A DNA stretch of 64,000 bases, taken from assembly GCF_029626035.1 (NCBI RefSeq), contig NZ_JARUBE010000003.1, positions 4,588,001 through 4,652,000 of the forward strand, written 5' to 3'. A program made the translations under genes and the position numbers. The first letter of the stretch is position 1. Each line of letters starts with the position of its first letter. Below the pieces are notes generated by a model that had not been told where the DNA came from, searched no databases, and worked only from the letters and a program-made list of their open reading frames with translations. Shown one piece after another: positions 1 to 64,000 of this stretch. This DNA comes from Micromonospora sp. WMMD980. GTDB taxonomy: Bacteria; Actinomycetota; Actinomycetes; Mycobacteriales; Micromonosporaceae.

Positions 1-1245
1 TGTGCAGGTCGGCGACGTCGCTGGCCAGGTATTCCAGGTAGTCGTCGGGCAGCGGCATCCGCCAGGCCCGCTCGCCGGCCGCGTCGATCCCGGCCAGCAG
101 GCTGGCCGCCAGGTCGTCGTTCTCGCTGTAGAGCGCCGCGTGCCGCTTGCCCAGGGCCACCGCGTTCGCCCCGGTCAGGGTGGCCAGGTCGACCAGCAGG
201 TCGGGCTTCAGCTCACGGACGGCGTACGCCATCGCGTCGGCGAGCACGAGCCGGCCCTCGGCGTCGGAGTTGGTGCTCTCGCTGGTCAGCCCGCCGTAGT
301 GGCGGATGACGTCGCCGGGGCGGAACGCCGAGCCGCTGACCATGTTCTCGGCCAGCGGGGCCAGCGTGGTGATCCGGACCGGCAGCCGCAGCGCGGCGGC
401 GCCCAGCGTCGCGGCGACCACGGCGGCAGCGCCGGCCATGTCCTTGCGCATCAGCTTCATGGCCGGCACCGGCTTGATCGAGATGCCGCCGGTGTCGAAC
501 GTGATGCCCTTGCCCACCAGCACCACGTGGGTACGCGCGTCGGCCGGCCGCCAGTCCAGCTCGACCAGGCGCGGGCCGCGGGCGGAGCCGCCCCCGACGG
601 CGAGGATCCCGCCGAAGCCCTCGTCCGCCAGCTCGCGCGGGCCCCGGACGCGCAGGTGCAGGTCGGGTCGGCCGGACGCGGCGGCGGTCACCTGGTCGGC
701 GAACCACTCCGGGTGCTTGGTCGACGAGGGGGTGTTGGTCAGGTCGCGGGCCAGCCAGGTCATCTCGGCGGTGGTGCGGGCCCCGGCCAGCGTGTCGGCC
801 AGCGCCTCCGGATCGGCCACCAACAGGTCCACCCGGGCCAGGGCGGGTCGCGGGCCGGCCTCGGTGAGCCGGAAACGGTAGGAGCCGAGCAGCAGGCCCT
901 CGACGAGCCCGCGCAGCGCCGCGGCGTCGTCGGCGAGCGAGATCGTGATCTGCGTCTCATCCACCGCGGCGCGGGCCAACGCGGCGCCCGCGCAGCGCCA
1001 GGCCGGCTCGTCGCCGTCGCCCACGCCGAGCAGCCAGAGGCGGGACGGGGCGCCACCGGGGCGAAGGTGCTCGCGCACCTCGCCGGCGGCGCCGGTGAGG
1101 CGGGTGGCGGGCAGCAGCGCGGCCGCCTCGGCCCCTACGTCGTCACCGGGCGGGCGCGCGGTCGGCGCCAGCTCGGGCGGGGCGTCCGGCCCACCGGGAC
1201 GCACGGGCAGGACGAGGGTGTCGGGCCGGGTGGACCCGCTCACCA
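1..1245 (-). CDS. pepA: Leucyl aminopeptidase (M17 family), 3' part cut by window edge
   Basis: Cytosolic metallo-aminopeptidase that removes N-terminal residues from peptides. Reading the minus strand from the GTG at 1243-1245 gives 415 codons open to the window edge. The N-terminal domain is variable. The catalytic domain carries the M17 motifs GKGITFDTGG, a downstream MRKDMAGAAA segment and NSDAEGRL (usually NTDAEGRL), which supply the two-metal ligands and the active site. The family is about 500 residues, so the last 80 or so are missing. No Shine-Dalgarno site is obvious at this GTG, and an ATT lies three codons upstream. Long plus-strand reading frames over this stretch are composition shadows. 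Confidence 0.9.
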
Positions 1246-1324
1246 GACGAATGGCCAGCACGCTGGACCGTACCTCCGAAAACGCTCTAAGCGGGACACA
1301 TTGCCGCTTGCCGGCCGATGAAGG

Positions 1325-1357
1325 CCCTGAGCCACCGGCCAAGCCGGTGGCTCAGGG
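1325..1357. terminator. Perfect 15-bp inverted repeat, terminator-like
   Basis: The arms at 1325-1339 and 1343-1357 are perfectly complementary around a 3-base loop. The hairpin lies between the start of the aminopeptidase gene and the stop of the DUF3117 gene, which are both on the minus strand, so it most likely ends DUF3117 transcription. It has no T-run, as is common in high-GC actinomycetes. Confidence 0.75.
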
Positions 1358-1405
1358 TAGGACGAACCGCCCGCGCGGCGCGTGCCGCGCGGACCGCTCC
1401 TCGCA

Positions 1406-1573
1406 TCAGCCGGCGGCCGCCTTCAGCGCGTCACCCAGCGCGGTGGCCTCGTCGGGAGTCATCTCGACGACGAGCCGGCCACCACCCTCCAGCGGGACCC
1501 GCATGACGATGCCCCGACCCTCCTTGGTGACCTCCAGCGGACCGTCGCCCGTCCGCGGCTTCATCGCCGCCAT
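1406..1573 (-). CDS. DUF3117 family small protein (55 aa)
   Basis: A 55-residue protein that begins MAAMKPRTGDGPLEVTKEG and has a short acidic helix at its end. This is the full usual length of DUF3117, a conserved actinobacterial family of unknown function. The start at 1571-1573 is supported by a GGGGAGA ribosome site about 6 bases upstream and by the family's usual N-terminus. The reading frame extends further upstream without a stop, but that extension is not conserved-looking. It is transcribed divergently from the PaaX-type regulator. Confidence 0.9.
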   Translation of the reverse strand: MAAMKPRTGDGPLEVTKEGRGIVMRVPLEGGGRLVVEMTPDEATALGDALKAAAG

Positions 1574-1763
1574 GTTGTCTCCCCTCAGACCTACGCCAGG
1601 GTCGGTGGGTTGCCCCACAGCCACTTCGCCATCGCCGCCCGCAAACGTCGCGGAGGCGTCGAGAGACGATTTTCCCTGATGAACACCGCCGGACCCAAAC
1701 CGAAGCAGCATTGATGTAACAGCATCTAGCTTATCTTGGATAGGCCTGTCACAATGTGCGGTC

Positions 1764-2582
1764 ATGCAGGCACGGTCGGCACTCTTCGACCTGTACGGCG
1801 ACCACCTCCGCGCCAGGGGTGGCCGCGCACCGGTCGCCGCGCTGGTCAAGCTGCTGGCGCCACTCGGGATCGCCCCACCGGCGGTGCGCACCGCCGTCTC
1901 CCGGATGGTCCGCCAGGGCTGGCTGGAACCCCTCCGGCTCGCCTCCGGACCGGGATATTCGATCACCCCGAAAGCGGGCCGTCGACTGGACGAGGCGGCC
2001 TCCCGGATCTACCGGACCGGTCGGCACAGTTGGGACGGACGGTTCGATCTTCTCGTCCTCGCGGCCCCCGCCTCGCGGCGGGACCGGCAGCGGCTCGCCG
2101 CCAACCTCACCTTCCTCGGCTACGGCACCCTCGACGACTGCACCTGGGTGGCCACCCGCCCGGGAGAGGACGTCGACCTGCTGCTCGCCGAGGCGGGCGT
2201 GCGCTTCGAACGGTTCACCGCCGCCCACGCGGCCGGCACCCCCGGCGCGATGGGCGTGGTCCGCCGGGCCTGGGACCTGACCGAGATCGGCCGGGCCTAC
2301 GAACGCTTCGTCGCCGAGCAGAAGCCGCTGCTCTCCGGCGTCACGGTCCGCAGCAGCGACGAGGAGGCGTACGCGGCCCGGTTCCGGCTCGTGCACGCGT
2401 GGCGTACCTTCCTGTTCCGGGACCCGCAACTGCCCCCGGCGCTGCTCCCCGAGCGTTGGCCGGGCACCAGCGCGGCCGGGTTCTTCGACCGCCACGCGGC
2501 CCGGCTCCGGCCCGCCGCCGACCGGTACGTCGAGCAGTGCCTCGACGCCAGCAACCGCCTCGCCCGACAGAAGGGTCGTTAG
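1764..2582 (+). CDS. PaaX-family transcriptional regulator
   Basis: A 272-residue protein with an N-terminal winged helix (residues ~1-75, PaaX-like, including the VRTAVSRMVRQGWLEP recognition region), a central PaaX domain and a C-terminal PaaX_C-like region with HAWRTFLFRDPQLPP. PaaX regulators bind phenylacetyl-CoA or related acyl-CoAs. The gene is 4 bp upstream of an enoyl-CoA hydratase gene, which fits control of a small acyl-CoA catabolic unit. The full phenylacetate pathway (paaABCDEK) is not here, so its ligand is unknown. No strong ribosome site precedes the ATG. Confidence 0.85.
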   Translation: MQARSALFDLYGDHLRARGGRAPVAALVKLLAPLGIAPPAVRTAVSRMVRQGWLEPLRLASGPGYSITPKAGRRLDEAASRIYRTGRHSWDGRFDLLVLAAPASRRDRQRLAANLTFLGYGTLDDCTWVATRPGEDVDLLLAEAGVRFERFTAAHAAGTPGAMGVVRRAWDLTEIGRAYERFVAEQKPLLSGVTVRSSDEEAYAARFRLVHAWRTFLFRDPQLPPALLPERWPGTSAAGFFDRHAARLRPAADRYVEQCLDASNRLARQKGR

Positions 2583-2586
2583 AAAC

Positions 2587-3378
2587 GTGACCGAGCCGTT
2601 GCTCGTCGACCGCACCGACGCCGTCGTCACCCTGACGCTGAACCGCCCGACGGCGATGAACTCGCTCGACGTGGCGCTCAAGGAGGCGCTCCGGGACGTC
2701 CTGGCCGAGTTGGAGACCGACCGCTCCTGCCGAGCGGTCGTGCTGGCCGGCGCGGGCGGCTCGTTCAGCGCCGGGCAGGACCTGCGGGAGCACGTGCGGA
2801 CCCTGGAGTCGGCGGACGCCCGACCGCTGGACACCGTGCGGGCGCACTACAACCCGATCGCCGCCCGGCTGGCCAACCTGCCCAAGCCGGTGGTCGCGGC
2901 GGTCCGGGGCATGGCCGCCGGCGCCGGCGCGTCGCTTGCGTTCCTGGCCGACTTCCGCATCGGCGGCCCGAAGACCCGGTTCCTGATGGCGTTCGCCGGC
3001 GTCGGGCTCGCCGCCGACACCGGCGCCTCCTGGACGCTCCCCCGCCTGGTCGGCCACGCCAAGGCGGTCGAGCTGCTGATGCTCGCCGAGCCGGTTGGCG
3101 CCGAGGACGCCTGCCGGCTGGGTCTGCTCACCCGGCTGGTGGACGACGACGAGCAGGTGCTCCCGGCCGCGCAGGAGCTGGCCGCCCGCCTCGCCGCCGG
3201 CCCGACCGTCGCCTACGGGGCGATCAAGCGCCAGCTCTCCGTCGCCGACGCCGGCACGCTCGCCGACGCGTTGGCCGCCGAGGCGCAGGCCCAGGCGATC
3301 TGCGGGGCCACCACCGACCACAAGGCCGCGACCATCGCCTTCGTCAACAAGCAGAAGCCGGTCTTCGAGGGCCGCTGA
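2587..3378 (+). CDS. Enoyl-CoA hydratase/isomerase (crotonase family)
   Basis: A 263-residue crotonase-fold protein. It has the first oxyanion-hole segment (AGAGGSFSAGQDL, ~residues 56-68) and the second around GMAAGAGASLAF. The position usually filled by catalytic Glu in hydratases falls in FAGVGLAADTGASW, which resembles PaaG/PaaB-type isomerases more than classic hydratases. It probably acts on a CoA-thioester in fatty or aromatic acid breakdown. It is co-transcribed with the PaaX-type regulator and its stop is 6 bp from the convergent neighbour. Confidence 0.85.
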   Translation: MTEPLLVDRTDAVVTLTLNRPTAMNSLDVALKEALRDVLAELETDRSCRAVVLAGAGGSFSAGQDLREHVRTLESADARPLDTVRAHYNPIAARLANLPKPVVAAVRGMAAGAGASLAFLADFRIGGPKTRFLMAFAGVGLAADTGASWTLPRLVGHAKAVELLMLAEPVGAEDACRLGLLTRLVDDDEQVLPAAQELAARLAAGPTVAYGAIKRQLSVADAGTLADALAAEAQAQAICGATTDHKAATIAFVNKQKPVFEGR

Positions 3379-3384
3379 GCGCGG

Positions 3385-4008
3385 TCAGTCGTCCTCCTCC
3401 GGATCCTGGTTGGCCTCGACGCCGAGCACGAACGCCTGCATGGCCAGCTCGTCACCGGAGGGCGAGACGAACGCCGGCAGCTCACGCGGGCCCAACTCCT
3501 GCACGTAGGACCAGAAGATGCGGACCGCCTCGGCCCGCGAGGCCGCCTCGATCGGCAGGTCGAGGCTGACCAGCCAGGTGCGTCGCGCGGGCGGCGGCCC
3601 GAGCCGGTCGGCCAGTGCCCGCCAGCGCGCCGGGTCGAGCGCGACGACCGGGCCGTCCAACGCCGGGCCGTCGACCGGCACCGGCTCGTCGAGCGCCCGA
3701 CGGATGTATGTCACCACGAGCGCGCCCGCCGTCGCGTCGGACTGCGGGTCGTCCGGGTCCTCCCGGCCCCCGACGCCGGCCCGGGTGACCCGGCCGAGCG
3801 CCACCAACCGCAGCGGCTCACCGATCAGCACCGCCACCCGGTCACCGGGGCGGGGGCGGGCCGCCGCCGGCAGCCCGGTCAGCTCCAGCACGTCGTGGTG
3901 CACCAGCCGCTCGGCCTGGTAGCGCTGGTCGGGCAGCAGCACCGCCCAGGCGCCCGCCGTGGGATCACCGTCGGTCGTCCCGCTCGTCCGCGGCTCGGTA
4001 TCGGTCAT
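3385..4008 (-). CDS. Conserved hypothetical protein (207 aa)
   Basis: A soluble, acidic 207-residue protein with no recognised catalytic motif. The N-terminus is disordered (Thr/Gly/Asp-rich). A region at residues ~50-75 (RPGDRVAVLIGEPLRLVALGRV) looks like a small beta-barrel, and the C-terminus has helices. Codon use and third-position GC match the surrounding core genes, so it is a real chromosomal gene. It lies 25 bp downstream of the Tag gene on the same strand and could be co-transcribed with it. I do not recognise the family. Confidence 0.7.
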   Translation of the reverse strand: MTDTEPRTSGTTDGDPTAGAWAVLLPDQRYQAERLVHHDVLELTGLPAAARPRPGDRVAVLIGEPLRLVALGRVTRAGVGGREDPDDPQSDATAGALVVTYIRRALDEPVPVDGPALDGPVVALDPARWRALADRLGPPPARRTWLVSLDLPIEAASRAEAVRIFWSYVQELGPRELPAFVSPSGDELAMQAFVLGVEANQDPEEDD

Positions 4009-4033
4009 GCCCCAATCCCATCACGCCGCCGGG

Positions 4034-4642
4034 TCACCGCTCGGGCCGGTCGCCGTTCACGTGGCAGTCGGCGAGGTGGTCGTCCACCATGCCGGTGGCC
4101 TGCATCAGCGCGTATGCCGTGGTCGGGCCGACGAAGCGGAAGCCCCGCTTCTTGAGCGCCTTGGCCAGCGCGGTGGACTCCGGGGTGAGCGCCGGAACCT
4201 CGGCGAAGGACCGGGGACGCGCCGGCCGGGGCGGGGGAGCGAACGACCAGAGCAGCGCGGAGAGGCCCTCGGGCAGGTCGAGCGCGGCGCGGGCGTTGGC
4301 GATCGCCGCCTCGACCTTGGCCCGGTTGCGCACGATCCCGACGTCGGCCAGCAGCCGGGCCTGCTCGGCCTCGCCGTAGCCGGCGACCGTCTCGATCCGG
4401 AACCCGTCGAAGGCGAGCCGGAACGCCTGCCGCTTGCGCAGGATGGTCAGCCAGGACAGGCCGGACTGGAACGCCTCCAGGGTCAGCCGCTCGTAGAGCG
4501 CGTCGTCGCCGCGTAGCGGCCGCCCCCACTCCTCGTCGTGGTAGACGGCGTAGTCGGGGGTGCTCGCTCCCCAGGCGCAGCGGGGCAGCCCGTCGGCGCC
4601 GGTCACCAGGTCAGTCACGCCGTACACGGTAGGCCAGGGCAC
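4034..4642 (-). CDS. tag: DNA-3-methyladenine glycosylase I
   Basis: Base-excision repair enzyme that removes 3-methyladenine from alkylated DNA. Family landmarks are CAWG near the N-terminus, YHDEEWG, the LSWLTILRKRQAFR segment with the helix-hairpin-helix region, IVRNRAKV, and KKRGFRFVGPTTAYALMQA before the C-terminal DHLADCH, which supplies zinc ligands together with Cys and His near the N-terminus. The GTG at 4642 gives 202 residues. A second GTG eight codons later (start at 4618) would fit the usual family N-terminus better. Neither has a clear ribosome site. Confidence 0.93.
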   Translation of the reverse strand: MPWPTVYGVTDLVTGADGLPRCAWGASTPDYAVYHDEEWGRPLRGDDALYERLTLEAFQSGLSWLTILRKRQAFRLAFDGFRIETVAGYGEAEQARLLADVGIVRNRAKVEAAIANARAALDLPEGLSALLWSFAPPPRPARPRSFAEVPALTPESTALAKALKKRGFRFVGPTTAYALMQATGMVDDHLADCHVNGDRPER

Positions 4643-4679
4643 CGACAGGCCGGGCCCGCCGCCCAGCCCGGCGTGCGGC

Positions 4680-5177
4680 TCAGGGCAGGCGGCCCTGCTC
4701 GACCAGCCGGGCGAACCGCTTCAACGCCTGGGTCAGGCTGAACTTGGAGCCGGGCCAGAGCACCGGCCAGGCCACCCGGCCGGCCGCCCCCCCGGGCAGG
4801 TGGAACCACTCGTGCCAGACCACCTGGGTGCGGTCGCGGTCCATCGGGGTGCAGCGCAGCACGCCCGGACCGCGCAGCAGCCGGCCGCAGTGCACCACCC
4901 CGACCTCGTAGGGCGCGTCGACCCGGACCACCCGCATCTCGTCGCGCAGCGCGGCCGGACCGAGGGCGGTGACCGCCTCGATCAGGCTCCCCTCGCCGCC
5001 GTCGCCCTCGACCACCCGGACCGTGGTGAACGGGATCCAGTCCGACTGCCGTTCCCACGCGGTCAGCGCGGCGAACACCCGCTCGGCCGGCGCGTCGACG
5101 ATCACCGTGGCGGTGACCTCCGCGGCGCCGGGCTGGGCCGCCTCGGCGAAGCCGGCGGAGCCCTCCGCGCCGGTCAC
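4680..5177 (-). CDS. SRPBCC-family protein (polyketide cyclase/START-like fold)
   Basis: A 165-residue protein with the SRPBCC pattern: VTATVIVDAPAERVFAALTAWERQSDW followed by alternating strands and a C-terminal helix (TQALKRFARLVEQG). These proteins bind hydrophobic ligands in a helix-grip cavity, and the ligand is unknown here. The start overlaps the stop of the DivIVA-domain gene by 4 bp, so the two are translationally coupled. The first 18 residues are probably disordered. Confidence 0.85.
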   Translation of the reverse strand: MTGAEGSAGFAEAAQPGAAEVTATVIVDAPAERVFAALTAWERQSDWIPFTTVRVVEGDGGEGSLIEAVTALGPAALRDEMRVVRVDAPYEVGVVHCGRLLRGPGVLRCTPMDRDRTQVVWHEWFHLPGGAAGRVAWPVLWPGSKFSLTQALKRFARLVEQGRLP

Positions 5178-5794
5178 GCCGACTCCGAGCGGACCGCCGC
5201 CCCGCGCTCCCGGTCGCCCTCGACGGTCGTGGGACCGGTCGTCCCCACCGGGCCGGCGTCGCTCGCGCCCGCCGGGACGGTGTTGTCCTTCACCGCGGCG
5301 GCGGCCGGCGCTTCCGCCACACCCGCCTCCGCGGCCCCGGTGCCCGTGTGGTCAGCGCCGGCCGACGGCCCGGGCGCCGACAGGTCGATGGTCATCGGGT
5401 CGGCGGTCGACTGGTCGGCTTCGTCGGGGATGGCCGTGGCGGCCTCCTCGCGCGCCCGGCGGAGCGCGTCGGCGTCCTCGGTCCGCCCCTCCCGCAGCGC
5501 GGTGTTCTCGGCCTCCAGCACGCCGATCAGCTCCGACTTGTAGCCGATGTCGTAGGCGGCCCGCCGGAGCGCGGCGTCGACCTGGGCCATCCGGTAGCCG
5601 CGCAGCGCGGTGTCGAACCGGACGTCGGTCACGTCCGACTCGTCGAGCGGGCGGGCGCCCGGCAGGGGCACGGACCGCCCGTCCGGCTCGGCCGGCACCA
5701 GGCCCGGGTCTCGCCCGGAGACCAGCACCGTCACTCCGAACACCACTGCCGCGACGGTCAGCGCGACGACCAAGAGGAGGAGAACCTGACCCAT
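5174..5794 (-). CDS. DivIVA-domain membrane-anchored protein
   Basis: The ATG at 5792-5794 gives 206 residues. An N-terminal transmembrane helix (QVLLLLVVALTVAAVVFGV) is followed by a single DivIVA-type motif (DVRFDTALRGYRMAQVDAALR), a short coiled coil (IGVLEAENTALREG) and a long Ala/Gly/Thr-rich acidic tail. This layout belongs to actinobacterial DivI1A-domain proteins linked to the cell envelope or polar growth, not to full-length Wag31/DivIVA. A start 29 codons upstream is possible but adds a basic stretch that does not fit ahead of the membrane helix. It is the first gene of a two-gene operon with the SRPBCC protein. Confidence 0.85.
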   Translation of the reverse strand: MGQVLLLLVVALTVAAVVFGVTVLVSGRDPGLVPAEPDGRSVPLPGARPLDESDVTDVRFDTALRGYRMAQVDAALRRAAYDIGYKSELIGVLEAENTALREGRTEDADALRRAREEAATAIPDEADQSTADPMTIDLSAPGPSAGADHTGTGAAEAGVAEAPAAAAVKDNTVPAGASDAGPVGTTGPTTVEGDRERGAAVRSESA

Positions 5795-5952
5795 GCAGAG
5801 ATCGTGGCATGCTGACCGGGTTCGGGCGAGCCCTCCGCGGCCTCCGGTCCGGAAACAACGCGACCGCGCGCCAGGCGACACACCACATCGACGCTGCTCG
5901 ATCAGCGCCGCTCACTCTCCGTGTCGAGTTTCAGAAGAGACTCCAAGAAAAT

Positions 5953-5996
5953 GCGGTATGCCTCTCGGTCATAATTATGACCGAGAGGTATACCGC
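5953..5996. promoter_or_regulatory. 44-bp AT-centred palindrome between divergent genes
   Basis: Two 20-bp arms with one mismatch surround a central AATT, giving an almost perfect 44-bp palindrome inside the divergent spacer between the DivIVA-domain gene and the FolP2-like gene. The centre (5971-5978) is all A/T in a very GC-rich background. It could be a repressor operator or an RNA hairpin. Its position 160 bp from both starts and its symmetry favour a protein-binding site or a bidirectional element. Confidence 0.6.
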
Positions 5997-6155
5997 TCAC
6001 CGGCGATGCCCTCTCTCCGGCGCGACACGCCCACGGCGCCGGCCGGGCAGTCCGCAAGACTGCCCTTCGAGCCGCGATCTTCCACACTCGAAGGGCCGTT
6101 TCGTACCACGATCTCGGAGCGGGTCGATGCGGGGCGCGGAGACGAGGAGACGGGT

Positions 6156-7034
6156 ATGGCGGGCATGGGCGGGGCGTTGCGGCTCGGTGGGCGGACCTTC
6201 GCCCCGGGCGAGCTGGTGGTGATGGCGATCGTGAACCGCACGCCCGACTCGTTCTTCGACCGGGGTGCCACGTTCGCGCAGGACAGCGCGTTGCGCGCGG
6301 TCGAGCGGGCGGTGGCCGACGGCGCCGAGATCGTCGACGTCGGCGGGGTGAAGGCCGGCCCGGGCGACGAGGTGGACGTGGCCGAGGAGATCCGCCGGAC
6401 GGTGGACACCATCGCCGCGGTCCGGTCCGCCTTCCCGGACGTGGTCCTCTCGATCGACACCTGGCGGGCCGAGGTGGCGGTGGAGGCGGTCGCGGCCGGC
6501 GCGGACCTGCTCAACGACACCTGGTCGGGGGCCGACCCGGCGCTCGCCCGGGTCGCCGCGGCGACCGGCGCCGGGCTGGTCTGCTCGCACGCCGGCGGGC
6601 TCGCGCCGCGGACCCGGCCGCACCGGGCGGCCTTCGACGACGTGGTGGCCGACGTGCTCGACACGGTCACCGCGCTCGCGGAACGGGCGGCCGGGCTGGG
6701 GGTACGGCGGGACGGCATCCTGATCGACCCGGCGCACGACTTCGGCAAGAACACCAGACACTCGCTGGAGATCACCCGGCGGCTCGCCGAGCTGGCCGAC
6801 AGCGGCTGGCCGCTGCTCGTGGCGCTGTCGAACAAGGACTTCATCGGCGAGACGCTCGACCTGCCGGTGCCCGAGCGGCTGGAGGGGACGCTCGCCGCCA
6901 CCGCGGTCTCGGCCTGGCTCGGCGCCCGGGTCTTCCGCGCCCACCAGGTCCGCGAGACCCGACGGGTGCTCGACATGGTGGCGTCGATCCGGGGTGACCG
7001 CCCGCCGGCGGCGACCCGGCGCGGGCTCGCCTAG
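6156..7034 (+). CDS. folP2: FolP2-like dihydropteroate synthase homologue
   Basis: A 292-residue TIM-barrel protein with a clear GAGGAGA ribosome site 5 bp before the ATG. It keeps the DHPS hallmarks MAIVNRTPDSFFDRG and LSIDTWRAEVA. Other signature positions differ: the usual GGESTRPG is GGVKAGPG, and the usual DPGxGFGK is DPAHDFGK. Those changes are typical of the actinobacterial FolP2 paralogue, whose mycobacterial member is reported not to replace FolP1. The true substrate may therefore not be dihydropterin pyrophosphate. No other folate genes are nearby. The stop is 2 bp from that of the convergent nuoA. Confidence 0.85.
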   Translation: MAGMGGALRLGGRTFAPGELVVMAIVNRTPDSFFDRGATFAQDSALRAVERAVADGAEIVDVGGVKAGPGDEVDVAEEIRRTVDTIAAVRSAFPDVVLSIDTWRAEVAVEAVAAGADLLNDTWSGADPALARVAAATGAGLVCSHAGGLAPRTRPHRAAFDDVVADVLDTVTALAERAAGLGVRRDGILIDPAHDFGKNTRHSLEITRRLAELADSGWPLLVALSNKDFIGETLDLPVPERLEGTLAATAVSAWLGARVFRAHQVRETRRVLDMVASIRGDRPPAATRRGLA

Positions 7035-7036
7035 GA

Positions 7037-7414
7037 TCACGTCCAGCGCAGGACGCCACGCCGCCAGGCGTAGAGGATGCCGAGCGCGACGATCGCCACG
7101 AAGACGCCCATCTCCACCACCGTGGTCTCACCGAACCCGGGCCGGTCGAAGACCAGTGCCCACGGGAAGAGGAAGACCGCCTCCACCGCGAACAGGACGT
7201 AGAGATAGGCGTAGACGTAGTAGCGGATCTGCATCTGGGCCCAGTCGCCGCCGACCGGGTCGAGCCCGCACTCGTACGAGGCCCGCTTGCCCCACGGCTC
7301 GGCCGGGCGGGCCGGACGTAACACCCGGTTCGCCGAGAACGCCGTGACGAAGAAGAGCACTGCGGCGATCAGCAGCAGACCGAGCGTGGCGTACGAGCCG
7401 AGATATCCGGTCAC
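7037..7414 (-). CDS. nuoA: NADH-quinone oxidoreductase subunit A, orphan copy
   Basis: A 125-residue membrane protein (GTG start at 7412-7414) with three predicted helices: near the N-terminus (TLGLLLIAAVLFFVTAF), around YVLFAVEAVFLFPWA, and at the C-terminus. It carries the NuoA motifs YECGLDPVG and QIRYYVYAYLY, where the Cys sits in the quinone-site loop. A normal nuo operon would continue with nuoB, but the next gene downstream is convergent and unrelated. It is therefore a stand-alone copy, either a relic or part of a dispersed second complex I. Confidence 0.9.
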   Translation of the reverse strand: MTGYLGSYATLGLLLIAAVLFFVTAFSANRVLRPARPAEPWGKRASYECGLDPVGGDWAQMQIRYYVYAYLYVLFAVEAVFLFPWALVFDRPGFGETTVVEMGVFVAIVALGILYAWRRGVLRWT

Positions 7415-7542
7415 GACCGGAGCGTACCGGTCCCGTCGAGGCGTCTCGGACACGTTACGAATTCGTTTCCTGGCGGGACTAGTGCCGGATGGCGACGGTC
7501 CCCGAATAATGAGAGCTCGTCGCAACGTCCCCCGGAGGACAG

Positions 7543-8979
7543 ATGACCCGCCCACGCGTCCGACCCGTACCACGGGTCGCGCTCCGCCGAACCCTCGCGC
7601 TGTTCGCGCCCGCGCTGATCGCCGCGGCCGCAGCCGTCGTGGCGGTGGCACCGGGCTGGGCCGCGGCGGCCCCGGCCGCCGCGGGTGGGGTGGTGCGGCT
7701 GGCCGAGCCGGCCGCGCCGGGTGACCCGGGCGGCGATCCCGGCGGCGAGCCGACCGAGCCGACGCCCACCGGCGACGCGACCACCACCGCGCCCACGCCG
7801 ACCACCGCGCCGCCGACGGAGGAGGCTCCGCCGCCCACCACCCCGCCGGCGCCGGCCACCACCACCGCGGCGCCCCCGCCGCCGACCACGGTCCCGCCGG
7901 TGCCGACCACCACCGCGCCGACCACCACCGCCCCGGCGCCGCCGCCGGTCATGCCGCCCGTGCAGCCCCCGCCCCCGCCGCCACCGCGCACCCAGCCGGC
8001 CGGCGGGCCGCTCGGGGTGCAGGTGAGCACGGACGACGTGGTGCTGACGCCGGACTACTGGAACGCCGACAGCACGGTGACCACGCTGCGGGTCACGGTG
8101 ACCAACACCGGCGCGCGGGCGGAGCAGGTCAGCCTCGGCTACACGCTGCCGGCCGGCCTGGCCGACGCCGGCACTCCCGGCTGCGTCGCCGCCGGCGGCG
8201 GCAACCACCGCTGCGGCGGGTGGACCGCCTCGCCGGGCGCCCGGTTCAGCACCACCATCCGGGTCCGGATCGCCGGGGACGCCTGGCGGACCATGCCGCT
8301 GAGCGGGTCGGTCCAGGTCACCGCCGTCGCGCCCGGGGTCGACGGCGCGGCGTACGACGACGAGGGCTTCGCGGTGCTCTTCCCGCCCGGGCCGCCGGTG
8401 CCCGGCATCTCGCTGCGCGCCGACGAGGTCCTCTTCGACATCAGCGGCGCGCCGAGCACACTCACCGTCCGACTGGGCAACACCGGCGAGGTCGACGCCG
8501 CCGGCCGGGTGGAGGTGCTCCTTCCCGCCGGGGTGACGGTGAACGGCGACGGGTGCGCGCCGGCGGCGCCGGACCGGACCCGGTGCGAGATCGGCACGCT
8601 GCCGGCCGGCCGGACCGCCACCCTGCGGCTGCCGGTGACCGCGTCGGCGGAGGCCCAGCGCATGGCCCCGCTCGCCGGCGCGGTGATCGGCCGGTTGGAT
8701 CCACGCAGCGGGCACCAGCGGCAGGTCCAGATGAGCTTCCGGATCAGCGCGGCGGCGGCCGGCTCCACCCCGGCGGCCGGGGCGCCCACGCCCACCGGCT
8801 CGCAGGGGGTGTTGGCCTCGTCCGGTCGCTCCGCCGACGACGACTCCTCGACCCGGCGCATCGCGATCGCCCTCATTGTCATGTCGGGACTGCTCGTGGT
8901 GCTCGCGCTGGCGTTGGCCACCCGTTCGCTGCGCCGCCGTAGCGACATCACCGTGCCGGGGCCGACGGCGGACCACTGA
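7543..8979 (+). CDS. Secreted, membrane-anchored Pro/Thr-stalk surface protein
   Basis: A 478-residue protein. Residues 1-45 form a basic signal peptide with a long hydrophobic core. Residues ~55-150 are a Pro/Thr/Ala-rich stalk. Two DUF11-like immunoglobulin-type domains follow (about 155-265 and 270-390, with VTNTGARAEQVSLGYTLP and VRLGNTGEVDAAG). A C-terminal transmembrane helix (IALIVMSGLLVVLALALA) with a basic tail ends it. A GGAGGA ribosome site lies 6 bp before the ATG. It is probably a cell-surface adhesin or stalk protein of unknown partner. Confidence 0.85.
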   Translation: MTRPRVRPVPRVALRRTLALFAPALIAAAAAVVAVAPGWAAAAPAAAGGVVRLAEPAAPGDPGGDPGGEPTEPTPTGDATTTAPTPTTAPPTEEAPPPTTPPAPATTTAAPPPPTTVPPVPTTTAPTTTAPAPPPVMPPVQPPPPPPPRTQPAGGPLGVQVSTDDVVLTPDYWNADSTVTTLRVTVTNTGARAEQVSLGYTLPAGLADAGTPGCVAAGGGNHRCGGWTASPGARFSTTIRVRIAGDAWRTMPLSGSVQVTAVAPGVDGAAYDDEGFAVLFPPGPPVPGISLRADEVLFDISGAPSTLTVRLGNTGEVDAAGRVEVLLPAGVTVNGDGCAPAAPDRTRCEIGTLPAGRTATLRLPVTASAEAQRMAPLAGAVIGRLDPRSGHQRQVQMSFRISAAAAGSTPAAGAPTPTGSQGVLASSGRSADDDSSTRRIAIALIVMSGLLVVLALALATRSLRRRSDITVPGPTADH

Positions 8980-9178
8980 CCACCCCCTAAATGTGGTGAC
9001 CTGGATTACGGGGTGCGGTACTAAACCCCGCAAAGCAGGGCATACACCGGCCGAATCGAGTCTCACACGTCGGACCTCCACCAAGGCGGCCCTAACCGGC
9101 CGACGTAGGCTCTGACGTGAGAAACGGAGCGGGCCGTGCCGGCGGAGGTGACGGCGCTCAGCGAAGCGAGGTGCGGGA

Positions 9179-11026
9179 GTGACCAAGCAGATCCGTCAGC
9201 TGGACCGGGTGGTCATCCGGTTCGCCGGCGACTCCGGTGACGGCATGCAGCTCACCGGCGACCGATTCACCTCGGAGACGGCGCAGTTGGGCAACGACAT
9301 CTCCACGCTGCCCAACTTCCCGGCCGAGATCCGGGCGCCCGCCGGCACGCTGCCGGGCGTCTCGAGCTTCCAGGTGCACTTCGCCGACTACGACATCCTG
9401 ACGCCCGGCGACTCCCCGAACGTGCTGGTGGCGATGAACCCGGCCGCGCTCAAGGCCAACCTGGCGGACCTGCCGCGCGGCGCGGACATCATCGTCAACA
9501 CCGACGAGTTCACCCGGCGCAACCTGGCCAAGGTCGGCTACGCCGGCAGCCCGCTGGACGACGACTCGCTCGCCGGCTACGCGGTGCACCCGGTCGCGCT
9601 CACCTCGATGACGGTCGGCGCGCTGGCCGAGCACGAGGTCTCCAAGAAGGACGCCGAGCGAGCCAAGAACATGTTCGCGCTCGGGCTGTTGAGCTGGATG
9701 TACTCCCGCCCCTACGAGTCGACGCTGCGGTTCCTGGAGCGCAAGTTCGCGGCCCGGCCGCAACTGGTGGCGGCGAACGTGGCCGCGTTCCGGGCCGGCT
9801 GGAACTTCGGTGAGACCACCGAGGACTTCTCGGTGCGCTACGAGGTCAAGCCGGCGAAGATGCTGCCGGGCACCTACCGCAACATCACCGGCAACGCGGC
9901 GCTGTCGCTGGGCCTGGTGGCCGCCGGCGTCCGCTCCGGGCTGCCGGTGTTCCTCGGCGCCTACCCGATCACCCCGGCGTCGGACATCCTGCACGAGCTG
10001 AGCAAGCACAAGAAGCTCGGCGTGGTCACCATGCAGGCCGAGGACGAGATCGCCGCGGTGGGTGCGGCGCTCGGCGCGTCGTACGGCGGCTCGTTGGGCG
10101 TGACCACCACCAGCGGCCCGGGCGTGGCGCTGAAGAGCGAGACGATCTCCCTGGCGGTGGCGCTGGAGCTGCCGCTGGTCATCGTCGACGTGCAGCGGGC
10201 CGGGCCCTCCACCGGTATGCCCACCAAGACCGAGCAGGCCGACCTGAACATGGCCCTGTACGGCCGACACGGTGAGGCGCCGGTCGCGGTGATCGCCCCG
10301 AAGTCGCCGTCGGACTGCTTCCACGCCGCGCTGGAGGCGGCCCGGATCGCGCTGACCTACCGGACCCCGGTCATCCTGCTGTCGGACAACTACGTGGCGA
10401 ACGGCTCCGAGCCGTGGCTGCTGCCGGACGTCGAGTCCCTGCCCGACCTGCGGGTCGAGTTCGCCACCCGACCCAACGGCGAGGACGGCACCACCTTCCT
10501 GCCCTACCTGCGCGACCCGCAGACCCTGGCCCGCCCGTGGGCGGTGCCCGGCACCCCCGGCCTGGAGCACCGCATCGGCGGCCTGGAGAAGGCCGACAAG
10601 ACCGGCGACATCTCGTACGACCCGACGAACCACGACTTCATGGTCCGCACCCGGGCGGCCCGGATCGAGACCATTCCGGTGCCGGACATCGAGGTCGAGG
10701 ACCCGGACGGCGACGCCCGGGTGCTGGTGCTCGGCTGGGGCTCGACGTACGGGCCGATCGGCGCCGCCTGCCGGGGGCTGCGTCAGCGCGGCCTCCAGGT
10801 GGCCCAGGCCCACCTGCGGCACCTGGCTCCGATGCCGGCCAACCTCGGCGAGGTGCTGCGCTCCTACGAGCGGGTGGTCGTCCCCGAGATGAACCTCGGC
10901 CAGCTCGCCCACGTGATCCGGGCGCGGTACCTGGTCGACGCGATCGGCTACAACCAGGTCCGCGGCCTGCCGTTCACCGCCGCCGAGCTGGAGACGACGC
11001 TGGAAGAGGTCCTGAAGAATGTCTGA
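9179..11026 (+). CDS. korA: 2-oxoacid:ferredoxin oxidoreductase, alpha subunit (gamma-alpha fusion)
   Basis: A 615-residue protein. Residues ~10-190 are the gamma domain (RFAGDSGDGMQLTGDRF, with the loop motif KTEQADLN later in the protein). The rest is the pyrimidine-binding alpha domain (LGAYPITPASDILHEL, TTTSGPGVALKSE, RAGPSTGMPTKTEQ) with a C-terminal domain II. Together with KorB it oxidises 2-oxoglutarate to succinyl-CoA with ferredoxin as acceptor, an alternative to the NAD-dependent complex in actinobacteria. The GTG start overlaps no other gene and follows GCGGGAGT. It overlaps korB by 8 bp. Confidence 0.95.
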   Translation: MTKQIRQLDRVVIRFAGDSGDGMQLTGDRFTSETAQLGNDISTLPNFPAEIRAPAGTLPGVSSFQVHFADYDILTPGDSPNVLVAMNPAALKANLADLPRGADIIVNTDEFTRRNLAKVGYAGSPLDDDSLAGYAVHPVALTSMTVGALAEHEVSKKDAERAKNMFALGLLSWMYSRPYESTLRFLERKFAARPQLVAANVAAFRAGWNFGETTEDFSVRYEVKPAKMLPGTYRNITGNAALSLGLVAAGVRSGLPVFLGAYPITPASDILHELSKHKKLGVVTMQAEDEIAAVGAALGASYGGSLGVTTTSGPGVALKSETISLAVALELPLVIVDVQRAGPSTGMPTKTEQADLNMALYGRHGEAPVAVIAPKSPSDCFHAALEAARIALTYRTPVILLSDNYVANGSEPWLLPDVESLPDLRVEFATRPNGEDGTTFLPYLRDPQTLARPWAVPGTPGLEHRIGGLEKADKTGDISYDPTNHDFMVRTRAARIETIPVPDIEVEDPDGDARVLVLGWGSTYGPIGAACRGLRQRGLQVAQAHLRHLAPMPANLGEVLRSYERVVVPEMNLGQLAHVIRARYLVDAIGYNQVRGLPFTAAELETTLEEVLKNV

Positions 11027-12053
11027 GCCCGTCGCCCTGAAGCTCACCGCCAAGGACTTCAAGTCCGACCAGGAGGTGCGCTGGTGCCCCGGCTGCGGCG
11101 ACTACGCCATCCTGGCGGCCGTGCAGGGTTTCATGCCGGAGCTGAACATCGCCCGGGAGAACACCGTCTTCATCTCGGGCATCGGCTGCTCGTCGCGCTT
11201 CCCGTACTACATGAACACGTACGGCATGCACTCGATCCACGGCCGCGCCCCGGCGATCGCCACCGGCCTGGCGGTCTCCCGACCGGACCTGTCGGTCTGG
11301 GTGGTCACCGGTGACGGCGACGCGCTGTCCATCGGCGGCAACCACCTGATCCACGCGCTGCGCCGCAACGTCAACCTGAAGATCCTGCTGTTCAACAACC
11401 GGATCTACGGGCTGACCAAGGGCCAGTATTCGCCGACCTCCGAGGTCGGCAAGATCACCAAGTCGACCCCGGTCGGCTCCGCGGACGCGCCGTTCAACCC
11501 GCTGTCGCTGGCGCTCGGCGCCGAGGCGACGTTCGTGGCCCGGACGCTCGACTCGGACCGCAAGCACCTCCAGTCGGTGTTGCGGGCCGCCGCCGAGCAC
11601 AAGGGCTCCGCGTTCGTCGAGATCTACCAGAACTGCAACATCTTCAACGACGGCGCGTTCGAGCCGTTGAAGGAGCCGGCCACCCGGGACGACTTCCTGA
11701 TCCGGCTGGAGCACGGGCAGCCGATCACGTTCGGCCGCGACGGGCAGTTCTGCGTGGTCCACCCGCCGGGCGGCTTCGGGCTCGAGGTCCGGGAGACCGC
11801 GACCACCCCGGCGGAGGAGATCGTCGTGCACGACACGACCGTCGCCGACCCGGCGTACGCGTTCGCGCTGTCCCGGCTGCCCGGGCTCGACCTGCGCAAC
11901 ACCCCGCTCGGGGTGTTCCGCGCGGTGGAGCGGCCGGCCTACGACACGGTGGTGCAGGAGCAGGTCGCCGCGGCGCGGGCCGATGTCGACCAGACCCCGG
12001 AGCAGCAGCTCTCCGCGCTGCTCGGCAGCGGCGACACCTGGACCATCCTCTGA
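11019..12053 (+). CDS. korB: 2-oxoacid:ferredoxin oxidoreductase, beta subunit
   Basis: A 344-residue thiamine-diphosphate-binding subunit. CPGCGDYAI near the N-terminus and GIGCSSR supply cysteines for the [4Fe-4S] cluster. GDGDALSIGGNHLIHALRRNVN is the ThDP/Mg2+ motif, followed by FNNRIYGLTKGQ. It translates from inside the end of korA (ATG overlap), so the subunits are made together. A perfect hairpin follows the stop. Confidence 0.95.
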   Translation: MSEPVALKLTAKDFKSDQEVRWCPGCGDYAILAAVQGFMPELNIARENTVFISGIGCSSRFPYYMNTYGMHSIHGRAPAIATGLAVSRPDLSVWVVTGDGDALSIGGNHLIHALRRNVNLKILLFNNRIYGLTKGQYSPTSEVGKITKSTPVGSADAPFNPLSLALGAEATFVARTLDSDRKHLQSVLRAAAEHKGSAFVEIYQNCNIFNDGAFEPLKEPATRDDFLIRLEHGQPITFGRDGQFCVVHPPGGFGLEVRETATTPAEEIVVHDTTVADPAYAFALSRLPGLDLRNTPLGVFRAVERPAYDTVVQEQVAAARADVDQTPEQQLSALLGSGDTWTIL

Positions 12054-12075
12054 TCCTCGGCTGATCCGCGCAGGC

Positions 12076-12112
12076 GTGGGCGGGCCGTTCCGACCCGGAA
12101 CGGCCCGCCCAC
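12076..12112. terminator. Bidirectional terminator between korB and azoreductase gene
   Basis: A perfect 16-bp stem (12076-12091 with 12097-12112) closes a 5-base loop exactly between two convergent genes. It probably terminates both transcripts. Confidence 0.85.
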
Positions 12113-12119
12113 GGTCGTC

Positions 12120-12767
12120 TCAGACCCCGGCGGTAACCGGCGTCCACAGCTCGTCGATGGCCCGCTCGGCGGCCGCGAGGCTCGCCTCGTGCAGCGGGAT
12201 CAGCTCGGCCATCGCCGGGTTGACCGGGGCGAGGGTCAGCTCGGCCGAGATGAACCGCGGCTCCAGGCCGGTGCGGGACAGCCCGTGCGGCAGCCAGGGC
12301 TCGGCGTGGTCCCACCCCTCGCGCGGGGTGCCGGCGCCGTAGCCGCCGCCCCGGGTGCCGAACACGATGAACTCACGACCGCCGAGCAGCCCGGCGCCGG
12401 TCTCCGGGTCGAGCGCGATGCCGGGTGCGATCAGGTGGTCGACCCAGGCCTTGACGCTGCTCGGCGGCCCGAAGTTGTAGAGCGGCAGGCCGAGCAGGAC
12501 CGTGTCGGCGCCCTTGACCTCGGCCACCAGCTCCTCGGTGAGCCGCCAGGACGCCCGCTGCTCCGGGCTGTGCTGATCGGGTGGGACCGACCGGGCGAGG
12601 CCACCCGCGGTGTCGAGGTGCGGCAGCGGGTGCTGGCCGAGGTCCCGGTAGGTGACCGTGCCGCCCGGGTGGGCGGCGCGCCAGGCCGCGGCCGCGCGGG
12701 CGGTGAGCCGCCGGCTGACCGACCGCTCGCCGGTGATGCTCGAGTCGATGTGCAACAGGTGTGCCAT
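12120..12767 (-). CDS. azoR: FMN-dependent NADH-azoreductase (AcpD/AzoR family)
   Basis: A 215-residue flavodoxin-fold protein. It starts MAHLLHIDSSITGERSVSRRL, the FMN-phosphate-binding loop of this family. LLGLPLYNFGPPSSVKAWVDHLI supplies the flavin-contact segment and FGTRGGGYGAG the second loop. It probably reduces quinones or azo compounds two electrons at a time. A ribosome site (GGAGTAA region) precedes the ATG. It is divergent from a MarR-type gene, a common pairing in which the regulator senses electrophiles and controls the reductase. Confidence 0.9.
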   Translation of the reverse strand: MAHLLHIDSSITGERSVSRRLTARAAAAWRAAHPGGTVTYRDLGQHPLPHLDTAGGLARSVPPDQHSPEQRASWRLTEELVAEVKGADTVLLGLPLYNFGPPSSVKAWVDHLIAPGIALDPETGAGLLGGREFIVFGTRGGGYGAGTPREGWDHAEPWLPHGLSRTGLEPRFISAELTLAPVNPAMAELIPLHEASLAAAERAIDELWTPVTAGV

Positions 12768-12850
12768 TGATTACTCCTCCACAGATCGTTCGTGTAGCAC
12801 CAACTATTTATAGCAGGCCGATGTTCCTCGTTCCGCGTAGACTGAGTCAC

Positions 12851-13318
12851 ATGTCAGCCGGGCCCGCCGAGTCGGGGCGTCGCTCCGGGCCACTGCTGCA
12901 ACATCTGGCCCGGCGGATGCTGCTGCGCTCGGAGTCGGCGCTGACACCGCTCGGGCTGCGCCCCCGGCACCTGGTGGCGCTCACCGTGCTGCGCGAGTCG
13001 GACGGCATCAGCCAGCAGGGTCTGGCCGGCACGCTCCAGATCGACGGCACCAACGTGGTCGGGCTGCTCAACGACCTGGAGGCGGGCGGCCTGGTCGAGC
13101 GGCGCCGCTCTCCGGAGGACCGCCGCCGGCACGTGGTGAGCCTGACCGCGGCGGGCGCGAAGCGGCTACGCGAGGCGGAGTGCGCGCTCGCCGACGCGGA
13201 GAACGACGTGCTGGGCGCGCTGGCACCCGACGAGCGGGACCAGCTCTACGATCTGCTGCGGCGCGCCAGCCAGGGCTGCGCGGCGCAGTGCACCGAGGCG
13301 GTGCCCGACACCTGCTGA
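12851..13318 (+). CDS. MarR-family transcriptional regulator
   Basis: A 155-residue winged-helix protein. The MarR core runs through TVLRESDGISQQGLAGTLQID, the recognition helix GTNVVGLLNDLEAGGL and the wing RRRSPEDRRRHVVSLT. The C-terminus holds three Cys (QGCAAQC, DTC) that could serve as redox sensors. The ATG at 12851 fits the family N-terminus, and the upstream 30-codon extension in the same frame does not. It probably represses the divergent azoreductase. The spacer has the short palindrome CTATTTATAG at 12804-12813. Confidence 0.88.
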   Translation: MSAGPAESGRRSGPLLQHLARRMLLRSESALTPLGLRPRHLVALTVLRESDGISQQGLAGTLQIDGTNVVGLLNDLEAGGLVERRRSPEDRRRHVVSLTAAGAKRLREAECALADAENDVLGALAPDERDQLYDLLRRASQGCAAQCTEAVPDTC

Positions 13319-13388
13319 GCGGAGCGTGACGGGCCCGCCCACCGCCTCGGCGGAGGCCGGCGCCAGGTGTGACGCGGGACGGCCGGGT

Positions 13389-14402
13389 TCAGACCGTGGT
13401 GGTCGCCTGCGGCCGGTCGTCGCGGACGTGGACCAGCATGTCGCCGGTCTCGATCACCGCGCCGGCGCGGTCGTTGAGCGTGACCACCTTGCCCCGGCGC
13501 ACCAGCGCGATGACCAGCGACTCCAGCTCACGCGGCGAGCGGCCCACCTCGCTGCGCTCGGCCGAACGCATCGCCAGCGCCATGCCCTGCCCGGGAGTGA
13601 GCAGGTCCTCCACCACGTCGATCAGCGGCGGGGCCGAGGTGGAGAGGCCGAGCAACCGGCCGGCCGTCGCCGACGAGACGATCACGTGGTGCGCCCCGCT
13701 CTGCTTGAGCAACGGCGCGTTCTCCGCCTCCCGGACCGCCGCGATGATCCGGACCTGGCCGGCGGTGAGCTGCCGGACGGTGAGCGCCACCAGCACCGAC
13801 GCGTCGTCGCTGTCGGTCGCGATGATGACCGCCTTGGCGGTACGGACGTGCGCCTCCTCCAGCACCGACGAGCGGGTCGCCGAGCCCTCGATCGTCACCA
13901 GTCCGTTCGAGGTGGCCTGGCGCAACGCCGGCCCGCTCCGTTCGACCACGACGATCTTGGACTTGTCCGCCCCGTTCTCCAGCAGCGCAGAGACCGCACT
14001 GCGGCCCTTGGTGCCGTAGCCGCAGATGATGACGTGGTCCTTCACGGTTCTCCTCCACCGCGACAGGCGACGGCCGGTCCGGTACTGCTCGGTCAGGACT
14101 TCCAGGGTGGTGCCGACCAGGATGATCAGGAAGATCACCCGGGCCGGGGTGATGAAGAGGACGTTGATCAGGCGGGCCGAGGGGCTGGCCGGGGTGATGT
14201 CGCCGTAGCCGGTGGTGGAGAGCGAGACCACCGTGTAATAGAAGCAGTCGAGGAGGCTCAGCCCGTCCTCGTTGACGTCGCGGTAACCGTTTCGGTCGAG
14301 CCAGACGACGAAGACCGTGGCGAAGACCAGCCCCAGGGCGGCGAGCAGGCGCAGACTCAGCGCGCTCAGCGGCCCACGCCGTTGCGCGGGAAAATGGATC
14401 AC
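13389..14402 (-). CDS. Potassium channel with RCK/TrkA-N regulatory domain
   Basis: A 337-residue two-helix channel. TM1 is about LLAALGLVFATVFVVWL. The pore helix carries the K+ selectivity filter STTGYGD, followed by TM2 (RVIFLIILVGTTLEVL). A cytoplasmic Rossmann RCK-N domain follows (HVIICGYGTKGRSAV, with the acidic VVVERS strand end), then a TrkA-C-like end. It is a Kch/MthK-type ligand-gated channel. It stands alone on the minus strand and its 5' end faces the frameshifted HAF-repeat gene. Confidence 0.92.
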   Translation of the reverse strand: MIHFPAQRRGPLSALSLRLLAALGLVFATVFVVWLDRNGYRDVNEDGLSLLDCFYYTVVSLSTTGYGDITPASPSARLINVLFITPARVIFLIILVGTTLEVLTEQYRTGRRLSRWRRTVKDHVIICGYGTKGRSAVSALLENGADKSKIVVVERSGPALRQATSNGLVTIEGSATRSSVLEEAHVRTAKAVIIATDSDDASVLVALTVRQLTAGQVRIIAAVREAENAPLLKQSGAHHVIVSSATAGRLLGLSTSAPPLIDVVEDLLTPGQGMALAMRSAERSEVGRSPRELESLVIALVRRGKVVTLNDRAGAVIETGDMLVHVRDDRPQATTTV

Positions 14403-14577
14403 CGTCGGTCCCGCTCCGCCACCGTCGCCTGCACGCCCTCAAGATAGCCGGTACGCCCCGAGTCGGCCGGGCGGGCCGGGGACCGGCCCTCGCGCCACGA
14501 GCGGTAAAGATCTCGTCACATTCATCGACGCGTTGGCGGGTGAGACTCAGAACCCGATCGTGACGAGGGGGAGTCGC

Positions 14578-15824
14578 ATGCGCGCACGTATGGCACTGAC
14601 CACGCTGGCCGTGGTCCTGGGGACGGCCCTGGTGGGGACGCCGCCCGCGGTGGCGGGCCGGCCCGGGGACCGCCCGCCGGAGACGACCCGGCCGACCCGG
14701 CCGAAACCCACGGTCGCCCCGTCGCCGACCGTCTCCCCGCGCCCGACCGCTCGCCGACGCCCACGGTGCGCCCGACGCTGTCCCCGTCGCCCACCGTGCG
14801 CCCGACGCCGACCGTCTCCCCGACACCCACCGTGCACCCGACGCCTACCGCGTCACCGACCGTCATCCCGGCTCCCACCACGCCGGCACCGATGCCGACG
14901 GCCGACCGGGCGGCCGTCGTGCTGCCGGGGCTGGACGGCCCGGGCAGCACCGCGTACGACGTCAACACCGCCGGGGTGGTGGTGGGCGCGGCGGAGTTGG
15001 CCAGCGGCTACTGGCACGCGGTTCGCTGGGTGGACGGTCGGATCGAGGACCTGGGCACGCTCGGCGGTCCGAACAGCCAGGCAGAGGCGATCGACGAGCA
15101 GGGCCGGATCGTCGGCACCGCCCAGGCCGCCGACGGCAACAGCCACGCCGTGGCCTGGGTCAACGGGAAGATCCAGGATCTCGGGCTGACCGGTGGCATC
15201 TTCTCGATCGCGTTCGACACGGCCGGGGACCGGGTGGTGGGCACCTACCACGTGACCGACAGCTTCAGCGGGCGGCGGGCGTTCGTCCGGACCGGGAACA
15301 CCGAGATCGCGATCGACGCGCCGCCGGGTGCGAGCGCGGCCGCCGTCAACGAGGCTGGCACGGTCGCCGGCACGTACGGCTTCAAGGACTGGACCGATCC
15401 CCCGTTCGTCAACCAGGCGTTCGTCTGGCGCGACGGGGTCCTCCGGTCACTCGGCACCCTGGGCGGCCCCACCAGCACCGCCAACGGCATCAACGACCTC
15501 GGTCAGGTGGTCGGCACGAGCTGGACCGCGGACGACCAGTTCGCCGCGTTCTTCTGGGACGGTTCGACGATGCGGCGGCTGGCCACCAGCTCGGCCTCCC
15601 CGACGGCACAGTCGGTGAACGACTCGGGTCTGGTCGTCGGCACCGGCGGCGTCGCCAGCCGGGCGATGATCTGGCCCACGCCGACGACGAGTTCACAGCT
15701 GCTGCCGCTGCCGGACGGGGCGGTGAGCAGCGTCGCGATCAACGTCAACGACGCCGGTCTGATCGCCGGTCAGGTGGACTACCTCTCGCCGAGCTTCCAC
15801 AGCCGCGCCGTCGTCTGGCGTTGA
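14578..15824 (+). pseudogene. Secreted HAF-repeat protein, frameshifted in its Pro/Thr stalk
   Basis: An ATG at 14578 opens a signal peptide (ALTTLAVVLGTALVGTPPAVAG) and a Pro/Thr stalk. At about 14749 that frame turns into Arg-rich nonsense, while the frame one base away resumes the same PTVSPTP repeat and runs to 15824. The second part holds at least five HAF-type repeats (for example GVLRSLGTLGGPTSTANGINDLG), a family of extracellular propeller-like repeats. The repeat context suggests one base is missing near GACCGCTCGCC, where the other repeat units read GACCGTCTC. It is either a recent inactivating mutation, a slippage site or a sequencing error. Confidence 0.75.
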
Positions 15825-15829
15825 CCGGC

Positions 15830-15867
15830 ACCGGCCCGGTCGGCGCCACGGGGCCGACCGGGCCGGT
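15830..15867. terminator. Perfect 14-bp terminator hairpin after the HAF-repeat gene
   Basis: The arms at 15830-15843 and 15854-15867 pair perfectly around a 10-base loop, starting 6 bp after the stop codon of the HAF-repeat gene. Confidence 0.8.
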
Positions 15868-15930
15868 CCACACCGCCGGGACGGGGCATGATGGGTGGCG
15901 TCGGCGAACGGCGACCGCGAGGAGGCCGGC

Positions 15931-16563
15931 ATGTCGTTGCTGCGACGGGTGATCGGTGGTGTGCTGCGGCGCATCCGCCTGCGCCAGGGCCGCACGCTGC
16001 GCGAGGTGGCGCAGGCCGCCGGCGTCTCCCTGCCCTACCTGTCCGAGGTCGAGCGGGGCCGCAAGGAGGCATCCTCGGAGGTGCTGGCGGCGATCTGCCG
16101 GGCGCTCGGCATCCACCTCGCCGACCTGCTCGAGGAGGCGCGCGACGAGCTGCGCCGGGAGCGGCCGACGCCGGTCGGCCCCGGGGTCCCGCTGGCCCGG
16201 ATCGAGCGGGTCCCCGCCGCCCGCGGCGGCCCGCAGCTGCGGGTCGGCCCGCCCCGGCTGCACGCCACCCGCCGCCCGGCCGGCCCGCACGCGCCGCTTC
16301 CCGCCCGTCCGGCCGCCCCGACGCCGGCGCCCGCCGACCGCCCGGTCGGCCGCACCCCGCTCTTCGGCGGTGCGCTGCGTCCGACGGGCTTCTCCCCCAC
16401 GCCTGTCGGCCCGCCGCTCGGTGACGGTGCGCCGGCACTGTTCGGTGCCGGCAGCCGGATCTGGCTGATCCCGACGCCGGCCGTGCGCCCGCGTCCGCGT
16501 ACCTCACCGGCGCTGGCCCGGCGCCGGGCCCGAGCGGCTCGACGGCGCCCGGTCGCGGCGTAG
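15931..16563 (+). CDS. popR: PopR/ClgR-type XRE regulator of clpP
   Basis: The ATG at 15931, with GAGGAGG upstream, gives 210 residues. Residues ~12-70 form a helix-turn-helix (TLREVAQAAGVSLPYLSEVERGRKEASSE) that closely follows the ClgR/PopR group. The rest is a Pro/Arg-rich, probably disordered tail ending RRPVAA. The Ala-Ala terminus resembles the C-terminal degradation signal of PopR, which is itself a ClpP substrate in Streptomyces. It lies directly upstream of clpP with PopR-type motifs between the two, so it probably activates clpP when ClpP activity is low. The symbol is given by similarity. Confidence 0.8.
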   Translation: MSLLRRVIGGVLRRIRLRQGRTLREVAQAAGVSLPYLSEVERGRKEASSEVLAAICRALGIHLADLLEEARDELRRERPTPVGPGVPLARIERVPAARGGPQLRVGPPRLHATRRPAGPHAPLPARPAAPTPAPADRPVGRTPLFGGALRPTGFSPTPVGPPLGDGAPALFGAGSRIWLIPTPAVRPRPRTSPALARRRARAARRRPVAA

Positions 16564-16606
16564 CCGTCGAGGTCGGCGCGGCGCCGCGCCCGAGGCCGGC
16601 CCGGCT

Positions 16607-16637
16607 TCTGCCGAGGGGCGAATCTGCCCCCGGCAGA
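16607..16637 (+). promoter_or_regulatory. Tandem PopR-type operators upstream of clpP
   Basis: A perfect copy of the motif TCTGCC-N3-GGCAGA lies at 16623-16637, with an imperfect copy (TCTGCC-GAG-GGGCGA) at 16607-16621. From memory, this is the motif described for PopR at the Streptomyces clpP3 clpP4 promoter. It is about 95 bp upstream of the clpP start. The region also folds as a hairpin, so a terminator for popR is the alternative reading. Confidence 0.7.
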
Positions 16638-16731
16638 AAGCCTGGGTCGCGAGCCGATGCCCGACGGACGCTGGAGACCGCCGGCTCGCCGGGCGGTCCC
16701 CCGCCCGCCGGCGCTACGGAGGTGGGCGGTC

Positions 16732-17322
16732 ATGGGCAGCGTCTGGATGCGGGACGAGGGGCAGCCGGTCTTCGGGGACCGGGTCTTCGAACGACTGCTC
16801 AAGGAACGGATCATCTTTCTCGGCACCGAGGTCACCGACGAGTCGGCCAACCAGATCTGCGCGCAGATCCTGCTGCTCGCCGCCGAGGACCCGGAGCAGG
16901 ACATCTTTCTCTACATCAACTCGCCCGGCGGTTCGGTGAGCGCCGGCATGGCGGTCTACGACACGATGCGGTACGTCCGCAACGACGTGGCGACGCTGGC
17001 GCTCGGCATGGCCGGTTCGATGGGCCAGTTCCTGCTCTGCTCCGGCGCGGCGGGCAAGCGGTTCGCGCTGCCGCACTCGCGGATCATGATGCACCAGCCC
17101 TCCGGCGGGATGGGTGGCACCGCCGCGGACATCACCATCCAGGCGGAGAACATGCTGCACGTGAAGCGCACCATGCAGGAGTTGATCGCCGAGCACAGCG
17201 GCCGCACGCTGGAGGAGATCCAGCGCGACTGGGACCGCGACCGCTGGTTCACCGCCGAGGAGGCCCGCGAGTACGGGCTGGTCGACCAGGTCCTCTCCCG
17301 CGTCGACCAGCTCGCCGCCTGA
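16732..17322 (+). CDS. clpP: ATP-dependent Clp protease proteolytic subunit
   Basis: A 196-residue serine peptidase with a GGAGGTG ribosome site before the ATG. The catalytic Ser is in MAGSMGQFL and the His in MMHQPSGG, with Asp further on near IQRDWDRD. The oxyanion segment [12 protein letters not shown] is intact. It forms the barrel that ClpX/ClpC feed with unfolded substrates. Only one clpP is present, whereas the PopR-controlled Streptomyces locus has two (clpP3-clpP4). The partner may be elsewhere or absent. The longer upstream frame is not conserved. Confidence 0.93.
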
Positions 17323-17327
17323 CCGGT

Positions 17328-17360
17328 GCGGCCCGGCCGGTGTGACACCAGCCGGGCCGC
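17328..17360. terminator. Strong bidirectional terminator
   Basis: A 10-bp perfect GC-rich outer stem (17328-17337 with 17351-17360) continues, after one mismatch, into a 5-bp inner stem. It sits between the convergent stops of clpP and the beta-helix gene. Confidence 0.85.
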
Positions 17361-17369
17361 CCGCGCCGG

Positions 17370-19163
17370 TCAGGGGTAGCTGACCACCGGGCTGGTGCCG
17401 TAGGAGCCGACGACCGGGGTGCCGACCTCGTTGATCGTGCGCTCGATCCCGCCGCTGCCGTCCAGGAACACGGTGATCGCGTCGTGGAACCGCACGCCGG
17501 CCCGGCGCGGCGCCTCGATCGCCCGGTCGCAGCGGATGTCCACGCCCTGGTTGAAGTAGGCGTAGACGCCGAGCCCCCACGCCTCGTGCGTGCGTACGTG
17601 CGGGGACACCCGGTAGGAGGCCCAGCCGTCGCCGGTCGGGCTGCGCCAGGCCGCCTGGCTGGGCGGGTCGTAGGGCAGTTCGCTCTGGTAGAACACGGTC
17701 CGGCCGCGCTCGCCGTTCCACACCGTCTGCCAGCGCTGGTAGTGCTCGACGAAGAGCCCGTACGCGGTCACGTCGTCGCCGTTGACCACCACGCCGGTGG
17801 CGGCGGTGTTCACGGTCCAGCCGATGGTGCCCGGATTGCCGTGGTCGCCGCGCCAGGCCCAGATGTTGTCGATCAGCGTGTGCCGGCTGTTGACCACGAG
17901 GCTGGTCGCCGCGCGGCCGGCGTACGGGCCGCCGATGCGGAAGAAGACGTCCTGGAGCGAGATCGGGTTGGTCGCGTGCGAGCGGTGGCTGTGCCGCCCG
18001 CCGACCTCGACCAGCACCTCGGACTCGACCGGCCCGGCGTCGACGAGCACCCCGGCGATCCGTACCCCGTCGACGTCCTCGATCCGCAGGGCCGCGTCGC
18101 CGGTGACCGGCGCGAGGCTGGGCATGCCGAGGCCGAGCACGACGGTGTTCGGCCGGCGGATCCGCAGCGCCCGGTCGAGGCGGTAGACGCCGGGGGTGAG
18201 CAGCAGGTGCCGCCCCCGGGCGAGTTCGGCGTTGATCCGCTTCGCCGAGTCGGTGGGCCGGGCGAGGTAGAAGTCGGCCAGCGGCAGCGAGGGCGTCGGC
18301 GCGCCGCCGGCGGCCCAGGTGGTGCCCGCGGTGTCCCGGCGCAGCCTCGGCACCGCGACCCGCCAGCGGCCGGCGCCGTCGACGAAGAGGTACGGCTTCT
18401 CCCGGATCACCGGGCTGGTCGGCAGCGTGGTGTACGGCGGGTCGGGAAAGCCCTGCGCGGGCGCGCCGACGACGCCGGAGAAGACCTGGTTCCACACTCC
18501 GTTGGTCCAGTCGCCGCCGAGTTCGCTGTCCCGGGTGAGCCACTGCTGCTGGGAGCCGTTGATGGTGATGCCGTCCACCTTGGAGTCGGCGATGAAGCCG
18601 CCGCTGGAGTAGCCGCCGTTGCCGGGCTCCAGCCAGAGGATGCCCTTGACGTGCACCCGGCGCATCGGCGACGCCTGCGAGACGGCCCACTGGTTCGACC
18701 AGTCGGTCGGGGTGACGGCGAGGTTCTCGGCCGAGCGCCAGAAGTTGGTCAGCGCGGAGATGCCGGCCGGCGAGTTCGGGTCGGGCTGGCCGACCACCCG
18801 GACCGCGCCGTGGATCTCCACGTCGTCCGGGTGGGCGCCGAGACCGGCGACGGTGGTGTAGTAGCCGAGCCGGGCGTCCACCTCGTAGCGGCCGGGCTTG
18901 AACAGCACGGCGTACCGGTCGAGGCCCATCTCGTTGTGCTCCTGGGCGGCGAAGATGCGGTCCAGGTCGGACTGGATCTCCGCGACCGGCGTGCTCGGGT
19001 CGTAGACGAGGACGTTCGGGCCGAGGTCGGGCTCGTGGGCGGGCCGGCCGGGTCGCGCGGCCGGGGACGCGGCGGCGGCGGCCGGAAGGCCGAGGGCGGT
19101 GAGCGAGGCCGCCGAGGCGGTGAGCGTGAGGAAGCGGCGGCGGGAGGGGTCGGGTGATCGCAT
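17370..19163 (-). CDS. Tat-exported right-handed beta-helix protein
   Basis: A 597-residue protein starting with a twin-arginine signal (SRRRFLTLTASAASLTALGL) and an Ala-rich cleavage region. The mature part shows repeated short strands and Gly/Asn turns typical of a parallel beta-helix (YEVDARLGYYTTVAGLG, HTLIDNIWAWRGDHGN, GVVVNGDDVTAYGLFVEHY). Similar actinobacterial proteins are annotated as pectate-lyase-fold or beta-1,3-glucanase-like polysaccharide enzymes. No catalytic residue can be assigned from sequence alone. A LacI-type operator lies 26 bp before the start, which supports a sugar-regulated extracellular carbohydrate role. Confidence 0.8.
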   Translation of the reverse strand: MRSPDPSRRRFLTLTASAASLTALGLPAAAAASPAARPGRPAHEPDLGPNVLVYDPSTPVAEIQSDLDRIFAAQEHNEMGLDRYAVLFKPGRYEVDARLGYYTTVAGLGAHPDDVEIHGAVRVVGQPDPNSPAGISALTNFWRSAENLAVTPTDWSNQWAVSQASPMRRVHVKGILWLEPGNGGYSSGGFIADSKVDGITINGSQQQWLTRDSELGGDWTNGVWNQVFSGVVGAPAQGFPDPPYTTLPTSPVIREKPYLFVDGAGRWRVAVPRLRRDTAGTTWAAGGAPTPSLPLADFYLARPTDSAKRINAELARGRHLLLTPGVYRLDRALRIRRPNTVVLGLGMPSLAPVTGDAALRIEDVDGVRIAGVLVDAGPVESEVLVEVGGRHSHRSHATNPISLQDVFFRIGGPYAGRAATSLVVNSRHTLIDNIWAWRGDHGNPGTIGWTVNTAATGVVVNGDDVTAYGLFVEHYQRWQTVWNGERGRTVFYQSELPYDPPSQAAWRSPTGDGWASYRVSPHVRTHEAWGLGVYAYFNQGVDIRCDRAIEAPRRAGVRFHDAITVFLDGSGGIERTINEVGTPVVGSYGTSPVVSYP

Positions 19164-19188
19164 CTGCCTGCCTGTTCGGTGATGGGAA

Positions 19189-19204
19189 CGGAGAGCGCTC
19201 TCCG
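19189..19204 (-). promoter_or_regulatory. LacI-type operator palindrome
   Basis: CGGAGAGCGCTCTCCG is a perfect 16-bp palindrome with the central GCGC and GAGAGC half-site common to LacI-family sugar repressors of actinobacteria. It is 26 bp upstream of the beta-helix gene start, where a bound repressor would block its promoter. Confidence 0.7.
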
Positions 19205-19360
19205 AGCTGTTCCTACCTCACCGTCGTCGATCCCACCAGACTTCTGGGTTCCGGAACCGGGAAGCCTCGCGACGCTGCTCGGGCGCGCGCCGACCACGCC
19301 GGCCGAGGCGATCCGCGCCGCGCTCTGCCGAACGGCCCGGCCTGCTCGCCCGAGCGGCGG

Positions 19361-20137
19361 TCAGGCGCGCTCGGCGCGCTGCTTCACGAGGTCGTCGACG
19401 AGGGTCTCGACGTAGTCGGCGGTCTCCTCCCAGCGGGTCACCGCAACGCTGCGGATGCCCATCGCCTTCACCGGGTAGTCGTTGCCGCCCACGTCGAGCC
19501 GGTCCCCCACGAAGAGCACGTTGTCGGTCTTCAGGTCGAGATGCTCCAGCAGCTTCCGCATGCCGTACGCCTTGTCCACGCCCTTGCGCGTCACGTCGAT
19601 CGAGGTCGAACCACCGCCCCGGACCTCCAGGTCGGGCAGCTTCGCGGCGACCGCGTCCCGCAGCTTCTTCTTCTTGCTCCCGTCCGGGTCCCAGCCGTAC
19701 TTCTCGGCCGGCGGGGCGGACTGCCCCAGCGCGGAGAACGTGATCTGGCTGCCCCGGTCCTCCACGATGTCGCCCCAGGTCTTCGACTCCCACAACCCGA
19801 GCGCCTGCGCCGATTCGGTCAGCGCGGCGACCACGCGGGCCTTGTCCGCCTCGCTCAGGTCCTCCGCGTAGACCAGCCGCCAGTCCCCGTCGGACCAGCG
19901 GTAGTAGCGGGTGCCGCAGGTGGGCATCAGGTGCAGCCGGTCGCGCTGCTCCTCGGTGAGGTCGAGGTGGGCCAACACCTGCGCCTGGAACTGCTCGAAC
20001 CGGCCACCGGAGATGACCAGGACGTCCACCTCGGCGAGCAGGTGACCGAGCAGGTCCGCCATCCGACGATCGATCTGGGACTTGGAAATCGCCAGGGTGT
20101 CGTCCAGGTCGAACGCCACCACTCGAAGATCGTTCAC
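19361..20137 (-). CDS. HAD-superfamily IIB phosphatase, phosphomannomutase-like
   Basis: A 258-residue HAD hydrolase. FDLDDTLAISK is motif I (nucleophile Asp plus general acid Asp), LVISGGR motif II, the Lys in TRKGVDKAYGM motif III, and FVGDRLDVGGNDYPV motif IV. The GGNDYP segment and the IIB cap recall the eukaryotic-type phosphomannomutase group. It probably acts on a sugar phosphate. The GTG at 20135-20137 has GAGG 6 bp upstream. The frame stays open 81 codons further, but that part is not conserved-looking. Confidence 0.85.
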   Translation of the reverse strand: MNDLRVVAFDLDDTLAISKSQIDRRMADLLGHLLAEVDVLVISGGRFEQFQAQVLAHLDLTEEQRDRLHLMPTCGTRYYRWSDGDWRLVYAEDLSEADKARVVAALTESAQALGLWESKTWGDIVEDRGSQITFSALGQSAPPAEKYGWDPDGSKKKKLRDAVAAKLPDLEVRGGGSTSIDVTRKGVDKAYGMRKLLEHLDLKTDNVLFVGDRLDVGGNDYPVKAMGIRSVAVTRWEETADYVETLVDDLVKQRAERA

Positions 20138-20410
20138 GAATACCTCATGTGTCGTCGCGGGCCGGCCGGGACTAGCAGGGTACCGGTGCGACCTGGCACC
20201 TCTCTGAGCGCCCGCGAACTGGGCCTGTTGACGGAGGGTAACAAGACGACCGCGAGCGGCGGCCCGAAAAGGCGGTGACACACGCCGCGGCACGCCACCT
20301 CGTTCCCGGTGGGCGATTCGGTCGGGGCGGTGTGCGCCGACGTCTCCGGCGCCGAGTTCACCGGGGAGTCCCGCTCCCACGTGTCGGTCTACCGGCTGGC
20401 CTAGGCTTCG
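20138..20410 (+). other. Intergenic region with a short coding remnant at its end
   Basis: No complete gene is visible. From 20279 to the TAG at 20402-20404 one plus-strand frame reads as plausible protein (FPVGDSVGAVCADVSGAEFTG...VYRLA), 41 codons after a stop codon and without a start. It may be the tail of a decayed gene. Its function is not recognisable. Confidence 0.4.
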
Positions 20411-20953
20411 ATGATGGCGAAGGTCCTCGTCACCGGCATGTCCGGCACCGGTAAGTCGACAGTCCTACGCGCCCTGGCCGCGCGCGGCCACCGCGCCGTC
20501 GACACCGACACCGAGCGCTGGAGCCGGTGGGTGACGCTACCCGACGGCTCGACCGACTGGGTGTGGCGGGAGGACGCGGTCGTCGCGCTGCTGGAAGGGC
20601 ACCACGCCGGGCATCTCTTCGTGGCGGGCTGCAAGAGCAACCAGGGCCGATTCCATCGCAGCTTCGACCAGGTGGTGCTGCTCAGCGCCCCGGCCGAGGT
20701 GTTGCTGTCGCGCATCGCCCGCCGCACCGACAACCCGTACGGGAAGCGCGCCGAGGAGCGGGCCGAGATCCTGCGGAACCTGACCGAGGTCGAGCCGCTG
20801 CTGCGGGCGACCGCCACCGCCGAGATCGACGCCTCCGGGCCCGTCGAGGCGGTCGTCGGGCACCTCGAACGCCTAGCCTGTACGCGTGTTCAACTCAGCG
20901 CTGGTCAATCTCTACACCACCGACATCGAGGCGGGCATCCGCTTCTACCGTGA
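20411..20953 (+). CDS. P-loop kinase-like ATPase
   Basis: A 180-residue P-loop protein. The Walker A motif GMSGTGKST is at residues 9-17, and the fold resembles shikimate/gluconate/adenylate kinases (DTDTERW, a second acidic strand, then a lid region RIARRTDNPYGKRAEER). The substrate is unknown. The recognisable domain ends near residue 155 (HLERLA). The last 25 residues are read through the start of the next gene, giving an unusual 68-bp overlap. Confidence 0.8.
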   Translation: MMAKVLVTGMSGTGKSTVLRALAARGHRAVDTDTERWSRWVTLPDGSTDWVWREDAVVALLEGHHAGHLFVAGCKSNQGRFHRSFDQVVLLSAPAEVLLSRIARRTDNPYGKRAEERAEILRNLTEVEPLLRATATAEIDASGPVEAVVGHLERLACTRVQLSAGQSLHHRHRGGHPLLP

Positions 20954-21272
20954 CCTGCTCGGCTTCACCGAGACGTTCCGGACCCCCAGCGAGGGCGTCC
21001 CGGAGCACGTCGAACTCCGGCTCGGCGGGTTCACCGTCGGGCTCGGCACGGTCGAGGCGGCCCGGCGGGCGCACGGCGTGACTGCCGAACCGGGCCGCCC
21101 CGCCATGGCGCTGGTCATCTGGACGCCCGACGTCGACGCGGCCTTCGCGCGACTCACCGCTGCCGGCGTGCCGACGGTCCAGGCCCCGCACGACTCCGGC
21201 AACGCCAACCGCAACGCGCTGCTCCGTGACCCCGACGGCAACCTCGTCGAGATCGTCTCGAGGGTCGCCTGA
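20886..21272 (+). CDS. VOC-family (glyoxalase/bleomycin resistance) protein
   Basis: A 128-residue vicinal-oxygen-chelate protein built of two beta-alpha-beta-beta-beta units. The first begins NLYTTDIEAGIRFYRDLLGF. The second ends RDPDGNLVEIV, whose Glu is the usual C-terminal metal ligand, and HVELRLGG lies between. It could be a dioxygenase, isomerase or binding protein. GTG start. It is the last intact chromosomal gene before the accessory region. Confidence 0.88.
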   Translation: MFNSALVNLYTTDIEAGIRFYRDLLGFTETFRTPSEGVPEHVELRLGGFTVGLGTVEAARRAHGVTAEPGRPAMALVIWTPDVDAAFARLTAAGVPTVQAPHDSGNANRNALLRDPDGNLVEIVSRVA

Positions 21273-21382
21273 GCGGACCGCCGGTGGCGACGGCGATCGA
21301 CGCACTGACACCGATCCATGCCCTCCGCCACGATCGGCAATCGATGCATCGCCATGGGCAGCGATTTTGCTGATTTTCGAGG

Positions 21383-21417
21383 TGCCCCCGGCAGGATTCG
21401 AACCTGCGACACACGGT
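21383..21417 (-). tRNA. 3' half of a tRNA-Arg(CCT) gene (truncated)
   Basis: On the minus strand this reads the 3' side of the anticodon stem, a 5-base variable loop, a perfect T arm (GCAGG-TTCGAAT-CCTGC), the acceptor strand CGGGGGC and discriminator A, i.e. positions 39-73. No D arm or 5' acceptor strand lies upstream. Joined in silico to the 38-base fragment at 36758-36795 it makes a 73-base tRNA-Arg with anticodon CCT and a pairing acceptor stem (one U-G pair), with only a U-U mismatch at 27-43. It is the likely attachment site of the accessory region to its right. Confidence 0.75.
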
Positions 21418-21549
21418 TACCAACCGTTACCCTGTCAGGCTTGCCATCGCTGGTCGCATTTTGGCATTGACCTGCACGAACACTGTCTTGTACTTATCGC
21501 TGCTTGTCACTCGTAGTAAGTTCTGGGGAGGGGTTTTCGGGGGGTAAAC
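21409..21549. repeat. Att-like direct repeat, copy A
   Basis: About 140 bp starting inside the tRNA 3' fragment. It matches 32308-32448, with identical ends (ACACACGGTTACCA at the left, GGTTTTCGGGGGGTAAAC at the right) and a partly diverged middle. The tRNA-derived core next to a conserved arm is the arrangement of an integrase attachment site. No integrase gene is visible between the copies. Confidence 0.7.
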
Positions 21550-21767
21550 GGGGGCACCCTGCCCGGTGCCATCAGCGAACGGATGCTGGCGCAGGCTGGT
21601 GCCCTGGGGTGGGGATGCATGGATCAAGGAGCATCTCGTCGTGCGGACTCCGGACGTCGAGCGGTACGAGACGCTCCTGCGTTCCTGGCTCACACGAGTG
21701 CAGCTGGGTGCAACTCCTGGTCAGGTACCGAGATCGGCCACTGAACGAGGAGCGCCGTCGTCGATGC

Positions 21768-22271
21768 ATGGACGAGCGCGGGTGGTGCATACTCGGCGGC
21801 GCCGTTTCGTCTTTGCCAGAGAGGGACGCCGTAGGTGGAGTTCCGCAAGGCAACGCCGGGGCCCGCGACGGCATCGCCGACAACTTCGTGCAAGTGCGAC
21901 CGCGGCGCAGTCACGCGGCGGTGTTGGAGATCCGGCTGCCGCGTAGCGGCGACGAAACCAGTGCCCTGTTGGACGCTTCCGGCCTCGACGTGTTGGCGTA
22001 CGCGGCACGGTGGGGCCGGTACCGGATGAGCGTGAACTCAGCCCACGTCGCCGCGCACCAGCAGCTGCTACTGGACCTGATCCGGCAAGCGGCCGGAACT
22101 CCAGCGCCAGCCAACGACCGACATCGCACATCAGCGCCACCTCGTTCGGCCGGCCCTGGGACTGCCGTCGGCCGGACTGCCGCGCACCCGCCGCCTCCGC
22201 GAAGAGGGTCGCACGCCCAGAACGACCCGCGTGCGTCGCAGCTGGCCGTCCGCGTGGTGGGGTTGAACTGA
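21768..22271 (+). pseudogene. Decayed gene with a plausible C-terminal domain
   Basis: The stretch 21870-22110 translates to a protein-like segment (NFVQVRPRR, LEIRLPRSGDETSALLDASG, LLLDLIRQA) that resembles the small C-terminal alpha/beta domain found at the end of some restriction-associated proteins. The frame upstream of 21830 and after 22120 has no protein character. I treat it as a remnant. The family assignment is tentative. Confidence 0.35.
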
Positions 22272-22307
22272 CCGATGACGAGCGTGCCTGATCCGGTGGG
22301 CGCGGCG

Positions 22308-22515
22308 GGCTAAGTCGTCGCAGGCGCTGGCGTTGCGGCCCAAGATCGTCCTGTTGTGCGCCGATGATCTAGTGAAAGCGCATGCCGCGCAGCGGCTTGG
22401 GGTGTCGCGGGACATGGTGGGACAAGTGGCGCAGCCGGTTCCTTGCGCGGCGGCTGGAGGGCCTGGTCGACGAGCCGCGGCCGGGAGCGCCCTATCAGCG
22501 GACGATGAACCAAGT
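22308..22515 (+). pseudogene. IS630-family transposase N-terminal remnant, frameshifted
   Basis: One frame reads ALRPKIVLLCADDL...RLGVSRDMVG, and the next frame continues KWRSRFLARRLEGLVDEPRPGAP. Together these are the helix-turn-helix N-terminus of IS630-type transposases. A frameshift near 22420 and the missing DDE domain show it is dead. Confidence 0.75.
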
Positions 22516-22700
22516 CCCGCCAGGCCGGCCGGTGGGCTCGAGCAAGCCGGTGATCTTACAGCTTTCGACGTGCTCGCGTAGGTCCCCGTCGGCGTCGAGG
22601 GCGGGGACCCAGTCGGTGGCGGCGGTGATGACCTGGGCGACATGTTGCGGCTCAAGTGGATCACGCAGTTCTGCATCGCCGCCTGGGGTCATCTGTTTGT
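22500..22700 (-). pseudogene. IS1380-like transposase remnant
   Basis: The minus-strand frame contains WVPALDADGDLREHVES...ITGLLEPTGRPGGTWFIVR, which resembles the middle of IS1380-family transposases (PALDADG...TGLLDLS-WP-GTRLIVR). It is only a fragment and directly abuts the IS630 remnant. Confidence 0.5.
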
Positions 22701-22837
22701 GACGACCTACGGCAGGCGACGGGGCCGTCGCAAACGAGGAAGAACTCGTCGTTGACGTCCCGGGGTCAGGTGGGCAGGTCGTCAATCAAATGCACCATTC
22801 AGCATTCCCGCTCATGGGATTTGCAGTAATGAATACA

Positions 22838-22866
22838 TTGACGCCGCGCTCCGCCTCCCTTACTCT
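22838..22866 (+). promoter_or_regulatory. Sigma70-type promoter of the RiPP operon
   Basis: TTGACG (22838-22843), a 17-bp spacer and TACTCT (22861-22866) match a housekeeping promoter. Transcription would start near 22873, leaving a leader of about 33 bases with a GGAGGAG ribosome site before the TTG start at 22906. Confidence 0.65.
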
Positions 22867-22905
22867 GCATCTTGTGACTCCCGACCGATTCGGAGGAGTA
22901 GATCA

Positions 22906-24831
22906 TTGAAGATCTGTTTCGTCGGAAAATATCCTCCGATCGAGGGTGGAGTCAGCGCGCAGAACTACTGGGCTGCCGCAGCGCTGGCATCACGTGGTCA
23001 CGAAGTCTATGTCGTAACCAATTCAGATGAGGTCGAAAAACGTTTTCGACAACGCCTTGACGGCGTCGAGGCGGCAGATTTCGAACCGCAATTCCCAGCC
23101 GCGGGCGGCGCGGTCAGGGTGATTCGTCCGGAGCCGATGACGCCACGTCGAATGGCGCACATCCCGTCGAGCAACCCGTTTGTGTCGAAGCTGGCTGGCC
23201 TGGCTGCCGCAACCATCCACGAAAATGGCTGTGAACTCATCGTCGCCTACTACTTCGAGCCCTACGTGGTGGCCGGTCACCTGGCGTCGACGTTCACCCG
23301 CACGCCGATGATGGTCGAGCACGCCGGCAGCGACCTCGATCGGCTCATGCGCGTGCCCGAACTGGCAACGGTCTACAAGGAGATTCTGCGGTCGGCGGCC
23401 GCCGTGGTGACCAAACCGTCTCTGGTGCACCGGTTCCTCGGCATGGGGGTGGCCCGTGAGGCGCTGCGGTTCGGTCCTCCGTACCCGCTGCCGACGTCGG
23501 CGTTCTCACCCGAGGCCGTACCGCTGGACACCGGGGAAATCGCCGCGGCCTCGATCGACGAGTTTGGCTCGCGGTTCGACCCGGCGTTGCCGACGATCGG
23601 CATGTACGGCAAGCCCGGCGACCGGAAGGGCACGTTCGACCTGATCGCCGCGCTGGCCGTCCTCGCCGGTCGCGGGCTCCGGTTCAACGCGCTCTTCCTC
23701 AGCGGGCGGTCCCAGTTGGACCGAATGCGCGCCGAACTCCGCGCCGCCGGCCTCGCCGACCGGACCGCGATCCTCGACTTCATGCCGCCGTGGCGGGTCG
23801 GCCGCTTCATTCGCACCTGCAACGCCGTGTGCTTCCTGGAGCGCGACTTCCCGATCGGCATCCACGGCCCGGTGGTACCGCGGGAGGTGCTCGCCTGCGG
23901 CGTCTGCCTGGTGCTCTCCGGAGAGATCCTCGAAAAGCAGTCGTACGCCCACCGCCTCACCGACCAGGGCAACGTTCTGGTCGTCACCGACCCCAAGGAA
24001 CACGACAAGTTGGCGGCCCAGCTCGAGATCGTCGTTCGGGACCCGGTGGGGGCGGCTCGGATCGGCGCGGCCGGCGGTGTGCTCGGAGCCGACTTCGACA
24101 GTTTCGAGACCTTCGCCGATGCCTGGGAGTCGCTTGTCGACATCGGGTCGCCGGCCCAGCGGATTCCCGCACCCCGCACCCCGGCCGACCTGCTGGCCGA
24201 ATTCACGCCGAAACTGGCCGGGTTGTTCGGGCCCGCGTGGCCGGGCGTCGTCGCCGAGTTCGAGGCGGCGTGCGACATCGACGCTGCTTCCGGCGACTTC
24301 GCCGCTGCGGAGGCGTTCTGTCAGCATCTGACCCGACGACTCGACCAAGCCGCGCTGGACGCAGGCGTCAGTCCCGCGTACCTGGCCGACGCGCTGCGCT
24401 TCCAGCAGGCCCGGCTCTGGGCCGGTCAGGACGGTCCGCATGACCGGGACGGGCACGCCGGCATCCGGTTCTCCCCGGCGCTGCTGCGGCAGATGGCCCC
24501 CCGTCGCGCCGGCACGGTCCGGGTGGAGTCGTTCGACCACAACGTCACCGACCTGTTCTGTCGGCCGACGGGCCCGGTTGGCGTCCAGACCACGCAGCCG
24601 GGCGAGCGGAGTTTCGTCTGCTTCGTCCGCCGGCCGAACCTTGACCACCACGAGCTGCGGCTCAACGCTGCTACCTATCGGCTGCTCGGCCTCTGCGACG
24701 GCACCCGCACCGTCGGTGAACTGGTGGCCGTGTTGGCTCCGGCCGCGGAGGCCGACGCTCTCCGGGCCCTGGTCGACCTCCGGCGAGAGGGTGTCGTGGT
24801 GCTGGAGGACGCCGCCCAGGGCGCGCCCTGA
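22906..24831 (+). CDS. GT4-type glycosyltransferase fused to a PqqD-like RiPP recognition domain
   Basis: A 641-residue protein with a TTG start and a strong ribosome site. Residues 1-400 form a GT-B glycosyltransferase of the GT4 type (MKICFVGKYPPIEGGVS at the N-terminus, GMYGKPGDRKGTFDLIAAL at the start of the second Rossmann domain, VPREVLACGVCLVLS as the nucleotide-sugar-binding region). Residues ~400-540 are helical with no recognised family. Residues ~570-640 are PqqD-like (ELRLNAATYRLLGLCDGTRTVGEL), the fold used as a RiPP recognition element. It is the first gene of the operon, 62 bp before the precursor gene. I infer that it binds the leader peptide and glycosylates the core or a tailored residue. 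Confidence 0.85.
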   Translation: MKICFVGKYPPIEGGVSAQNYWAAAALASRGHEVYVVTNSDEVEKRFRQRLDGVEAADFEPQFPAAGGAVRVIRPEPMTPRRMAHIPSSNPFVSKLAGLAAATIHENGCELIVAYYFEPYVVAGHLASTFTRTPMMVEHAGSDLDRLMRVPELATVYKEILRSAAAVVTKPSLVHRFLGMGVAREALRFGPPYPLPTSAFSPEAVPLDTGEIAAASIDEFGSRFDPALPTIGMYGKPGDRKGTFDLIAALAVLAGRGLRFNALFLSGRSQLDRMRAELRAAGLADRTAILDFMPPWRVGRFIRTCNAVCFLERDFPIGIHGPVVPREVLACGVCLVLSGEILEKQSYAHRLTDQGNVLVVTDPKEHDKLAAQLEIVVRDPVGAARIGAAGGVLGADFDSFETFADAWESLVDIGSPAQRIPAPRTPADLLAEFTPKLAGLFGPAWPGVVAEFEAACDIDAASGDFAAAEAFCQHLTRRLDQAALDAGVSPAYLADALRFQQARLWAGQDGPHDRDGHAGIRFSPALLRQMAPRRAGTVRVESFDHNVTDLFCRPTGPVGVQTTQPGERSFVCFVRRPNLDHHELRLNAATYRLLGLCDGTRTVGELVAVLAPAAEADALRALVDLRREGVVVLEDAAQGAP

Positions 24832-24893
24832 TACCCCGGCAGCGCGGCCCGCGCCGCCGGTCGGCAACTGCCAACGGGAGGGAGGTGAATCAC

Positions 24894-25025
24894 ATGGAGA
24901 CCTTGGAGAACATCGTGTTCGAGATGGAGGAGCTTTCGCTCAGCAACGTTTCGGACATCGAGGCCCCCGGTTGCGCGAGCTGCTCGAGCTGCGGTGGGTG
25001 CACGGGCTGCGGCATGGAGAGCTGA
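24894..25025 (+). CDS. Cys-rich RiPP precursor peptide, 43 aa
   Basis: A short gene with a very strong ribosome site (GGGAGGGAGGTG) 6-8 bp before its ATG. The first ~26 residues form an acidic leader-like helix (METLENIVFEMEELSLSNV...). The core is CASCSSCGGCTGCGMES, with a Cys at every third position (five Cys, four overlapping CxxC). The leader resembles thiazolylpeptide-type precursors, and the position between a PqqD-domain protein and an MNIO enzyme marks it as the substrate. No hydrophobic signal peptide is present. The likely cleavage site is after APG. The product is unknown. Confidence 0.85.
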   Translation: METLENIVFEMEELSLSNVSDIEAPGCASCSSCGGCTGCGMES

Positions 25026-25105
25026 CCGGCCGTCCCGCCCACGCCGCGCAGGCCCTAGGCCGGCACCGCAGCCCGCACCCTCACAAGCTTCCACAGGAGG
25101 ATGCA

Positions 25106-25945
25106 ATGAGCAAGGCTCTACCACGGCTCGGCGCCGGCCTGGGGTACCGCACGGCGCTGCATCAGGACATCGTCGCCAACGCCGACCGGATCGACTTTCT
25201 CGAAGTCATCTCCGACCAGTATCTGTACGCACCGCCGGAGAAGCTCCTGCGGCTGTTGGAGCTTGGCGACGCGTTCCCACTCATTCCTCACGGGGTCGGC
25301 CTGTCCGTCGGTACGGCGGCACCCCTCGACGGCGAATACCTCGATCGGTTGGCGCAATTCGTTGAAGCGACGCGGGGCCACTGGTTCAGCGACCATCTCA
25401 GCTTCACCAAGACACCCGACGTCGATGTCGAGCAGCTCACCCCCGTGTGGTTCACGGAGGAGAGCCTCGAAGCGGTCTGCCGCAACGTCCGGCAATTGAA
25501 GGCGCGAATTCCGGAACCGCCGTTCCTGCTGGAGAACGTCACCTACTACTTCCCGATCCCGGACAACGACCTCAGCGAGGCTGACTTCATCACGCGGGTG
25601 CTCGAGGAAACCGACACCGGTCTGCTCATCGACGTGAACAACATCTGGATCAACTCAGTAAACCTGGGCTTCGACCCGTACGAGTTCCTGAACTCGATTC
25701 CATTGGAACGGGTTGTGCAGATGCACATCGCCGGCGGGGTCGAGTTGGCCGGCATGCTCGTCGACACCCACAGTAGCGCGGTCAACGAGCAGGTGTGGGC
25801 GCTCGCCGCCCACGTCATGGAACGGGCGCCGGTCAAGGCCATCCTGCTCGAATGGGATTCCGACTGGCCGGAGTTCGCCGAACTGCTGGACCACCTCGAC
25901 CGGGCTCGTGACCTGTTGCCCACCCCGGCGAAAGCCGGGTCATGA
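25106..25945 (+). CDS. DUF692 multinuclear non-heme iron oxidative enzyme (MNIO)
   Basis: A 279-residue TIM-barrel protein of the MbnB/TglH/ChrH group. Family metal-ligand positions are visible: HGVGLSVG, SDHLSF, LLENVTYY, IDVNNIWIN, MHIAGG, DTHSSAV and LLEWDSD. Such enzymes use two or three iron atoms and O2 to modify Cys (oxazolone-thioamide, beta-carbon excision, macrocyclisation) or Asp/Asn in peptides. CAGGAGG lies 6 bp before the ATG. It follows the Cys-rich precursor by 80 bp and overlaps its partner gene by 4 bp. The expected substrates are the precursor's cysteines. Confidence 0.92.
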   Translation: MSKALPRLGAGLGYRTALHQDIVANADRIDFLEVISDQYLYAPPEKLLRLLELGDAFPLIPHGVGLSVGTAAPLDGEYLDRLAQFVEATRGHWFSDHLSFTKTPDVDVEQLTPVWFTEESLEAVCRNVRQLKARIPEPPFLLENVTYYFPIPDNDLSEADFITRVLEETDTGLLIDVNNIWINSVNLGFDPYEFLNSIPLERVVQMHIAGGVELAGMLVDTHSSAVNEQVWALAAHVMERAPVKAILLEWDSDWPEFAELLDHLDRARDLLPTPAKAGS

Positions 25946-26772
25946 GCCTGCTCGACATGCAACGGGCGTTCAGCCGGCTGCTCACCGATCCCCACTTCGA
26001 ACGGGAGTTCTTCGGCGAAGGGGCGGACGCGCCGTCGGAGTACGACCTCACCGAGCGTGAGCTGGACAGCCTGCGTCGGATGGACCGGAAGCGGCTCCGG
26101 CTGCACGCCGGCAACCTGGCTCACGCCCGGCTGGGCCTGGCGCTCAAGTCGGTGCCGCTTTCCGCGCTGGTCCTGCACGGTCAACTCGACCGGCACCTGG
26201 TGCGCTTCTGCCGGGAGTATCCGCCGGTCCCGGCTGCGGAGAGCGCTGTCATCCTGGCCACGACACGGCTGTGCGACTTCGCCGAGCGGCTCTTCGCCGA
26301 CGGGGACCTGCGACCCGCGTACGCCTGGGACCTGCTCCGTTACGAGAAGCACCTACTGGTGCAGGGATTCGGCACCACGTCCTGTCACGCCGCCGCCGAG
26401 TTCGCCCGGCGGCCGGCACCGCCGGAGCTGCTCGGCGACTGCGTCCCGATCACCGGCGCGCACGTGCTCGTCGACCACTTCCGGCATGACCTGCCCAGCC
26501 TGCTGCCCAGGTTGCAGGCTGGCGAGGTGCCCGAGGACGCGCCGCCGCTCGCGGAGCCGATGCGGATGATGTTCGTGAAGCGGCCGTTGAAGGCACTCGT
26601 CCAGACCTGCCGGCTCAACGCCGGGATGGAGTCGGTGTGGCACCTGTGCGACGGCACCCGCACGGTGGACGACATCGCGTCCCGCTACCCCGACCCGCAA
26701 CCGGTCGTGACGGCGCTCCGCGCCCTCAACCGCTTCGGGGCGATCGCCTTCACCACCGAGAGGACGTGTTGA
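25942..26772 (+). CDS. MNIO partner protein with C-terminal PqqD-like domain
   Basis: A 276-residue protein, translationally coupled to the MNIO gene (ATGA overlap). Residues 1-140 are helical and start like DUF2063-type MNIO partners (DMQRAFSRLLTDPHFEREFF). Residues ~205-275 look PqqD-like (RLNAGMESVWHLCDGTRTVDDIA...ALRALNRFGAIAF), closely echoing the C-terminus of the glycosyltransferase. It probably delivers the leader peptide to the iron enzyme. The exact family is not certain. Confidence 0.8.
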   Translation: MSLLDMQRAFSRLLTDPHFEREFFGEGADAPSEYDLTERELDSLRRMDRKRLRLHAGNLAHARLGLALKSVPLSALVLHGQLDRHLVRFCREYPPVPAAESAVILATTRLCDFAERLFADGDLRPAYAWDLLRYEKHLLVQGFGTTSCHAAAEFARRPAPPELLGDCVPITGAHVLVDHFRHDLPSLLPRLQAGEVPEDAPPLAEPMRMMFVKRPLKALVQTCRLNAGMESVWHLCDGTRTVDDIASRYPDPQPVVTALRALNRFGAIAFTTERTC

Positions 26773-26774
26773 GG

Positions 26775-28526
26775 ATGTGCGGCATCACCGGGATCTTCGG
26801 GACGGCCGACCGGTCGGCCCTGACGGCGATGACGGACTCGTTGCGTCACCGCGGCCCCGATGACGAGGGCCGGTACCTCGGGAAGCTCGCGGGCATGGGC
26901 CACCGGCGGCTGAGCATCATCGGGATCGACAACGGTGCCCAACCGATCCGGGGCGACCGACGCGACGTGTACGTGGTGGCCAACTGCGAGATCTACAACT
27001 ACCGGCAGCTCCGCGACGAACTGCGGCGGCGGGGACACCACTTCGGCACGGACTCGGACGCCGAGGTCATCGTGCACCTCTACGAGGAGTACGGAGACCG
27101 TTGCGTCGAACATCTGCAGGGGATGTTCGCGTTCGCGGTCGCCGACGGGGACCGCCTGCTGCTGGCCCGTGACCGCTTCGGTATCAAGCCGCTGCACTAC
27201 GCCGAGGTCGGTGCGGGCCTGCTGTTCGCGTCGGAGGTCAAGGCGCTGCTACAGAGCCGGCTGCTGACCCCGCAGATCGACGAGGAAGCGCTGGCCGACA
27301 CGGCCGTGTTCGGTCATCCCGCCGGCCCCGGCACCCTGCTGCGGGGGGTGGCGAGCTTGCCACCCGGCCACACGCTGAGCGCGGTTCTGGCGGACGACCA
27401 GGTTGTCACCACCGTCACCCGCTACCACACGTTGCCCGAGGCGGAATCCGACCCGATGCCGTTCGCCGATGCCGCCGCCGGCCTGACGGAGCTGCTGCGG
27501 GCCACCGTCCGGTCGCACCTGATGGCCGAGGTGGAGATCGGGATCACTCTCTCCGGCGGCCTCGACTCGACGATCCTCGCGCGGCTCATGCGCGAACTGC
27601 ACGACGGTCCGATCCGCGCCTACACCATCGGGGACCACGCGGACCATCCCGACGTGGTCCAGGCCCGGCGGCTGGCCGCGCGCCTTGGCCTGGATCACCA
27701 TGTGTCGATCCTGACGTTCCAGGATTTCGTCGCGACCATCCCGCGCTACCTCACCGCCGCCGAGCAGCCCGCCGGCCTCGGCGGCATCGCGCTCAACTTC
27801 CTGTGCCGGCGGATCGGCGGCGACGTCAAGGTGTGCCTCAACGGAGAAGGCGCGGACGAGGTTTTCGGCGGCTACGGCGAGTACGTCAACCGGTCTTTCC
27901 GAACCCGGCGGATGGTCGAACGTCTCGCCGCTCTCGATGCGTCGGGTCGTCCGGTCAGCGGGCGGGGGCGGGAATACCTCGATTCGCTCACCGCCGACCA
28001 GCCGTTCCCTCAGTACCTTCGGATGCTGTTCGCGGAGAACATGCGGGAGCAGCTCACCCGGGACCACCTCGAACTCCTGGACGCTTCGTCGATGGCGGCG
28101 AGCCTGGAGATGCGGGTGCCGTTCCTCGACCACCACGTGGTCGAGTTCGCGTTTCGTCAACCGCTGGCATACCGGGTCGACTGGGAGTTGGGCATCACCA
28201 AGCGACTGCTCAAGCAGGCCGTCCTGAGGACCTGGGGCGACGAGGTCGATCTGGTGGGCAGTGTGCTGCGACGCAAGATCGGAGCCCCGACCTCCGTCCT
28301 CGGGCACCGGGAGCGGTTCATCCGCCTTTGCGAACAGGTGTTGCCGGCGGACTACCTCCGCGACGACGAGTACGGCACGTTCTTCGAACAGAAGTCCGAC
28401 CTGCTGGTCTTCAACCTCTACCAGGAGATCTTCGTCCGATGCCGTGGTGTGCTCCCCGACGGGTTCACCATGCTGGACTTCATGGCGCAGCAGGCTCGCC
28501 GGCCGGCCCTGTCCGTGGCCGGCTGA
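26775..28526 (+). CDS. Asparagine synthetase (glutamine-hydrolysing) homologue
   Basis: A 583-residue class-II amidotransferase. The N-terminal nucleophile is Cys2 (MCGITGIFG), with RHRGPDDEG, NCEIYNYRQLR and DSDAEVIVHLYEEYG in the glutaminase domain. The synthetase domain has the PP-loop LSGGLDST and GEGADEVFGGY. Both active sites look intact. It starts 2 bp after the partner gene, in the middle of the RiPP operon. It may amidate an Asp/Glu or the C-terminus of the peptide (the core ends MES), or form an amide in the manner of lasso-peptide cyclases. Housekeeping asparagine synthesis is less likely. Confidence 0.9.
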   Translation: MCGITGIFGTADRSALTAMTDSLRHRGPDDEGRYLGKLAGMGHRRLSIIGIDNGAQPIRGDRRDVYVVANCEIYNYRQLRDELRRRGHHFGTDSDAEVIVHLYEEYGDRCVEHLQGMFAFAVADGDRLLLARDRFGIKPLHYAEVGAGLLFASEVKALLQSRLLTPQIDEEALADTAVFGHPAGPGTLLRGVASLPPGHTLSAVLADDQVVTTVTRYHTLPEAESDPMPFADAAAGLTELLRATVRSHLMAEVEIGITLSGGLDSTILARLMRELHDGPIRAYTIGDHADHPDVVQARRLAARLGLDHHVSILTFQDFVATIPRYLTAAEQPAGLGGIALNFLCRRIGGDVKVCLNGEGADEVFGGYGEYVNRSFRTRRMVERLAALDASGRPVSGRGREYLDSLTADQPFPQYLRMLFAENMREQLTRDHLELLDASSMAASLEMRVPFLDHHVVEFAFRQPLAYRVDWELGITKRLLKQAVLRTWGDEVDLVGSVLRRKIGAPTSVLGHRERFIRLCEQVLPADYLRDDEYGTFFEQKSDLLVFNLYQEIFVRCRGVLPDGFTMLDFMAQQARRPALSVAG

Positions 28527-28537
28527 GTTCGCCCGGC

Positions 28538-30247
28538 ATGCCAACCGACACCGCGCACCAGCGGGACGCCCTGCTCCGCGTCCTGGGCCTGCTCCGACGG
28601 CAGCGGTGGGCGGCGGCAACCGCGGTGGCACTCGGTGTCGTGGTCATCCTGCTGACCAATGCGCTGCCGCTGGTGATCCGGCGCATCATCGATCACGGCC
28701 TGTTGCACGACAGCGACGCCACGACCTCCGGGCTCGCGCTGCTGCTCGGGCTCGCCGCTCTCCGCTGGCTCGGAGACGTGGTACGCCGAGAGGTTAGCGG
28801 CCAGGTCGGGCTGCGCCTGGAGGCGGACCTACGGGCTCGGCTCTTCGGGCACCTGCTCTCGCTGGACGCCGGGTGGCACGGCCGCACGGAGGCCGGGCGG
28901 GTGCTCTCCCTCGTCGGCTCCGACCTGCGAATCGTCCGCGCCTTCGTCTCCTACTCCGCCTTGTTCATCCTCCTCAACACGCTGACCGCAGCCGCCGCCC
29001 TGATCCAGATCTGGCGCCTGTCTTGGCCGGTCGGGGTGGCCGCCACCGCTGTCCTGCCGCTGTTCGGGCTGGTCACCATCGGCTATGGGCGTCGGACGTT
29101 CGCCGCCTCCGCCGGGCTTCAGGAACGGGTGGCCGCCCTCACCACGCACGCCGAGGAGAACGCGGCCGGGATGCGCGTCGTCAAGGGCCTCGGCCGCGAG
29201 AACGAGGAAGTTCAGGCGTTCACTCGCCGGTCGGCCGAGGTCCGTGACCACAACGTGGCCCTGTCCGCGCTCCAGGCCCGTTACCTGCCGTGGACGATCG
29301 GCCTGCCCGAGGTCGGCCTGGTGCTCATCGTGTGGTTCGGCGGCTACCTGACGATCCGGGAATCGCTGACGGTGGGCACACTCGTGGCGCTGAGCACCTA
29401 CATGGCATTGCTGGTGTGGCCGGTCAGCTCCATGGTCGGGCTGTTCGGCTCCGCCCGGCGAGCCGCCGCCAGCGCGGCTCGGGTCTTCGCGGTTCTGGAC
29501 GAGCCCCTGACGGTGGCTGACCGTCCCGGTGCGGTCGACCTGCCCCGAGCGTCAGGTGGCGCCTCCGTCACCTTCGACGACCTCTGCTTCCGGTACCCCG
29601 GCGGGACCTGGCCCGGCCTGCGGCGGATCCGACTGGACGTGGCCGCAGGTGAACACGTGACAATCGAGGGCGTCGGTGGTTCCGGCAAGTCCGCGCTGGC
29701 CGGGCTGCTGGTGCGACTCTGGCTGCCGGACTCCGGCCGCCTGATGGCCGACGGCATCGACGTCGCCGACCTCACGCTCGACTCGGTGCGCGCCGCGGTG
29801 GGTTACGTGCCACAGGACGCCGTCCTGTTCAACGGCACCGTCCGGGAAAACCTCCTCGTCGGTCACCCGACCGCGACCGCGACCCAACTCGACCGGGCCC
29901 TGCGCCTGGCCGCCGCCGACGAGTTGGTGCGGACGTTGCCCAAGGGGTTGCAGACCGTCGTCGGTGACCACGGGCATCTGCTCTCCGGCGGGCAGCGCCA
30001 GCGGTTGGCCCTGGCCCGCGCGGTACTACCGGAACCCCGGGTTCTCGTCCTCGACGACGCACTGACCCAAATCGACACGGAAACCAGACGGCGTGTTCGC
30101 AACCGGCTCGAGGAACTGGCCGGCGCGGTCACCGTCCTGCACCTGACCCGACCCGGCGCTACGGGACAACCCCACGGGCGGGTGGTCACCCTGACTCCCG
30201 ACGGCGCCTTGCGCGAGATCACCGGCGCGGGCGGTGGGCACCGGTGA
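28538..30247 (+). CDS. ABC exporter half-transporter with degenerate Walker B
   Basis: A 569-residue half-transporter. Six membrane helices lie in residues ~20-300, followed by an ABC domain with Walker A GVGGSGKSA, Q-loop VPQDAVLFNG and a canonical LSGGQRQRLALARA signature. Walker B is VLVLDDAL, so the catalytic Glu is Asp, and the switch His region (LHLTRPG) is altered. These changes mark the non-hydrolysing side of a heterodimer. There is no N-terminal C39 peptidase. It forms a pair with the next gene (4-bp overlap), presumably exporting the modified peptide. Confidence 0.9.
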   Translation: MPTDTAHQRDALLRVLGLLRRQRWAAATAVALGVVVILLTNALPLVIRRIIDHGLLHDSDATTSGLALLLGLAALRWLGDVVRREVSGQVGLRLEADLRARLFGHLLSLDAGWHGRTEAGRVLSLVGSDLRIVRAFVSYSALFILLNTLTAAAALIQIWRLSWPVGVAATAVLPLFGLVTIGYGRRTFAASAGLQERVAALTTHAEENAAGMRVVKGLGRENEEVQAFTRRSAEVRDHNVALSALQARYLPWTIGLPEVGLVLIVWFGGYLTIRESLTVGTLVALSTYMALLVWPVSSMVGLFGSARRAAASAARVFAVLDEPLTVADRPGAVDLPRASGGASVTFDDLCFRYPGGTWPGLRRIRLDVAAGEHVTIEGVGGSGKSALAGLLVRLWLPDSGRLMADGIDVADLTLDSVRAAVGYVPQDAVLFNGTVRENLLVGHPTATATQLDRALRLAAADELVRTLPKGLQTVVGDHGHLLSGGQRQRLALARAVLPEPRVLVLDDALTQIDTETRRRVRNRLEELAGAVTVLHLTRPGATGQPHGRVVTLTPDGALREITGAGGGHR

Positions 30248-32064
30248 CCGCGCGACGAGGTCGCGTGATCGCGCTCCTGCGACCGCTGCTCCGGACCTAC
30301 CGGGGGTCGGTTCTGCTCGGCATCGGGGCGGCCATCCTCCAGACCGCTGCCGCGCTCACCATTCCGTACCTGATGAAGGTCGCCATCGACGACGGGATCC
30401 TGGTCGGAAACGTCACGGTGCTGTCCCTCGCGGCGCTGGCCGGCGTCGTGCTGGCCGGCCTGGAGGTGCTCGCGGCCCGTACCCAGATCCGCGCGGTGGC
30501 CCGCGCAGGGCACGGCATGCTCTCCAGCACTCGGGTCGCGCTCTTCGCACACCTGCAACGGCTGCCGATGCAGTACCACGAACACAACCGTCCGGGCCGG
30601 CAGGTCGCCAGCCTGACCGCGGACATCGAGGCGATGAGTGGGTTCCTGACCCAGGGATTCGTCACCCTCTTCGTCAGTACGCTCACCCTCACCGGTACGG
30701 CGGTCGTGCTCTTCCTGCTCGACGCCGGGCTGGCGGTCGCCTGCCTCGTCGTGATGCCGGTGCTGGCACTGGCGACGAGGTGGTTCCGCCGTCGGTCCGC
30801 GGTCGCCTGGCGACAGGTGCGGGAGACCGCGACCGCAGTCACCGTCGAGCTGCAGCAGGCCCTAACCGCCATTGCGGTCATCCAGGCGTTCCGCCACGAG
30901 CGGGCAACACTCGACCGGCTCGCCGCGGCTGACGGCGAGGAGCGGCGGGCCAAAGCCGCCACGGTCCGCACCGCCGGGATCTACTTTCCCACCCTCGACC
31001 TCTGCTCCGCCCTGGCCACCGTCGCCGTCCTCGCCATGGGGGCTCGTTCCGTCTCCGCCGATGGTCTGGAGATCGGCACCCTCACCGCCTTCCTTCTCTA
31101 CCTGCGCGGCTTCTTCAGTCCGATCTACGAGTTGTCCTCCGTGTACGACACCCTCCAGTCGGCCGTGGCGGGGGCCGAACGGGTCATCGACATCCTGGCG
31201 ACACCGGTGACGGTGCCCGAACCGGCGTCGCCGGTGCAACTCCCGGACCCACGCGGCGCGGTCACCCTGTCCGAGGTGACCTTCGGCTACCCCGACCACG
31301 ACGGCCTCAGCGGACCGGATGTGCTGCACGACGTCAACCTGGCCGTCGCCGCGGGCAGCACCGTTGTCATCATCGGCCCCAGCGGAGCCGGCAAGTCCAC
31401 GCTGGTGAAGCTAATGCTGCGCTTCTATGACCCCCAGTGCGGGCGAGTCACCCTGGACGGGGTCGACGTCCGTCGACTAGCCCACTCGGACCTACGTCGC
31501 GCGATCGCCTACGTGCCACAGGAGGGGTATCTGTTCACTGGCTCCATCTCGGACAACATCCGGATGGGCAACCCGACGGCCACCGACGACGAGATCGAGG
31601 CCGCCGCACGCACGCTTGGCGTCTGGTCAGTCCTGTCCACCACACCTGAGGGCCTCGACACACCCGTCGGCGTACGTGGTATGGCTCTGTCCGCGAGCCA
31701 GCGCCAGGTGATCGCGATCCTGCGCGCGTGGATGGCGGACCCGACGGTGTTGATCTGGGACGAGGCGACCAGCAGCCTGGATGTCGAGACCGACCAGAGG
31801 GTTCAGGATGCCACCCGCCTGCTGCGGGCCGGGCGCACCATGATCGTCGTAACCCACGACCTGCTCCGGAGCCTGGACGCCGACTCGGTGGCGCTGGTGC
31901 GGAACGGGCGGGTGGTGGCGTACGGGACGCCTGCGGAACTGCTGGCCACGGAGCGCTGGCTGTCCGAGGGCATCCAGCGGCCGACCCTCGCAGCCCACGG
32001 CCAGCCCACCGCCTATGCCGAGGAACCGGCGCGGACGGTCGGCATAGGGACGGATCCGAGTTGA
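30244..32064 (+). CDS. ABC exporter half-transporter, catalytic partner
   Basis: A 606-residue half-transporter with six membrane helices and an ABC domain. Walker A GPSGAGKST, Q-loop VPQEGYLFTG, Walker B VLIWDEATSSLD with the catalytic Glu, and the switch His in VVTHDLL are intact. Its signature is LSASQRQ instead of LSGGQ. This complements the first half-transporter exactly: one degenerate and one competent ATP site. It is the last gene of the RiPP operon. Confidence 0.9.
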   Translation: MTARRGRVIALLRPLLRTYRGSVLLGIGAAILQTAAALTIPYLMKVAIDDGILVGNVTVLSLAALAGVVLAGLEVLAARTQIRAVARAGHGMLSSTRVALFAHLQRLPMQYHEHNRPGRQVASLTADIEAMSGFLTQGFVTLFVSTLTLTGTAVVLFLLDAGLAVACLVVMPVLALATRWFRRRSAVAWRQVRETATAVTVELQQALTAIAVIQAFRHERATLDRLAAADGEERRAKAATVRTAGIYFPTLDLCSALATVAVLAMGARSVSADGLEIGTLTAFLLYLRGFFSPIYELSSVYDTLQSAVAGAERVIDILATPVTVPEPASPVQLPDPRGAVTLSEVTFGYPDHDGLSGPDVLHDVNLAVAAGSTVVIIGPSGAGKSTLVKLMLRFYDPQCGRVTLDGVDVRRLAHSDLRRAIAYVPQEGYLFTGSISDNIRMGNPTATDDEIEAAARTLGVWSVLSTTPEGLDTPVGVRGMALSASQRQVIAILRAWMADPTVLIWDEATSSLDVETDQRVQDATRLLRAGRTMIVVTHDLLRSLDADSVALVRNGRVVAYGTPAELLATERWLSEGIQRPTLAAHGQPTAYAEEPARTVGIGTDPS

Positions 32065-32307
32065 TCTCCACTGATGTGCACAGCGGATGACACCGCCGCG
32101 AGTGCAGCAAGCCGCCTGGTCAGCGCCTTCACGGTCGACGGTTTCGGCTTCCGCTCGGCGCTCGACGGCGACGCCAGTTCCAGCGCCGATACCGATCACT
32201 CCATTGGCTGAGGGACGTGCCCAGGGCTGCGGACGCGCGCATCGGCGGGAAGAGTGCCAGCCAGCCCTTGACGCTCGACCACTGCGCAACGATGACAAGA
32301 GTCAACA

Positions 32308-32448
32308 ACACACGGTTACCATACGTAGCTCCGCCGGGCTTGCCATCGCTAGTCATACTATAGCGTTGAGCTGCACAAACGTCGTCTAGCGTTGCTCGCT
32401 ACTTGTCACTGGTAGTCAACTCTTGGGAAGGGTTTTCGGGGGGTAAAC
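32308..32448. repeat. Att-like direct repeat, copy B
   Basis: Counterpart of the repeat at 21409-21549, in the same orientation. It keeps the ACACACGGTTACCA core, but the tRNA T-arm sequence that precedes copy A is absent here. The right end abuts the truncated IS5-family transposase. Its position just after the exporter genes makes it the right boundary of the RiPP-bearing segment. Confidence 0.7.
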
Positions 32449-32461
32449 GATCATCGAGCCG

Positions 32462-33235
32462 ATGCTGCCGTCCCCGCAGTGGATGGGCAGACCGGAGAAG
32501 CATCCACGGCGGGCGGTCATCGACGCCATCTTGTACGTGGTGCGCACCGGTTGCGCGTGGCGGTACCTGCCGGTGGACTTCCCGCCGTGGCAGACCGTGT
32601 ACGCGCACTTCGCCCGGTTGAACAGGCGGGGTGTGACCGAGCGGATCCTGACCGAGTTACGCGAGCAGATCCGGGTGGCTCACGGCCGCGAGCCCGAGCC
32701 CACGGCGGGAATCATCGACTCGCAGAGCGTGAGAGGCGCCGACACCGTGCCACGGGACTCCCGCGGCTACGACGCCGGGAAGAAGATCAACGGCCGGAAA
32801 CGGTTCATCGTCACCGACACCCTCGGCTTGCTGGTCACCGTCTGGGTACTCGCGGCGTCATGGCAGGACCGCGACGGCGCCAAAGGCGCCCTGCTCGCCA
32901 CCTACGCGGCCACCCCCATCCGGCACGTCTTCGCCGACTCCGGCTTCGCCGGCCGTCTCGTCGACTGGGCCCGTGACCTGCTGCGCACGACCGTCGAGAT
33001 CGTCCGCAAACCCGCCGACCAACGAGGGTTCGTCGTGCACCCACGCCGCTGGGTCGTGGAGCGGACCCTGGCCTGGCTCACCGCGCACCGCCGCCTGGCC
33101 CGCGACTACGAAACCCACCGCGCGACGTCCGAGGCCATGATCAGATGGGCTGCGCTCGGCGGCATGCTCCGCCGCCTTGCCCGAGGCGAAGCCGCCACCC
33201 GCCAACAACGCCTCACCTTCAACACACCCGACTGA
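32462..33235 (+). pseudogene. IS5-family transposase, 5'-truncated
   Basis: A 257-codon frame covering nearly a whole IS5-type DDE transposase (GCAWRYLPVDFPPWQTVY, GIIDSQSVRGAD, VFADSGFAGRLVDWA, RRWVVERTLAWL...RRLARDYE). Relatives start ~15-20 codons earlier. Here the sequence before IIEPMLPS changes into the att-like repeat and meets a TAA. The right terminal repeat (AATGTGAAACGCGCTC, 33240-33255) is present and the left end is lost, so the element cannot move by itself. Confidence 0.85.
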
Positions 33236-33254
33236 CAGCAATGTGAAACGCGCT

Positions 33255-34769
33255 CTAAGCCTCGGGGGTCACTTCCGCGCTCAACTCACGCAAAGCACGC
33301 TGATCAAGTTTACCGTTCTGTGTGAGCGGCAGCCGGTCTACTCGGACATACTTGCTGGGCACGATGTGCAACGGCAGCGCCTGCCTGCACCAGTTGCGCA
33401 ACTCGGAGTCGTCCGGGCCGGTGCCCTCTCGGAGAACGTAGTACGCCACCAACCGCTCGATCCCAGCCGCGCCCGCCGACACGATGACGGCCGAACTGGC
33501 CACAGCGCTGTGGGCATTCAACCGCTCCTCGATCTCCACTGGCTCGACCCGGTAGCCGCGAAGCTTGAACTGTCGGTCTTGCCTACCCAGGAAATCGAGC
33601 CCTCCGTCGGGCAGGACACGCGCCATGTCGCCCGTCCGGTACATCCGCAGCCGACGGCCGTTGACTGTCCGCCATTCGAAACGTTCGGCCGTCAAGTCCG
33701 GTCGGTTGAGGTAGCCCCGCGCCATACCCGGAGTGGTGAAGAAAAGGCCACCTGCCACACCCACCGGCACCGTCTCGCCCGAGTCGTCGAGCACGAACGT
33801 TTCCGCATCGAAGATCGGCCGACCGATCGAGATGACATGGGGAACCTCGGTCATGAGACAGGCCGTGATGTCCTGGACTGCCTCGGTCGGACCGTATACA
33901 TTCAACAGCGGCACCGAACTGTGCGCGAACCAGTGGCGCACCAGTGACATGGTGAGCGCTTCGCCACCGCTGCGCAGCAACCGCAACGGTGGCCCGAGCC
34001 GAGCGATCGACGCGTCATCTCGTTGGGTCAGATATCTGATCATCGAAGGCGTCAACCACAAAACCGTCACACCCTGATCACTGATGTACTTCACAAGCTG
34101 CGCGGCACTGTACTGCCGGCCCTTGAGAACGACCCGGCCACCGGAAACCAGCGGCGCGAAAATCTGCCCGATAGAAGACGCGAATGACAGAGACGAAAAT
34201 TGAAATACGACGTCGTCCTGGGCCAACCCGAATAGCCGCGCTGTCTTGGTCGCGTTGTCCCGCAGCGCATCCTGCTCGATCTCCACACCTTTCGGCTCAC
34301 CAGTGGAGCCGGAGGTGTATATGATGTACGCCAGATCTGATCCCGCGTACGACGCATCCGGATCATCTCGAGGTGAATCCGCCAAGCTCGCATCGGACCA
34401 GTTCAGAACGACCTCGCTCGGGCCATGCTCGCCGAACCGTCCCTTCGCGCGCTCCTGGGTCACAAGGAACGCCGCGCCGGAGTCCCGCAGCATCAACTGA
34501 AGCCGTTCGGTCGGATATTCGGGATCCAAGGGAACGCAACAGCCGCCAGCCTTCAGCACGCCCAGCAACGCGACCACCGCGTCGCTACCGCGATCGACAT
34601 GCACTCCCACCGGTGAGGACGATCCGATTCCATTCTTCAACAGCAGATGCGCCAACTGGTTCGCGCGCTCGTTCAACTCACCGTAGGACAGGGCCTCACC
34701 TTCCGCTGACAGTGCCATACGCTCGGGATGCGCCACCACACGTCGCTGAAATATCTCCACAAGGTTCAT
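33255..34769 (-). CDS. NRPS-type adenylation domain, truncated by an IS end
   Basis: A 504-residue adenylation domain. Core motifs are A3 YIIYTSGSTGEPKG, A5 NVYGPTEA, A7 YRTGDMARVLPDG, A8 FKLRGYRVEPVEIE and A10 NGKLDQRAL. In A4 (FSSLSFASS) the Asp that normally holds the substrate alpha-amino group is Ala, suggesting a substrate that is not an ordinary alpha-amino acid. The ORF stops a few residues after A10, where a carrier domain normally begins, and the last base of its TAG is the first base of the IS terminal repeat. The start at 34769 has GGGGGC upstream. It is probably a fragment of a longer NRPS gene. Confidence 0.85.
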   Translation of the reverse strand: MNLVEIFQRRVVAHPERMALSAEGEALSYGELNERANQLAHLLLKNGIGSSSPVGVHVDRGSDAVVALLGVLKAGGCCVPLDPEYPTERLQLMLRDSGAAFLVTQERAKGRFGEHGPSEVVLNWSDASLADSPRDDPDASYAGSDLAYIIYTSGSTGEPKGVEIEQDALRDNATKTARLFGLAQDDVVFQFSSLSFASSIGQIFAPLVSGGRVVLKGRQYSAAQLVKYISDQGVTVLWLTPSMIRYLTQRDDASIARLGPPLRLLRSGGEALTMSLVRHWFAHSSVPLLNVYGPTEAVQDITACLMTEVPHVISIGRPIFDAETFVLDDSGETVPVGVAGGLFFTTPGMARGYLNRPDLTAERFEWRTVNGRRLRMYRTGDMARVLPDGGLDFLGRQDRQFKLRGYRVEPVEIEERLNAHSAVASSAVIVSAGAAGIERLVAYYVLREGTGPDDSELRNWCRQALPLHIVPSKYVRVDRLPLTQNGKLDQRALRELSAEVTPEA

Positions 34770-34889
34770 CGAAAGCCCCCGAGGTGCCAAGAGTCAGAAC
34801 AGTGCGAGTCGACAATTACCCCCGACGGTTTGAATCGACAAGCGTCTGCCCGATACTATCACTGGCTGCTATGTATGAGGGTGTCAGTG

Positions 34890-36220
34890 CAGGGCCCCGG
34901 CAAAGTCGTAACGGTGTCCGACTTGTGAGGCTTGGGGTAGAAGCGCCGTTGGTGGTGGCAGCAAGGCGGGCATGACCGGCTCAGAAGATCATCAAGGTTC
35001 TCTACGCCATGCTGATCGCCCGAAGTGAGTCATGCCCGCGCTGCCATCATCGCTGATCTCGTCCCTGTCCTGCGCACCGGCTCTGACCGTTGCCGAAACC
35101 GCTGGTGGGCTGCCCGAAGCGCTCGCTGGTCTGCCTGATCCACGGGCCCGGCGAGGTGTCCGGCATCGGCTGACGGTCGTGGTCACCGCAGCCGTGTGTG
35201 CTGTGGTCGCCGGCTACCGCTCGTACGCCGCGATCGCCGAATGGGTCGCCGACGTGCCGGCCACGACGGCTCTCGCCCTGGGCATGCCTGCCGACCGGCG
35301 CCCGTCGGAGGCGATGATCCGCCGGCTGTTACAGGCCATGGACCCGCAGCTACTGACCGCGGCGATCAGTGTCTGGCTCGCCGGCCGGGCCACCGCCACC
35401 ACCTCAACGGCCGGCCGGGCGATCGCCGTCGACGGCAAGACCCTGCGCGGCTCCCGCACCACCGACACCCCTGCCCGGCACGTGATGACCGCCTGCGACC
35501 AGGCCACCGGTGTGGTCCTGGCCAGCATCGACGTCGACGGCAAGACCAACGAGATCACCCGGTTCGCGCCGCTGCTCGACCAGATCAGCGACCTGCGCGA
35601 CACGGTGATCACCGCCGACGCCCTGCACTGCCAACGCGAGCATGTCGACTACCTCGCCGAGCGCGGCGCGCACTGGATCCTGACCGTCAAAGGCAACCAA
35701 CCCCACCTGCACGCCCAGCTCACCGCACTGCCCTGGCGGGCAGTCCCCGACGCCACCCGCGACACCGACCGCGGACACGGCCGCCGCGAGATCCGCAGCT
35801 GCAAGATCCTGACGATCTCCACCGGCATCGACTTCCCGCACGCCGCCCAAGCCATCCAGATCCGCCGCCGCAGACGCCGCCTCGACCAGCCGAAACGCTT
35901 CACCACCGAGACCGTCTACGCCATCACCGACCTCCGCGTCCACCAGGCAAAACCAGCACAACTGGCAGCGTGGACCCGCGAGCACTGGTCGATCGAGAAC
36001 AAGGTCCACTGGGTCCGCGACGTCACCTACGACGAGGACCGCAGCCAGATCCGCACCGGCACCGGACCCGAGGTCATGGCCGCTCTACGCAACGCCGCGA
36101 TCGGCGCACTCCGCACCGCTGGCGTCACCAACATCGCCGCCGCCAACCGGCATCACGCCCGCGACAGCATCCGCCCGCTGGCACTGCTCGGCATCACCTG
36201 ACGACTTTGCCGGGGCCCTG
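34890..36220 (+). mobile_element. ISAs1-family insertion sequence, copy 1 (1331 bp)
   Basis: The ends are CAGGGCCCCGGCAAAGTCGT and its inverted counterpart ACGACTTTGCCGGGGCCCTG. The flanks GGTGTCAGTG and GGTGTCAGGG form a 10-bp target duplication with one mismatch. It inserted upstream of the adenylation-domain gene. A second copy of the same length lies inverted at 43895-45225. Confidence 0.9.
35032..36201 (+). CDS. ISAs1-family transposase (copy 1)
   Basis: A 389-residue DDE transposase. The N-terminal DUF4338-like/helical part holds [15 protein letters not shown]. The catalytic core has [12 protein letters not shown] (first Asp), [11 protein letters not shown] (second Asp) and [22 protein letters not shown] (Glu). 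It is identical to the protein of the inverted copy at 43914-45083. Both are full length, so the element is probably active or recently so. Confidence 0.92.
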
Positions 36221-36292
36221 GGTGTCAGGGACAGCACCGCCGACGCGTCTTGACAAGTAGGTTTGGCGTTGGTCGGGGATCGGTGGGAGCGC

Positions 36293-36436
36293 ATGGTCCG
36301 GCTCGCCGACCGGTACGCCGCCGCGTTCGTGCCGTTCACCCTGCTGCTGGCCGGGCTCGCCTGGCTGCTGTCCGGCCAGTTCCTCCGGACCGTGGCGGTG
36401 CTGGTGGTGGCCACCATGAAACGAAGCGTGCGCTGA
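36293..36436 (+). pseudogene. Heavy-metal P-type ATPase fragment
   Basis: Forty-seven codons (RLADRYAAAFVPFTLLLAGLA...TVAVLVVAT) match the membrane segment just before the CPC metal-binding motif of CopA/ZntA-type pumps. Coding breaks exactly where CPC should follow (VVAT, then MKRSVR and a stop). Confidence 0.7.
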
Positions 36437-36757
36437 CTTACTCGGCGGGCCTCGCCTTAGGCTGAGGGCTGACTGCGTCGGTCACTGCCGTCGGCGCGGG
36501 CCGCCGGGTTCCGGGCTGAGCGAGCGCACATCGTGATCTTCGATGATGTGCGCGGTGTGTGCTCTCCAGCGGATGCCAACCCGGGTCAGCGGGTACCAAC
36601 GCGGGTCACCGCAACCAACCGCTGGTCGCAAACCGGGGTTCGTGTGCTCGAGCTGTGGTCCTGGCTTGGGCAAACGGGTGTCCGGGGAACGTAGGTGAAC
36701 GCGGGCCACTCCCTGCCACCCCAGGTGAACCCCCAGGTCGCTAGACTAGGCCCTCGC
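36437..36757. other. Intergenic region upstream of the tRNA fragment
   Basis: About 320 bp without a convincing gene. The last 40 bp lead into the tRNA 5' half and may hold its promoter (for example around GCTAGACT). Nothing else is recognisable. Confidence 0.4.
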
Positions 36758-36795
36758 GCCCTCGTAGCTCAGGGGATAGAGCATCGGTTTCCTAA
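36758..36795 (+). tRNA. 5' half of a tRNA-Arg(CCT) gene (truncated)
   Basis: Thirty-eight bases give the acceptor 5' strand GCCCTCG, a D arm (GCTC...GAGC) and the anticodon stem with loop TTCCTAA, i.e. positions 1-38 with anticodon CCT. After the loop the sequence diverges, so no anticodon 3' strand, T arm or acceptor 3' strand follows. The missing part matches the fragment at 21383-21417 on the other strand. Confidence 0.75.
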
Positions 36796-36870
36796 GACGA
36801 CGCTCTATCTGCATCCAGAGGCTCACTACCTGCGGCTTCCTATTCCTTGTCCATATTAGTGGGTCGCAGA

Positions 36871-36955
36871 CGGGCGTTGCTGTGCTCGCTTGCCGAAGAT
36901 CAGCAGGACAGGCGTAAGCCCTGCTCAGGACCTTCTTCGGCCGTGGGACGCGTCC
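36871..36955. repeat. Direct repeat X left of the OLD-nuclease module
   Basis: About 85 bp very similar to 43786-43873 (shared run GTTGCTGTGCTCGCTTGCCG plus AGATCAGC, then ACAGGCGTAAG and CTGCTCAG). The two copies are direct repeats that bracket a 6.9-kb segment. Function is unknown. Confidence 0.65.
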
Positions 36956-37093
36956 CTTGCCGAGATCCCGTGAAGTTGCCGCGCCGCGTCAGTTTACGGT
37001 GCCGCAAGAGCTCGGGTCAGCAGCGTGGCGAGCTTGGCTGCGCGTGCCAAGTGGTGCTGACCGACCCAGGCAATTCACTGAGCGGCGTTGGGG

Positions 37094-39502
37094 CTAATAG
37101 CCGGGGCCGATGTCAATGTCGGGGTCCTGGTTGGCGAGGCGTTCCTGGCGAGTGAGGTCTTCAAGCCGTTGCCGGAAAGCCGGGAAATCGCTGATGTTCC
37201 TCGTCGGGTCAGTGCGGAGTGAGAAGTCTCGCCGTAGCGCCGTGATCTTGATTCTGAGGCCGTCGTGGGCTGCGGAGTCGTCGAGGCTGCTCTCGATCTC
37301 GCGCAGGCGGCTGTCGGCGACAGTGCGACTTGCGCCGTCTTGATAGTCGTCGAGAAATCCGCGGACGATGCGTCCCATGCGCTTCTCGCGACGGCGTTGG
37401 GTTTCGCTGACCGCGGCGTCTTCGAGCAGGTCGGTCAGGTCGCTCAAGAGCGCGATGAAGTTGTCCTCCAGGGTCTTAACCTCTGCTGGGCGTCGACCGT
37501 CACGTGGGATGTGGTTGAGATAACTGACAACTTCGCGGGCGAAGCCGACCTTGTCGATATTCGCGTCGAAGGCCTCGGCGAAGCTGTCCTTCAGGCAATC
37601 CCACAACGAGCGGCCTGATTCGAGTCTTGTCTTGAGGCCCGTTTCCTTCAGTTTGGCGGCGTCCTCGTCACCGAGTCCTAGCAGACGGGTGGCGTAGTTC
37701 CGCGCGGCGTAGACCGCAATGCGTGCAGGGACAAGATCCTCGATCTCGGTCACGTCCCCGGACTTGGTCGAAGCGGCCACCTTGATGTCATCGGGTGCCG
37801 ATGCTGCGCGATTGGCAGCCCAGGTGTCCAGGCAAACGACGAACTTCGGGTCGAGGACCGGTTTGCGGTTCGCCTCGCTGCGCCTCAGTTTGCCGACGGC
37901 CCTTCGGCCGGCGTCGTCACCGTCGAGGAGCGCTACGCACGGGGGCTTGATCGGGTCGCGGCCGCGGGCGAGGTAGGCGATGTAGGGGACGCTGTCGGCG
38001 CTGCCGGCGGGCACGATCGTGACTTCGTTGAGGTCCAGCATCCGGGCGACGTCGGGCCGCCGGACGCGCAGCGCGTTGGACATCCCGGCCAGCATCACTT
38101 GGTCGGCGGATCCTTCGACGATGAGGTTCTTGCCACCGATGAAGGCGGTCTCGGCCACGTAGCTGCCCAGGGAGGAGCGCAGGGGCTCGTAGTGGGTGCG
38201 GGCGACGTCCCTGACTACGCGGGTGCCTTCTTCTTGAGCTCCCTTGTCGAGGACCCGCAGTCGATCCGCGGCGTTCTTGTTGATCAAGAAGGGTGAGTGG
38301 GTGACATAGATGACCTGGTCCGTCCGGCGTCGGTCGTCGGGAATCGCGAAGTTCTCCAGCACGCGCAGGAGGTCCTGCTGGCCGGAGTTCGACAGGTAGG
38401 CGTCGGGTTCATCCATGAGCAGGATCTCGTCGCGGTCCTCGGCCGGCCGGTGGGCCCGGAGCTGAACGAAGTAGGCGAGGAAGTGCGTCAGACCCCGGCT
38501 GCGTTCGCCGAAGGAGTACTCCGCCCCGGTGCGGTCGCGGATGGTGAACACGAGCTCCCGCTCACGAGTGGTGACGCGGAGTTTGAAGTCGTTGTCCTGG
38601 CTCCACCAGCGTGAGAGGTTGAGGTGTCGCGCCAAGCTCTCATTGATCTTGCCCTCAAGGCCACTGACTTCGCCCTCCTTGCCTTCGTTGATGGCCTTCT
38701 GGAGCTCCTTGAAGATGCTCTCGTCGATGCGGGCGACATCGACGAGCAGTTTCTTGGCTAGGGCTTGTGCGTTACGTTGAAGTGCTTGCTCGCGGCTGTC
38801 CGCCGTCGAGGTCGGGCGACGGAAGAACGACCACAACCGCCGGCCCCACGCCGTTGTGTCGGCGTCGTCGTCGGCATCAATTTGCTCGGCGGCTTCCAGG
38901 AACTCACCACGGAGGCGGCGGTCAGCGAGGTTGCCCAGCCGGCCACCCCAGAGCGACGCGATCGGCACGCTGTCGGGAACGGCGATGCTGGTGGAGAACC
39001 GTAATACCTGCGGCAAGATGCCTTCGAGCGCCTTCACCTCGGCCGGGTCGTCAAGCTCGACGATGGTCTCGTCCGCCACGATGAAGGGAGGCCCTTCCCC
39101 GGGCCGCATGAACAGGAACGTCTCGCCTACCGCCCTGGTCACGTCGAGTGTCGCCAGCAACTCGGACTCCGCCTGCCGGGTGACCATGAAGACGGCGCCC
39201 ACGTCAGGTATCCGGACTTCGTCGGTCTCGACCGAGAACAGCTGCGAGTAGCGACAGAAGTCGCTACGCGTCACCTCGCGCTCACCCATGACGCACTCGA
39301 TGGCGTCCAGCAGGTGGCTCTTGCCCGACTCGTTTGCTCCGACGATCGCGGTGATCTGGGGGTCGACGTCGAGGCGCACATGGGGATACCAGCCCTCCGG
39401 CAGGATCTCCCACGTCGCACGCTGAGCCTTTTCGTTCGCGCGGCGCTCATAGTCGAAGTTGAAGGACTTGAAAAACCTGACGTACACCCGCGTGAGGCGC
39501 AC
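37094..39502 (-). CDS. OLD-family ATP-dependent endonuclease (AAA plus TOPRIM)
   Basis: An 802-residue protein. The GTG at 39500-39502 has GAGGAGGG just upstream. The N-terminal half is an ABC-type ATPase: Walker A VGANESGKSH, signature-like FGERSRGLTHFLAYF, Walker B EILLMDEPDAYLS, followed by VIYVTHSPFLI. The C-terminal half is a TOPRIM nuclease: NLIVEGSADQ (catalytic Glu) and VALLDGDDAG (DxD). OLD nucleases act in phage defence, alone or with a UvrD-like partner as in Gabija. No GajB-like helicase is adjacent, so it is a stand-alone (class 1-like) member. Confidence 0.85.
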   Translation of the reverse strand: MRLTRVYVRFFKSFNFDYERRANEKAQRATWEILPEGWYPHVRLDVDPQITAIVGANESGKSHLLDAIECVMGEREVTRSDFCRYSQLFSVETDEVRIPDVGAVFMVTRQAESELLATLDVTRAVGETFLFMRPGEGPPFIVADETIVELDDPAEVKALEGILPQVLRFSTSIAVPDSVPIASLWGGRLGNLADRRLRGEFLEAAEQIDADDDADTTAWGRRLWSFFRRPTSTADSREQALQRNAQALAKKLLVDVARIDESIFKELQKAINEGKEGEVSGLEGKINESLARHLNLSRWWSQDNDFKLRVTTRERELVFTIRDRTGAEYSFGERSRGLTHFLAYFVQLRAHRPAEDRDEILLMDEPDAYLSNSGQQDLLRVLENFAIPDDRRRTDQVIYVTHSPFLINKNAADRLRVLDKGAQEEGTRVVRDVARTHYEPLRSSLGSYVAETAFIGGKNLIVEGSADQVMLAGMSNALRVRRPDVARMLDLNEVTIVPAGSADSVPYIAYLARGRDPIKPPCVALLDGDDAGRRAVGKLRRSEANRKPVLDPKFVVCLDTWAANRAASAPDDIKVAASTKSGDVTEIEDLVPARIAVYAARNYATRLLGLGDEDAAKLKETGLKTRLESGRSLWDCLKDSFAEAFDANIDKVGFAREVVSYLNHIPRDGRRPAEVKTLEDNFIALLSDLTDLLEDAAVSETQRRREKRMGRIVRGFLDDYQDGASRTVADSRLREIESSLDDSAAHDGLRIKITALRRDFSLRTDPTRNISDFPAFRQRLEDLTRQERLANQDPDIDIGPGY

Positions 39503-40294
39503 CGGCCCTCCTCGGCATCCCATGTCGCCTGGCACCACACGCCAGCCACGTACGAGGAACCTAGCCGGGGCGTACGACAGAAGGGCAGAGCTGCCCGTCT
39601 CGGGCCCCGCCGGATCGATACGTGGTCGATACGTGGCAGCGTGTCCCGACTCTGCCCGGTCGGGCGGGTGCATAGGCTTGCGGCGGAGGTATGGGCGGCG
39701 CGGCGCCGGGTACGAAGCCGTGGGTGGCAAGCTGGAGTGGGACGGGGCTGAGGAGCTCGGCGAAGAGCCCTCGTTGCAGCGCGCGGCGTTGGAATTTGGG
39801 GTGCTTCGATTAGTCGGCCGCGATCGGTTCATCCGGGGTGTAGTGGTGCAGCCGGACCTGCGGCAAGGCAGTTGACAGAGAAAGCTTGGCCCGGCCCGGT
39901 TGGCTTGTGCGAGCGCCGCGGACTGGCGAATGACTGTGGCGCCGGTCTGCTTGTGTACACCGATGCCCGCCTTGCTGGACAAAGGTGCGTAAGCCGCAAA
40001 TAAGGAACCCTGGCCGACTTCCAGAGTAGGTGTGGCTGAGGCACCGGAACGCCGGCCATGCCGACACCAACGTTGGTGCTCGGGGATCCCTCGGTCGTGC
40101 CCCCGCCTACGGAGGCTGAGGACAACGAGGGGCTTGGCCCTTGAGGCAGTCCCAGCACCTTCCGGCAGCCTGGGCCCCCGTTGGTTAAGTCCTCTTTGCT
40201 GAACACTCAGACATATTCTCAGGGCCGGTGGGGATACAGGAGCGGAGACGAATAAACCGCCAGGCTATGAACGAGATTAGGAGGGATAACAGCC
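39503..40294. other. About 790 bp with no recognisable gene
   Basis: The open frames here lack protein-like composition and consistent codon use, and no RNA gene, repeat or transposase fragment stands out. The last 20 bp hold the AGGAGG site of the small gene that follows. Confidence 0.4.
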
Positions 40295-40483
40295 ATGAGC
40301 GAGAAGTCCTGGACAGTTGAGCAGCTTCGCGCTGAGGTTGAGCGTTACGAGCGGGCGATTCGCCAAGCTGACATGACCGAGGATACGGTGGAATCGTATG
40401 TGAGCCGGGCAAACCGATTCATCTCTTGGCTTGGTCATGACTGGAAACCCTATCGCAATGAATATCAGCACTTGCACAAGTGA
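40295..40483 (+). CDS. Small conserved protein, integrase SAM-like domain (62 aa)
   Basis: Begins MSEKSWTVEQLRAEVERYER and contains AIRQADMTEDTVESYVSRANRFISWL, a pattern like the N-terminal SAM-like, DNA-core-binding domain of tyrosine recombinases. A strong AGGAGGG site precedes the ATG. No catalytic domain follows, so it is not an integrase by itself. It may be a small DNA-binding protein of the island or the stump of a recombinase. Confidence 0.65.
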   Translation: MSEKSWTVEQLRAEVERYERAIRQADMTEDTVESYVSRANRFISWLGHDWKPYRNEYQHLHK

Positions 40484-40494
40484 CATTCCGAGTG

Positions 40495-40720
40495 CCACGG
40501 ATCCTGGGGCGCGCGGTACGCGGTGTTCCGCCACTGGCGCCGCGATGGGAACTGGGCGAAGATTCTTGACCGCGTGACAGGCGGTGGCCGACGTGGCTGG
40601 GCCGATCACCTGGGACATGTCGGCGGTGCCTGTCACGCCTGCGTCGACAGTATCTCCCCCGGCGGGCATCCTGCCGAGGGTGCGGACATGGACGGGTCGT
40701 ACGACAGGTTCGGGCGCGGC
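40495..40720 (+). pseudogene. IS5-type transposase remnant, frameshifted
   Basis: One frame reads VFRHWRRDGNWAKILDRV, and a neighbouring frame continues ADVAGPITWDMSAV. Together these resemble the region before the first catalytic Asp of actinobacterial IS5-type transposases. The reading frame is broken and the catalytic core is absent. Confidence 0.5.
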
Positions 40721-41100
40721 GGCGCTATCGGCGTTACAAGTTCTCCGCCAGTTGGGCGCGGATATTCGTTGCCGATCCAGTTCGAGGGTGGCTGACCAAC
40801 GCGCCAGGCTCGTGGGAGGACGTTGTCATCTGCTCGGACGGGCCGGCGGCCGCGGCCATCGACAGGACGGAAATCTCAGACACGAAGTGGAACTTGCGTC
40901 TAGCGCACCAGGGCGGTAGGCAACCGGGTCGGACCGCCTCACCAGCCGCCGCCCTGGGTGATCGGCGCTGTGCTACCAGCGGCGTGGGAGTGAGCTCCAG
41001 GAAGAGCTTCAGTGGGCGCCGGTTCGGTCGCTTGCTCCGACCGGGATGCCATTACAGCCGTGTCCAGCTCCATCGAGTACGCCGTGCCCCTTACTGTCGG

Positions 41101-42636
41101 GTGGTGCAGCGATGGGATTCGCTCAATGAGCGGCAGCTCGACCTGCTTCGCCGGATCCACGGCGGTGATGACCTCAGCGGCCCGGATAGCGTCGAGTACC
41201 GCCGGTCGGCGCGTGCGCTCCAGGACCGGGGCTTGGTGACGGTGACACGCAAGGCAGGGGTGTGGAGGGCGTGCTCTACCGACGCCGGCCGCTTCTACCT
41301 TGAGCATGGCCACCATCCCGATCATCCCGACCACCGTGCTTCCCTCCCGCGGTCCGAGACGCCGGCACTCGGCGGCATCGCCGGCGGCGCTTCGTCGGAG
41401 GACCTGCTGCGATCGGCTCGCGAACTGCTCGACCGCCTACAGCACGAGGGCGGCATGGTCCGTATCGAGAGTCCCGACAGTGGAACGCGGGCCCGGTACC
41501 GGCGGATTATTCACGCGTTCAAGCAGCAGGGACTTGTGCCATCGGGCCACCATCTGCGCCACACTGGCCGCGACGCCGGGGACATCGTCATCCGCCTCTA
41601 CGACGATGCAGGTCCGGACGAGACCGACTGGAACCGGATCCGGCTTAACACCCGACGTGTCACCACCGACCCGCATCTGGCGTTCAGCGCTCTCGAAGCC
41701 GATCCGACCAATCTCGCCGTCAGCCGGGACTCACTGCCCCGGGCGTTGCTGCTGATCAGGCAGCTCGCCGGCGAGGCGGCCCGGCGTGGGCACCGGCTCG
41801 GGGTCAACACCAAGGCGAAACACCCGCGGGTGTTCCTCCAGGCCGGGCAGGTCCGACGCACGGTCACCCTGACCGAGGAACGCGACCAGGTCCCGCACGA
41901 ACCCACCGCCGAGGAGTTGAAGGTGCTGCGCCTGCGGCCGTGGATGAAACCCGCGGAGTTCGACGTCGTCGACTCCGGCAGGCTCCGCTTGGAGATCGCC
42001 CGGGCCGGACACGACAACCGGGACACCTGGACCGACACCGCACGCGTACGTCTGGAACAGCGCGTCGCGCAGATCATCCAAGGGTTCGAGGCTGGCGTCA
42101 CCGCTGATGAACAGCAACGGCGGGCAGCCGAAGCCGCCCGGGAGAAGGTTGCGGCCGAGCACCGGCGGCGGCAGGAGGAAGCAGCGGCCGAGCGCAGACG
42201 GCAGGAGGAGGCCACCCTCGCGCAATGGCACGCCGCGATGGCCGACGCCCGCGTCCGGGCCGCGGACAACATCCGCGCGGAAACCTTCCGCAATGCCTAT
42301 CAGGCGTGGACCACCGCAGCCGGCATCCGCGCGTTCTGCACCGCCCTTGAACAAGCGGCCGAGGGGAGGACCGGCGCCGGCGGGTACCTCGCCAGCTGGG
42401 TCGCGTGGGGCAGGGCCGCCGCCGACCGGATCGACCCCATCCGCAGTCCCCGTGTGCTGGCTGACATCGACTACAACCCCGAACCCGGACCCGACGACCT
42501 GCGCCCGTTCCTCGGTGACTGGAGCCCCCACGGGCCACGCAAGGAGCACCGCCCTGATCACGACCGGCAGGCCCACGCCGGCATCCGCCGACAGGCCGAA
42601 TCGTGGCACCACGGGCTGCTCGACCACGGCGCCTGA
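41101..42636 (+). CDS. Conserved actinobacterial island protein with coiled coil
   Basis: Starts at GTG 41101 or 41104 (VVQRWDSLNERQLDLLRRI), giving ~511 residues. The N-terminal 60 residues look like a winged-helix/ANTAR-like small domain (RSARALQDRGLVTVTRKAGVW). The middle is unassigned. Residues ~335-380 form an Ala/Arg/Glu-rich coiled coil, and the end is helical. The frame stays open upstream but loses protein character. The type recurs in actinobacterial genomic islands, with unknown function. It is followed by a second conserved hypothetical. Confidence 0.7.
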   Translation: MVQRWDSLNERQLDLLRRIHGGDDLSGPDSVEYRRSARALQDRGLVTVTRKAGVWRACSTDAGRFYLEHGHHPDHPDHRASLPRSETPALGGIAGGASSEDLLRSARELLDRLQHEGGMVRIESPDSGTRARYRRIIHAFKQQGLVPSGHHLRHTGRDAGDIVIRLYDDAGPDETDWNRIRLNTRRVTTDPHLAFSALEADPTNLAVSRDSLPRALLLIRQLAGEAARRGHRLGVNTKAKHPRVFLQAGQVRRTVTLTEERDQVPHEPTAEELKVLRLRPWMKPAEFDVVDSGRLRLEIARAGHDNRDTWTDTARVRLEQRVAQIIQGFEAGVTADEQQRRAAEAAREKVAAEHRRRQEEAAAERRRQEEATLAQWHAAMADARVRAADNIRAETFRNAYQAWTTAAGIRAFCTALEQAAEGRTGAGGYLASWVAWGRAAADRIDPIRSPRVLADIDYNPEPGPDDLRPFLGDWSPHGPRKEHRPDHDRQAHAGIRRQAESWHHGLLDHGA

Positions 42637-42774
42637 AGGGCGTCGAGACCGCAACCGTCGCCACTCCGGCCGGATGCGCACGAGCCTGCGCCGGGACCTG
42701 CCGCCATCGCGGCGCGAACCGCCAGCACGACCCGGTACCACGCAACAAGTGACGCTTACCCGAAGGACGGCTGG

Positions 42775-43704
42775 ATGAGAATCGACCCCTCCCGCTTCAC
42801 CGTCGGCGACGAATGGGCGTACCGGCAGTCGGACCACGCACCGTCCGAACGCGTCCGCATCCTGGCAGTCGAGCCGAAGAAGACCAGCGCCCGCCTCGAG
42901 ATCAGATTCCTCGACGACCCCGACGAACGGGTGGAGAAGGTCCCCGGGTCGCGGCTGCGGGTGCCGTGGAGCGAGGTTGGGACCTTCGACGCGCTGATGG
43001 CGAACTGGCAACGCATCGACGACCTGAGCCTCGATCGCACAGAGGAAGCCTGCGTGGAGGAGATCTTCGGCCTCTTGATCAGCGATGACGTAGCCGAACT
43101 GCTCTGGTCCCCGGTGTCATGCGCCACCGATATCCGCGACAGGGCCCGGCTGAGCGAGATCATCGACGGCCCGGTCGACGACATCCTCGCCTCGGCCCAA
43201 TGGTTCGACCACGACGGCCGGACCATCCTGTCACCGGCCGGCACCCTCCAACTGGTCGAGGCCGCGTCCCGGGCCCATCCAACCCAGGTCCTCGACCTCG
43301 TCATCGAGCAGGAAGCCCAGTCCCGCCACAAATGCAAGTTCGGCGATGAGCACCGCGTCGGCCGCGACAGCCGGTCGACGACGCCGGCATGGGAGTACGA
43401 CTGGTACCGCCGCCACGACCGGCCCCGTCACGAACTACTACGCCAGTGGTGCGGTCACCGGGCAATCACCCACCACGAACGGTTCCTCGCCGCCGAAGCC
43501 GAAACCCACCGCCTCGACATCCTGGTAACCGACCTCCTCAAGGCCCTGGACAACCTCGGCGAACACGATCAGGCCGCCCGGTTCGCCGAGGAGCACGAAC
43601 GCGACCGCATCACACCCCACACGATGCGCCCCGTCGTCGAACGCCCCCTACACCCCTCCGAGATACCCGTACGCGAGATCAAGGTCAGGCGCCGCTGGTG
43701 GTGA
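42775..43704 (+). CDS. Conserved hypothetical protein (309 aa), pair with upstream gene
   Basis: A soluble 309-residue protein starting MRIDPSRFTVGDEWAYRQSD. The N-terminus looks like a small barrel (VRILAVEPKKTSARLEIRFLDD...VPGSRLRVPW), and the rest is helical and charged, ending in a basic KVRRRWW. No catalytic motif is evident. It lies 138 bp after the coiled-coil protein in the same direction and is probably part of the same transcription unit. Codon use fits actinobacterial DNA. Confidence 0.7.
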   Translation: MRIDPSRFTVGDEWAYRQSDHAPSERVRILAVEPKKTSARLEIRFLDDPDERVEKVPGSRLRVPWSEVGTFDALMANWQRIDDLSLDRTEEACVEEIFGLLISDDVAELLWSPVSCATDIRDRARLSEIIDGPVDDILASAQWFDHDGRTILSPAGTLQLVEAASRAHPTQVLDLVIEQEAQSRHKCKFGDEHRVGRDSRSTTPAWEYDWYRRHDRPRHELLRQWCGHRAITHHERFLAAEAETHRLDILVTDLLKALDNLGEHDQAARFAEEHERDRITPHTMRPVVERPLHPSEIPVREIKVRRRWW

Positions 43705-43785
43705 ACACCACCGCGCGACATGGACCGCGATGTTGTCCCTGCGCTCAGCGGGCAGGGACGGTGGCTGCCCGTTGATTTGGATGAG

Positions 43786-43873
43786 CGGGCGCGTTGCTGT
43801 GCTCGCTTGCCGAAGATCAGCGCACAGGCGTAAGTCCTGCTCAGACCGCTCTTCGGTCGGTTTAGAGCGTCCA
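43786..43873. repeat. Direct repeat Y right of the OLD-nuclease module
   Basis: Partner of the repeat at 36871-36955, in the same orientation. It ends 21 bp before the second ISAs1-type element, so the IS inserted just outside the repeated segment. Confidence 0.65.
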
Positions 43874-43894
43874 ACAAGCGTAGAGCAACGAGAC

Positions 43895-45225
43895 CAGGGC
43901 CCCGGCAAAGTCGTCAGGTGATGCCGAGCAGTGCCAGCGGGCGGATGCTGTCGCGGGCGTGATGCCGGTTGGCGGCGGCGATGTTGGTGACGCCAGCGGT
44001 GCGGAGTGCGCCGATCGCGGCGTTGCGTAGAGCGGCCATGACCTCGGGTCCGGTGCCGGTGCGGATCTGGCTGCGGTCCTCGTCGTAGGTGACGTCGCGG
44101 ACCCAGTGGACCTTGTTCTCGATCGACCAGTGCTCGCGGGTCCACGCTGCCAGTTGTGCTGGTTTTGCCTGGTGGACGCGGAGGTCGGTGATGGCGTAGA
44201 CGGTCTCGGTGGTGAAGCGTTTCGGCTGGTCGAGGCGGCGTCTGCGGCGGCGGATCTGGATGGCTTGGGCGGCGTGCGGGAAGTCGATGCCGGTGGAGAT
44301 CGTCAGGATCTTGCAGCTGCGGATCTCGCGGCGGCCGTGTCCGCGGTCGGTGTCGCGGGTGGCGTCGGGGACTGCCCGCCAGGGCAGTGCGGTGAGCTGG
44401 GCGTGCAGGTGGGGTTGGTTGCCTTTGACGGTCAGGATCCAGTGCGCGCCGCGCTCGGCGAGGTAGTCGACATGCTCGCGTTGGCAGTGCAGGGCGTCGG
44501 CGGTGATCACCGTGTCGCGCAGGTCGCTGATCTGGTCGAGCAGCGGCGCGAACCGGGTGATCTCGTTGGTCTTGCCGTCGACGTCGATGCTGGCCAGGAC
44601 CACACCGGTGGCCTGGTCGCAGGCGGTCATCACGTGCCGGGCAGGGGTGTCGGTGGTGCGGGAGCCGCGCAGGGTCTTGCCGTCGACGGCGATCGCCCGG
44701 CCGGCCGTTGAGGTGGTGGCGGTGGCCCGGCCGGCGAGCCAGACACTGATCGCCGCGGTCAGTAGCTGCGGGTCCATGGCCTGTAACAGCCGGCGGATCA
44801 TCGCCTCCGACGGGCGCCGGTCGGCAGGCATGCCCAGGGCGAGAGCCGTCGTGGCCGGCACGTCGGCGACCCATTCGGCGATCGCGGCGTACGAGCGGTA
44901 GCCGGCGACCACAGCACACACGGCTGCGGTGACCACGACCGTCAGCCGATGCCGGACACCTCGCCGGGCCCGTGGATCAGGCAGACCAGCGAGCGCTTCG
45001 GGCAGCCCACCAGCGGTTTCGGCAACGGTCAGAGCCGGTGCGCAGGACAGGGACGAGATCAGCGATGATGGCAGCGCGGGCATGACTCACTTCGGGCGAT
45101 CAGCATGGCGTAGAGAACCTTGATGATCTTCTGAGCCGGTCATGCCCGCCTTGCTGCCACCACCAACGGCGCTTCTACCCCAAGCCTCACAAGTCGGACA
45201 CCGTTACGACTTTGCCGGGGCCCTG
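43895..45225 (-). mobile_element. ISAs1-family insertion sequence, copy 2 (1331 bp, inverted)
   Basis: Same length and termini as copy 1, opposite orientation. It is flanked by a perfect 10-bp target duplication GCAACGAGAC (43885-43894 and 45226-45235). The intact duplication shows that this copy inserted here directly and has not recombined with copy 1. Confidence 0.92.
43914..45083 (-). CDS. ISAs1-family transposase (copy 2)
   Basis: A 389-residue protein identical to the transposase at 35032-36201, with the complete DDE catalytic set ([26 protein letters not shown]). The complete identity points to recent duplication. Confidence 0.92.
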
Positions 45226-45314
45226 GCAACGAGACGTCGTCAGCCGGTGTCTGAGCTGAAACAGCTCCGCCCTTCCGCCAAGCCGACGACGGCCCCGGCC
45301 AAGGAAGCCGGCCA

Positions 45315-45341
45315 GGCGGGAACGACATCGTCGTTCCCGCC
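45315..45341. terminator. Perfect 12-bp terminator hairpin after the DUF262 gene
   Basis: GGCGGGAACGAC and GTCGTTCCCGCC pair perfectly around a 3-base loop, 28 bp downstream of the DUF262 stop on the minus strand. Confidence 0.75.
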
Positions 45342-45369
45342 GCGGCGTGTAAGCCGTACCAAGTACAAG

Positions 45370-47223
45370 CTATAGGCGGATTAGGTAGCACGCCTCATCG
45401 ATGAGCTCCTGTTCGCGCCTCTCTAACGCAGCTAGATCCCAGCCTGGCAGCTTCCCCAGATCGCGGTTAAGGCCCACTTGACTTGCCGAATATTGCGGCT
45501 GCTTGGTCAGGAAGTCGTCATTACCTGCAGCGGAGTTGTCAGCCGGCGACCAATATGACAAGTTGCCCAACCGGTGAACATGGTCAGCCATAGCAGGATC
45601 CGGCACGGTTGGGTTCTGCGGATGAATGTGCTCAATACTTGCTTCGCTTAGGTCGAAGGTCGCCAGCTTGCTGGGTTTCGGAGAACCCTGAGCGCCAGCC
45701 TTGAGCCAGCCCCGATAATCTTCGAGAAGGGAAAGTAGTTCGCGAATATTGGGGCGCGCGGAGCCGTTCTGATAGTTCAGCTTGTTCCGCAGGCCGCTCC
45801 GGAAGATGTCATCAGAAGCCCGCTTTTCAAGCTGGACACGTAGGAGATTCTTCAGCTCGAACCAGTCTAGCTTGCTTCCGCGGGGCAGCCCGCGAAGACG
45901 TCTGCACTCTTTATAGTAAGCACTACTGGCGGGAGCGGTATGTGCACCGCAGATATTCTTATAACGGAAAGCGAATAGCTCGATTATGTGAACGAGTTCG
46001 GCGAACCCGGCTTCATCATTGTGAAAACGGGCTGCGAGGAGTAGGGGATCGGCCAGGTCGTGGCGAACGGTATTGACGAGCCGGCTTAGCCGTGAACGAT
46101 CCCAATCGCCAACCGCGGATTGCGTATTACCCTTCTGTACGGCGAACGGCCAGGTGCCAGAACTGATATCTTGATAGTGCTGGAGCGACTCGTAAAGTGC
46201 GTAGAGTTCTTGGTACATCGCATGCGCATGCGCCTGCGACATCGGCACTTCGCGAAACAAGAGTTTCTTCACATCGTCAAACAGGCTCTGGGGTTTGGGT
46301 CTGGCACCCACAAGCGAAGCGTGATATACACCTAAGAAGCGATCGACATCCTCGCCACCGATAACTAGAATCTCATCCCAAAGAAGTGCCGCTTGCTCTC
46401 GCAGCTGGTCGTAAGCATCCAACATTTCTAGACTATGGCTTCGCAATAGATCGGCGACCGTCAGTCGAGCACCACGATCGTTCAACACTGCGAAAAGACG
46501 GTAACCACTAGCCCGGGAATCGCCGACGATATGAATGATGAAGGAGTCTAGCAGAACGGCAGTCTGGAGACGGAGCAAGCTCTGACGAGCGCTGGCAAAG
46601 CTTGTTTCGTCTACCGCCTTATCTACGAGCTCCATCCGGAGAGTATGCACGGCATCGACGAGCAGTTGGTGGCTCTCGCGTTCAGTCGTTGGAGGGTCTC
46701 CCATGAGAAGCGCTTGGAAGACCGGGTCATCAACCTTACTGAGTCGTAGTCTTGGTTCGGGCTCCTCGCTGCCCTTTTCCACGTCATAACGCTCAAAGTA
46801 GAGATAGGAATTCCGGATTTGTTTCGCATAGATGCCAAACTTGTTCGCGTCCTCATTCTCTCCGGCAACTTTCGCCGCCTCTTGGAGGCGATCTGCCTTT
46901 CGGGCCAGCTCTGCGAGTAGTAAGCAGAAGGTGGCTAGTCGCTGCTGCCCATCGACAACTTCGAAATAAGAACCACGCGGTTCGCTTGTGTCAGGAACAG
47001 AAATTGCCACCATCCCGCCATAAAAATGTCCCGCTTCTCCAGGGTTCTTTGCCAGCAGCCGCTTCAGGTCTTCTATTAAGTCGATGACGTTTTCGTCGGT
47101 CCATGCATAGCCTCGTTGATAGCGTGGCACCCGGGCGGGGTACCGGGAGTCCAGCAGGTCTCGGATTCTGAGGCTGGTGGGCTTAACGCCGGCTGCTGTC
47201 ATGACTGGGCTTGGGTTGCTCAC
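45370..47223 (-). CDS. DUF262/DUF1524 protein (GmrSD/SspE-like defence nuclease)
   Basis: Starting at GTG 47221-47223, which has GCGAGGA upstream, it is 617 residues (an upstream GTG at 47268 adds 15). Residues ~15-330 are DUF262: VPRYQRGYAW and VVDGQQRLATFCLLL form the ParB-like nucleotide-binding motifs. Near the C-terminus IEHIHPQNPTV and LGNLSYWSPADNS form the DUF1524 HNH-type nuclease. This layout is that of GmrSD type IV restriction enzymes and SspE, which senses phosphorothioate DNA. A dnd locus lies 4 kb away. The base composition is clearly lower in GC than core genes, which indicates transfer. Confidence 0.88.
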   Translation of the reverse strand: MSNPSPVMTAAGVKPTSLRIRDLLDSRYPARVPRYQRGYAWTDENVIDLIEDLKRLLAKNPGEAGHFYGGMVAISVPDTSEPRGSYFEVVDGQQRLATFCLLLAELARKADRLQEAAKVAGENEDANKFGIYAKQIRNSYLYFERYDVEKGSEEPEPRLRLSKVDDPVFQALLMGDPPTTERESHQLLVDAVHTLRMELVDKAVDETSFASARQSLLRLQTAVLLDSFIIHIVGDSRASGYRLFAVLNDRGARLTVADLLRSHSLEMLDAYDQLREQAALLWDEILVIGGEDVDRFLGVYHASLVGARPKPQSLFDDVKKLLFREVPMSQAHAHAMYQELYALYESLQHYQDISSGTWPFAVQKGNTQSAVGDWDRSRLSRLVNTVRHDLADPLLLAARFHNDEAGFAELVHIIELFAFRYKNICGAHTAPASSAYYKECRRLRGLPRGSKLDWFELKNLLRVQLEKRASDDIFRSGLRNKLNYQNGSARPNIRELLSLLEDYRGWLKAGAQGSPKPSKLATFDLSEASIEHIHPQNPTVPDPAMADHVHRLGNLSYWSPADNSAAGNDDFLTKQPQYSASQVGLNRDLGKLPGWDLAALERREQELIDEACYLIRL

Positions 47224-47339
47224 CGCAGGGTCCTCGCTATCGGATCGCATTCTTAGGTTATTCCTCACGTCCGCACCGTTCGCTGCTAATTCTCCCGCTG
47301 CGTGCTCTCAAGCTCAGTGACATGAGGTCTCCCAGGCTA

Positions 47340-47412
47340 GTCAGCACGCTTCGATCGATCATGCGGCGACAGTCCGGACACAGTAAGGTGAGATCTGCGC
47401 GTGTGTGGGTCC
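47340..47412 (-). pseudogene. HNH endonuclease C-terminal remnant
   Basis: The minus-strand frame reads HTRADLTLLCPDCRRMIDR, like the CxxC-H end of HNH endonucleases (usually LLCxNCHRMIHR). The rest of the domain is missing, and the His that normally follows the second Cys is Arg. Confidence 0.45.
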
Positions 47413-47888
47413 GCTGACGCGGAGAGGCGTGTGGCGACAGTACTCGACGTAGTCGTTGTCGCGTCCGCCGCATCTTGCGGAAGGTAAAGCCCGTGGCTTT
47501 GACAGGCGACTACCGAACGTCGGCGCTTATACACGTCGACTACCTCCAACGCAGCTTTGGGTCTCGTTTCCGACAGAGGTGCAGTCGCTGGGGCGTCCAC
47601 CCCCTCGCCGGCGCTGAGCCCGTCGAGTTCCATGTTCGCCACCTCCGTCGTGCTGGCTGGCTCGTCCACAGTGCCTCGCCGGATCGCGACAGCCTACCGT
47701 TCCATCTTGGCGGCAACTGGGCGCGGCATCCACATGGCACTTAGGGGCACGCACCGTCCAGGTGGGGCTGAGTGCCAAGGAGGTCCTAACGGCCGATCCG
47801 GCAGGTCAGGTTCTGTTGATCTTTGTCGTGCAACTGTGCGCGAACCCCGAGTCCTCTCATCCGCGTTCGGTCGTGTAAGCATGGTTCG
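47413..47888. other. About 475 bp with no convincing gene
   Basis: Several overlapping short frames exist but none has protein-like composition. It may contain the promoter of the PIN-like gene that follows. Confidence 0.35.
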
Positions 47889-49289
47889 GTGGCCGACACG
47901 AGGCAGGAGACCGGGCGTGGACTTTTTGACGGCTTTGAAGGGTACCGAACCCCGACAGCCGAAAATTACAAGGAAGTTCTACTGCGCGGCATGGTGGTAC
48001 CCGACGCCAATGTCCTGCTAAACCTGTACCGATATAACACGCAAACGAGAAAAGACCTCTTCGCAGTATTCGGCAAGCTAGGGGCTCGGCTGTGGGTCCC
48101 CCATCAGGTGGCGCGCGAGTTCTGGCGAAACAGGGAATCAGCGTCACGAGACCTGAGGGATTCGGCGAACGGAACCATTGCTACCCTTGAGGAGAATCGA
48201 AATCGGGCGCTGCAGGAAATCCGAACTTGGGCGAATAGGATAGCTCTCCCATCGGAGCGAATCGCAAGCATGCGGAAGTTGCTGGAAGGCGCATTCGAAG
48301 CCGTCGTCGAAGAGGTCAGCGAAGTGGTTAGCGCTGAAACCCTGGGCCCAGCGGCAGACACGAACCGTGATTCAATTCTGCAGTACTTAGAAGCTGTTTT
48401 AGATCAACGCGTAGGCCAACCCCTAGACGCCGCCCTCGAGCCTGACGCTGTTAAGGAAGGGTTGCGGCGCATTGCGGAGGAAATACCGCCTGGCTACAAA
48501 GACAAAGGGAAGTCAGATGGTCGTGAGGTCGGCGACTACCTCCTGTGGGCGCAGGTTCTTGAAGAAGCGGAGCGGCGAAAGTGTGACGTTCTGATAGTTA
48601 CCGGCGACGTCAAAGAAGACTGGTGGCGAAAGGAACGCGGAGAGTTGCGCGGCCCCCGGCTAGAGTTGATCGCCGAACTAAGAAGGCGGACCGGATGCAA
48701 CTTATACATGCTACGTCCCGACAGCCTACTCATTCATGCCAAAGACGTGCTGCGGCTTGCCATCAGTGACAAGTCTGTCCAGGAGGTTGAGCGCGTTGAG
48801 CGTTCCCTGTCTACAGGCTTTTCAACAGATGGCAGTGGGTCTGATGGTCGATTCCTCTTGGACAAACTTCCTGAGGGCCGTAAGGGTGGGTACCTGAATA
48901 TCATTGCCGAGATGACTCGACTTGCAAGGGACTCTCCCGGACTGGATGAATTTCTCTCGCGATTCCAGGACCGTTTTCCATCCATCACGCTTAAGGATGT
49001 TGCTCGCCGACGCATGCGCGTCCTCGTGTCGCTTGGACTTGCAAATATCGCCGACAACTCGGTTGTGCTCACGTCCTTCGGTCGTGCCCTCGTGCGTGAG
49101 CCGCGCCTCGAGGCCCTTCAAGAAGCGATGCTAAGTCGAATTCAAGGCGCTGCGGAGGTAATGGATTTGGCCCAGAGCTACCCGATGAGCGAGCTGCGCG
49201 CTAAGTTGCATGCTGGACCGCCCGCAGGGCTGAGCGCCACTCAGGCGAGGCTGGTATTGCGCTGGCTGGAGCAACTGGAGCTTATCTAG
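47889..49289 (+). CDS. PIN-like domain nuclease protein
   Basis: The GTG at 47889 gives 466 residues. The N-terminal PIN-like domain has VVPDANVLLNLYRY (first Asp), WVPHQVAREFWRNRE (Glu), a long helical insert at ~80-180, then GDYLLWAQVLEEAERRKCDVLIVTGDVKEDWW, giving the later acidic pair. The four-acid pattern of PIN RNases is present. The C-terminal ~150 residues look like winged-helix segments (ITLKDVARRRMRVLVSLGLA). Such large PIN-like (PIN_8) proteins occur in defence islands and may act by cleaving RNA. GC is low relative to the core. The exact start is uncertain. Confidence 0.8.
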   Translation: MADTRQETGRGLFDGFEGYRTPTAENYKEVLLRGMVVPDANVLLNLYRYNTQTRKDLFAVFGKLGARLWVPHQVAREFWRNRESASRDLRDSANGTIATLEENRNRALQEIRTWANRIALPSERIASMRKLLEGAFEAVVEEVSEVVSAETLGPAADTNRDSILQYLEAVLDQRVGQPLDAALEPDAVKEGLRRIAEEIPPGYKDKGKSDGREVGDYLLWAQVLEEAERRKCDVLIVTGDVKEDWWRKERGELRGPRLELIAELRRRTGCNLYMLRPDSLLIHAKDVLRLAISDKSVQEVERVERSLSTGFSTDGSGSDGRFLLDKLPEGRKGGYLNIIAEMTRLARDSPGLDEFLSRFQDRFPSITLKDVARRRMRVLVSLGLANIADNSVVLTSFGRALVREPRLEALQEAMLSRIQGAAEVMDLAQSYPMSELRAKLHAGPPAGLSATQARLVLRWLEQLELI

Positions 49290-49384
49290 CGAGTCCCTAA
49301 TGTGGATCGGCGGCCAGCCAGATCGCAGACCTTGCTGACGCCGAACCTTCGTGGTGCTGCCCCGACCCTGGGTCGTCGAGCGAA

Positions 49385-49505
49385 CTTCGTCTGGATCGGC
49401 AAGAAACGCCGCTGCGCCTGCGACTACGAACACCCGCCCAGCACCCACGCCGCATTCGTCACCTCGGCCATGATCCACGTCATGGTTACCCGCTCCACCT
49501 TGTAG
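49385..49505 (+). pseudogene. IS5-family transposase C-terminal remnant
   Basis: The frame reads FVWIGKKRRCACDYEHPPSTHAAF followed by a short hydrophobic end (MIHVMVTRST), which matches the last ~40 residues of IS5-type transposases. Confidence 0.6.
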
Positions 49506-49860
49506 CCACCAGCGATCCCGTTACCGCTGCTCGAATCCCGTTCCTGGCGGTCGCTGCATGTCGCAAGTCTCACGTAGACGATGACCCCACAGCTGGACCC
49601 CCTTGACTATGCCGAGCAGCTCACTGTCAATCGGGTCACCGGCACCGCATGTCCACTCACCCAGCAGGTCCCCGCCCGCTAGGACGACCTGCACCGCAAC
49701 CTGCACCTCGGGGTCGTCGGCCGCTACTACTCCGAGGTCGACGCGAGTTGTCTGGGGGTCCTCGTACTCGGCGGGCTCGTGTTGTGGTGGCGCTGGCATC
49801 GTCCCCGGACAGGCGGGCACGGCGGCTGTTCGGGCTGGACCTGGGCGCCCGAGCGGAGCC
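49506..49860. other. About 355 bp with no assigned gene
   Basis: A 99-codon minus-strand frame (49521-49820) has some protein-like character (VQVAVQVVLAGGDLLGEWTCGAGD) but no recognisable family and no clear ribosome site. It may be a remnant disrupted by the IS3 insertion to the right. Confidence 0.3.
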
Positions 49861-49894
49861 TGTCAAGTCAACTGAGACATTTTCTTGATTTTGT

Positions 49895-50791
49895 TTAGCT
49901 TTGTGCTGCTGGTTGGTTGGGCACGGGCGAGGCGGTGGTCTGTTCGGGGTCGCTGTTGTCGGGTTTGTTGATCCATGCCCGGTCCGGGAGGCGGGGCGGG
50001 CGTGGACGGCGGCGGCCGAACCGTTGCGGGTGCGCTGCCCAGGCCGCGTCGAGGGTCTGTTGCCGCTGTTCACGGATCTGCCCGGCGGTGCCGTGATGCA
50101 CCGATGCCGGGGTGTGCAGGCCGACCCCGGAGTGCCGGTGCTCGTGGTTGTAGTAGGTGTAGAACGCCTCGCAGTGCTGCCGGGCGTGCTGGATCGACCC
50201 GAACCGCTCGGGAAACGTCGGGTCGTACTTCAACGTCTTGAAGCTCGCCTCGATGTACGGATTGTCGTTCGATGTCTTCGGACGGCTGTGGCTACGGCCG
50301 ATCTTCAGATCGGTCAGCAGCTGGGTGACGGTCTTGCTGGTCATCGCGGCGCCACGGTCGGCGTGCACGGTCAACTGATCGGCATCGACGCGTTCGCGGG
50401 CGGCCGCGTCAGCGATCAGCGCCTCGGCGAGCTGGCCGTCCTCGTGCGCGGCGACCAGGTGCCCGACGACGTAACGGGACCAGATGTCGATCACGGTGTA
50501 GAGGTGGAACCAGACGCCCTTCTGCGGGCCGCGCAGCTTGGTGATGTCCCAGGACCAGACCTGGTTCGCCGCGTCGGCCACGAGTTCGGGTTTGGTGCGG
50601 GCCGGATGGCTGGCCTGGCTGCGGCGTTCGCCGCTCTGCCCGGCAGCCCGCAAGATCCGGTACATCGTGGACTCCGAGCACCACCAGCGGCCCTCGTCGA
50701 GCTCGCGGGCCCACACCTGCGCCGGCGCCAGATCTTGGTACTCGGGCCGGTTTAGCAGTTGCAGCACCTGCTCACGTTCCGCCTCGGACAA
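49895..50791 (-). CDS. IS3-family transposase OrfB (integrase core)
   Basis: A 298-residue rve-type catalytic subunit. An HTH_21-like start (ESTMYRILRAAGQ) is followed by the DDE core: WSWDITKL (Asp), TVHADRGAAMTS (Asp) and NDNPYIEASFKTLKY (Glu). The frame extends upstream to about 50900, overlapping orfA, as expected if OrfAB is made by -1 frameshifting. Confidence 0.88.
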   Translation of the reverse strand: MSEAEREQVLQLLNRPEYQDLAPAQVWARELDEGRWWCSESTMYRILRAAGQSGERRSQASHPARTKPELVADAANQVWSWDITKLRGPQKGVWFHLYTVIDIWSRYVVGHLVAAHEDGQLAEALIADAAARERVDADQLTVHADRGAAMTSKTVTQLLTDLKIGRSHSRPKTSNDNPYIEASFKTLKYDPTFPERFGSIQHARQHCEAFYTYYNHEHRHSGVGLHTPASVHHGTAGQIREQRQQTLDAAWAAHPQRFGRRRPRPPRLPDRAWINKPDNSDPEQTTASPVPNQPAAQS

Positions 50792-50916
50792 CGCCGACGG
50801 CGGTGGCCTGCGCGCGGTCCGCGGCCGTGAGATTAGCGGTGGTACGCGGTGCCGGTAGAGCGTCGCGCGGGAAACACCGGTCAGCCGGCAGGCCCCGGCG
50901 ATGCCCCACGCCGGGG

Positions 50917-51354
50917 TCAGCGCCTGCTGTGCCTCGGCGAGGACGGGTTCGGCATCGGCGCGGAATCCGCGCTCTCGGAGAGCAGTTCCAAGAGCGCGTG
51001 CGCTTTTCCCATGATCTGCAAAGCGGTCTCAGTCTTGGCCAGCTTGGCCTGCAAGCGGGCGTTCTCCCGCTGAAGACGGGCAAGTTCGGCGCTCTCGGCC
51101 TTCTTCGCTGCCCGCGCGGCCGATTGCCGCCGGTCCGTCAAGCCGGCCGACGCTCCGGCGTCTCGGGCCTTGCGCCAGTCGAGAATGTGTGACCCGTACA
51201 ACCGTTCCCGGCGCAGAATCGCCCCGCGAGCCGCCGCGTCCGGCGCCGCGTCGTACTCGTCCAGGATCCGCGCCTTGAACTCTGCGGTGAATGTCCGCCG
51301 CTGGGGCCGGGCGTCCGGATCCAGGCTCTCGTGGGGCTTCGACGTTATGCTAAT
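50917..51354 (-). CDS. IS3-family transposase OrfA
   Basis: Translates as a helix-turn-helix OrfA (RRTFTAEFKARILDEYDAA...RRERLYGSHILDWRKARDAG) with a leucine-zipper-like coiled coil at the end (LARLQRENARLQAKLAKTE). No ATG/GTG precedes the conserved N-terminus. An ATT at 51352-51354 would be the start. The first standard start in frame is internal, at 51201. Confidence 0.75.
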   Translation of the reverse strand: MSITSKPHESLDPDARPQRRTFTAEFKARILDEYDAAPDAAARGAILRRERLYGSHILDWRKARDAGASAGLTDRRQSAARAAKKAESAELARLQRENARLQAKLAKTETALQIMGKAHALLELLSESADSAPMPNPSSPRHSRR

Positions 51355-51585
51355 GATCTCTCCTCAGGACCGTCCAGGAAGAGTATCCCCTGGTAGACGG
51401 GCTGTCTCACATCAGCGTGACAGGGAGGGGAGGCTGGGTACGGCGCGCACGCGGTTGGCACGCCGCCACTCCCTGGGGTCGTTGGCCGAAGGTTGGCTGC
51501 CTGCGCTGCCGACCAACAGGGACAATTCGCGGACCAGGTAGTCGATGGTCTGACCGCTACCGGCCGACCGGGTCAAGACACGATC

Positions 51586-52722
51586 TCAGGCCGTAATGAG
51601 GTCTCGCACTCGAGCCACCGCTTCCTGCCAGTCGACCGACTCGGTCATGTGGGTCCAGGACAGGCGCAGCGCGCTGCGCACCTGATCTTGTGGTAGCGCC
51701 ATCGCGGTCAGTACGTGGCTGGGTTCGTACGAGGCTGAGGTGCAGGCGGATCCATTGGACACGGCGAGTAGACCACGCCAGGCGACCATGACGGCCTCCG
51801 AGTCGAGACCGGGGAGTGAGAGGTTCAGCACGTGCGCCATGGTGTGTTCGGCAGCACCGTGGACCTGCGGGTGTAGCGGCGCGAGGCCGCGAAGGACCTC
51901 TTGCCGATAGGCGGCGCAGCTTGCTTGCCGGTCGGCGTGTTCAGTCAGGGCGAGTTCGCTGGCAAGGCCCAGTCCGGCGATGAGCGCTACCGGCAGAGTG
52001 CCTGGTCGGAGGCCGCGCTCTTGGCCTCCCCCTACCAACAGCGGGGTCAGCGGGGGGCGACGGAACCCGCGCTTGCGAGCGATCAGCGCGCCGACGCCTT
52101 TGGGAGCGAAGATCTTGTGCCCGGAGGCAGAGATTAGGTCAATACGGTGGTGCTGTAGTTCGGGCACGATCTTGCCGAACGCCTGGGCCGCGTCGATGTG
52201 TAGGTACGGCGGCTCGTCCTTGAGCAGGCGGCACAACTGAGGGACTGGCTGGATGACCCCCGTCTCGTTATTAGCTGCCATCATCGACACCACGAGAGTG
52301 TCCGGCCGAACCTTTGCGGCGATCTGTTCTGCCGACACCCGGCCAGATGGATCTGGTTTGACCAGGTCAACCTCGAAGCCGCTGCTCGCCAGTCGCTGGA
52401 GCGGCTCGAGGACCGCTTTGTGTTCGATGGCGGTGGAGACGATGTGCCGCTTGCCGGTGCGCTCCCCTTCGGACGCGAGGCCGAGAAGTGCAATGTTGTT
52501 CGCCTCCGTCGCGCCAGAAGTGAAGATGACCTCGTCGTCCGTGCAATGGACCACCTGGGCGACCTGTCGCCGCGCTCGTGCCACGGCGGTCTGCGCGGCG
52601 TGTCCGATCTCGTGCGTCCGGCTGCCGGCGTTGCCGAACTCTTCCGTGAGGTATCTCATGACGAGGTCAGCAACGCGCTTGTCGACGGGCGTGGTGGCGC
52701 TCGCGTCCAGGTAGACGGTCAT
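51586..52722 (-). CDS. dndA: Cysteine desulfurase DndA
   Basis: A 378-residue PLP enzyme of the NifS/IscS type. MTVYLDASATTPVD opens the protein, EATNNIALL-like and IEHKAVLEPL hold PLP contacts, the Schiff-base Lys is in SASGHKIFAPKG, and the catalytic Cys is in SNGSACTSASYEPSHVL. It provides sulfur for DNA phosphorothioation and matures the DndC iron-sulfur cluster. It is divergent from dndBCDE, as in the classic Streptomyces lividans locus. GGGAGG precedes the ATG. Confidence 0.93.
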   Translation of the reverse strand: MTVYLDASATTPVDKRVADLVMRYLTEEFGNAGSRTHEIGHAAQTAVARARRQVAQVVHCTDDEVIFTSGATEANNIALLGLASEGERTGKRHIVSTAIEHKAVLEPLQRLASSGFEVDLVKPDPSGRVSAEQIAAKVRPDTLVVSMMAANNETGVIQPVPQLCRLLKDEPPYLHIDAAQAFGKIVPELQHHRIDLISASGHKIFAPKGVGALIARKRGFRRPPLTPLLVGGGQERGLRPGTLPVALIAGLGLASELALTEHADRQASCAAYRQEVLRGLAPLHPQVHGAAEHTMAHVLNLSLPGLDSEAVMVAWRGLLAVSNGSACTSASYEPSHVLTAMALPQDQVRSALRLSWTHMTESVDWQEAVARVRDLITA

Positions 52723-52815
52723 CGACGGGTACCTCCCTGGTCGAGCATGGCGGCGACCGCCATGCCGGCGACCTGCCGGCGGCTTGACTCACCCATCGGC
52801 GAAACCGTGGCAGGT

Positions 52816-52844
52816 TTGACGTTCGTACGTTTCTAACTTAACGT
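52816..52844 (+). promoter_or_regulatory. dndBCDE promoter, apparently leaderless
   Basis: TTGACG (52816-52821), a 17-bp spacer and TAACGT (52839-52844). The expected start of transcription falls at or next to the GTG at 52850, so the message would be leaderless. ACGT half-sites around it could be an operator. Confidence 0.55.
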
Positions 52845-52849
52845 AGGGC

Positions 52850-54010
52850 GTGCGTGATCAACGGGAGGGCGGCACCGGTGAACTCGACGTGCCGAACATG
52901 AGCGCTGCAGCGCCTCTTTCAGGAATCTACGAGTATGCCTTTCCCGCTATTCGTGGGGTGCAGGCCGGTCGGGTGTACTTCGTGTCGATGTGTCCGCTCA
53001 AGCTGCTTGCCAAAATGTTCGTGTGGGATGACGACGACCTGCCGGTGCAGCTGCGTGCGCAGCGCACCTTGAACAAAGGGCGGATACCCGAGATCACCCG
53101 CTACATCGAGGAGAACGCCACCTCGTACACGTTTTCCGCAATCACCGCATCGGTGGATGCCTCGGTGCGGTTCGTCCCGGCGCAAGCTGCCGAAGCGAAC
53201 TCCGGGCTGGGCACGTTGCGCATCCCGATGGACGGCCGGTTCGTAATTAACGACGGCCAACACCGTCGCGCGGCGATCGAACAGGCGTTACGCAACAGTC
53301 CGGAACTCGGAGACGAGACGATCGCAGTGGTGTTCTTCCTCGACAAAGGCCTGGAACGCTGCCAGCAGATGTTCGCCGACCTCAACCGGCACGCGGTTCG
53401 ACCCTCCCCGTCCATAGGCGTGCTCTATGACCATCGCGATCCGCTGGCGGCGGTGACTAGGGCGGTGGTGGAGCAATCTCCGATCTTGCGCGGGGTGGTT
53501 GAACATGCATCGACCTCGCTTGCGAAGGCCTCGCGGAAGATGTTCACGCTCTCTGCCGTCCACGGAGCACACAAGGCCCTTTTCGCCGGGGTAACCGGCC
53601 TGAGTCAGCATCAGATGATCGACACCGCGCTAGGCATGTGGGAAGCGCTCAACGCGCAGTTCCCGGAGTGGACGATGATCCGTGCCCGGGAAGTCCCTGC
53701 CCCTGAAATCCGCCGCGACTTCATCCACACCCACGGCATCCTGCTGACGGCCCTGGGACGGGTCTGCAACACACTGCTGCTCGACGAAATCCCCTGCCAG
53801 CAGTGGCCGCAGCAGCTGCGACCACTGTCACAGATGGACTGGTCACGGACCAACACCGCGTTGTGGGAAGGCCGCGCCCTGGTCGGCGGCGTCGTCAGCA
53901 AGGCAAGCTCGAACATCGTGCTCACCACAGCAGCCCTGCGTAGCCACCTCGGCATGGCCCTGTCGGCTGAGGAAGAGAAGGCTGAACAACACCGGAAGGC
54001 ACAATCATGA
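52850..54010 (+). CDS. dndB: DndB, phosphorothioation regulator (DGQHR domain)
   Basis: A 386-residue protein with the ParB-like motif INDGQHRRAAIEQAL at ~residues 128-142. DndB modulates which sites are modified and represses the operon in several hosts. The GTG at 52850 suits a leaderless message, and ATG 52898 (residue 17) is an alternative. It overlaps dndC by 4 bp, giving a tightly coupled dndBCDE operon. Confidence 0.92.
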   Translation: MRDQREGGTGELDVPNMSAAAPLSGIYEYAFPAIRGVQAGRVYFVSMCPLKLLAKMFVWDDDDLPVQLRAQRTLNKGRIPEITRYIEENATSYTFSAITASVDASVRFVPAQAAEANSGLGTLRIPMDGRFVINDGQHRRAAIEQALRNSPELGDETIAVVFFLDKGLERCQQMFADLNRHAVRPSPSIGVLYDHRDPLAAVTRAVVEQSPILRGVVEHASTSLAKASRKMFTLSAVHGAHKALFAGVTGLSQHQMIDTALGMWEALNAQFPEWTMIRAREVPAPEIRRDFIHTHGILLTALGRVCNTLLLDEIPCQQWPQQLRPLSQMDWSRTNTALWEGRALVGGVVSKASSNIVLTTAALRSHLGMALSAEEEKAEQHRKAQS

Positions 54011-55554
54011 GCAAGGTGATGGTCCCGGCACCCCGGCGCCGGCCGTTCGGTGAGCTAGGCCTCGCCAAGACTGTGCAGGCCGTTGTGAACGAGATCGCTG
54101 AGCTGTACAAGGCCGACAGCATCCCGTGGGTGATCGGATACTCCGGCGGCAAGGACTCGACCGCAACCCTGCAGCTGGTCTGGACGGCTTTGCAAAAACT
54201 TCCCGCCTCGGCGTTGACCAAGCCCGTTCATGTGATCAGCACGGACACGCTGGTGGAGAACCCCATCGTCTCGGCATGGGTGAACCGCAGTCTCGACGTG
54301 ATGGGCACTCGGGCCGCCGAACTCGGGTTGCCGCTGACGCCCCATAAGCTCACACCGGAACTCGCCGACACCTTCTGGGTGAACTTGATCGGTAAGGGGT
54401 ACCCCGCTCCTCGGCCGCGTTTTCGTTGGTGCACCGAACGGCTGAAGATTAAGCCGTCCAACACCTTCATCCGCTCGATGGTACGAGCACACGGTGAGGC
54501 CATCCTCGTCCTCGGAATGCGCAAGCAGGAGTCAGCGACTAGGTCACGGGTGATGACGGCGCACGAGGCGTATCGGGTCCGCGAACGTCTCGCGCCGAAC
54601 GCCAGCCTGCCGAACTCGCTGGTTTACACGCCGGTTGAAACCTGGAGTTCCGATGAGGTGTGGATGTACCTCATGCAAGTCGACAACCCGTGGGGCTATT
54701 CCAATCGCGATCTGCTGACCATGTACCAAGGGGCATCAGAAGACAACGAGTGCCCCCTGGTCGTTGACACCTCGACGCCCAGCTGCGGTGACAGCCGCTT
54801 CGGCTGTTGGACCTGTACACTGGTTGATCAGGACAAATCCATGACGGCCATGGTGCTCAACGACGCGGACAAGGCCTGGATGGAGCCGTTGCTGACACTG
54901 CGCAACGAACTCGACCTTCAGGATGACCGTCAGCTGCGCGACTTCCGGCGGATGAACGGTTCGGTACAGCTGTTCAACGACGAACCGCGGCCGATCCACG
55001 GTCCCTACACACAACCATCGCGGCAGCGGTGGCTACGCCGGCTGTTGGAGGCGCAGGAGGAGGTCCGCCGGACTGGGCCGCCAGAAGTCGCGCAGATCGA
55101 CCTGATCACCCTCGCCGAGCTCGAGGAGATCCGCCGCATCTGGGTCGTGGAGAAACACGAATTCGAAGACACGCTTCCACGTATCTACGCCGAAGCGACC
55201 GGGCGACCGTACCCCGGTAAACCTCTTGATGAGGCGTTGCCGCTCGGGGCAGTCGAGGTGGAACTGCTCGCCGAGATTTGCGGCGACGACCGGCTTCAGT
55301 TCGAAACCGTCCGTGAACTGCTGGACGTAGAACGCCGGCACCGTAACCAGGTCCGTCGCGCGGGGCTGTTCACGGCGTTGGAGAATGCCTTGGCCAAGGG
55401 TTTCTACCGCGATCAGGACGATGCCGTCGACTACGCCCGCCGTCAGAAGGCGACCCGCGAGGCATTCAACGCCGACGACCTCGCCAGCGGGAACTTGCAG
55501 CTGATCCTCGACGCCGGTGCCGGCGACACGTCCGCGTTCGACGACATCTCCTAG
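54007..55554 (+). CDS. dndC: DndC, sulfurtransferase (PAPS-reductase-like)
   Basis: A 515-residue PP-loop protein. The ATP-pyrophosphatase motif GYSGGKDSTATLQL is at ~residues 43-57. Cys residues for the [4Fe-4S] cluster are in RFRWCTERL, NECPLVVD, PSCGDSRFGCWTCTLVD. DndC adenylates or otherwise activates the DNA backbone for sulfur insertion. Its C-terminal third is helical. It ends 7 bp before dndD. Confidence 0.94.
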   Translation: MSKVMVPAPRRRPFGELGLAKTVQAVVNEIAELYKADSIPWVIGYSGGKDSTATLQLVWTALQKLPASALTKPVHVISTDTLVENPIVSAWVNRSLDVMGTRAAELGLPLTPHKLTPELADTFWVNLIGKGYPAPRPRFRWCTERLKIKPSNTFIRSMVRAHGEAILVLGMRKQESATRSRVMTAHEAYRVRERLAPNASLPNSLVYTPVETWSSDEVWMYLMQVDNPWGYSNRDLLTMYQGASEDNECPLVVDTSTPSCGDSRFGCWTCTLVDQDKSMTAMVLNDADKAWMEPLLTLRNELDLQDDRQLRDFRRMNGSVQLFNDEPRPIHGPYTQPSRQRWLRRLLEAQEEVRRTGPPEVAQIDLITLAELEEIRRIWVVEKHEFEDTLPRIYAEATGRPYPGKPLDEALPLGAVEVELLAEICGDDRLQFETVRELLDVERRHRNQVRRAGLFTALENALAKGFYRDQDDAVDYARRQKATREAFNADDLASGNLQLILDAGAGDTSAFDDIS

Positions 55555-55561
55555 GCGACTG

Positions 55562-57577
55562 ATGATCTTCCAAGAACTCGTCCTGACCAACGTTGGCCCG
55601 TTCGCGGGCCGGCAAGCGATGCGCCTGGCACCGAAGGAGCCTGACCGCCCGATCGTGTTGTTCGGCGGCCTAAACGGCGCGGGTAAGACGACGGTGCTCG
55701 AGGCTCTGCTGCTGGTGCTGTATGGGACCCTTACTCCTGGCGCGAACCGGCGATCGACAAGCTATGAGAAGTATCTGACACAGCTGATCAACAACACGGC
55801 AGACCCTGCGGACGGCGCATCGATCGAGCTGCTTTTTCGGGCTGTGCATGACGGGGCTTGGCAGGAGTTTCGGCTGACCCGCCAGTGGGCGGTGGTCAGC
55901 GGAAAATTCCGCGAGCGGGTCGAGGTCAACCGCGACGGCTACCCGGACCAGGTGTTGACCGAAGGCTGGGCCGATCACGTCGAGACCCTGGTGCCGCGAG
56001 GTGTGGCCAATCTGTTCTTCTTCGACGGCGAGCAGATCGAGGCCTTCGCTGAATCAGATGTGTCTCAGGAGCTCGTCCGCGCCGCCGTCAGTGGGCTGCT
56101 CGGCCTGGATCTGGTCAACCGTCTGCAGGAAGACCTCATGGTGCTCGAACGGCGTCATCGCCAGGAAGCTACCCAGGGTGATCAACGCGAGACAATCACC
56201 GCCACGCAACACGCCCTGCAGCGGATGAAGCAGGACGAGATTGCGATGGTCCAGGAGATCGAAAGCGCCGAGCGTGAACTCAAGACCGCCGAGGAAAGCG
56301 CCGCACACGCACGCACTCGGCTGTACCGCGAGGGCGTGCAGCACTATCAGGACCGCGAGAAGATCACACAGCGAGCACACGAGGCGAAAGCAGCGGCAAA
56401 GATGGCCCGGCAAGCGATGATCGATGCCGTCGGTGGGTTCGGTCCCCTGCTGCTGGTGCCCGACCTACTCGCCGCCGCAGTCGCCCAGGCGACCGCCGAG
56501 CGCGATCATGCCGCCAACCTGATGCTGACTCGTATGCTTGCCGAGCGTGACGCTCAACTCCTCGAGTATCTTCGCGCACAGCGCGCCGGCGTCAAGGCAC
56601 AGACGGCCGCCGCCGAGTTCCTCGCGGACGATCGCGCAAGTCGCGAGAGCAACGCCAGCACGGAAACCCTCCTCGGTGCGGACGAGGCGACGCTTACGAC
56701 CGCTCGAGAACTACTCGACGGTGGCCTCACGGTAGCGCGGCGTGATCTAGAGGATCACGTCGCCGCTCTCGACAAGGCGCGCGTTGAACTCGACGCGGCA
56801 GAACGAGCAGCCGCTGCGGTCCCCCACGAGGACATTGGCAACGAACTCGTCGCGGAGTACGAGGAAGCTAACCACGTCGTGGCAAACATCCGCGGGAGGA
56901 TCAATCGCCTGCACAACGACCTCGCCGCCGCCCGCACGAGCTACCAGAACTCGAAAAAGGCATTCGAAGCTCAACTGAAGCAGGCTTCAGACCAACAGCT
57001 GCGGACGGAGCGGTTGCGGCGCATCGTCGAGCACGCCGAACGGGCCCGCGCGACGCTGGCCATTTTGCGCACCCGAGCCACCGACCGGCACATCCAGCGG
57101 ATCCAGTCCATGGTGCTGGAATCATTGCAACTGCTGCTGCGCAAGGACGGCCTCGTGCAGGAAGTGATCATCGACTCCGACACCTGCGAGATGGAACTCA
57201 TCGGTCCGGAGGGACGTCCCGTACAACCCCGGACCCTATCCGCTGGCGAGCGTCAGCTATTGGCCGTCGCTCTGCTCGCCGGCCTCGCCAGAGCATCGGG
57301 ACGCATGCTGCCCGTCGTCATCGACACGCCCCTGGGGCGCCTCGATAGTGATCACCGTGACCGATTCGTCCAAAGTTACCTGCCCAACGCCAGTCACCAG
57401 GTGATCGTTTTATCGACCGACACCGAGATCACCCCTGAGCTACTGGGCACCCTCGACGGCGCCGTTAGCCATACCATCCGTCTCGAGCACGATCCCGACA
57501 GCCACGCAACCTACCCCGTAGAAGGCTATTTCGCTGGCGCGCGTGAGGCCCAGCGACGCGAGGAGATGGCCCGATGA
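55562..57577 (+). CDS. dndD: DndD, SMC-like ATPase
   Basis: A 671-residue ABC/SMC-type ATPase. N-terminal Walker A GGLNGAGKTT lies in a QELVLTNVGPFAGRQ context. A long coiled coil spans ~200-530. The C-terminal part has signature LSAGERQLLAVALLAGLA and Walker B VVIDTPLGRLDSDHR. It is thought to nick or remodel DNA for modification. Start chosen at 55562 because the family N-terminus begins at MIFQELVL. It overlaps dndE by 4 bp. Confidence 0.94.
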   Translation: MIFQELVLTNVGPFAGRQAMRLAPKEPDRPIVLFGGLNGAGKTTVLEALLLVLYGTLTPGANRRSTSYEKYLTQLINNTADPADGASIELLFRAVHDGAWQEFRLTRQWAVVSGKFRERVEVNRDGYPDQVLTEGWADHVETLVPRGVANLFFFDGEQIEAFAESDVSQELVRAAVSGLLGLDLVNRLQEDLMVLERRHRQEATQGDQRETITATQHALQRMKQDEIAMVQEIESAERELKTAEESAAHARTRLYREGVQHYQDREKITQRAHEAKAAAKMARQAMIDAVGGFGPLLLVPDLLAAAVAQATAERDHAANLMLTRMLAERDAQLLEYLRAQRAGVKAQTAAAEFLADDRASRESNASTETLLGADEATLTTARELLDGGLTVARRDLEDHVAALDKARVELDAAERAAAAVPHEDIGNELVAEYEEANHVVANIRGRINRLHNDLAAARTSYQNSKKAFEAQLKQASDQQLRTERLRRIVEHAERARATLAILRTRATDRHIQRIQSMVLESLQLLLRKDGLVQEVIIDSDTCEMELIGPEGRPVQPRTLSAGERQLLAVALLAGLARASGRMLPVVIDTPLGRLDSDHRDRFVQSYLPNASHQVIVLSTDTEITPELLGTLDGAVSHTIRLEHDPDSHATYPVEGYFAGAREAQRREEMAR

Positions 57578-57993
57578 CGCACCGGAGTAAGAGGTTTATA
57601 GCGGATGGCGCCGTCGTGGGCCCCCCGGACGCCGTCCGCATTGGAGCAGACGTTCGCGAGCAGCTGATCACAATGAAACGGCGGACCGGGGTGATGAATT
57701 GGAACGTGTTGTGCCGATGGGCGCTGTGCCGATCCCTCGCCGAGCCCACGGCTCCGACGGCCGCCTCGCTGAGCAGTGACACCGCAGTCGAGATGACCTG
57801 GAAGACATTTGCCGGCAACACCGGCGACCTCTACTGGTGGCTCATCAAACTGCGTACGCAGCAACTCCAGCTGTCACTCGATGAGCCCTCACTGCACGTT
57901 CAGCTGCGTGCTCACATCACCCGAGGCACGCAATATCTCGTCGGTGATGCAGGTATGCGCGATACGCCTGATCTCATCGCGCTCGTACGATGA
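57574..57993 (+). CDS. dndE: DndE, DNA-binding phosphorothioation protein
   Basis: A 139-residue protein. The diagnostic segment is REQLITMKRRTGVMNWNVLCRWALC, followed by EMTWKTF and the C-terminal HITRGTQYLVGD. DndE is a small helical protein that binds nicked DNA. The protein is slightly longer than usual at both ends. It completes the modification operon. Confidence 0.92.
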   Translation: MTHRSKRFIADGAVVGPPDAVRIGADVREQLITMKRRTGVMNWNVLCRWALCRSLAEPTAPTAASLSSDTAVEMTWKTFAGNTGDLYWWLIKLRTQQLQLSLDEPSLHVQLRAHITRGTQYLVGDAGMRDTPDLIALVR

Positions 57994-58100
57994 CGAAAGC
58001 CCATAGCAGAAGCGCGACGGGCTCAGGCACACATGGGATGCCCGATTCGCTGGGGCGAACGAGAGGCGCGACGCGGATCTGACCCCGGAAGGGTAGGCGA

Positions 58101-58577
58101 GTGGGTGTGGCGTATGAGCAGGCGGTCGTCGAAGTCTCACAGGCCGGCTCGGCAACAGACCGCCGCAGTACGGCGGCAACCTGGGCCCGGGTCCTAGCGT
58201 ATGCGGACGACTCGGTGCCGCTCGGCACCCTGCTCGGCGGCCCGTCATTTGTCGATACCGACATCAGCGGCTGGTGCCGAACGCGTCGGGCTCAACGGGT
58301 TCTGGCCCGCCACGACCTCACCCATCTCGGAAAGCTGGTGGTCACGACACTCGGGCAGTTGCGCAGCATTCCCGACTGTGGTGCCGTCAGCGTCGACGAC
58401 ATCCTGGAAGCAGTACTGCTTGCGGTCATCGGTGACCACGAGTCCGCACTGCATGGCATTCTGCCCCTGCCGCGTGCGGAAAAAGATCAAGCCGTGCCCC
58501 TGGATGCAGCTCCGCCCATCGCCCGACAGGACACACCGGTATCGGACCCGCTGCTCGACATCCTCGAGAGTAGGTAG
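58101..58577 (+). CDS. Small protein with RNAP alpha-CTD-like (helix-hairpin-helix) domain
   Basis: A 158-residue protein of unknown function. Residues ~72-108 (LARHDLTHLGKLVVTTLGQL...GAVSVDDILEAVL) resemble the helix-hairpin-helix domain of the RNA polymerase alpha C-terminus, a non-specific DNA-binding fold. The rest has no recognised family. GTG start with GGAAGGG upstream. It ends 8 bp before the helicase gene, so it is part of the same unit. It may target the helicase to DNA. Confidence 0.75.
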   Translation: MGVAYEQAVVEVSQAGSATDRRSTAATWARVLAYADDSVPLGTLLGGPSFVDTDISGWCRTRRAQRVLARHDLTHLGKLVVTTLGQLRSIPDCGAVSVDDILEAVLLAVIGDHESALHGILPLPRAEKDQAVPLDAAPPIARQDTPVSDPLLDILESR

Positions 58578-58585
58578 GAGTGAAC

Positions 58586-60787
58586 ATGCTGCCGTCCTGG
58601 GACCCGAACTGGAAGCGCCGCTACAACTCTCCCCCTGACAACCTGATCAACGACTTCTACATCCCGTCGTTCGCTCGGTCCACTACGTACGACCGAGCCG
58701 TCGGCTTCTTCTCTGCCAAGCTCCTAGCGTCTATCGCGCCCGCCATCGACCGGTTCGTGCTCAACGGCGGCAGGATGCGCCTCATCACCTCCCCAGCACA
58801 CCTGAACGACGAAGAACTCGAAGCCATCGGTGAAGGCGAGGAGCTGCGGCAGCGCATCCGAGAAGACCTCATCGCAGCCGTCGCCAAGCCCATCCCTAAC
58901 CCCGTCCTCGTCGACCGGCTGAAACTACTCACTTGGATGGTCGCAAACGACAGGCTCGACGTGCGCATCGCGCTACGCGAGCACCCGCGAGGATACGGTC
59001 TCTTCCACGAGAAGATCGGCGTGTTCGCAGACCATGAGGGCAACTGGATGACCTTCACCGGAAGCCCCAACGAAACGCTCGGCGGCGCCCAACTGCACTC
59101 AGAGTCATTTCCGCTGCACCGAAGCTGGGCCAACGAAGACCAACGCGCCTACGCGCAGGAGGAACGTGATCGCTTCGAGCACGTGTGGCAGGAACAGATT
59201 GACGGCATCGCACTCTGGCGAGTGAACGACTGGATCGAAGATCCCATGCGTTCGACCTTCGGCGTCCGCGCCCCCTCAGCGGCCCAGGCCAGAATCCACG
59301 AGCAAGGCGAACCCGACCGACTATACGTGTCGCTTGTTGATGACGCGACGTTCGTTCCGTCGCTCCCTGAGGACCTTGTTCTGCGAGACTATCAAAGGAC
59401 CGCAGTCAATGACTGGCTCAAGGCCGGCGGCAAAGGCACCTTCGCCATGGCTACAGGGACCGGCAAGACACTGACAGCGCTCGCCGCCACAACCCAGGCT
59501 TCGATCTATGTCGCCAAAAGTGATCGTCCCCTACTGATCCTGGTCATCGTTCCTTCGATCGATCTCGTAGGACAATGGTTGTCTGATGCGGAGCGGTTCA
59601 ACTTCCGGCCCGCCGTCTGCCATGGGGACCTGCGGCGCGGCCAAGAGGAGCATCTCAAGTCGGTTTTCTCGGCTGCTCGATCAAATCACGGACGCCGCAC
59701 TGAGATGGTGATCACGACGGCCGACAGCCTAACCCCGCGCACCAATGAAGGCGGCTCAGATCATTTCCTGCAACGCCAGCTCGGGCGCCATAAGGGTCAC
59801 CTGCTTGTCATCGGCGACGAGATGCATTCCCTGGGAACATCGAGCCGGTTGGCAGCGCTGCCCACCCACGCAACCATGCGGCTGGGACTGTCGGCCACGC
59901 CGAAACGCCATGGCGACGAAACCGGCACGGAAGCGCTGCTGGACTATTTTGGTGCCCCGGTGCTCTCCATCAGCATCAAAGAGGCCATCTACAGGTATTA
60001 CGCCTTGGTGCCGTACGACTACTACCCGCAGCCGGTCGAGCTTACCGACGAGGAGAGCGTTCAATATCGCCTCATATCACAGCGAATCGCCCGGGCTTTT
60101 GCTGCCGAGGACGACCAAGCCGCCGAAGCGCACATTAGGGCACGCACTCGGTTGATCCAGCACGCGGCGAACAAGCGAGTGCGCTTGCGGCAGCTCATGG
60201 CGCAACGGCTGAGAAACGAGAGTCATCAGATCATCTACGTCGCGGAAGGCCGTGACCCTGAGTCGGACTTCTCGCAGCTAGAAGAAACCGAGCGGATGTT
60301 GGCCTCGGAGTTCGGCATGCGCGTTGAGCGCTACTACGGAGAAACTGACCGGCGCCGTCGAGAGCTGCTGCAGGCACGCTTGGCGTCCGGCGACATCCAA
60401 GCCCTGCTGGCGATGAAGTGCCTCGACGAGGGTGTCGACATCCCCTCGGCTCGGATCGGCGTGATCACCGCCTCCACCCAGAACCCACGGCAGTTCGTCC
60501 AGCGCCGCGGCAGGCTCCTGCGTCGGGATCCCGACAACCCGAAGTCACATGCGGTGATCTACGACTTCATCGTCATGCCGCCACGCCCGGACGGCGCGGC
60601 GTCGGAATCTGAGAAACGCCTGATCGGAGTCGAGCTGTCACGCGCCGCCGAGTTGGCGGATGCGGCTCGCAACAGCGAGGCTCTATCCTCAGTGATTGCC
60701 TGGGCGTACGAGTATGGGCTGCGCCCTGCCGAGTACACGTGGATGGACCTCACCGCTGAGGGCGACATGGAGGAGTGGGCGCAATGA
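58586..60787 (+). CDS. PLD-like plus SF2 helicase, putative restriction motor
   Basis: A 733-residue protein with AGGAG 5 bp before the ATG at 58586 (a GTG lies 6 bp earlier). Residues ~30-220 are phospholipase-D-like: FFSAKLLASIAP, then LFHEKIGVFADHEG with HxK and TGSPNETLGG. Residues ~260-700 are an SF2 helicase: Walker A MATGTGKTLTAL, DExH-type GDEMHSL, LSATPKR, and the C-terminal GVDIPSARIGVITAST and QRRGRLLR. PLD-helicase fusions occur in many restriction systems, where PLD is the likely nuclease. Its place right after dndE suggests phosphorothioation-linked restriction. Confidence 0.88.
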   Translation: MLPSWDPNWKRRYNSPPDNLINDFYIPSFARSTTYDRAVGFFSAKLLASIAPAIDRFVLNGGRMRLITSPAHLNDEELEAIGEGEELRQRIREDLIAAVAKPIPNPVLVDRLKLLTWMVANDRLDVRIALREHPRGYGLFHEKIGVFADHEGNWMTFTGSPNETLGGAQLHSESFPLHRSWANEDQRAYAQEERDRFEHVWQEQIDGIALWRVNDWIEDPMRSTFGVRAPSAAQARIHEQGEPDRLYVSLVDDATFVPSLPEDLVLRDYQRTAVNDWLKAGGKGTFAMATGTGKTLTALAATTQASIYVAKSDRPLLILVIVPSIDLVGQWLSDAERFNFRPAVCHGDLRRGQEEHLKSVFSAARSNHGRRTEMVITTADSLTPRTNEGGSDHFLQRQLGRHKGHLLVIGDEMHSLGTSSRLAALPTHATMRLGLSATPKRHGDETGTEALLDYFGAPVLSISIKEAIYRYYALVPYDYYPQPVELTDEESVQYRLISQRIARAFAAEDDQAAEAHIRARTRLIQHAANKRVRLRQLMAQRLRNESHQIIYVAEGRDPESDFSQLEETERMLASEFGMRVERYYGETDRRRRELLQARLASGDIQALLAMKCLDEGVDIPSARIGVITASTQNPRQFVQRRGRLLRRDPDNPKSHAVIYDFIVMPPRPDGAASESEKRLIGVELSRAAELADAARNSEALSSVIAWAYEYGLRPAEYTWMDLTAEGDMEEWAQ

Positions 60788-60969
60788 GAGCCTTCGAGGA
60801 GCACATGAAAGAGCTGGCAGCACAGCTGAGCCCTCAAGCACTCCTCGTCACCAAGTTCATCATCGAGGCCGAGCACCGGCGCAGGTTCTCCGATGACCGC
60901 ACTGACCTGCAGGAAGAGTTCGCCCTGCGCGCGTTGCAGACGGTGCAGAAGGCAGGGGAAGGTCAGTGA
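60784..60969 (+). CDS. 61-aa helical protein between helicase and ATPase
   Basis: Begins MRAFEEHMKELAAQLSPQAL and is predicted almost wholly helical and charged. It overlaps the helicase stop and the next gene start by 4 bp each, which is evidence that it is a real, co-translated subunit. No family recognised. It could be an adaptor between the helicase and the ATPase. Confidence 0.75.
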   Translation: MRAFEEHMKELAAQLSPQALLVTKFIIEAEHRRRFSDDRTDLQEEFALRALQTVQKAGEGQ

Positions 60970-63095
60970 AGTTCACCTCTCTGACCATGAAGAACTGGCG
61001 GCCCTTCCACGGCACCCACCGCATCGACTTTTCCACCGACCCCGAACGGCCAGTGACGTTGATCCTTGGCCCCAACGGGGCGGGCAAGACCGGACTGCTC
61101 AACGCCTTCACGTGGGCTCTGTACGGTGACTTCACCGACGGCTTCGAGATTAAGGAGAGCCTCGTCAACATCGAGGCCCTCAAGAACGATCCTGATGCAG
61201 AAACCGTCGTCGAACTCGAGCTCGAACATGCAGGAGCGAACTACAAGGTCAAGCGGAAGACCGACGCCCGAAAGCAGCTCGACGGCGACTACCCCGTGAC
61301 AGTCACCAGGAACGGTGAGCTGACGATCATGGATGAGATATACCGGATCTTGCCGAAGCCACTCAAGGACCTGTTCTTCTTCCCGGCGGAAACGTTTAAC
61401 AACGCAAGTGTTCTGCAGGGCGATCGGCCGGGGGAAGGCGCATCTCTGAATATCGGGTCGGCAATCAGGGCGTTGCTGGCAGGAGACATTTACGATCACG
61501 CGGCCGAGGATCTACGCGGCGCCCTCGCGAGCGAGGCCCTGCGCCCGACTCAGAAGTACACCAACGAGACAGTGGACGCGGCGCGCCACGCCTGGGAGCA
61601 GGCACAGATCGAACTCACTGCCGCCGAAGACAGGCGCGACAAGCTCCCGGACCTGCTTGCACAGGCCCGGGATCAGGCCGCCCGGGCTAAGCGGGAGGCG
61701 GAAAAGTATAATCCCGACGAGGTAAAGAAGTGGGAACGCAAGTACTCCGCGCTCAAGGTTGCGGTAGATGCCGCCGATGGTATGGCACAGCGCGCTCATG
61801 ATCTCTACCTCGCTTTGGTCCGAAACGCATACCTCCACTTCAGTCAACGCGCTACCGAATCAGCCGTTCAGCGGCTTGATATAGCCGAGAAGTACGGTCT
61901 GATGCCGCCGCGTATTCACGACTCAGTACTGGAGAAGTCCCTCGCTGACGGCGTGTGCGCGCTGTGTCGGACACCGCTCGCCGACGAAACGCGCACACGA
62001 GTCGCAGAACTGCTGTCCCACGTGACCGAGCACGCGATCGCCGTTCTCGGGCTGGAGACGCGAACAGAACTCAAAAGCCATCTGGAGCAGTTCGAGCGCC
62101 AGATCACCGATCTGCGCGTCCAGGTCGGCTCGCTCGCTGACGACCTAGGAGTGGCCGGGCCGGCAAAAGACGCGGACATGCGAATGCTGCAGTCGGTGCT
62201 GCGCATGAGCATCGAGGCGGCGAGCCGTGCACAGACCAAGAGTCGGCGCGAACTCAAGGAATTTATGGAGGAGCAGGACGCTCCGAGCGCGGTTGGCGGA
62301 AACAGCCCTGTTGACATCGCCATGTTCAAGCAACAGGCCGTCGACCGGCTCGAGCAGGAGTTCCGAGAAATCGATGCAGCCATCGAGGCCGCCAAGCTGC
62401 TCGAACGTGAGAAAATGGCCGACTACACCCGGAAGTCGTCCAAGCTGGACACTCATAATCGGCGGACGGCGGCTATCGAGATTCTTCGTGCAGCCAAAGA
62501 TTTCTTCGATGCGGCCCGCAAAGGGTTGAGTATCCATGGTCGGCAGGATTTCGCCAATGCAATCAATGAAACCTATACTGATTTGATTGCTAAGCAATAC
62601 GAGATCCGCGTTGGTGAGGACTTCAGTATCACTGTGGCCGCAGAGGGTCGCGACGAGCCGATGCCGCTGTCGCAATCGGAGAAAGTTCTCCTGCTGATCG
62701 CTTTCCTCGGCGCCATCGCGCGACTCGCGCCAGTCTATGCCGAGATTGCACGCAGGAACGAGCAGTTCCAGCGGGCAGGCGAAGTGAAGACATCTTCGAA
62801 GGAGGGTTTCCCCGTCGTGCTCGACTCTCCGACCAGTCCGCTGGACGACGAGTACGAGGTCGACGTAGTGCGGGCGCTTCCGCACCTCCTCCCGCAAACT
62901 ATCGTCATTGTCTCGGCGAAGTCGGTCGAGACATGGGAGACGATCTCCTGCGATGTCGGGAGCGTCAATATCATGGAATTGACGTCCCATAAGCAAAGCA
63001 ACCGGCATGTCCGCTGGAATGGGAAAGATCACATCTACAGCACCCAGGACGACGGTGTCGAACCGGCACGTACACGCATGACGAAGATTGGCTGA
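60966..63095 (+). CDS. Rad50/SMC-like ATPase with zinc hook
   Basis: A 709-residue SbcC/Rad50-type ATPase. Walker A GPNGAGKTGLLNAFTWALYG, then a coiled coil broken near residue 330 by CALCRTPL (CxxC zinc hook), a second coil, signature-like LSQSEKVLLLIAFLG (LSGGE is altered) and Walker B VVLDSPTSPLDDEY. It resembles DndD in plan but is a different protein, since DndD here lacks a hook. It overlaps the 61-aa gene. It is probably the ATPase of the restriction module. Confidence 0.85.
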   Translation: MKFTSLTMKNWRPFHGTHRIDFSTDPERPVTLILGPNGAGKTGLLNAFTWALYGDFTDGFEIKESLVNIEALKNDPDAETVVELELEHAGANYKVKRKTDARKQLDGDYPVTVTRNGELTIMDEIYRILPKPLKDLFFFPAETFNNASVLQGDRPGEGASLNIGSAIRALLAGDIYDHAAEDLRGALASEALRPTQKYTNETVDAARHAWEQAQIELTAAEDRRDKLPDLLAQARDQAARAKREAEKYNPDEVKKWERKYSALKVAVDAADGMAQRAHDLYLALVRNAYLHFSQRATESAVQRLDIAEKYGLMPPRIHDSVLEKSLADGVCALCRTPLADETRTRVAELLSHVTEHAIAVLGLETRTELKSHLEQFERQITDLRVQVGSLADDLGVAGPAKDADMRMLQSVLRMSIEAASRAQTKSRRELKEFMEEQDAPSAVGGNSPVDIAMFKQQAVDRLEQEFREIDAAIEAAKLLEREKMADYTRKSSKLDTHNRRTAAIEILRAAKDFFDAARKGLSIHGRQDFANAINETYTDLIAKQYEIRVGEDFSITVAAEGRDEPMPLSQSEKVLLLIAFLGAIARLAPVYAEIARRNEQFQRAGEVKTSSKEGFPVVLDSPTSPLDDEYEVDVVRALPHLLPQTIVIVSAKSVETWETISCDVGSVNIMELTSHKQSNRHVRWNGKDHIYSTQDDGVEPARTRMTKIG

Positions 63096-63104
63096 GGAGC
63101 CGTC

Positions 63105-63659
63105 GTGGCGAGTGTCTACATTTACCCTATGCACCGGCCGCTGCTCGATTCCCTGATCGCGACAGGGAAGGCGAAATCTGTTGCCGCAGGGACTAAGACA
63201 GGGCCGTTTCGAGAAATGCGCGACGCTTACGTATTCGTAGCCTCAATGGCGCTCGCGATGAATCAGCCCGCTACGCCGAACGCTATGCCTGATTCCAGGA
63301 AAGACGCTGTTGAGATTCAGGACCGGGTATTCCTGCGCGCCGAAGGTGCTCGCGAGTTGGCTGCTGCGGCGGTACTAACTAGCGCGGAGGCGGGCGATTT
63401 CGAGCGCGACACGCTGCGACACGAGCTGGACCTGCTCTCTGAGCAGTTGCTCGTAGAACGGCTCGCCCTTCTGGACCGCTACGCCTTCGCCGGCTTTGAG
63501 TGGCTGCGCGAGCGGCAGGACGACGAGAGTGGTGTTCGGGACCTGATTTTATCCGCGATCGACAGCGTCGACTGTGTCCAGCGGCAAGTGGACGATGATT
63601 CGGACGTTCAAGACCCGCTGTGGTCAATGCTCAGTGGTCTCCAGGACGAGGCGCTCTAG
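63105..63659 (+). CDS. Dnd system-associated protein (family 4-like)
   Basis: A 184-residue protein, GTG start with GAGG upstream. The segment FREMRDAYVFVASMALAMNQ followed by IQDRVFLRAEGARELAAAAVLT resembles the Dnd-associated protein 4 family that accompanies phosphorothioation restriction genes. The C-terminal half is acidic and helical. It is the last gene of the module and no homologue of DptF, DptG or DptH follows. Family call by memory of its pattern. Confidence 0.65.
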   Translation: MASVYIYPMHRPLLDSLIATGKAKSVAAGTKTGPFREMRDAYVFVASMALAMNQPATPNAMPDSRKDAVEIQDRVFLRAEGARELAAAAVLTSAEAGDFERDTLRHELDLLSEQLLVERLALLDRYAFAGFEWLRERQDDESGVRDLILSAIDSVDCVQRQVDDDSDVQDPLWSMLSGLQDEAL

Positions 63660-63824
63660 CCCAGCGCTCCCGTAGTAATAGTGGGAGCCGCGTCCTCGCG
63701 TACGAGGCGGTTCGCGGCTCAAATACGACGGTTGCCGTGCCACCGGGACTTCTCGACGGCACCGCTATTTCAGTATCGGGATTGTCAAGCCCTTAGTGCT
63801 CCCAAGGTATTTCGCGGCACGTGA

Positions 63825-64000
63825 TCAGCTGTTTGCCAACGCGGCTATGAGCGTCCCGGTTACCAGGTATGGACCTAAGGCAATGTTGTGAGCATGGCGC
63901 AGCGCCAAGCGTGCTAGCGCTTCGGGTAGTGCGAGCACGAAGGGCAATAGGCTGCCGAGGAGAACCGCGTGCCAGCTGATGGTGCCCAGGGCAGTGCCGA
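63825..64000 (-). CDS. C-terminus of a membrane protein, prepilin-peptidase-like (partial)
   Basis: Minus strand from the window edge to the TGA at 63825-63827, 58 codons. It reads LGTISWHAVLLGSLLPFVLAL...ARLALRHAHNIALGPYLVTGTLIAAL and resembles the last two helices of type IV prepilin peptidases (A24), where GPYL or GPFL follows a basic loop. The 5' end lies outside the window, so the assignment is tentative. The spacer 63660-63824 shows nothing recognisable. Confidence 0.55.
   Translation of the reverse strand, partial: GTALGTISWHAVLLGSLLPFVLALPEALARLALRHAHNIALGPYLVTGTLIAALANS

Follow-up and report, generated by a model that had tools for sequence, protein, structure and literature searches.

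A candidate leader-guided RiPP operon with a glycosyltransferase–MNIO-partner fusion in Micromonospora sp. WMMD980

Introduction

The forward strand of a 64,000-nucleotide stretch of Micromonospora sp. WMMD980 (hereafter the window) carries at 22906–32064 a seven-gene operon consisting of a glycosyltransferase (GT) fusion, a precursor, an MNIO and its partner, an enzyme resembling AsnB, and a pair of ABC exporter proteins. Which peptide product would such a set of enzymes make, and does it belong to a system that has been described before? We give about an even chance to a leader-guided RiPP cluster, in which the precursor would undergo Cys oxidation, addition of a sugar, end-capping and export. 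The chemistry, the sugar and the role of the cluster are what we infer from the genes and their relatives.

Results

All seven genes that the first-pass annotation had proposed, the 43-aa precursor among them, were found in place, in the proposed order and on the proposed strand (Table 1). The spacing given there, gaps of 2–8 bp and 4-bp overlaps, holds in part: the coordinates yield 2 bp between the partner and AsnB genes and 4-bp overlaps for MNIO/partner and ABC1/ABC2, but also gaps of 11 bp (AsnB to ABC1), 62 bp (GT to precursor) and 80 bp (precursor to MNIO). As for the single promoter that had been proposed, a consensus scan of 22600–32600 returned no consensus sigma-70 site; the TTGACG-N17-TACTCT sequence at 22838 is common to the congener G271, and in a second congener, G174, the TTGACG part alone aligns. 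Neither a protease nor a sugar-pathway gene is found among the seven genes of the operon.

Table 1. Features of the operon in the window
Feature	Position	Strand	Remarks
GT4-type glycosyltransferase + MNIO-partner-like/RRE domain	22906..24831	+	641 aa, TTG start
Precursor, 43 aa, end GCASCSSCGGCTGCGMES, CxxC repeats	24894..25025	+	
MNIO (DUF692, PF05114)	25106..25945	+	PF05114 E 1e-84
MNIO partner protein, PME-type-2-like (helical domain + RRE)	25942..26772	+	
AsnB-like amidotransferase, AsnB1 clade, N-terminal MCGI	26775..28526	+	TIGR01536 above cutoff
ABC exporter half, membrane + ATPase	28538..30247	+	PF00664, PF00005
ABC exporter half, membrane + ATPase	30244..32064	+	PF00664, PF00005
Possible promoter TTGACG-N17-TACTCT, weak	22838..22866	+	consensus scan gives no support

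The block is kept in both congeners. In the comparison with G174 (20 kb compared) homology spans 22893 to 31966, and the rest of the window from 14 to 42 kb is without a match; the block thus behaves as one unit, as had been claimed. For six of the genes (all but ABC2) dN/dS against G174, which is 82% identical, lies between 0.09 and 0.27 and internal stops are absent. As judged from this comparison, these values show the six genes to be under purifying selection, and decay of the operon was ruled out by dN/dS and the intact frames.

Relatives were collected by a scan of species genomes with a seven-row GT alignment, which detects only GTs with one of two peptides and gave 78 loci from the best 80 of 88 matches; the window GT used alone gave none. 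An MNIO is present in 37 of the 39 fused-GT loci found in this way versus 8 of the 39 loci whose GT lacks the fused domain, where the count of 37/39 includes the duplicates L051, L059 and L066 (of L036, L037 and L040) that the trees omit. The fused GT and the MNIO lie on the same strand in 37/37 and within 3 kb in 35/37 of these loci; L053 and L058 (a 4.7-kb contig) are the two without an MNIO, and AsnB is absent from the examined DNA in 21 of the 37. Within 354 genomes of the family the GT matched in eight, each time with an MNIO close by, and no unlinked GT of this kind was found at E ≤ 1e-40. Seven of these eight matches had themselves been used to build the search profile; what is new is the eighth match and the absence of unlinked ones at this threshold. 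Relatives are spread over six phyla, and two Streptosporangiaceae share an identical gene order with two precursors. The first-pass annotation had proposed an MNIO RiPP operon with an unusual combination of enzymes and a check of their co-occurrence; a GT that is never linked and unrelated precursors would have counted against it. The check turned out positive: the combination recurs, across the scan loci the GT is regularly linked to the MNIO, and many precursors carry CxxC. Among 33 sampled AsnB rows, 13 form the AsnB1 clade (support 100/99), every member of which comes from a GT–MNIO cluster; L087 and L089 are GT-linked loci with an AsnB outside this clade.

The Cys-rich part of the window precursor is identical in G174 (dN/dS 0.21), and its leader contains IVFEMEEL, fitting the motif hxFxh[EDQ][EDQ]L. 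The 12 tabulated AsnB1 clusters have 18 precursors, each with at least two CxxC units. Precursors of the remaining clusters were chosen by eye and checked in part; cores of another or a mixed kind occur in some GT-linked clusters (L037, L039, L040, L065, L069, L085). In four of the 12 AsnB1 clusters (L046, L047, L055, L057) no precursor has an Asp or Glu beyond the first CxxC Cys, an observation that speaks against AsnB acting on side chains; one L048 precursor was judged by its CxxC part (one Asp), as its 84-aa start is too early and an upstream Cys inflates the D/E count. Acidic residues immediately ahead of the first Cys, present for example in L046 and in one of the L047 precursors, could stay in the product, depending on their position relative to leader cleavage. 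The 18 precursors end in different residues (S, N, A, H, D, G, M, R, K), which would be unusual for an amidase specific for the C-terminus unless the peptide is trimmed beforehand, and a C-terminal R(V/T)DN core was not found in the precursors. The window precursor gave a weak thiocillin-like leader match (NF033482, E 7e-4, below cutoff); a thiopeptide was rejected because a LanB-type dehydratase and YcaO are absent among the seven genes. When ten precursors from other loci were scanned for leaders, L049 (E 2e-4) and L055 (E 1e-3) matched the ammosamide/lymphostin leader and L047 heterocycloanthracin (E 5e-4), all below cutoff, and seven gave no match. These matches show likeness of leaders, not class.

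Cys2, the PPi-loop Asp, a Glu-Tyr pair, an Arg and a Lys are kept in 13/13 AsnB1 rows. The conserved Glu-Tyr dyad of nitrilobacillin/nitrilotide enzymes is represented by E362 and Y367 of a DEVFGGY motif, which were matched to Glu363/Tyr368 of PesC (PMC13060819, available portion) by motif and spacing. Glu330 stands at the Asp position of E. coli AsnB and may correspond to Asp334 of the Asp334–Arg443 substrate dyad of PesC, and Arg447 is kept; many AsnB-like rows that do not belong to the AsnB1 clade also have a Glu in place of this Asp. The best-fitting putative chemistry of AsnB1 is amidation of the C-terminus (or nitrile formation), and the precursors argue for the C-terminus or another carboxylate as its probable target, away from side chains. 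We regard it as unlikely that the GT adds a uronic acid which AsnB1 converts to a uronamide, with more sugar tailoring in the AsnB2 subclade. This would agree with the lack of acidic residues beyond the first CxxC Cys in four clusters, with 337 bits (cutoff 817) for the window AsnB against TIGR03108 (XrtA/PEP-CTERM system amidotransferase) and with the content of the four AsnB2 loci: a NodU-type carbamoyltransferase in L036 (Pfam), L054 and L077 (similarity) and L048 (by eye), a second GT in L048, L054 (Pfam) and L077 (similarity), and a methyltransferase in L036 and L048. However, the operon contains no uronate pathway gene, and the RiPP AsnB-like enzymes covered by the available text of PMC13060819 (PesC, TsrC, ScdTA) work on peptide C-termini.

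The GT protein is composed of a GT4-type domain (about residues 1–417) and an MNIO-partner-like domain with RRE (about 430–641); it has Pfam GT matches and an ApyI-like C-terminus (below cutoff). Its model shows a GT-B fold with GT4 relatives (best Z 29.9 for BshA, 6d9t, and 29.7 for MshA, 3c4q), consistent with the Pfam matches; the relatives came from fold comparison only, as a PDB sequence search with the seven-row alignment returned nothing at 1e-5. The C-terminus had been taken for a PqqD fusion. A fused domain is indeed present, but this description understates it: residues 368–637 align along nearly the full length of the partner encoded as its own gene (hhalign probability 99.5, E 1e-22), making the tail a second MNIO-partner domain. 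In L065, L068, L069 and L071 a separate partner was not found and the GT tail scores 216–253 bits as partner, so that GT and MNIO plausibly use a common leader recognition. A second GT of the same kind is absent from the genome at E ≤ 1e-3. Could the GT domain be inactive and the fusion merely a second MNIO partner? The completeness of the partner domain in the tail would suit this, as would the atypical EX7E, which we take to be the GT4 motif: in 7/7 aligned GTs Glu327 is invariant and Ile319 occupies the position of the first Glu. We nevertheless find it improbable in view of how many positions of the GT domain are invariant across seven members (KYPPI, GGVS, HAGSD, GK..KG, E327; five of the seven form two close groups) and of a dN/dS of 0.25 for the gene against G174.

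In the MNIO, H62, H97, E143, D176, H207, D220, H222 and E249 are invariant in 57 rows and presumably bind the metals; PDB relatives are 3bww, TglH (8hci) and MbnB. Two marks of an MNIO-dependent RiPP are found here, a PF05114 enzyme with conserved metal-site residues and an adjoining partner with RRE. The MbnB equivalog model gave 36 bits (cutoff 325). The partner protein is nearest to TglI, and the DUF2063 (PME-type 1) model does not match it. We find it hard to credit that the genes form a common captophorin cluster (bufferin/oxazolin, marked by a 5-thiooxazole product) beside which the other genes are incidental: the precursor N-terminus METLENIVFEMEEL is acidic and by eye has no hydrophobic stretch, so that the Sec signal peptide of captophorins is missing, and GT linkage is systematic. 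This reading was discarded on the missing Sec signal and the non-DUF2063 partner.

Discussion

In the leader-guided cluster that we propose, RREs would bind the leader through hxFxh[EDQ][EDQ]L and the MNIO–partner pair would oxidise Cys residues in the CxxC repeats, the likeliest outcome being a thiooxazole or an oxazolone/thioamide-type group. The fused domain would bring the GT to the same leader, where it would move a sugar from a nucleotide-sugar donor to a Cys- or Ser-derived site. AsnB1 would adenylate and then amidate a carboxylate, most likely that of the peptide C-terminus, and might carry the reaction on to a nitrile. The product would leave via the ABC pair, the leader being cut off by the exporter or by an enzyme encoded outside the operon, and its role would most likely be metal chelation. 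That AsnB1 closes a ring through an isopeptide bond, as a lasso-type or another macrocyclase would, is very improbable: lasso cyclases are in the same family, but the window AsnB reaches 165 bits against their model NF033535 (cutoff 525), the glutaminase Cys2 is kept in 13/13 rows, and L046, L047, L055 and L057 lack an Asp/Glu beyond the first CxxC Cys that could accept the ring, an observation whose weight depends on where the leader is cleaved.

More tentatively, such clusters may represent a separate cross-phylum RiPP class with the GT–MNIO-partner fusion as its hallmark. The CxxC cysteines would be turned into thioamides or sulfur heterocycles; the GT, guided by the same leader, would glycosylate the new sulfur or adjacent hydroxyls, giving end-capped glycosylated metallophores or antibiotics. 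For a peptide family seen across six phyla the fusion offers a handle for genome mining, and it suggests that a single leader-binding module can recruit two different chemistries. If true, a GT sugaring an MNIO-made sulfur group would be a modification unnamed among the MNIO products in the source texts available, and the AsnB1 clade would give a further RiPP end-capping enzyme.

Methanobactins are alike in that an MNIO acts on Cys, and their core motif is C-x-x-C, as in the window precursor. In the pearlin system TglA/TglHI (3-thiaglutamate) we know of neither CxxC repeats nor a GT fusion. Unlike the window cluster, TglHI takes the beta-carbon off a Cys, according to partial source text.

The combination had been put forward as a candidate for a new system, which holds in part. 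MNIO with an AsnB-like enzyme is already reported for the nitrilobacillins (PMC13060819, available portion), and RRE–glycosyltransferase fusions are known as an architecture, with PF00535 cited (PMC12710340, available portion). In contrast, the literature searched yielded no GT linked to an MNIO, no description of this enzyme combination and no identical characterised cluster; PMC12707348 has 'multinuclear nonheme iron' and 'glycosyl' in the portion available. Cys chemistry is already known for MNIOs (available text of PMC13174530 and PMC12668002). The nitrilobacillins (pes) likewise bring three enzyme types, MNIO PesH, partner PesI and AsnB-like PesC, to one precursor; there, however, the precursor ends in R(V/T)DN, the MNIO hydroxylates Asp and a GT does not appear in the available text (PMC13060819), whereas the window cluster has CxxC precursors and a GT fusion. 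Captophorins (bufferins, oxazolin, fontiphorin) share an MNIO, an RRE-bearing partner and Cys-rich precursors (PMC12668002, available text); the window cluster differs by the signal peptide not seen, the PME-type-2-like partner and the presence of GT and AsnB. The std cluster (dihydroxyhomocitrulline) combines an MNIO with a NodU-like carbamoyltransferase, comparable to the AsnB2 subclade, but has YcaO-TfuA and a Lys-containing core, and the available text mentions no GT fusion (PMC13174530). Close in precursor and partner are the adjamnio-7 precursors with PME-type 2 partners, which have a CxxC motif, no signal peptide and TglI-like partners (PMC12452194, available text). The words 'glycosyl' and 'asparagine' have no match in that text, and overlap of the window cluster with its figure of Pfam names is possible. 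One PME-type 2 example given there, 276 aa in length, comes from Plesiocystis pacifica, to which L056 also belongs.

Operon anatomy and conservation in congeners

The first-pass annotation had described a single RiPP operon around an MNIO, and its positions agree with the seven plus-strand genes found here: a GT4-type glycosyltransferase fused to an MNIO-partner-like domain with an RRE (fused GT), a precursor (METLENIVFEMEELSLSNVSDIEAPGCASCSSCGGCTGCGMES), the DUF692/PF05114 enzyme (MNIO), its partner, an AsnB-like enzyme and two ABC genes, ABC1 and ABC2. The intergenic distances are, in order, 62, 80, −4, 2, 11 and −4 bp. Two congeners carry the same block, G271 with 94.9% identity across 9361 bp and G174 with 81.7% across 9090 bp; when 14–42 kb of the window was compared with 20 kb of G174, no further match was found outside this block. 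For six genes (ABC2 left out) dN/dS was 0.25 (GT), 0.21 (precursor), 0.09 (MNIO), 0.27 (partner), 0.19 (AsnB) and 0.25 (ABC1). The DDE transposase genes immediately 3′ of the cluster are consistent with a mobile setting, and the 962-aa protein beyond them is a possible defence gene, judging from its domain matches (the description of the AAA_21 model names a putative AbiEii toxin).

Features with coordinates in the window and in loci of related genomes (L)
Location	Positions	Feature
Window	22906-32064 (+)	Seven-gene operon
Window	22893-31966	Block matched in G174
Window	32462-33235	DDE transposase
Window	35032-36201	DDE transposase
Window	37094-39982	962-aa protein, AAA_15/AAA_21 matches
L053 (Mycobacterium MAG)	8505-10577	Fused GT; Cys-rich small ORF (..SYCGGTCGACCCYEKEVSE) downstream
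L052 (Acidobacteriota MAG)	12203-19913	One MNIO, surrounded by two GT-partner fusions and eleven short, Cys-rich ORFs resembling precursors
L061	3041-3274	Hydrophobic CxxC core, FELRAMKP leader
L070	9562-9813	Hydrophobic CxxC core, FELRAMKP leader
L037	1431-15935	GT-partner fusion and MNIO adjoining LanB (PF04738/PF14028) and S9-type peptidase (Pfam)
L039	3267-12502	As L037 (LanB and peptidase by similarity)
L040	7387-16559	As L037 (LanB and peptidase by similarity)

Linkage of the fused GT to the MNIO

The cluster anatomy and the conserved linkage of GT and MNIO are solid. One genome per species (84,980 genomes) was scanned for two conserved peptides of A1, a seven-row GT alignment and profile: 141 pattern matches yielded 88 relatives, and the best 80 of these gave 78 loci. 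Among these loci iterated profiles detected the partner domain on 39 of the 78 GTs, and an MNIO was present at 37 of the 39 fused-GT loci vs 8 of the 39 with an unfused GT, the latter set including some contig fragments or split frames. Fused GT and MNIO lie on the same strand in all 37 cases, with a median gap of 859 bp between matched domains and at most 3 kb in 35; for the unfused GTs, strands are opposite in five of eight. Judged by record titles and tree labels, the 37 linked loci, many of them metagenome bins, span Actinomycetota, Pseudomonadota, Acidobacteriota, Chloroflexota, Myxococcota and Bacillota; they include three species already in the family count and the near duplicates L070/L072, L085/L086 and L087/L089. 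Despite its fused GT, L053 shows no MNIO on the locus DNA examined. In four Patescibacteria loci (L093, L096, L105, L108) the scan found an unfused GT <600 bp from an MNIO with a stand-alone partner protein, the strands being opposite.

Within the family (Micromonosporaceae, 354 genomes) an MNIO was present in 261 genomes at E ≤ 1e-30. Among the matches listed, MNIOs below 40% identity represent a different paralogue (34–39%), and true orthologues (88 and 97%) occur in two genomes besides the window's own. The A1 profile matched in 8 of the 354 genomes at E ≤ 1e-40; since seven of these are the sequences from which A1 was built (the window plus six loci obtained via their MNIO), only the family genome G091 is independent. 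Its GT match (profile 2-419, tail uncovered) lies ~0.8 kb from an MNIO on the same strand. No MNIO-unlinked GT match was found with A1 in the 354 genomes at this threshold.

AsnB clades and cluster history

An AsnB-like gene was found in 16 of the 37 linked loci, within the locus DNA examined. In a tree sampling the AsnBs of these loci rather than AsnBs at large, 13 of 33 rows, the window's included, form a clade (AsnB1, support 100/99) in which every row comes from a GT-MNIO cluster; hosts are Actinomycetota, Acidobacteriota and Pseudomonadota. Three same-genome paralogues (36–37% identity) fall outside it. The window MNIO belongs to an eight-row clade (99/99) exclusively from AsnB1-type clusters; the other five AsnB1 clusters have MNIOs elsewhere in the MNIO tree, so the history of the cluster is not one single line. 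Spongiactinospora and Nonomuraea keep the window's order, with two precursors between GT and MNIO.

A second AsnB clade (100/100) comprises L036, L048, L054 and L077, each with two precursors. All four carry a NodU-type carbamoyltransferase (by Pfam in L036, by similarity in L054 and L077, by eye in L048); an extra GT occurs in L048 and L054 (Pfam) and L077 (similarity), and a methyltransferase in L036 and L048.

Cys2, the Asp of the PPi loop, the Glu-Tyr pair and the Arg and Lys are conserved in the alignment of all 13 AsnB1 rows. At a near-substrate position these rows align Glu with the Asp of E. coli AsnB, a Glu also common in AsnB-like rows outside the clade. The residue dyads of PesC, the AsnB-like enzyme of nitrilobacillins, are described in PMC13060819, and AsnB1 is likened to PesC by this description.

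Precursor peptides

The precursor table covers 12 of the 13 AsnB1 clusters and lists 18 peptides; L084, which also has a candidate precursor, is the one left out. All 18 precursors contain at least two CxxC units with mostly small residues between, for example CSGCGSCSGCAHSGCSGCAH, CGGCSGCSNSGCSQCG and SCGGCNGCSGCSM, and all leaders show, by eye, the motif hxFxh[EDQ][EDQ]L (h, hydrophobic). Four of the 12 clusters (L046, L047, L055, L057) have no precursor with an acidic residue past the first CxxC Cys. Depending on the position of leader cleavage, this speaks against a common AsnB1 role in amidating side chains or closing a lasso-type ring; in L046 and one L047 precursor, Asp or Glu stands a few residues upstream of that Cys.

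Where AsnB1 is missing, GT-linked clusters hold further core types in addition to CxxC ones, such as hydrophobic CxxC (SCVVCFVCFVCIVCLV), CNCYGSC with LanB, SCGCSCGCGE and others. Hydrophobic CxxC cores (SCVVCFVCFVCIVCLV, TCIVCLICVVC and similar) with a common FELRAMKP leader were seen in L061, L063, L070, L072, L075 and L083, loci from Chloroflexota, Streptomycetaceae, Acetobacteraceae and Bryobacteraceae that hold GT and MNIO.

Relation to known systems and other MNIO clusters

Both an MNIO with an AsnB-like enzyme (PMC13060819) and the RRE-GT fusion as an architecture (PMC12710340) are already reported. No description of the GT-MNIO linkage was found in those parts of the open-licence literature searched, which does not prove its absence. 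Going by the enzyme families, the product would be Cys-oxidised, sugared and end-capped. We place the cluster among MNIO RiPPs as a variant that may merit a separate class.

Other MNIO cluster types were met. L041, L042 and L044 combine MNIO and partner with adjoining methyltransferase and ABC/FecCD transport genes (Pfam in L042), and no precursor was recognised at these loci. L034, L035, L038 and L043 hold an MNIO, YcaO and a nitroreductase-domain protein (Pfam in L035), with an ABC exporter match in three of the four and precursors such as ..MCGVTQSSNVQCNYPMCA (L035) and ..CQGGCGGCLNCSSSRTCGKPPNCI (L043); a GT is absent from these loci. The precursors of L037, L039 and L040, from Asanoa and a relative, are of CNCxGSC type, and their gene content suggests a possible lanthipeptide-MNIO-GT hybrid.
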